Source: Kipferlia bialata (lineage: Eukaryota; Fornicata). From it: 35,224 nucleotides of DNA. Positions 1-35,224 of this stretch are shown piece by piece (within the stretch, counting starts at the first letter, position 1; every line of letters starts with the position of its first letter). The DNA lies in the NCBI GenBank assembly GCA_003568945.1, contig BDIP01000060.1, positions 1 through 35,224 of the forward strand, given 5' to 3'. A program made the translations under genes and the position numbers. The notes beneath the pieces are model-generated. The model saw only the letters and a program-made list of their open reading frames with translations. It was not told the DNA's origin and searched no databases.

Positions 1-15
1 CCAGACCCCCACATT

Positions 16-17
<2 letters not shown>

Positions 18-46
<29 letters not shown>

Positions 47-50
47 GCCC
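18..50. repeat. poly(C) tract near the window edge
   Basis: An almost pure C run of about 30 bases, broken by one G, lies within 60 bases of the window start and just upstream of the promoter of the first gene. It resembles the G/A homopolymer near 16.1 kb. It may be a genuine simple repeat or a sequencing/assembly artefact at a contig edge. Confidence 0.8.
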
Positions 51-99
51 CTTCTTCTCTCTACTGCCCTGGTACCACCTCAACACGATGTTTTTGGTA

Positions 100-134
100 C
101 TACACCCTTTGGAGTTTTTGTCTCTACACCCTTT
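100..134 (+). promoter_or_regulatory. Promoter element of the RNF213-like gene (two CTACACCCTTT boxes)
   Basis: CTACACCCTTT occurs at 100-110 and again at 124-134, with AGTTTTTG between them at 113-120. The same CTACACCCTT box precedes the GKRP-like gene and the giant membrane-protein gene, and a near copy in the opposite direction precedes the kinesin exons. Distance from the second box to the chosen ATG at 238 is about 100 bases, similar to the other genes. The regulatory role is inferred from recurrence alone. Confidence 0.55.
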
Positions 135-237
135 CTTTGGTTCATTCACTTAAGATGAGTGACTAATCTCACCCCAGTGTAAGTTCCCCAGCGCTTGGAG
201 GGACTATGTATCTGAGGCTGACCAGTGCCATCCCTTC

Positions 238-3200
238 ATGTCAAAGAGGGACGGCCACCCCAACAGGTATTGACATACAAATTCTATTCCATGCTTTGTG
301 GGACAGTACGTCTTCCTTTGGTTCTACCTCCCTTCCCTTTTACTCACTCAGGTACATGCACCTGAAGCAGGCAGACATCTACTTGGGCTCTGTCAACAAA
401 CCCTCCACGTGGGCTCCTAAGCATGGTACAGGCGTCAGCAACGAGAGAGTAGCTGTGCTGGTGGCCACTGCCATGAGGTATGGTGACATATACTGATGTC
501 GGCCAGGACTCTATAAGGAGGAATCTACTTGCTTCACAGTGTACCCCAATGAGGTGTGATTTCAACGTTCCAGCACCTATCGTCTTACCTCAGGTGGTTC
601 TCCGACAGACGTGGACTGCGTGCCTGTATCAAGAGGCTGACCAAGAACAACGGCTACTTCACCTGTCCCTCCACCAGACCCGTCTTCCCACCCCCTCTCC
701 CCGGCATCCACGAGCACTACTCCATCTCGGATGCGTGTAGGGGTCTGGACATGGAGGGTGTGCCTGGAGCAGTGGCCAGAGCAGGGGTGTACCAGGGCTT
801 TGAGGCAGCGGACCTCTTTGCCGCCGAGACACTACCTACATGTGACGCATATACTGCGATTGCGCTCTCAGACCGCAACACTCTCGCTGGTCTCTCTAGT
901 GTGTCAGCCTGTGGCCTCGCACTCTACGTCACTGTGGCGAACAGCAGGCGGCACTGGGGAAGCCAGTCGTATCTACTCGATGAGGTACTTTGACTTCTAT
1001 GTTCTCTATACACCTTGCTGTGTGCTGTCCATCCATACTTACGATTCAGGTCTCCAGGATGGTGTCCCTGCCTCGACTGGGTGAGATTCCAGACGACACT
1101 GCCACTGCCCTTGGTCTCCTTGTCGTCAAGTCCCGGCCTACCAGTACTCAGTCAATTCAAGTACTATCTGGACTCGTCAGTGTCGTGCCTGCATCATTCT
1201 GGTCTCCAATCATAGAGGTATATATCCTACTATTACACTGCTCCAGATATGATGCGTATTCACCCCATCACCAATCCCTTGCGTATTCTCCCTGGTGCAC
1301 AACTAACCCCAGCATTGGAGTAGCTGTGGGAGGGCCGCTGTTAACGCAGGGTTCTCCTTCGTGTCCTCCCTCCCTACTGCCGTGCATCCTGGCGAGTGTG
1401 CAGCCATTCTCGACATAGCAAGCAGATGTACCCTCTTTAGCCCTGGCTGGTCTCTCTCCCAGGTCCTCCAGAGACCAGCTCTCTGGGAAAGGTCGGGTGG
1501 CAGGATCCTACTCGATAGAATCCACTCGGTGCACGAGCTGACTCGCCTCAAGGAGAGGGTACCACTATCTCTGCTGGTGAGGCAGTCAGTGGAACCCACC
1601 AGCGTGCTTGGGCCCCTCTCCCGGCTCCTCACTGCTCTGAACCTGGGTAGTAGTGTGCCTGTCTTCACTGCCGCACTCGAGAGGCTGGCAGAGGCATCCT
1701 CCCTGCTACGTACTCTTCAGACCGAGCACCACGAGATAGCCTTACTTGGCGGTGTCTTCGCAGAGCCCCTTAAGGAGTGCGTCGACTCTCTCCAGGCTGC
1801 CCTAGTGCGGGCCCCTACGACCTCTGTAGTGGATGTACCCTCTCTGCTGGCCAGGACTCTCGAGCAGCTACGTGTTGTTGGTGAGTGTGCTGGGTCTCCT
1901 CTGTTCAGATACCTGATGGCACACCCTCAGCAGATAGGGATTGGCATACCTCCTGAAGTAGATGATGATGGTGTAGAGACCCCCGAAACTGAGGGCAGCA
2001 TTCCAGATGAGGGGGAGGAGGAAGACGCCACCCTAGAGGTACAGCCAGAGCCACTGCTACCTCCACCCCCAGTGCCTGTCGTTGACGACCTCGTAGCTGT
2101 AGCCACTTGCGTCCAGGACGCCAACACCTCTCTCTTGAGCCGTGGTGTCGACACCAAGACCGCAGATATGCTGGCGAGAGTGCCTCTGTATACACTGGAG
2201 AGGCACGTGGACGCCATCTGCCCCAACACTAGGAGGGGTGTCGCAGACGCTGCTGACACCAAGGTGTATGTGCGGATCATCACCGCTATGCCGGTTCTCA
2301 GGCCCTTTGCCACGGCTCTACAGGAGACCATGAAGTGCGCTGGCAACCCTCTCTCCGACACCGACAAGGCCAGTGTGGATGGCATCATCGACCAGATCCA
2401 GGCCTTCCAGGAGGGCGGCATGACTCTGCCTCGTGGGCTGTCTACCCCTGTAGCCTCACACCTAGCAGCACTCTGCCGCACGCCAGAGAGCCTGGCCTTC
2501 TATCAGTGTGCGGCAGGCCCTGCCAAGCTGGGTATGGCCTTTGCAGCAGCACAGTCCGACTCTACGTCGCACCTTCTCAACCCACGGAGCAACAGGGGAG
2601 CCATCGTCCCCATCAAAGTCGTCTCTGACTTTACGTGGCTGATTGCAGACGCCGCGTCCCCCATGTTTCTCCTCAAGAGTGACAGGCCTCTGGAGGAGAA
2701 GCTGCAGCAGTTGGCTGGCATTGACTACGGGAAGAGCAGAGAGAACCTGGTGTCTGTGGACCAGAACCACGAGAACCTGAAGAAGTTCATTCTTGCTAGC
2801 CAGGGGTCTGGCCAGGAGGGGCTGAACTACGATGCTGGCTTCATTCTCAAGCAGGGGTGAGTATATGCACTATATACTCTATTCTGTTGATGCAGTGTTG
2901 TGACTAGTGACTATCCATCTGTTATGGTTCTATGAAGACACCAAGACTAATCATCCATTGACCTTCAGCTTTGTCATGACACTGAGTGGGGAGGGGCCTC
3001 AGATCACTGTCGGCAAGGACAAGACAGCGCAGAAGTGGGACGTGCATGACCTACAGTTGCTGAAGAACCAGGTACTTTTCCTATGAGACCACACATATTC
3101 ATTCAGAGTGTAGTATTTGTGTGTCATGCCGAACGTTAACCTCAGATCATCTTCAGTACCAGTGACGACCCTGCGCCCAAGCTGTTGGTCCTGCTCTTAA

Positions 3201-6200
3201 GTACGTGTCATATGTAGCTAGCATCTATATATATGATACATAAGACCATCATATTGACTCTTACCATCAGGGACTGCCCAAGAGATATGCGCTAAGGAGG
3301 CCAGCACCCTGCAGTCTCTCACGGGACACGATGTCACTAGGAGTGTGCAGTTCGCTCCCTGTGAGGCAGACGAGGCCCTGGCAGAGGGTATGCTGCAACA
3401 ACTGAAGGAGGTGCGAGGGTTGATAGCAGACGAGATCGCTAACCAGAGCCTGATCGCTCAAGAAGTGCGTAGGGATGAGACTTGTGCCTATATGACCACC
3501 AGAGACATACTCTCCCAGGAGACAGAGATGGGGAGGAGGATCCACACTCTGCACTTTGCAGATATCGAGAGGTTTCAAGTCAACCCAATCAGCAACCCTG
3601 TCCCGCTGAAGGCCTCTACTGTCAGCTCTGTAAAGGTCACGGCCAGTACCGTTCTCGACACTGTCCAGGCCCTCTGCCGATCAGCACAGAGGCCTGTTCT
3701 CAGTGTGCGTAACGTGCACCTTGGCAGCGCCGAGTCCACTATCGAGGACATCAAGGCCCTTGTCGCTCATGCGGCTGCCTTTCCCAATGTGTGTCATGTG
3801 GTGGCCCTACCATGTCAGATGCCACAGGGTGTCCAGGCCCAGATGCGGCAGTACCTTCTTGGTACTGAGGCCCCACTGCCTAACAGCTTTGGACCCATTG
3901 TCCTCTGTGACGTGACAGGTAGTACGGCCACTTCGTTCCCTGCCCTTGTAGTGGATAGGGCCTGTATTGACAGCCTTGTCCCTCTCAAGGCGGCAGAGGC
4001 CAAGATCAGACCTGCATTCCTGGTCACCAGTGCCCAGGCCGGCCAGGGCAAGACCACACTTGCCATGCAGCACCTAGGCCCAGACCCCCTCCACCTACAC
4101 GTCTCTGGCCCTGCCAAGTACTCCACGCTCTGTCAGTCGATAGCAAGACAGCTACCTGACTCGACCGCTGGCGTTGATCTCCACATCGATGTTGGTAGGC
4201 CACTGGGAGACGGAAAGTATACCTCAGGGCAGTGGGTAGCAGAGAGTGCTGTGTTCTCCCTACGCTGGCTGGGTGGCCTAAGGGGACCAGGTATAGTGGT
4301 GCCTACTCCTCTGAGACTAGCAGTAGAGGTGGCCTCCGACATATACCCCCAGGCCGCTGTCTACTCAGGCATTATGGGATGCCCGGCAACAGAGCTTAGG
4401 TTTCCAACTACCTGCAGTCAGTTTGTAGCGGAGTACCGAGTGACAGAGGCGTCAGCACAGGCATATGAAGCTGCGTGTGCACTATATATCCTAGCCCACA
4501 ACAAGGATAAGAAGGTTATGGGTGCCGACCAGAAGGACGAGGAGGACGCCCCTTGTGACGTCTCAGCTCTGGTACACTCCCTACACCCTGCAAGTGGCAG
4601 CGACCCAACCCCTGTCCTTAAGTACGCCTATGAGCAGATAAGCAAGGGTAGTGACAGCCTGTCGTGGTCGGCGGTCACTGGCGTCCTGGTCTGTCTTCAC
4701 CCAACACTGATGCGTCTCGGGCGGTGTCCCCATATTAATGAGTTGGGGGACAATGTTGCCGAAGACCGGGACGCTTTGGCCGCTAGGGCTGAGGTAGTTA
4801 CCAGGGCTGTTGACTTTGCCAAGCAGTACCATGTCAAGGCAGTCTCCCAGAGTGTACAGTGTCAACGGACAGTGATTGAGAACGGCACCAGGGAGACTGG
4901 TGCTGTAAAGGAGGTCCAGAACGAGCATCAGGTCGGTTATGCCAATCTCAAGTCCACCTACATCACTCTGGATGCCGGTGACGGTCTTCTTGTGTTCAGT
5001 AACTCTGGATTTGAGTGGCCACCTGCCTTCAAGGCACTTCTGAAGCAAAGGGGCGCCAAGCCATCGACAACTGACAAGTTGACATCCGCTCAGCGGAAGG
5101 TTCTGATGGCCGAGTACTGTATCGGACCTGATGCTGCCAACAAGTGCGCTGGGTTCCAGTCGAGCGTAGCAGGGTTCGAGTACCGTTCCGATGCCGCTTT
5201 CAAGATGAGTATGCTCCACGCTAGAGTGTCCCAGGGTCTCCCTGTTGTCCTGATAGGTGACGGTGGCACAGGCAAGACAGCACTTGTCACCACCTATCTA
5301 GAGATGAGGGCGGCTCTCTCTGCTGAGGGTACCTTCGAGTACAAGGCATCCACCGTCAATGCTGCCACCTCTGAGACCGATATTGAGGCACTGTTCTCAG
5401 CTGCTTGTGCGAAAGCGGCAGAGGAGCACTTAGCCGACTACCAGTATGTTCTCTTCTTCGATGAGATCAACGCCTCTCCCCACAGTACAGAGATCATGGC
5501 AGGCGTACTCTCTGGGAAGTTCAGGGGGACCTCACTACCCCCATGCGTTAGCGTCGTTATGGCCGTCAACCCCCTCCGCACCTGCCACAAGGAGAATGCT
5601 ATGCTGCGTAGCATGACGCACAAGGTCCCCTACGTGTTCAGAGTCAACCCTATGCCTGAGTCTATGCTGCAGTGCATGATAGACTTCGGGGGTCTTGCTG
5701 CTGAGGTAGGACTGATGGACGTCAGTATGTGATACATAGTACACTGCATACTCTCCAAACTCTGCTCATATCCAGGACGAGAAGGACTATGTCCTCGAGA
5801 TGCTGAAGACCGCTGCAGCTGCTAACCCCACTCTTGGTATTGACGACCGCCTCATTCAGAAGGTGGTAGCCACACATCAGGCTGCCAAGGAGAAGTCCAG
5901 AGGATACTCGTTCTCTGTCTCCCTCAGGTAGGTGCCCCCATAATACATATATCTTTTGATTGTCCTTAATCTCAGGGATATCAACAGATTCGTCAGCCTC
6001 CTGAAGGTTGCTAGAGTGGTCTTTGCCCCAATGGTCGAGGACAGGAGAGGAAGTGCCTCTGAAGTCGAGGCATTTGTTCTACACCTCACCTATGTGCTCC
6101 GCATTCCTGATCCGGCTAGCAGGCGTGGAGTAGTGTCTAAGATAGGTGGAGAGACAGGGGTGGGTCTGTGTCAGGCAGAGTGTATGGGCTGGCTGGATGA

Positions 6201-9200
6201 GGCAGCAGGAGCCGGCAAGACATCTGACGTCACTGGTATGGTTGTCGCTAGAAACAGAGCCTACTCTGAGAACGCCCCTGCCCTACTGATGTGTATATGG
6301 GCCAAGGTATTGATAGTGTGCACAACCATACATACATATTACATCTCCCGATACTGTCACTGACCCAGGTTCCGATCATCATCATTGGAGAGCCCGGTAC
6401 CTCCAAGTCCCTAGCCTTGAGGGTCTGCTATGAGTTCCTAGCGTCCGCCAAGAGCCACGAGGTCTTCCCCACCAGGGTATTGGAGACAGTCTATCAGGGC
6501 ACCACACAGAGTACCTCAAGTGGTGTACAGAGAGTGCACAGAGAGGTGCTGGCCAACGTTCCCAAGGTACTGTAGTGGTCTGTATCGCCACCTCTATTGC
6601 GTGACTAATGTGTGCACTTACCTCCAGGATGGGTCATCAAAGATCACTTCCATGTTCGTCTTTGATGAGCTTGGCCGTGCTGCCCAGGCCCCAGGCAACC
6701 CCCTCAAGGCTCTGCACTCTATCCTGGAGCCACACGGTGGCCAAGAGAACCTGACATTTGCCTTTGTAGGACTCTCCAACCACAGCGTAGACTCTGCACC
6801 CACATCCAGGGCACTGGTGGTATACAGGTAGGACCATGTATTAGGAAGGGTCCTGCTTGTCTTACAAGTAGTGTATATCAACTGTGGGCTGTAGTGTTAG
6901 ACTCCATTTACAACCAGGCTCGGGACCAATGATGGTCTCGCAACCACTGTACGTGACATTCTGCACAAGCGTGTCACCACCCACCAAGCGGAAGCACTGG
7001 CTTCGGCACATAACGCCTTGGTAGCCAAAATGAACACAGAACTGGAGAAAGGTGTCGGCAAGTCATATTTTGGACTCAGGTAGGGTGTGACGATTGTATA
7101 GTGTTCTTTTGTGGTGCTGATCTTCACTGACCTTCAGAGACGTCTTCTTCCTTGCCCACCGTGCTCTCTCTGAGGGTAACGTTGGTATAGGCGACCCCCA
7201 GACTAGGGCTGCCACCCTTGTCGCCAGGTGCTACAGCATAGGATACGCCAGCGAGAACACCCGCCTCTGCCAGCAGATGGTCGATGCCACTCACAGCATA
7301 TTGGCAAGCCTAAACCAGGAAGCTGAGTGTGGCCCCCCCAAGCCCCGTCTAACCTGGAGGGGATGGGGTAGGTACGCGGGTTACAGGCGCAGGGCAGATA
7401 CTGACAGGTGCACAGCCTACCAGGCTCTCAAGGACGCCTTGCAGGACACCCATGAGTGTGCTAGGTGGGTAGTATATTCGTGGATAGGGGTTCGACCTCC
7501 ACTCTGTTTGCAGAAGGAGCTAAGTGTGTTGGCTACCGCTCTATAGATGAGCAATGTACTGTTGACCTCAGGTACCTCCTTGTGCAGACTGAGTCCCCTG
7601 AGTTGATAGTAGACACTATCCTGAAGGAGGGTAGAGACCTGCTGGGTGCAGATAGGGGTATCGAGGTTCTGAGTGGGTCGCACTTCAGGGGAGACTCTGA
7701 CGTCGCTACCTCCATTCAGACCCTCTCTGCCCTCATTGAGGGAGCAAGAACCGGCAAGTGAGTTCAATACGTGTATAACTACATAATAGTTTCAATGATG
7801 TTGCTAATGTTCAGGCTAGTTGTACTGCTCCACCAGCAGCGTGTGCTAGACTGTCTGTACGATATGCTCAACAAGAACTATGCCCGTTTCAGCAACGGTG
7901 GCGTGACAACCATGAGATGCAGGTTCGAATCCCTCCCTCTCTCTCTTTCGATACATATCTGCCAGCATCTAACATTCAGGGTATCCCTCGGTAACTGTGC
8001 CGACAGCTTCGTTCCAGTCGCCCCTACCTTTAAGCTTGTCATCTGTCTGTCTGCCACTGAGGTAGCTGCAGAGGAGCCTGCTCTACTGCAGAGACTGGAG
8101 AAGGTCAGGCTGGACATACAGGATATGGGGTCTGTCGCAGAGGGAGCCAAGGCACTGCTGCAGCAGCCATCCAACTCCAAGGCTCTTCGGGAGGTAGTCA
8201 AGGCGGTGCCGAGACTGGGGTCTCTAGCAGAGGTGCACGATGGTTTGCTTTGGCTGCACTCCACAGATGGACAGACAGGGGAGGAGACTAACGGTCACAC
8301 TGCCAGTATCCTTGAGCTGGGCGCCTACTTAGTGTCACCCACCTTGCTCCTCACCCACACCCTTCGTGCCGCAGAGATGCGTTCCGGTCATAGACAGAGC
8401 AGGTCTCCACTCCTTGATGGATCTATGTTCCATGGGTGCGTGGACGTCCTGGACTTTGTCCAGAAGCTGCTGAGGGAGAGAAATGGGGGTGCCTTTACCC
8501 TAGGTGGCGTGCCCGTTGCCCTCTATCGCAGTGGTGTTGGCAGCATAGGGGGATCTGTCGACAACCTTGTTGATGCCGCAAGGGCAGCAGGGATATCCGT
8601 GACCCCACTTGTCGTGTCTGTCTATGAGAAGCAGAAGGACTTCAAGAACGCCGTTGCGCAGGTACCCCAGGGTGATGTCGTGCTGTGCCACTTGGGTTCT
8701 ATGACAGAGTTCATACCCCAGTGCCAGTCCATTTTGATGAAGAGAGAGGGACTGAGTGTGATAGCTGTCGATAACACCACTGATACCAACTCTATCAGGG
8801 TTGGTGTTGCCTCAGGAGTGTGTGTGGTGGACTGCCTGATCAAGCCCCAGCACCTACCCATTGAGTTCAACCCGATGCCGGTGTTGACTCTCTCCCTCAC
8901 GGACACGCCTACTGCTGCCGCAGATCATGCTGATCTACAGCTGAAGGGTCTCATAGAGGTATCTCTACAGAGAGGCCTACACGCTGCGCTATCTACAGTG
9001 GCGGCAGGAGGTGATGTAAAGCTGAGTCCAGAGAGGGCTAGAGACCTCTCGAGGTTTGTGTCCAGCCACGCTGACAAGCTGGCGTCTCTCTCCCTCAACC
9101 ATGTGAAGGCTCAGCTGCTGGCGCGGTACGGCTCTAGAGGTATCCTCAGTTCAACAACACTGGGTCTATACACCTCAGTGGTGCAGGCCACTGACGAAGT

Positions 9201-12200
9201 GCTGATGGCCGCTACCTGTGAGGCTCTGGTTCCTGTTCTGAGGCTCCTTGCCTGCCGGGGTCTTCTTGACGGGTACCTGGATGAGGACCCAGCCTCAGAC
9301 GCAGCACAAGGCTACGCTGCTGCGGTACTGGCACAGATAGGAGGGCTGACTGTGAGGGAGTACCATGGCGAGATAGTCAGGCACCCACAAGACATGGCAG
9401 ATGTGACAGCTGAGCAGATACGTGCGGCACACTTCCAAGAGGCAGAGACACGTCACACACTGGCACCACTTGTCGAGTGCGACATGTCAACCACACCAAC
9501 ACTGCTGATACACGCTGTTAGGACTACTCTCCTTGGGTCTCTCAACCTGCCAGAGAACATTGCTTCCCTCACTGACGCTGTGCAGTACACTGTCAGTGTA
9601 GCAGTGGAGGCACTCGCAGAGAGCTACCAGGAGGAGGTTTCCAGGGACGCACTCCTAGTCCTCTGCAAGGTGGCTCTCTCACAGCTCTCCCTTGCTGCAC
9701 TAAGGGTGTCCTCTCATGGGCTCTCTGGTGCAGTCAGTGCTGCTAGTCATGCACTGGAGGGCATGTCCCAAGACGCAGATGCATTTGGGTGTCTGTCACA
9801 GATGCTGGTCAGTGGCATAACCTACATGGGCTGTGAGTACTCCAGATTCGACCACACTACTCCTTCTGGGGCCATGGCACTTAGTACGTCACCTGCGGAG
9901 CTAAACGATGCGGTGGTGAGGTCTCTACCCGATGCCACTCTGAGTCAGCGCCTAGCCTTCATGCCAATCGGTGAGGTTGGTGATGAGAGCTACATGAGTG
10001 TGTGTGCCACAACATCCCCCGAGAGTTCTGACACTGCCGCCTGTCATGTCTTCACAGCCAGACTATGTGGGGAGGTTGGTGTGCGGAGTCTCCTGTCGGA
10101 TATCAGAGTGGTTGATGCTGGGCTGTCTGTCATGATTACCCATCACGCAGAGCAGGTGATCAGTACCGACACCACAGTGCTACTTGGTGCTGGAACCACC
10201 CACAATGACATCCTGTCTCGTGTTGCTGGTGTCCTGCTAGGAAACACACTCACAGTTGGATGGTCAGTGGCAGCTGCAGTGTTTAGAGTCATTGCTAAGC
10301 AGGCCAGTAGTGACACGGGGAGTGACCTACCTGCAGCAGCCCTAGCCACACTCTTCAACTCTAGCAGACTGTGTCAGATGGCATTTGTATGGCACTGCAG
10401 ACAGGGGAGAGAGAACGACACAGAGTGGGTGGAGACACGGGTAACGGCAGTGCTTGGGGAAGTTGTTGCATCCACTATCTTTGTCGGTAGCTATGTGGAG
10501 AGGTACCCTCTAACAGGGCTTGTTGACTGGGCCTTGCACTCTAGGCCTGCATTTGGGATAGGGTCTACCGGGGTAGACAACCCTGTGGCGCTCTTCAGGA
10601 GACAACTTGTCACAGCTACGAGCAGCGGAGACACCAACACAGGTCCTGATGATCTCACTGCACTTCATGACGATATAGGTCTTGAGGGTATTGCCCTCAT
10701 AGGTGAATTGGCAGGTTGGGACACTACAGCACCCGGCAGTCTAGTACATGCTGTATCAAGCAACCCCTCCAACCACCTGTTGCCCTTCGAGTGGCTGAAG
10801 GCTGAGTATGCCTTCTTTGCCACTGCATATAAGGAGGTGTCGGGGTCCTCTATCTATCTCTGGCGCTGCCCATGTGGGGGTATCCTGTTTGTAGGGGACT
10901 GTGGAAGAAACTCACACAACGTAGCTGGTGGCTTTGGGTTCCGAAAGTGTGACAGGTGCAACGTCAACCAAGCTGAGGCAACGTGTACAAGAGTGGCTCA
11001 CGGAACAGCACCTAGTGCCACTCGTGTAGCCAACAGTGTCTTCTACACGGGTGTGGAGAGAGGTTTCGTTGCCAACAAAGACACGGTGCCGCCTTGCGAT
11101 GGATCATTCGCGTTCACCTCCCACATGCGATCACACGTCCAGGAGACCATCTTCGTCAGATGTGTGCTGGCGGCTCTGCACCTCAAGGAGAGGTTACGGA
11201 GTGGGACCCTTGGGGCCCTCTCCGAGGAGGAAAGAGAGGTACTGGTGGGGCGTGTCAACATGGGTGTCGCTAGGATTGGAGACAAGCTTCTACCTCTTGT
11301 CAGGCGCACTGCTGACACCATACTGGGTCTGCCTGCCACAACTGATGTGTGTGCCAGGTTTGCCCAGGAGACAAGGCTGTGTCAGACCCTTCGGCTCTCA
11401 GATGCAGCAGCCCCCGTACACCCACCTGCTGCAGATACTGATGCCCCTGCGTTCCCTCTCACTGCCGCCCATGCAGTTTCTGCTGGCCTTGACACCAAGT
11501 ACGTATCACTACTGCAGCCCCAGACCCCAGCTCAGATAGTGCTGGGTGAGGCCTCTGCCGCACACAGAGGGGGACGGTACATGGAGACACAGGAGCAGGC
11601 TGCGGCGTGGTGTGAGGCCCTTCGTGTACTGCCACAGGTGCTCTCTCTTCCTAGGGTGGTGTTCCAGCCACTGAGGTACACCGCTCTCACTGCCTCACAG
11701 GCGGTGCTGGACCAGCCTCTACAGTCTGTGCTTCACAGCGTTGGGGCTGATGTGCCTGCTGCAAAGACAGCAGTGGATGCATGGAACACAGTGTCTCTCG
11801 CCTTCTTCACAGAGCACTTCCCATTCGTCGATGACTGTCATTCTGTGGAACTGAGAGATATCGACTGGGATGACATTAGCTTTGGAGAGTTTATGGCCTT
11901 TTGCTCTGACTGCGCCATCCCGGCTCAGGACCCGACTACCGACCAACCTACACGTACCACTGTCAGCAGTGTACTACGTGAGATGGTTCGTGTGCACAAT
12001 GCCATTGCACAGGCTATTGTACAGGAACTCGGTATCCAGGGAGTGACCCTGGAGACTGTCGGTGTGTCTGGATTCTCCATCCGCAACACCCCCTCAGTAC
12101 TGGATGTGTACTCGTTGGATGGAGTACCAGCCCTCTCCCGTGAGGCATCGGTGCTACTCTCCGGCACCCGTGTTCTGTCTGCCCTCCCCTCGCTTGTTCT

Positions 12201-12870
12201 CATAGATGATGCAGAAGCAGCCCTGGAGATCAAGAGGTCAGGGGGCACTGGCAGCCTGCAGTGGGTACAGAACTATGAGGGGTATGATGACATCCCACGG
12301 CATGTGCCTTTCCTCCGGTGCGAGGAGAGCATAGATGCCATGCCAGTGGAATCCATAGGAAGGGCTGTTGCCGCTTGTTCTGCGGTGCAGGATGCCGTGT
12401 CTACCCTAGCTAGCCCTGAGGACGGATCAACATCTCTGAGGGCGTTCCTGGAGAGATGGGGAGTGTCACAGCATGTCACAGTACTGAGTGAGCACAACCT
12501 CTTGGGAGTGGAGGTACGGCAGGTACTGAGACTGACGTACGCCCTACAGGTCCGGCTAGGGTGGGAGAGCATCAGTACCAGGATTATGGAGGGAGTGAGA
12601 GCCAGGAGGCAATGGTCTCTCTCTGCCTCTCAGGCGGCAACTGTGGGTGCTCTCACAAGGGATGAGAGGGAGAGACTAGAGGGCATGGTCAAGGTGGTGT
12701 CACACCGCATGGACAGGAAAGAGATCCACAAGGGAATGCCTGGCCCTAGTGACACATACTGCACTACATACGAGCAGACAGAGGCGGGCGAGGCAGTGTG
12801 TGGGGTCCTTGATTCAGTATCTGTAATCGCACTAGTCATGCACTTTACTGGGATAGAGGGAGTGTATTAG
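238..12870 (+). CDS. RNF213 (mysterin)-family giant AAA+ ATPase with RZ-type zinc finger
   Basis: Model: 238-266, 352-477, 594-984, 1050-1217, 1313-2856, 2969-3071, 3146-3200, 3271-5720, 5776-5927, 5976-6306, 6369-6566, 6628-6827, 6918-7079, 7138-7464, 7572-7757, 7815-7922, 7980-12870; about 3,806 aa in one continuous frame. Dynein-like AAA+ core: a first P-loop AQAGQGKTTL near aa 1060, a second GDGGTGKTAL near 1466 with Walker B FFDEIN near 1532 and the VNPLR sensor, and a third GEPGTSKSL near 1788 with Walker B VFDELGRA and VGLSNHSVD. RNF213 landmarks follow in order: VSLRDINRF, YFGLRDVFF, RYLLVQTE, LVVLLHQQRVLDCLYDMLN. Near aa 3136 is an RZ-type finger (CPCGGILFVGDCG, then CDRC). No RING was found. 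Family members act in ubiquitylation, lipid droplets and pathogen defence. The first 700 aa are unrecognised. The start codon is chosen because ATG 238 is the only in-frame ATG before the exon-2 junction. A further in-frame intron at about 7372-7407 is possible. Confidence 0.9.
10858..10962 (+). other. RZ-type zinc finger segment with an altered metal-ligand set
   Basis: Within the last exon of the RNF213-like gene, the protein reads WRCPCGGILFVGDCGRN, then a longer linker, then KCDRCN. The usual RNF213/ZNFX1 RZ pattern is W-x-C-P-x-GH-x(2)-[FYV]-x-[IV]-G-x-CG followed by CPxC. Here the GH pair is GG, an extra Cys stands two residues after the first Cys, and the loop before the last Cys pair is longer. 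In vertebrate RNF213 the RZ finger is reported to carry the E3 activity and its histidine is important, so the zinc site or chemistry may differ here. Confidence 0.75.
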
Positions 12871-13642
12871 GTGCTAGACCAACGTTAGTTTGGACAGAAG
12901 AGATATCTGTAAATAATAGATAATATCTATAATAGACTATTATGGTCTGGGGGCAGGCATGGGTGAGATGAATAGATACATAATTATTGAACGTCGATAG
13001 AGAGGTGTATATGCAAAAGAAGACAGGTCACGAGGCCAGAGTATATATTCTCACTAGACAATTTGTGTCTAATAGTGTATCAAACTATAGTCTCTGCATG
13101 GGTGTTACGAGGATAATGCAGCACTGTGCCCTCACTAAGAGGATACATGAGGCAGCTAATCGCAAACCTTCAGCACTGGCTCCAGCTGTCCGCCACTGAA
13201 TCATACTCAGTATACTCCACTAAGAAGAAGGATTGCTACGCCAGGACTGTCTGAAATGACCCTCGTGGTGCTTGAGATTCGTCAGACCCGCAGTGTCCAC
13301 CATATTCGCCCGAAATAAGGTGAGAGACAAGGATCCTGGTGCCACTTGCAATGAGCTGACCTGCGAATAAGGATCTTTAGTGGGTCCATGTCTCACTCGA
13401 AGCAGCAGAGCCAGAGAGAGAGAGAGAGACGATTCATTGGAGCGAACCCTTTCTAGCCATGGAAGACGAGTATACCAGGTGGGCATGCCTTCGCAGGGTT
13501 GTTGGTGCCTATGATGTGCACATGTCCACGTACTTCTGACATAGACACCTGACCAGTCTGAGGCAGACTTTGTGTAAGACTCTAGGAAGACCCATCTATA
13601 CAGAGAGTGAGGAGCATCCTTTCTTACCGGCATGATGTGCCC
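12871..13642. other. Convergent intergenic spacer
   Basis: This lies between the stop of the RNF213-like gene (plus) and the stop of the Kelch-like gene (minus). It contains an AT-rich part (12890-13000), a short GA repeat (about 13411-13429) and a 137-codon open frame on the minus strand starting 10 bases after the Kelch-like stop. That frame has no recognisable domain and part of it is the translated GA repeat, so it is more likely 3' untranslated sequence. No tRNA or other RNA gene was recognised. Confidence 0.5.
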
Positions 13643-15748
13643 TTATTCTCTCCTGGGGACGCTGTACCCCCACTTCATGTCTGGGTGGGGGTAAAACACC
13701 TTAGGCTGGAACTGACACACGGAAGTGCGGTTGTGGGCCCCAGCTGAGTCAGAATATTAGTAGTATATTGTCTGAATACATAGTGTACACTCCTGCTGAG
13801 TCAGAATAACAATAATAGAGAGAGAGAGAGGTTTCGATGGTACTTTCCTTTAGAAATAGTCCGCTTTGCAGAATCATAAGTTATGATTCTGCAACATGTG
13901 AGTGTATGGTTATCCGACAAAGCTGAATATCATATATAGTCATATATATAGTGTGTGTGTGTGTACATATAGTGTACATATAATCACTACACATATAGTG
14001 TATTTATAGTGTATATATAGTGTACATATAGTGTGTAGTATATACTTAGTGTATATATAGTGTGTATGTAGTACATATATATTGTGTACCAGTATATATG
14101 TATACATATACTAGACCTAGCACTTAAAACTACCTATAAGGGCCGTGTTCTCGTTCTGCATCACGCCATGGGGGCTGAAAATCTCTCCTTCCCACTCTTT
14201 CCACACCTCGACAACCCCGCACACTGTGTCAAATGCAACAACCATCGACCTGCCTGAGGTTAAGACACCATGACTTCTAGAGTGATTCTACTTGAATCAG
14301 ATTGAGAAGCAGATAGACGACATTCCTCATACCTGGTATTGAAGAATAATAGAGAGAATTAGAGAGAGAGAAGAGAGAGAGAGAGAGACCTCTGACGCCT
14401 ATGACTATGTACTGCCCCACAGCGAGGGCTGCTCCGGGGCAAAGGCAGTACCGACAGATAGGGAGGAGAGCACTAGGTACCGCTATGTCACCCTCCACTA
14501 CCCACCCTCTGGCCTTGCGGAATGTGATGTGGCGGGGATCCCTGTCCACACTGCTATTAATATATATATATATATAACTATATATATATATATATATATG
14601 ACTAGTTAGCAGAGAATGAGGTGGAATCCAGCGTAATCCTTGACCTAGGAGAGGATATGTACATTCTCTTGATTGCCAATTATATAGTCAACTATCTTCA
14701 GTATCAGTACCTGATGAAGTGCACTGTGTCTCCCATCAGCGCATGTGCGTATTCAAAGAGTGGCGCGGGGCTATCGGCAAGTGGGGTGAACCCACCACTC
14801 AAGGGGTCTAGCATCCAGGCCTTCTTGCCACTCCTCTTTGGGGTCCATCCTCCTATGTAGAAACCCTCACAGACAAGAACCTGAGGGGGTGGATGGATAT
14901 ACGAGAATATAGTCTATTATATATAGATGTGTCAAACTATGGAGTAAGAGAGAGAGAGAGAGAACATGATACCTCTCCCTCCAGCGCTACCAATGGACCC
15001 CAGTGATGCTCGATGCCGTCTTGCTCTCTCTCGGATGGGTCAGTGGGTGTCATGTAGTCTATTCTGCCTGGTGCACATCGCCCTGCCAGTGTGCTCTGTC
15101 TACCCTCAGTATCAGCATCAGTAACAACATCTTCAGTATCAGTATCAGCATGAGTAACAACATCTTCAGTATCAGTACCTTGCCGGCGCCCTCTCCCTCT
15201 AACCAAGTGCATAGGTCACACCCGAGGAAAGTGTGTGTCTTGGTGCTATATCCCACAAGAATGCCCTATGATTAGTTACTTAACACAGGAGGTATCACGT
15301 AGGTGTTCCATACTTGAACCTCAGGTACCCCTAAGCCCCAACATAGGTAGCAAGTGTGTTACCTGTGGTAGTACCGCATTCTCTTTGTCTACACCCTCTA
15401 GCGGCCCTGGAGAGTCGCCCAATAGAGGTGCACCGGAATAGTCGAGCTTGGCCTTGAAAGAACCAGACTCATCCTCCTGCCTATCACTCAAAGACATGAA
15501 TCTGCTACAGTCCTATTAGGCAGGATGTGTGGATATACGTATACATACATATACTTAGTATAGTTGAGCCTTTCTAGTGTATCTATACACACATACTTGT
15601 ACCTCTGTCGTGACACCTACTACTTGGGGAGTCTTAGGGCCCCTCGAGGGTCTACTGAAGTACTTGTTCTCACTTGGGGCCGTGTATACCGCATTCCTAT
15701 ACAGCTGAAGGCGGGGGAGCAGAGTAAAGCCAATCTCGCTGGTCTCAA
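13643..15748 (-). CDS. Kelch-like beta-propeller protein, 5' end uncertain
   Basis: Minus-strand exons: 15748-15603, 15476-15363, 15265-15179, 15095-14973, 14880-14711, 14541-14390, 14253-14134, 13743-13643. They join in one frame to a TAA stop, about 336 aa. Kelch-like blades are seen from their spacing: ILVGYSTKTHTF; then FYIGGWTPKRSGKKAWMLDP followed by LADSPAP; then GWVVEGDIAVP, AVGQYIVIGVRG, and VVAFDTVCGVVEVWKEW. The double-Gly, aromatic and Trp positions fit degenerate Kelch motifs, which usually form protein-binding propellers. The C-terminus is SVPRRE. The start is not settled: an ATG at 15497 lies in frame just upstream of the second exon, and the first exon opens next to a CT/GA repeat. 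No CTACACCCTT-type promoter box was seen upstream. A fusion with the kinesin exons is possible but the junction crosses the G/A tract. The exon chain is well supported; the Kelch call is moderate. Confidence 0.6.
13929..14112. repeat. AT-rich minisatellite (ATATAGTGTAC-like units) in an intron
   Basis: Loose tandem copies of ATATAGTGTA(C/T) and TATATAGTGTGTA fill the long last intron of the Kelch-like gene (13744-14133). Units vary in length, so this is a degenerate minisatellite rather than a clean microsatellite. It makes this intron, at about 390 bases, the longest supported one in the window. Confidence 0.7.
14559..14599. repeat. (TA)n microsatellite
   Basis: Two runs of TA, separated by an AAC interruption, lie inside an intron of the minus-strand Kelch-like gene, close to the 3' splice site of the exon starting at 14541. 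Confidence 0.9.
15108..15178. repeat. Two-copy intronic tandem repeat
   Basis: CAGTATCAG..AACAACATCTT is repeated twice, with a third partial copy ending at the intron's 5' splice site on the minus strand. Unit length is about 33 bases. It fills most of the intron 15178-15096 of the Kelch-like gene. One frame stays open across it (a TDTEDVVT-like repeat), so retention as coding sequence cannot be excluded. Confidence 0.65.
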
Positions 15749-15751
15749 CTG

Positions 15752-15833
15752 CTCTCTCTCTCTCTCCCATCCTCTCCCTCTCTCCCTCTCTCTCCCCCAT
15801 CCTCTCCCTCTCCCTCTCTCTCCGTGTCTCTCC
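15752..15833. repeat. CT/GA-rich low-complexity tract
   Basis: CTCTCTCC-type sequence about 80 bases long lies just upstream (minus strand) of the first Kelch-like exon. On the minus strand it translates as Arg-Glu repeats in the frame of that exon, but an intronic polypurine tract is more likely. Confidence 0.8.
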
Positions 15834-16035
15834 GTGTGGCAAGATTGACGATTCCTGGTGTTAGGAAAAGACACATGCTACTGAAGTAGTTTCAATCATG
15901 TCACATACCACTCTATCTCTATATATACTTCCAAAATGGATACATGTCAGAGTATGATTGCTGTCAGTGCCAGTGTCCATAAAGAAACTGGTGGTGTTAC
16001 ATCTATGAGATGTTGTGACACGGTAAGAGAGAACA

Positions 16036-16125
16036 CGGGGGGGGAGAGAGGGTATAGAGAGGGAGAGGGGGGGGAGAGGGAGACGGGGGCGGGGGGGGGG
16101 GGGGGGGGAAAAAAAAAAAGGGGGG

Positions 16126-16161
<36 letters not shown>
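16036..16161. repeat. Long G/A homopolymer tract, possible assembly junction
   Basis: From 16036 the plus strand becomes G-rich, with G runs around 16060-16080. From 16085 to 16161 it is nearly pure G, interrupted by a C and by an A10-11 run around 16109-16119. Homopolymers like this are a known artefact of some short-read chemistries and of gap filling. Here the tract separates three kinesin exons from a Kelch-like gene without a visible promoter, which strengthens the suspicion. Confidence 0.85.
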
Positions 16162-16163
<2 letters not shown>

Positions 16164-16293
16164 TGTATTCTAGTAACCCAGCCCAGCCACATGTCCTCCT
16201 ATGACGGAATACACACATAGTAACACAAAAAGAGACATAATGATTAACACAATATGGATGTGAGTGTATTGACTTATATACAATACCCTGTAC

Positions 16294-16647
16294 CTGGTAC
16301 ATGTCCTCCTGGGATGCATCTGTCATGACCTTGTCCAGCGTGAAGTGCATCGTCTTGGCATGGTGGTCCAGATACTCAGCCTTCCTAGGTATTAGTGCAT
16401 ATATATATATATGACTGTGTACACATAGACCAAGTGTTACCTGCCCAGCTCCACATTGACAGTCTTGCCATCGGACACAGTCACCTGGCAGTCAGTCCCC
16501 AATCAAAATACACATACATCAGAGCATATCAGGTGTCTCATATGCATACAACATGCAGAATGTGGACAGTCGTACCTGGTCATTTGCATTGCTCGTGGGG
16601 CGCAGACGCACGAACACATTCACAGTGCTCTGCTTAGACCCGCCCAT
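16294..16647 (-). CDS. Kinesin motor, N-terminal fragment (three exons)
   Basis: Exons on the minus strand: 16647-16576, 16484-16441, 16384-16294, joined in one frame. The protein begins MGGSKQSTVNVFVRLRPT, the first strand of a kinesin motor domain (V-x-V-x-V-R-x-RP). It continues through TVNVELGRK to FTLDKVMTDASQEDMYQ, the conserved F-x-[FL]-D-x-V-x-x-x-x-[ST]Q-x-x-[VM]Y block. Residue choice is closest in memory to kinesin-9 (KIF6/KIF9), flagellar motors, but 70 residues are too few to be certain. The next expected block, with the GQTGxGKT P-loop, was not found before the G/A tract, so about 80% of the motor is missing from this locus. Introns end in CTGACTGCCAG and CTAATACCTAG, matching the window's 3' splice-site style. 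The gene is divergent from the GKRP-like gene. Confidence 0.78.
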
Positions 16648-16752
16648 AATAGTACTTACTGGCCTCTCTCTGGCACAGGGGGTGTATGGGAGTGCAGGGG
16701 GACGGTAGAAGCAGTGAATGACAGCACGAGAGAGAAATCCTTGTTTTTTGGC

Positions 16753-16802
16753 CTACACCCTTCACCGAGTGTTTTTGAGGTCTTGGCAAAAGAGGGTGTA
16801 GG
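16753..16802. promoter_or_regulatory. Divergent promoter elements between kinesin and GKRP-like gene
   Basis: CTACACCCTT lies on the plus strand at 16753-16762, and CCTACACCCTCT reads on the minus strand at 16802-16791. Between them is TTTTTGAGG (16772-16780), which read on the other strand is CCTCAAAAA. The plus box is about 96 bases from the GKRP-like ATG and the minus box about 145 bases from the kinesin ATG. The shared core and face-to-face layout in a 200-base spacer suggest a bidirectional promoter. Confidence 0.6.
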
Positions 16803-16848
16803 CCCTGGATCAGTATATAGCTTCTACTCGCCTGGCCTTGTGTGCACT

Positions 16849-17347
16849 ATGGGGCTCAGGATCACCGAGCAGCGCAACCCCATTACGGATGACATAGATA
16901 TAGTGACCCCAGCTGAGATTTTCCGGTTACTTGGGAAGGTGAGGGACTGGTGATAATTGGTACATAGGTGCATCTGATACTGTGTTGTCTTACTGCACCA
17001 CAAGTGTATTCAGTGCTCAATATCTTCGCTTGGAAGAAGTATTCGTGCTAGCGAGTAGCACTCGTTGTGTGCAAGAGCACCATCTCTATTACGACCTGGT
17101 GTATCCACCCCCCATATCTTGACTCTAGGTCTCTGATGGTCTTGTTACCTCTCTATACATATACATATGGATATATACATACACACCAAATACCCATTCC
17201 CTCACGCTGCATTGACCCGCCCTGCCCCTGACTGTCAGGTTGATGCCCAGCTCTATGCCTCCCCCTCCCTGGCTGACCCTGGGGTCAGGGCCAGTATCCA
17301 GAGGGTGGCAGACTGGGTGGCAGAGCAGGGGGAGGATGGGAAGGTAT

Positions 17348-17393
<46 letters not shown>

Positions 17394-20300
17394 ACGTGGA
17401 TGTGTCTGCACATGTCGCATGGAAAGGCATGACCCACTGGCTGCTTGGTCTCTCTCTCTCTCTCTCTCCCCCTCCCCCCCAGCCTGTGTCTGTGACCATG
17501 GGTGGGGCCGGCACCAGTGGCAGGCTGGCATACTTCGTAGCAAGGTATATTTTCTCTAGGTTTCTCTGATCTATATTTTCACCTCCTCTCTTTCTGACCC
17601 AAAGGGCCTGCCTTCTTCCAGCCTTCTCTCTCTCCCTCTCATTCTGCTATCCTTCACCTAGCATCTCTGTCTACTATAAGAGTATGTATATGCCCTGACC
17701 CCCAGGTGTCTTACCGAGAGACTGGCTGGTACCGACGCTGCACCCTCCCTCTCCTTCCACTACCTGATAGCAGGGGGGGACAGGGCACTCGTCAGGGCTC
17801 AGGTACGGGTTGTGTATGTATATACATATATACTCTATGCATGTACACTAGTATACACCCCCCCCCCCAGGAGAGTGCCGAGGACAGCAGTGTCCTGGCA
17901 GTCCAGGACTATGCCAGGGTGGCAGCAGGCCCAGCGGCAAAGGCATACATCGGAATATCAGCAGGTGTGCTACTTAGATATATACTATATATATACTTAC
18001 TGGCCCTAACCCCTAGGCATGAGTGCCCCCTACGTGTCTTCTCTCTCTCTCTCTCTCTCTCTCTTTATGTATATATATATGTGTGTATATATATACTAGC
18101 ACTAACCCCTAGGCATGAGTGCCCCCTACGTGGCTGTGCAGGCTGTGGAGGCCATGCACCAAGGGGAGGGGGAGATACCAACACCTAGACATGTGTGCAT
18201 ATTCGGATGCAACCCTCCATCCCAGGTAGGCATAGATGTTAGTATACATGTATGTGCTGTATATCTACAGTGTGCACACCCCTCAGCCCTCACCCCTCCA
18301 GGCCAGGGCCATGCCCATCGAGTACCTGAGGACAGAGGGTGGGGAGGAGAGGGGGTTCAGAGACATCCTGCAGGAGCTGCTGACCCTCTCCCCCTCCCCC
18401 TCCCTCTCCTCCTCTGTCATCAACCCCATTGTCGCACCGGAGGGTATCGCAGGCAGCAGTAGGATGAAGGTGAGTATACATATAGATATATACTTGCTGC
18501 TGTTTGTATACTATCCCTCACTCTGCCAGGGCGGCACCTCGACCCTCATTGCCATGTATGCCGCCCTTCTCCCCCCTGTGCTACAGAGGCTAGGGGGTGC
18601 CGAGGCCTCAGTCACCTCAGAGCATGTGCTGGACGCTGTGGAGAGGGGGGTGGGTGCACTCTATGCGGCAGAGGGACATGCAGATGCCATGGCCACTCTG
18701 ATAGAGGGGGCAGCTGAGGCCCTGGCAGGAGGTATCCCTCACTCATAGATATGATATGGATTACAGTCACCCCCCAATCCCAGACCACTCCATCGTGTAC
18801 TGCTGTGAGGACATTGACGACTCAATCGTGGCATTTATCGACGCAAGGTACTCTATGTGTGTGTGTATAGCTACCGTCATTGTTTCTTTACAATACAGAT
18901 GTATGTATATCCATGGTGTTTGTGGATGTATTTGATTGATGACTGCTTCATTTCAGATTCATATACGCCATGTATAGATACAATTCTTTCAGGTTCGCAA
19001 TGTGCGTCGCATACATGCATACATAATCCATATTGATACCCCCTAGAGGGTACCCTCCACGTGTAGAAGTTGGTGTCATATGGATGTGGTCATTCATTCT
19101 ATATTCCATCACTCGCTCACCGCCAGCGAGTGCCCCCCCACCTTTGGCAGTGGGTGGCATGACGTCAAGTGCCTGATAGAGGGTGGGTGGGACAGGGTGC
19201 TGGAGGGCATGGGAAAGACAGAGGCAGAGAGAGACGGGCTCAGGGACTACCACCCGCTCAGGTACAGTCCAGTATTGATACTCCTCTACACTTCACTGTA
19301 TCTATGATTGATATGTATACTTTAGTAATAGTGGTAATTAGTGGAGTGTATGTATAAGTATCTCACCCTAGGTACACGTCTGGCGATGTCGAGGGAGAGA
19401 CCGCCTCCGTGTCAGAGGGAGACCTGGTGATACTGATACCACAGGTAGATATGTCCATATGCATCTAGGCCATCCTCAACCGATACTGACACCAGACCCC
19501 TGGGTGGGTCCCCCAGTGGCTGAGGGAGAGGCGCAGCACTGAGGCTGGCAGGAGTGAGTCCCTCTCTGTTGTGTCTCTGGAGATAGGTGTTGACACTGAC
19601 ATGGATGTGAGGGTATCGGTCAGGGCAGGTGCAGGAGGCGATACCCCCAGCGTGTGCTGCCCACCCCCCTCTGCCCTGTCTGCTGTGGTCAGACATGTCT
19701 GCACCAAGCTGTGCCTCAATGCTATCACGACAGGGGCACACATATGCCGCGGCAAGACACTAGGTGGGACACACAAACATACATACCTCACACGCAATCT
19801 CTCTCTCATTCCAGGCAACCGCATGATCGACCTATCTGTCTCCAACAGTAAGCTGTATGTGCGTGCCTGCAACCTGATCACTGAGATAGTGGGGGGGGCA
19901 GGCCTGACCCTTGGGGATGGCGAGGCAGAGGCAGCCCTGCTCAGAAGCATATACATCACAGACAACATCGAGGTGGGGGTCAACATTGGCCTACATACCA
20001 CATTTGTCATGCCCTCTCTCTCCTCCTATCGTTGGACCAACCTCATGCTGTCTCCCTCTCTCTCTTCTCCCCTCCAGCCCATGCTCTCCCTACCAGTGGA
20101 GGACCACATTGCTAAGGCAGTGCGCATGCACAAGGTATAGTGCCCAACCACTACATGTTATTCATTGTGAAGTGAGTATATACACTCTGTTGTCTGTCAC
20201 TATTTACTAGATTGGATAGTTAGTCCACAGGCTTTCTGCATAATGCCGTATTCCATAATACATATAGGAAGAATGGTTAATGGAGGATAGTGGGTGAATT

Positions 20301-20514
20301 AGTATGCTATAGTACTCATCACAGGTTCTCTTTGATTTCCTCTGTGTATGCACTCTCCACTTCACCACTTCACTGACACCAGGTCCTCCCCGTTGCGGTG
20401 TGTCTAGCCCTTCTGCAGGCCAAGGGAGAGACTGTGTCTGTGCAGGGGGTCAGAGACACCATACTCACAGAGCCAGTGGTCAGAAACGCAGTCAAGGCGC
20501 TTATGAAGCACTAA
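16849..20514 (+). CDS. GCKR-like: Glucokinase regulatory protein (GKRP)-like double SIS-domain protein
   Basis: Fifteen exons: 16849-16938, 17239-17343, 17483-17544, 17706-17802, 17871-17964, 18113-18225, 18302-18469, 18530-18731, 18784-18847, 19127-19261, 19372-19444, 19517-19763, 19815-19972, 20078-20134, 20383-20514; 598 aa, close to human GKRP (625). The N-terminus ITEQRNPITDDID is the family start. First SIS domain: GGAGTSGRLAY, HYLIAGGDRALVRAQESAEDS, ISAGMSAP, then NPIVAPEGIAGSSRMKGGTS. Second SIS domain: IVAFIDASECPPTFG with DVKCLI; then LNAITTGAHICRGKTLGNRM, IDLSVSNSK, and the C-terminal helical lid VLPVAVCLALLQAK. Sugar-phosphate-contacting positions known in GKRP (the Ser of GTSGR, the Ser of the SAP motif, Glu of ESAEDS, Lys of SNSK) are kept. 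In animals GKRP binds fructose phosphates and inhibits glucokinase. The bacterial relative MurQ is an etherase with a single SIS domain. Whether this protein regulates a kinase is not shown. Confidence 0.93.
17349..17391. repeat. (CT)n microsatellite in intron 2 of the GKRP-like gene
   Basis: About 21 CT units begin six bases after the 5' splice site at 17343/17344. A shorter CT run (17452-17468) precedes the 3' splice site of the same intron. Confidence 0.95.
18006..18132. repeat. 31-base direct duplication spanning an intron/exon boundary
   Basis: CTAACCCCTAGGCATGAGTG and the following CCCCCTACGTG occur identically at 18006-18036 and 18102-18132, separated by (CT)n and (TA)n. The second copy is the true 3' splice site and exon start (GMSAPYV). 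The first is a decoy inside the intron with the same branch site, AG and first coding bases. Confidence 0.9.
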
Positions 20515-20702
20515 AGACTCGATTGTGTGTATTGTGTGTTTAAAGGTCATGGCTTGAATAATTGTATTTGGGCTAAAGAGAGACCGAGTATACCATTTCA
20601 AAATGGAGCTATCATCCATCTCGTGCTCCTTCTCAGTGAGTGAGAAGCCATCCACCAGAATCTGGCGATCCCTGGAGTGTAGGGAGAAGGATGCTGCCAC
20701 AG

Positions 20703-20722
20703 CTACACCCTTCTCTCAAAAA
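20703..20722 (+). promoter_or_regulatory. Promoter element of the giant membrane-protein gene
   Basis: CTACACCCTT at 20703-20712 is followed by CTCAAAAA at 20715-20722, about 80 bases before the ATG at 20782. It is the same bipartite pattern as upstream of the other genes. It also lies about 190 bases beyond the GKRP-like stop, so the spacer 20515-20781 is essentially terminator plus promoter. Confidence 0.6.
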
Positions 20723-20781
20723 TCCCTACACGCTCCAATCATGACTTGACAAGTGAGACTTCTCCTCTCAGTATTCAGAAG

Positions 20782-23700
20782 ATGAGGGCCGCTCTGCTGC
20801 TCTGTCTGTTGATACTGGTCTTTGGGACCCTGTACACGAGTGCATCTCCTTCTGATGTCCTCGATGGACGTTCTAGCGCCTCAGAGAGCCGGTTTTCGAG
20901 GCACAATCCCTTTTCTGCCAGAAGAGGTGGGCAATCCGACGCCCTTCCCGACTCCGACCCTCTGCTGCAGCTGGATGATACCCCTGTACCCTCTACTAAT
21001 GTGAAGACAGAGGATGACGAGCCCCTGCCCTTCGATGGCGTCCTCCCCCTCCCCGTCTACTTCTCACCTGTTGAGGTGGGGGAGACGCTCCTGTATGTGG
21101 ACCTCATGGGTAGGGCAGAGGATTGGTTCAGGGTGACCTATGACTGTTATGGCGGCACCAACAACTGCAGCACCAGCAAGGAGATGAGTGTCACTGTCCA
21201 GCAGCCCTACACACCGATACTGGCCATATACCCCCAGGTACCAGCTCTACACGCTTTCCGTACACTGATTGTATTGTAGCCCACCTCACACATAGGGTTC
21301 AGACACTGCCACCACCACTCCTGAGCCTGTCTCTATTACGTTGGACCCTGAGACTGGCCTGTACACCGTCCCTCTCCCTACTGGCCTGGAGAGAGGCATC
21401 CTCGACATAGAGGTCACAGTCAAGGTGGGGGGAGTTTGTACTCCTTGTGTATCCACAGTTCCCACTTAGGAGTCCTAGCTGGTCATATACCCCTGTCCTC
21501 CCCTGTCCCCCCAGTCCCTGACCCCAGGACTGCACTGTCACCCACCCCGAGACTGACTCCTACCCCATCAGCATGGTCACAGAGGTGATGGACGTCACAG
21601 AGACACTCCAGACATACGTCTACACAGACACAGTCCCCTTCAACCACGACTCCTTGATCCATGGTGCGGCACTACTTACGATATTGTAGTCTACAGCAAG
21701 CAGTATACAATACATCGAGACTTGAGTCAAGGAAGGCATACTGCACCCTTATGACATTTCTTGGTACTAACTGCACCCTTATGTCCCACTTTTTGTTGTA
21801 TCATCATTCTAACCTCATGCCTTCCCTCCGAGACAGACTTCTGGGACGGGTCCTCTGTGTCAGTAGATGGTCTGTACGCCGCCTTTGGGGTCCCCTACAG
21901 GTACAATATTTGGTTTTCGGTTACTGTATCCCTCATTTCAGTTGCTATGGGTAAGGAATGCTACTGACACAGGTGGGAAGAAAGGTGTTACCACTGTAGC
22001 TACGTGCTTGACGAGACCTTCGCCGGTAGTGTGCATCTCTATGGCAGGCCTACCGCCATGGCCCCCTGGGCACTGCTGCAGACCATCACTCCCTCTGAGA
22101 CACTCTCCGGCACTGAGTTGCTGCAGTTTGGAACCTCTATTGCACTGCGGGTGGATGAGAGTGGGGGGGTGACCCTAGCCGTGACTGCGCCAGGTGCCCA
22201 GGGAGAGGGTGTGGAGGAGGGGCAGAGCGGCAGGGTGCTGGTGTACACCGGGACACCCGGTGCCTCCGTGCTGGATCTCTCTCTCTCCCTCTCGGACTCA
22301 GTCCCCTGTCCCCTCTCCACCCCTGTTCCGTCCTCCTCCTCTAACTCCGATACTGTCCTTCACATGGTACGTGTGATTGTTATACTCACATATATACCCT
22401 TCATGACTACACATATATCCGGAACCCATTCAGGCTGATTCTCATTAGCCTAATTGACCCACGTCTCCTCCATTCTAGATATGTGTGTACTCATCATCTC
22501 CGTCCCCCTTCCATGCCTACCTGTCTATCTATCTATCTATCTGTCTATCTGTCTATCTAACCCCCAGTCCATGACCGAGTCCCTCATCGCCATAGCAGAC
22601 GTGGCCTATGTCAATGCAGATGAGTCCTTAGGTGCTGTACACATGCTGCATAGGGATGAGGCATCCCTCGAGTGGGCTGTCAGCAGGAGCCCCAAGCCAG
22701 TGGACCACCCCACAGGTGCCCTCCCTCTCTGCCTAAGTATACCTCAGTATATCTACCTCCCTCTCCCGTCCCCCTCTCCCCCTTCATACTGTTGACAGCA
22801 GGTCTCTCCTTTGGCGCACACTGCTCCCTAGACCCCTCTGGCACTAGGCTGGCAGTCAGCACCAGTCTAGCGGAGGGCAGGTGCAGTATATGCCTTCTCA
22901 TCCCCTCTCTGTATATGGTTAAGTGTACACTGGTGACCACATGTTTGTGTGGATGTATGTACTCCAACATTCAGGGACGTGGAGCTACAGACGGCTGCGT
23001 ACCTCTTCACCCCTGTGCTGAGTGGGGGGGACGTGGTGTGGATGCAGCACAGTGAGATCAGTGTCACAGACATGTCGTGGATCGAGTACAGGACCGAGGA
23101 CTGGGACTATGAGCCATTCCAGGTGTCAACTGATGCGTACAGGTACAGTTCATCAAACCTTGGTGTTTGTGTCGATATATAGTGCTCTATTCTTTCCCTT
23201 CTACGACGCTTGCGAACCTCTGGGTTATCGGTCATCTCCACTACATATGTGTCTCTCTGTGACTGGGGCTAACTCATAGGTTTAGTGTGTCCGTCTTTGA
23301 TGGCACCCTGGCCCTTCTTAGTGCTGGGCTGGACCTGGACCAATACTCCAGTACCAAATCCTACTTAGACCTCCTGTCTATCGACGACGAGGGAGGTCTC
23401 ACCCACGTCTGGACTCTGTCACGCTATAGTGCCCTGCGGAGTGTGACGTTGGCAGAGACCTCAGACGGTACTCTCTATGCGGCATACTCTGGCTGGTCAA
23501 ACCAAGTCTCCCTCGCCAAGGTTGCTGAGAGTGGCAGTTACGTCGACATTGAAGGCACCAGCTACGAGGTATTCACCGGAGGTGACGTGTTTGCCTTCGA
23601 TGGAGAGACGGTGGTAGGGGCGGGGGGTAACAACCAGAGTGAGATCACCACAGTGGAGACAGGTTAGTGATGATGAGCTGCAGGGGTTGGCTAGTAATTG

Positions 23701-26700
23701 CATGTTGCAATCTAGCGTCGTATTGCATATACACTTTGACTCTGTGTCCTATTGGTTCATGTTACCCCTCACCCTCAATGTCTCCTCACCCCCAGGCCCT
23801 GACTACCTACGTGTTGTCGAGGTCACTGAGTATGTGCACAACCGATCCACCTCTACCATCGTGGCACACTTCCACGATGACTCTAGGGATGCGGATGACC
23901 AGGATGGGGGGAGAGTTAAGATTCAGCTGTGTGATGGCGATGGTGTGTGCTCTCGTGTTGGTTACTTGCGTTCCTTTGATGCTGAGGTGTCAATAGTAGT
24001 AGACGTGACGGATCTAGACTCCTCAATCTACGTGGAAGGTTCGGTATTCTATCTTCTCTCTTTCTCCATCTAATCGAAGGCACTGAAACGGTTCATCGGC
24101 ATTGTTCTCTCTGATACTCACACCCAGCATATCCGGAAAGCGCGTGTGACGCAGTATACTCCAACCGATATGTCCCTTCCATGAGGGTGTCTGTCCAGAT
24201 CAGGGAGGCTCGGCAGGTGAGACTACTGTGTGTTCCTATTGCAATGTCTAGTACACCTGTCTCGCTGTGGCCTACACCAGTACCCCCCTCACCCCAGATC
24301 CCCTCCGAGCTCCGAGTTGACCCCGTTGCCGCTGGTGCCGACACTGTTGTGCTCTCCCTGGTGGATGCAGGGGGGTGGACGGTGGGGTCTTCCCTCTCTG
24401 TCAGCCTCACCTCCTGGGACGGGGAGGACTATGCCTCTCTGGCCACATACGACCCAGCCACGGGTGCCTTCTCGGCTGCCATCCCTAGTGATACCCCTGC
24501 TGGCCCGTGCCCTCTCTCTGTGACAGTGACCCAGGATGGGGAGGAGGCCATCACCCTGGAGGCTAGCACCACTGTATACACCAACCTCGCCCTGTCCAGC
24601 CTCACAGTGACAGACCTACTCCCTGGGTACGACAATCTCCCCTACCTGACGGCCGCATCTGGGAACTGGGCAGCAACAGTCATCATGAGTGAAGACAACG
24701 GCGAACGCCACTTGCTCATGTACCGCAGGCCGACATTCCACATGCCTTACACGTATGAGCAGCGGATTCCGATTGATGGTGAGTGTCTAGTACTCCATAC
24801 AGTTTGCTGTGAGTTGTGTCTCTCTCACACCAGGCATGGTAGAGGACGAGGTATTCCCATCCGTTGCTCTTGATGGAGAGTGGATGGTGCTGTCTGTGCC
24901 CGAGCATGACGGGAGTACCGTCGGTGACTTAGATGTGACCGGAGTCTCTTTACGGTTCTATAAGGTTAACGCCGCGACTGGCAGGTGGGAGATGGTTCAA
25001 ACAGAGGCAGTACCTCAGTCCCATATGTCGTTTGCGAGTTTCGAATGGGTGAGTTACAAGTAGTGAGATGCTATCGGTACCCTGCTGTGTTTGCTGTAAA
25101 TATCATTATTCAGCCACAGTGTTTGTATGCACATTCTTCACCTAACATTAGGAACCCATACTTTACCAAGGAGGTGTTGTGCATGTGTCCATGGCTTCAG
25201 GGACTGTGGTCTACTCATCGGGTGTGGGTGAATCCAACTGTGCCCATGTCTACAACCTCACTGATGAGGGTGTGTGGGAGCACCAGCAGACGCTAGAGGT
25301 CTCTGACATCCCGTCTGGCCTTAGCCTTGGCCTGCAGTCCAGTCTCAATGAGTCTGGTACCCTCGTTGGCCTCTCCACCTATGTGAACAACGCCTCAGAC
25401 CTTGAGGACATTGGCACTACCATCCCTGGCGCATACGAGTTCTCGTATGATGCCGCATCTGGCCTGTGGACCCAGACGGGTGTTGTCACATCCCCCTTCT
25501 CAGAGACACTCTACACAGACGAGTGGGTGGTTGTGCACTTTGTCTCCATCCACGATGACACCATTGTTGTGACATCTGCCACAGAAATAGTCACCGGGGA
25601 AATCCTGGGAGTAGTAAGAGTGTATGACAGGACAGAGACCGAGGAGGGGACTTCATACACCCTCTCGATGACCCTACCTCAGAGCAGTACAGATGGCTAC
25701 TTCGGTATGGGGGCCAACGTTGTGATTACTGATACGATGATGGTAATTGACGACCTGTTTCACTGCAATGGCGCTGAGTCTTACGGGCTTGTCTCTTTCT
25801 ACGAGAGGCAGACGGCCGACTCTCAGTGGACTATGTTCTCTACATTGACAGCCGCTGATGTAGTTGCTGATGAGGATGTTGATGCCGGGGTTGAGTCGTA
25901 CATCGGCTTTGGCCTCTGCCACTCTGTGGACCCAGTATCAGGAGAGGATGCAATCATCATTGTGAGCATACTGTTTGGCTGGGGCGAAGAGGATGACGAC
26001 GACTTTGAAACTGCCCAGATCCACGTTCTCTCCCCGTCCCCCTCTCCTCTCTCTGTTACCTCCTATACCGACCCCCTCCTCGTGGGATCCAACACAGTGG
26101 AGGTGACCCTGCAGGATAGTGATGGCCTGCCTGTCTCTGACGCCACAGTGTCCCTGCTAGGCCTGGACTCTACATACACTCTGGTGTCTGAGGGAGACGG
26201 ATCCTACACCGTCGACAGTGTGTCTGTCTCTGACGATAGAGCCGACATCTCTCTCGTGGCCACATCTGCTACTGCTCCAGAGGCTGCGACCTACTTATAT
26301 GGAGATACGCCTGTTGTTAAGTACGACAGCCTGGTTCCTGTCTCGGTATCAGTGTACCCTAGTGTGCTGGTGCCCGCTGATGCCACCCCAGACTCTGTGT
26401 CTGTGCACTCTGTGTGTACTGCATCCTCCCTCCTCTACCTCGCTGTCCTCAACCAGTACGGGTCTGTGGTCGAGGGGGCTAGCCCAGTGACTGTCTCTAT
26501 CGATAGTGGTGCTGCAGCATCTGCCTCCTATGACGACACCCTCCATCTCTACACGGTGCCTGTCACAGCTGGGTCTCTCTCTGTCGGCACCCACCAGGCA
26601 GTCGTGTCTGTGTCGGACCCCACCTACCCTGCTATGACAGACACAGTATCCTTCCAGGTGCACGGAGTACTGTCATCCCTCACTGCCACTCCCTCTGCCT

Positions 26701-29700
26701 CCTCTTCCGTCGCTGGAGAGAGTAACTTAGTCTCAGTGGCGCTCAGTGATGCTGATGGTACCCCACTGGTACCTGGCAACCAGTATGAATGCTCTGTCAC
26801 TCTCTACTCCGACTACGGTGTCGCTACTATTCACGGTGGCTTGGGTACAGCAGTAACTGCCCACTGGGATGCTCGCGAAGATGCCTACGTGGCATCTGTC
26901 ACTTCAGTGTCCACTGCTACCACAGAGATCCTAGTCACTGCCTCCTGTTCTGCTGGGGTAGAGGCTGACTCTGTCTCCGAGAGTGTCCCCTACACGGTAA
27001 CTGCAGCTGCTATGGTCCTGGACTCCTGCACACTTACACTCGTGTCGGGGGAGAGGCAGGTGGAGGAGTACTGCTACTGGACATCCATCGACAACGAGGA
27101 GTGCCACCGCACTGTATACGCCGGCGAGGGCCTTGTCGTGTCTGCCTTCCTGTCTGATGAGTACCTCAACCCTATCACAGACAGAGACGTGCCTCAGCTC
27201 TACCTGGACTCGACTGATGAGTCCTACCCCCTGACCCTTGACACAGAGACCCAGGTGTACACATACACCTTCGGTGGGGCAGACCACACCTCTATCGAGA
27301 CGCTGACATTCGGTGTGACTGTTGGTGAGGGTGTGGTGCTAGGGGTGGAGGCGTACGATGTTGACGTCGTGGCCAACCCCAACCCTGACCCTGATCTGTC
27401 TGTCTTCACCTATGACACCACAGCTACGGTCGGTACATACATGCGGGTGACGGCTCTGTTCAAGGATCAGTATGGTAACACCATTCACTACTCGTACGTT
27501 AGATGTGGGTTCCTGAGTGAAGACACGTCGCGTAGGTACATGGGGTGGGAGTACATAGGGGATGAGACAATGCCAGGCACCTCCACCTTCTACGGAAGTG
27601 TGCGCGTCCTCAACACTGCTGGTGAACTTCCCATATACTTCGTTGGTTCCTACCGCTACTACGGGTATTACTATGACTACTATTACGGATCCCACTGGTA
27701 CTACGATGGCTACAATAGCAACTCCTACACGATGCAGCCTGGCACTGTCACCGCCACCCCAGGCCCTGCCTCTAGACTGACTGTGGACGAGCCTGCCTAC
27801 CTCAAGGCCGGGGGCGAGGTGTCTCTTTTGATGCACGTCACAGACTGGTACGGCAACACGGTTAGCGGCGAGACCCTCTCAGTATCTACTGAGAGTAGCT
27901 CCTCAACCGGCTCAGAGTGTGTGTCTGCTGGCGGTGCCTACACCTGTGACGTCACATACACTGTGGAGCCCCAGCGCGTTGCCCCAGTGTATGCCTGGTA
28001 TGACTCGAGCTGGCTCCCCCCCTATACCCTCCGTGTGGTGGGAGACGATGCCGATGGGGCTGCCTCAACTGTGTCTCCTGACAATGCAGTGATGGGGGCC
28101 GATGTGACCGTGGAGGTATCCCTGGCCTCGGCTAATGGCATCACAGTCCTCTGGGAGCCCAAGCACCCCCTGGTGTATGTTGGGTGGTCCTCTGACCTAG
28201 CCGATGCCACCCAGGCTGCATACACACCTAGCGTCAAGGGATGGCTGACGACAGTCACCGCTCCCGACAGTGCCGGCACAGACATGACAGGTGGGGGTGT
28301 ATATGTATATGTCTTTAGCATCACTCTCATTGATTCTCCCACCCCAGGCACCCTGCATGTGTTTGTCAATGACGGGGAGGATGGAAGCTCGGCCGAACTG
28401 CTCAAGACACACTCTGTGTCGCTGGAGGACCAGACCCCTCGGGAGTCCACCACAGCAGTCTTCCCTGCCCTGGCAGCTGTGGATACCTCCCAGAGGTACA
28501 CTGTACAGCTACGCAACATCCTCGACACCCTGATTGTCGAGCCCTCTCTGTCTGTATCTGTAGGATGGGAGTCCGAAGACCCCGAGACAGCTGTCTTCGA
28601 CCTTGGCACCGGCTCTTACTCTCTCTCTCTCATGGCCCCTCCCGATGCTGGAGAGATGCCTCTCGAGGTGTATGTCGACGACGAGCTGTTGCTGTCCCAC
28701 TACGTGACCCTATATGCCCCGCAGGCTGCGGCGTCTGGCAGTGCGGTTGAGGTGTCTGATGTGGACGAGGACTCAGGGTATGGAGAAGTGGTGGCCATGG
28801 CCGGGGACTGGACAGTGATAGCAGCCCCCCGGTATGGCGACAACGACTCCGGCAAGGTGTTCTTCATGGAGTCGACAGACGAAGGGTTCACCGAGAGAGA
28901 CGCCGTGACCCCCCAGACCGACACGGACTACGGCCTCTTCGGCTCCTCTCTCTGCATGGCCGGGGATGATGGTGCCTATGTCGCCTACATCGGGTACCCG
29001 GGGGCTGGGCAGGTCGAGGTGTACAGCAACGATGGGTCAGGATGGGTATACACCGCTGTGCTGGGAGAGGACGACTGGGTGGACGGGAACGGGTATGGTG
29101 ACAACCTCGCTTGCACCATCGATCGTGTGATGGTCGGGGCGCCCTCGGCATTCACGTACAATGTGCCCAACTCAGGTGCGGCATATGTGTATGCCTGCGG
29201 TGCCGGTACGTGTACCCTCCAGGCCCAGCTTGTGTCCAACCCTGTGGAGGGCTCTCTGCTGGGTACCGGTGTGGCACTGAGTGGTGACACCGCCTCGCTG
29301 ACCTCTGGGGGTGACGTGTCCCAGACCACGGTGTATGAGTATGACTCTGACCTAGAGAGGTGGGAGCTGGTGTCTGCCCTGCCCTATGGCGGGGGGGACC
29401 TCGCTCTGTGCGATGGGACGCTGGTGATAGAGACACCCGCCTTCCCTGATGGGTTTGCTGTCTTCACCGCTGCCTCTGGGTATGGGTCTCTGGAGAGAGA
29501 GGACTCCAGCGGCACAGAGACCAAGACCCTGCCGCTCTCTGCCAAGGACACTGCCGCCGACGCCCTTTCTCTCTCCCTCTCCGGCTCCACCCTCGTTGTG
29601 TCCAAGGCCAATGCCTCTACCAACATCGGCTCAGTCACAGTGTACAAGGAGAGCTCTGGCGTGTTTGTGGGGTCGCCCCCCATCCCCACCACCGGTTCTG

Positions 29701-31144
29701 AGCCGGCGCCAGTTGCCATAGATGAGAGCGGGAACCTGCTGGTTGGGTCGTCAGGTGGGCACTTAGGGCTGGATTATGCACACTATCTACATATCTACAT
29801 ACATCTCATACTGCTGACCCCAAGGGGATGACAGTGCCGGGGTGACTGCCTTCGACCTAGCCTCCCCGGCTGCGCTGGTGCTAGACACCAACCAGGTGCA
29901 TGCATCAGTATTCCATATACATCCTATGTAGATGTGCTGGTACCCCCTCACCCTAGGCCACCTACGTGCAGGGCACAGCGGATGTCGGGGTGCAGTTCCA
30001 CTTCATGGACACTCTTGGCGAGTCTCTCCCCCCTCTTGCCGGTGGTGTCTCCTTCTCTGTGGGCTCTTCTGCAGCAGTGACTGCCTTACCCCATGCCTCT
30101 CTCTCTGTGTATGATGTGACCATGAGTGTGCCTGAGGCCGTGGGCCACACCACCCTCAAGGCCGAGACAGCCGAGGACAGCCTGACCACGGGTATTGTCG
30201 TGGTGGCTGGGCCCCCCTCCCCCATCAAGTCGTCTCTTGTGGCACCCAGCGCCACGGCTGGTGCTGACACAGAGATCTCAGTCATGCTCCGTTCCTCCTA
30301 CGATGATGTCAACTACGATTCCCATGACGTCACCATCACTTGGACCTCGGATGCCGGTTCTGTCTCAGGCAGCCCCTCTATCGATGAGACCAGTGGGTTA
30401 TACGCCGTGACCCTGGCTGCTGGGACAGTGAGTGGGACCTCCACGGTCACGGTCTCTGTCGGTGACGAGCCCACCTTCCTCCAGACATCTGTGGCCATTG
30501 CCCCAGACACCCCGTCTGGAGACACGTCCTCTCTCTCCCACCCCGAGGAGCTACAGGCAGAGCAGACGGTGCGTGTGGTGGCTACTGTACACGACCAGTA
30601 CGGTAACACCTGTTCTGGCAGGGACGTCTCTGTCGCCATCAGTGAAGTCTCTAGCGTCGCTGCCTGGGATGCAGCAACCTCCACCTATGCCGCCAACATC
30701 GCACTGCCTGCCAAGGGAGACACCACTCTGTCCCTCATTGTAGACAGCGTCTCCCTCCTATCCGTTCCTGTGACTGTGGAGGGTGGGTCAGACCTGCTAA
30801 TCTACGCGATTGCAGGTGGGGCTGGGCTACTCCTGACTGTTGTCGTGGCCACCTGTATTGGGATGCGTTGCAGAAGGAGGAAGCACAAGGATGAGGTTGA
30901 CATGACCCCAGAGGAGGAGGTGGAGGAAGGGACTGTCGATGAGGCTGTGGAGGTGGAGCAGGAGCAGGAAGTGGGCCCTGTAGTGACTGAGGGCACAGAG
31001 GGTACAGAGGGTGTGGATGCCACAGACTACGAGGACACACGCAGTGACATGCCGGAGACAGGGGAGTATCGTGTAGAGTACCCCGTTGTGGTGGTACCCG
31101 TGTGTGTGCTGCCAGGCGGGGCTGCTGGCAATGGTCTTGTGTGA
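20782..31144 (+). CDS. Giant type I membrane protein with FG-GAP-like and Ig/invasin-like repeats
   Basis: Seventeen exons: 20782-21237, 21296-21424, 21528-21663, 21837-21900, 21973-22366, 22568-22715, 22802-22880, 22975-23142, 23280-23662, 23796-24038, 24128-24216, 24298-24778, 24834-25048, 25152-28290, 28348-29754, 29825-29895, 29957-31144; about 2,929 aa in one frame. A signal peptide (MRAALLLCLLILVFGTLYTS) opens it. The middle carries tandem beta-sandwich repeats with the DQYGNT signature of invasin/filamin-type Ig folds (for example near 27470 and 30595). FG-GAP-like blades include YGEVVAMAGDWTVIAAPRYG and FGSSLCMAGDD near 28780-28960. It ends with a transmembrane helix (LIYAIAGGAGLLLTVVVATC), a basic RCRRRKHK stop-transfer and an acidic Glu-rich cytoplasmic tail. 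It is likely a cell-surface adhesin or receptor; the ligand is unknown. The intron 28291-28347 is 57 bases and in frame, so its retention would not break the protein. ATG 20782 is chosen because upstream in-frame sequence lacks an ATG and the signal peptide starts there. Confidence 0.88.
22521..22559. repeat. (CTAT)n microsatellite
   Basis: Tetranucleotide repeats CTAT with CTGT variants lie in the intron just before the exon starting at 22568 of the membrane-protein gene. The tract merges into the 3' splice site CTAACCCCCAG. Confidence 0.9.
27651..27732 (+). other. Tyrosine-rich segment in the giant membrane protein
   Basis: The coding frame here gives about 13 Tyr in 26 residues (for example YRYYGYYYDYYYGSHWYYDG). 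It sits at the end of one Ig/invasin-like repeat. No other part of the protein has this composition. The bases are not a simple repeat (mixed TAC and TAT codons), so selection on the protein rather than DNA slippage is likely. Confidence 0.85.
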
Positions 31145-32221
31145 GGTGTAGCAGGGACTGGTTACTTCAGTCAGTGAGTGTGTGAGAGAATTAGTAAATT
31201 GTGTGTATTGTGTGTCTTTCGGAGAGACAATGGTTGCCATTTCTGGAACCTAGTTATAGGTGTATAAGAAGTCTTTGTGTCTCTTCCTAGGTGACCTCCG
31301 ATTGATAGTAGCCAACCGAGCTTCGAAGCGGATTCCTTCGACAACGTAGAGTAACAGCAGTCTTTGAGGCAATTGTACCCTAATCCTTTGCTCAATATTT
31401 GAAGGTGGTATTGTATTGAGCAAATATTTGTGTTTTAGAAAGCTTGGTCCAGTAAACGTATCTCTGAAGAGAGTGAGCGCGTCAAACCCGAACTGTCGTC
31501 GAGTTTGCTTTGGGATTCTTAAGTTACAGCTCCATAGCCTCGGGCATAATGGCAAACACTCGAGATTCTATGAGTTACGGCTGCAGTCCCCATGTAATGA
31601 GTAACACCATTCAGTGAATAGCGTTATGAGGTATATGCAAACCGATGCTGGTGGCACACCTGGATAGGGAGGTGTCCGCACGCAACAAAACACGACCATC
31701 GACTGTCGCGCGACAGGTAGGGTGGGGGATGGCTACCAGAGAACAGAGGTACCACCTGGTACACACAGGCCAGCACTTGAAGCAGCTGGGAGTTCTCTCT
31801 TCTAACAAGAACTCTCAGTGAGAGTCTCTCACATATGTGTAGTTTGATATCTGATATTGGAATCCAATAATAGGATGCCAAGTAGACACACTTGGGCCAA
31901 GTAACTAGACGACTGCCGGAGCTATATAGTCCTCAAGTCAATAGCACTTCAGCACTGGTGTCCTTAGTAGTGAGTCACTACTAGTGACATGCCCCACAAT
32001 AGTTACAGTGATAGATCTTCATGGATGGAACCAAATGACTATAATAGAGACACAGAAATGCAAGTTGCATTATGCAACTGTTGTTTGCTTAAGCACTGCT
32101 TGAGTCTTTTGAACTCTTCTCCTTGGGGACAGCCATATACCTGCTTAGCTGTAGTTGTCAGAACTCCGCATGGAGAATGTATAGCAAATGCAGCTCATCA
32201 ACATAGTCCGGCCTACACCAT
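31145..32221. other. Convergent intergenic spacer
   Basis: This is about 1.1 kb between the stop of the membrane-protein gene (plus) and the PH-domain stop (minus). Open frames here are short, overlap on both strands and show no domain. A perfect 11-base inverted repeat is at 31387-31424. I recognised no tRNA, rRNA or known ncRNA. The length is large for this gene-dense window. Confidence 0.5.
31387..31424. repeat. Perfect 11-base inverted repeat (hairpin)
   Basis: TTTGCTCAATA at 31387-31397 pairs with TATTGAGCAAA at 31414-31424, leaving a 16-base loop. It lies in a gene-free stretch between converging genes. It could be a 3'-end structure or part of a small RNA, and no family was recognised. 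Confidence 0.7.
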
Positions 32222-32514
32222 CTATTCCTCCTCATCCAGATGTGCACTCAGAGCAGTGGCCCACAGGTATGGGTCTCCCTCCACCAGCATGTACCACACC
32301 CTGTCAGGTGTGATGACACGCATGCAGGGCATGTCCTGAGAGGCAGGTGAAGGTGGAGAGAGAGCTATCTAAGAGAAGCCGTACAAGTCAACGACACCCT
32401 TCGTATTACGTGACTCTTCTGAGACGTAGTATCGCACCAGCTTGTCACTGAGACTAGTAGTGAACCACCTACGCTTCCAGTTCTTGCGCAGCCCTCCCTG
32501 CTTCACCATCCCCC
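32222..32514 (-). CDS. PH domain, probably the C-terminal part of the Rab-type gene
   Basis: Two exons on the minus strand: about 32511-32393 and 32335-32222, ending in TAG. The first reads MVKQGGLRKNWKRRWFTTSL then a YYVSEES block, the classic first half of a pleckstrin-homology domain (KQGG-x-x-KNWK-x-RWF). The second, VITPDRVWYMLVEGDPYLWA then TALSAHL, is the last strand and C-terminal helix with its invariant Trp. PH domains bind phosphoinositides or proteins at membranes. The first exon directly follows the Rab open frame but in another frame. The preceding Rab residues GHLGG would supply the missing first strand, so one gene broken in a G5 run (32510-32514) is more likely than a separate 80-aa gene. 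The donor (GTTGAC at 32392) is a guess from phase. Confidence 0.75.
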
Positions 32515-33688
32515 TAGATGTCCAGCGTATCTAACCCGTCTGGCCTCAGGGCACTCGGGGTCAAAAGGAGCGAAGTTGAGTAGTGCGGGGTCGACAGGCA
32601 CGGACGGTCTAGCAGGGGTACGGTCAGAACTAGAACTGCTCTTTGAGCCGGGGCGCTTAGCATTCCCCCCAACCTGTGCACGGCTTCGCCCAGCGGCATA
32701 CTCCTGCACACCTCCTGCGGCTAGCATCCTGTAGAGTAGCTCAACCCCCTTACCACTCTTAGCAGATACCTCAGCAAAGTAGGCAGAGCGCTCCTGGGCA
32801 AGCGAGCACCCATCTATGTATGGTACCTCACGGGCTTTGGGAGTGGCGTCACACACGTCACTCTTGTTTCCGACAATGGCCAGGAAGGGGCTGTCAGAGT
32901 TCTTGGACACCCACTCAAGGTGCTCCCCAAGCCTCTTGAACGTGCCTTGATCTGTGATGTCATACATGACAATGACCACGTTGACACCTCGGAGGTACTG
33001 GCGGTTGATGGTGCGGAAACTATCCTGACCTGCAGTGTCCCACACTTGCAGAGAGAGAGTGGCACCAGGGGGGCCATATTGGAGTCTCTTGCTCTTGAAA
33101 TCGACACCGATTGTGGATATGTAGCCCGCTGCTGAAGGAGTTCTTGGCAAATCGTTCTATCATACAAGACTTGCCGACTGAACTATCGCCAATGACAATG
33201 AGTTTCAGCATATGGTCACACTCCCCGTCTCTCTCCCCCTGGTCTGTCTCCACTACACTACTGGCCTCGACTGCGTTATCAACCGGGGCGGCCAGTTGCC
33301 GCATGACAGTCTGTAGCTGTGACTGGAGAGCAGCCTGCATGTGGAGCACCTCCTGATGTCTGCCCTGAGCTGCCTCCTCTGCCACACTGAAGTGGGCCTC
33401 GACTGCCCCCAGGATACCAGCATACTCACCCCCTGCCTCACGCAGGGCTGCCTCTGCCTCCCTCACCTCCTGGCTCCCTCCCCTCCCCTCCATACGCATG
33501 GCTGTCAGTTGGTCACCCATGCGGTTGAGAGCGGCTTGCACAGCTCTCACCCCCTGTTCTTGCAGGAACAGAACACGAGAACAGGTATCCAGTGTCAGTT
33601 GTCCTGTGAGAGAGGTCAAGTCACGCTGCAGATCCATGAAGGCGGTGTCAGCCGTCTTGCAGGCTAGGATGCGTCTAAATGTCCCCAT
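32503..33688 (-). CDS. Rab-family small GTPase with N-terminal helical extension
   Basis: ATG at 33688 opens about 160 residues rich in Ala, Glu, Gln and Leu, mostly helical and probably coiled coil. Then comes a full Rab GTPase: P-loop LIVIGDSSVGKSC, switch I / G2 YISTIGVDF, G3 WDTAGQDSFRTI, G4 GNKSD and G5 VSAKSG. Rabs cycle between GTP and GDP and direct vesicle traffic. The C-terminal part is a Ser/Pro-rich linker, and this frame stops at 32503 without the usual prenylated cysteines. A frame change is needed between the P-loop part (stopping at 33020) and the switch I part: one base too many near 33121-33130. The expected reading SSG-YISTIGVDF is split by a C and no intron fits. With the second break before the PH domain, the gene is a decaying copy or contains sequence errors. 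A 3' splice-site-like CTTACCTCGACAAG just upstream hints at further 5' exons. Confidence 0.85.
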
Positions 33689-33877
33689 ACCAAAATACTT
33701 GTCGAGGTAAGTACTAGCTCTCTCTCCACACAAGAGGTGAGGAGAGGGAGAGAGTGGCAGTGTTCAGAGGGGAGGTCACACACGGTCTTGTCTAGAGAAA
33801 CAATCTGAACTGTGAGGCTTGGGGAGTCCAGTTACCACATCATATATCACGTTTACTAGTTTGTGACCCTCATGTAT

Positions 33878-34157
33878 TCACAAGTTCTTCATATGGTACA
33901 TATAATCATTAATGCGACTCCTAAGATAGTACTCAGTCGGGGCCTTTGCCGTCGTAATCTCATTCATACATGAGAGATTTACAATTCTTTGAATATTTGC
34001 GTACCTGATCCAACACGAGCACGCACTTGGCGTCTGCGTGTCTCTTGGTGTCGTGTCTGCTCTTGATGGCCATGATGGCAGAGGCCACCTGTTTAGCAGT
34101 GTCCATCTGAGTGGTAGCTGTCAGAGTTTCTATGTCTAGAGGTGAGAGCCAGAAACG
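33878..34157 (-). CDS. Last two exons of an unrecognised gene (partial)
   Basis: Minus-strand exons 34157-34005 and 33958-33878 join in phase 0 to about 77 residues ending in TGA. The reading RFWLSPLDIETLTATTQMDT then KQVASAIMAIKSRHD then YYLRSRINDYMYHMKNL is helical and charged, with normal protein composition. I do not recognise a family. The exons lie just upstream of the Rab-type gene on the same strand. A possible donor (GTGAAT) overlaps the stop, so they could be 5' exons of that gene rather than a separate one. Upstream exons could not be fixed; a candidate reading lies around 34330-34430. Confidence 0.5.
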
Positions 34158-35224
34158 CTGAAAGTGCGGATTTGGAGGTAACAACAATAATAATACACTG
34201 AAAGGTGGGGCCATCATGAGTAAGAGATACATGCTAAAGGGAAAGAGAGAGGGCCAAAAGGACAGAGAGAAGGACACATAGAAGATGAGGAGATGTAGTA
34301 TGCGGGGGAGGGGGGGGGGATAGAGAAATAGTGCTCTAGTATGAGAATGTCAGGGATAGAGTTGGTAAGGCGGTGGAAATACATTTCATGTTGTGTGAAA
34401 TGCCAGTGACACCAAGACCCAGGGCCAGACCCCTCACCCAATGCAATATATATATATATGCACGTTGCTTCTAACGCGAACAAACCACAAGGCTATGTAG
34501 GTATGGTAGTCTCCCAACATTGAGAGGTCAAATAACTATATCAGTACCATAGTATACTGACTGGTATGGCCATGCATGAGTCCTTGAAAGATCGTGATAT
34601 TACTGAAAGGAAGGAAACTATATTGACACCGATACCTTTTGGGACGTGTTTGTACCACTGGGGAAGCAAGGTCCCTTCCTTAGATCTAGACACGGAGATT
34701 TCAGTCCAAACTCTAGAAGGTTGCCAACATCAGGATCGGTCTGAGCAAAAAATGGAAAAGGGTCTAGGCTAGTCTTGGGAAGTCATATGTATGAATACTA
34801 CACAGATAAAGGCACCCTATACTGGACACATGGTGTTAGAAGGGTGTCCTGTTTCTAAGTGACCAGATACCTCATGAATCCGAAGATTGGAACAAAAATG
34901 AGCACAACATGGATAGCAACCGGATTCGGTGCAGTTTCGTCAAACTGAAACGTCCTGGCGTATCACATCCCTCTCACCATCTTAATGGTTGGCCCCTAGC
35001 ACTCTCCTGGTATCTATTCAGCTGATCGCATATGAGTCCTGTTAGAGTGAGTGATGTGTAATACGATAAGTGTGGAAGACACTCACACCGACAATTTAGG
35101 TGTCATTCACTCAACTGACATTTATGTCGGTACTACACTGCATGCTGCTAAATAGAGTACTTGACGGACTGCTGTGGTGGGACCTTGACATGAGCCTGGG
35201 TCAGGTGTTTGTGTGCTGAACCCT
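34158..35224. other. Right-hand end without a supported gene
   Basis: Contains a short (TA)n run (34445-34460), a G run (34303-34319), a 68-codon plus-strand ORF (34566-34772) without recognisable features, and ACACCCTT on the minus strand near 34856-34849. That last box could be the promoter of the minus-strand gene to its left. Nothing else is recognisable. Confidence 0.45.

Follow-up and report, generated by a model that had tools for sequence, protein, structure and literature searches.

Does the short box that recurs ahead of gene starts in this locus mark promoters, and is it a general promoter element or something narrower? A sequence-only reading had pointed to such a box, with a run of five T or A nearby, upstream of every gene whose start is visible, and had suggested that it may be the core promoter or initiator box of the lineage. 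The 35,224 nt analyzed here (hereafter the window) come from an intron-rich eukaryote and have a GC content of 53.6%. In intron density and GC content they would fit Kipferlia bialata as a tentative source: this free-living fornicate has 124,912 introns (PMC5874029) and a genomic GC content of 49.4%.

Genes and gene starts in the window

The following genes and start codons were considered:

238..240, plus strand: putative start codon of gene 1, a giant AAA/RZ-finger protein, possibly RNF213-like (both Pfam signals weak); the first exon runs into a continuous frame, and the start has no homology anchor
about 13.2-15.5 kb, minus strand: Kelch-like gene, named by eye (no Pfam match)
16645..16647, minus strand: start codon of the divergent kinesin-like gene, whose N-terminus begins MGGSKQSTVNVFVRLRPTS
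16849-20514, plus strand: GKRP-like gene, start codon at 16849..16851, with 15 exons and GT-AG introns in the splice model
20782-31144, plus strand: gene 4, surface-protein-like, start codon at 20782..20784, with a hydrophobic N-terminus (MRAALLLCLLILVFGTLYTSAS)
ending at 32224, minus strand: Rab-like gene

The GKRP-like gene matches glucokinase regulatory protein with E-values of 1e-29 (Pfam) and 2e-33 (PDB), and its start is anchored by homology, the PDB match beginning at residue 3-4. This protist gene encodes two SIS domains and a C-terminal lid domain. One of its intron-exon boundaries is tandemly duplicated over 50 bp (17990-18039 and 18086-18135, 90% identical), generating two candidate 3' splice sites. 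The N-terminus of the kinesin-like protein gave weak matches, the best of which in the PDB were KIF9 and another kinesin-like protein. Positions 1-237, preceding the ATG of gene 1, carry no coding signal. For the Kelch-like gene, the candidate start is at 15497 on the minus strand, in what may or may not be the first exon. The coding signal of the Rab-like gene is clear as far as about 34127, and its start may lie near 34231. Neither tRNA genes nor Rfam families were detected in the window, and searches with the giant, GKRP-like or Rab-like protein as query returned no relatives.

Two homopolymeric stretches, a poly-G with an internal A11 run at 16080-16165 and a poly-C run at 20-46, probably reflect assembly artefacts. 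Beside the poly-G, the kinesin-like gene is cut short, with no P-loop exon found, and the poly-G suggests that DNA was lost or misjoined near the Kelch-like start.

At the other end of the genes, a perfect 18-mer, ATTGTGTGTATTGTGTGT, occurs at 20522-20539 and 31198-31215, where it starts 8 and 54 nt past the stop codons of two adjacent genes on the plus strand. Just ahead of the second occurrence lies AGTAAAT, a match to the Giardia polyadenylation consensus AGTRAAY. The 18-mer, which follows neither gene 1 nor gene 5, may be a common 3'-end processing signal.

A box and a T/A tract ahead of gene starts

Three upstream regions (1-237, 16648-16848 and 20515-20781) together span 706 bp, or 2% of the window. 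They contain the following elements, with distances counted from the first base of the motif:

91..95, plus strand: T5 tract (TTTTTG), 4 nt ahead of copy A1
100..109, plus strand: CTACACCCTT, copy A1, 138 bp to the ATG at 238 (gene 1)
115..119, plus strand: T5 tract (TTTTTG), between copies A1 and A2
124..133, plus strand: CTACACCCTT, copy A2, 114 bp to the ATG at 238 (gene 1)
16744..16749, plus strand: T6 tract (TTTTTTG), 3 nt ahead of copy B+
16753..16762, plus strand: CTACACCCTT, copy B+, 96 bp to the ATG at 16849 (GKRP-like gene)
16772..16776, plus strand: T5 tract (TTTTTGAG), between copies B+ and B-
16791..16801, minus strand: CTACACCCTCT, copy B-, 154 bp to the ATG at 16647 (kinesin-like gene)
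20703..20712, plus strand: CTACACCCTT, copy C, 79 bp to the ATG at 20782 (gene 4)
20718..20722, plus strand: A5 tract (CTCAAAAA), after copy C
20726..20734, plus strand: CTACACGCT, a copy with one mismatch, beyond the A5 tract

Across the 35 kb there are exactly four occurrences of the 10-mer CTACACCCTT, each upstream of a gene. Its 9-nt form, CTACACCCT, is found seven times (at 100, 124, 4581, 15389, 16753 and 20703 on the plus strand, and at 16801-16793 on the minus strand) as compared with 0.85 expected, and none of 100 shuffled sequences reached this number. Two of the seven copies (4581 and 15389) fall within exons, the other five in the three upstream regions. The four sites originally listed upstream of genes were thus placed correctly to within a few bases, and the proposed spacing of about 80-150 bases before the start codon agrees with the measured 138, 114, 96, 154 and 79 bp (range 79-154 bp). 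Two details needed adjustment: the inverted copy, given as 16802-16791, is present, but the exact CTACACCCT spans 16801-16793, with CTACACCCTCT reaching 16791; and matches elsewhere do fall in coding exons, but the one given as 15386-15395 lies at 15389-15397 and the exon copy at 4581 had not been listed.

All five upstream copies point to the gene start that they precede; the kinesin-like and GKRP-like genes, which diverge, have one copy on each strand between them. There, copies B+ and B- form a 12-bp perfect inverted repeat (GGCCTACACCCT) within 16750-16804.

The proposed T5/A5 partner was also borne out, with a run lying within 30 bp of each of the five upstream copies (pairing p = 0.001, circular shift). 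The window contains 10 runs of at least five T or A, one of which, the poly-A inside the poly-G, is artefact-like; the remaining nine all read TTTTTG/CAAAAA, and five of them are located in the three upstream regions. Their total in the window is ordinary (8 expected under a Markov model), the unusual part being their placement: when the comparison is restricted to non-coding DNA, assumed to total 9-14 kb, the clustering still has a p-value of 3e-5 to 3e-4. In addition, two of the eight one-mismatch copies outside the three upstream regions pair with a T5/A5 run (p = 0.007), a test that is independent of the motif-defining sites since it uses only copies outside these regions. Box, tract and ATG keep no strict spacing, and the tract varies in side and orientation.

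The claim that every visible start carries the motif stands for the four starts that could be placed (4/4) and fails at the Kelch-like candidate start (15497, minus strand), which has no copy within 200 bp. For the Rab-like gene only degenerate copies were seen, at about 520-650 bp before the likely start of its coding sequence. Further candidate copies are:

34758..34767, minus strand: candidate copy CTAGACCCTT ahead of the Rab-like gene, with T6 (34752-34747) following it
21771..21794, plus strand: near-copy CTGCACCCTT with TTTTTG (tract at 21790), within what appears to be an intron of gene 4

The minus strand near the Rab-like gene reads CTAGACCCTTTT with a T6 tract at 34767, and also carries GGACACCCTT at 34849, after another T5 tract. 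If the first exon of this gene is untranslated, its promoter may lie near 34767/34849, which we take as a lead only. A second near-copy, also CTGCACCCTT, occurs at 21741 in the same apparent intron of gene 4, and the segment 21741-21794, with its near-copies CTGCACCCTTATG and TTTTTG tract, is possibly an internal promoter. Among viral contigs, the pattern TTTTTGN{2,4}CTACACCCTT gave 52 matches, not above the ~80 estimated by chance; one of the 52 loci had a second CTACACCCT, all had high ORF coverage, and none resembled the organism of the window.

A probable promoter role and its alternatives

Clustering before start codons, consistent orientation (5/5), a copy for each of the divergent genes and a recurring T5/A5 partner make a promoter role the best reading, and we assign a probability of roughly 0.6 to CTACACCCTT being a directional cis-element in the RNA polymerase II promoters of this intron-rich protist. 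The orientation of the copies, with one per strand between the divergent genes, speaks more for a directional promoter element than for an enhancer-like site. Together with its T- or A-run, CTACACCCTT is probably an undescribed promoter signal: in the open-access literature we found no description of it as a promoter element, and CTACACCCTT and TACACCC appeared only in unrelated contexts. Mechanistically, a sequence-specific DNA-binding factor would read the ACACCC core, the rigid TTTTTG/CAAAAA tract beside the box would help to exclude nucleosomes, and the two parts could position the pre-initiation complex such that transcription starts at the box or within about 100 bp downstream of it.

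Whether transcription would start within the box itself is a question on which we lean slightly towards a proximal upstream element rather than an initiator. The initiator alternative, in which transcription begins within CACCCTT(T), as at the Trichomonas CCTTT (M5), and generates leaders of 70-150 nt, is the least improbable of the rivals, though still unlikely. It would account for the directionality of the box and the single copy per direction at the divergent promoter, and CCTTT is contained in three of the six motif copies; but gene 1 has two tandem copies, M5 was sought no further than 20 nt from the ATG as compared with 79-154 bp here, and the leaders of other metamonads are very short. 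The putative leaders themselves, which would measure about 70-145 nt with transcription starting at the box, provide mild evidence that cuts both ways. Those of the kinesin-like (144 nt) and GKRP-like (86 nt) genes have no ATG, and all four together contain three ATGs as compared with about six expected, whereas the upstream ATGs in two of the four (genes 1 and 4) mildly favour start sites downstream of the motif. Very short leaders are characteristic of parasitic metamonads (PMC1805757; PMC7370421), and if the same holds here, the box is an upstream element and not an initiator.

A second question is how far the promoter element extends beyond this locus. The evidence comes from four neighbouring genes on one contig, from which the motif was itself chosen. 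The box could be a site for a gene- or regulon-specific transcription factor, common to these neighbours and absent from most genes; the adjacency of the four genes, the single examined locus and the lack of a copy at the Kelch-like candidate start all speak for this. We find this doubtful, since the functions of the genes are unrelated (an AAA/RZ-finger giant, a kinesin-like protein, a GKRP-like protein and a surface protein), making a general element the simpler explanation. For a general element, this single locus gives a mixed picture: all four placed starts and the orientation of all five copies fit, and the fifth candidate start has no copy. The suggestion of a core promoter or initiator survives in its promoter part, and four genes at one locus are too few to establish a core promoter of the lineage. 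That CTACACCCTT with its TTTTTG/CAAAAA tract is a genome-wide directional core promoter box, previously undescribed, in an intron-rich protist that is possibly a free-living fornicate, is a proposal we make tentatively, at somewhat short of even odds.

Could a short word shared by three regions simply have been spotted by chance? As the motif was picked after inspection, the appropriate test is for any non-repetitive 10-mer common to three random segments of the same lengths, and such a 10-mer was found in only 68 of 200,000 triplets of window segments (3.4e-4, 0.034%) and in none of 4000 triplets of Markov sequences. The excess of CTACACCCT across the window is not the top one among 9-mers, which together with the post hoc choice would leave room for coincidence; but the rarity of common 10-mers, the independently tested T5/A5 pairing of copies away from the three upstream regions (p = 0.007) and the consistent orientation of the copies render it improbable. 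An RNA element in the leaders is very improbable: the 12-bp inverted pair between the divergent genes would form a strong hairpin in either transcript (predicted RNA fold of 16750-16804, -29.1 kcal/mol, z -4.1), but inverted copies occur in only one of the three regions, the gene 1 copies being tandem and the second, degenerate copy of gene 4 having the same orientation, so that no comparable pairing arises, and a divergent pair of directional DNA sites accounts for the inversion.

Comparison with known promoter systems

Core promoters are poorly known outside animals, fungi and plants. The promoter element proposed here resembles the M5/Inr of Trichomonas vaginalis, also a metamonad, in being a short, pyrimidine-rich, directional element before start codons. 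In Trichomonas, M5 (CCTTT) sets the transcription start site, and the search for it covered the 20 nt next to the ATG (PMC7370421). The element differs from M5, which consists of CCTTT only and lies no more than about 20 nt from the ATG, in having the core CTACACCC at 79-154 bp and an accompanying T5/A5 tract; identity with M5 was rejected on these distances and because CCTTT is present in only three of six copies.

The CAAAAA box of Giardia, reportedly proposed by Holberton and Marshall, is similar in that a CAAAAA/TTTTTG tract lies upstream of genes. Its full form is CAAAAA followed by (A/T)(T/C)AGA(G/T)TC(C/T)GAA (PMC3792122); the tracts are present in the window, but by eye their flanks mismatch this extension. 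Genome-wide mapping of transcription start sites in Giardia identified an AT-rich initiator as the only conserved consensus (PMC3792122), and in Giardia muris there is reportedly no universal promoter motif beyond an A-rich sequence at the start codon (PMC7641422). An initiator of the Giardia type was also rejected, as the four leaders showed by eye no common A/T-rich run before the ATG. Unlike the window, Giardia has no reported CTACACCC element, and its leaders are very short.

Nucleosome-depleted promoters of yeast are marked by the Rap1 site ACACCCATACAT together with poly(dA.dT) (PMC522869), an arrangement similar to the ACACCC core adjoining a T/A homopolymer upstream of genes. Beyond ACACCC the sequences diverge, with more than two of the six following positions differing from ATACAT (by eye), and the Rap1 site is longer and found in subsets of genes only. 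The metazoan CACCC box (CCACACCCT), read by KLF/SP factors that are known from animals and their close relatives, is one base off CTACACCCT.

If the proposed element is real, a clear two-part signal would aid the prediction of start sites in a protist genome, provide a bait for the binding factor and make it possible to set the reduced promoters of parasitic relatives beside it. If used genome-wide, the element would reveal a promoter code unlike that of Giardia, whose promoters are motif-poor, and unlike the Inr/M5 code of Trichomonas.
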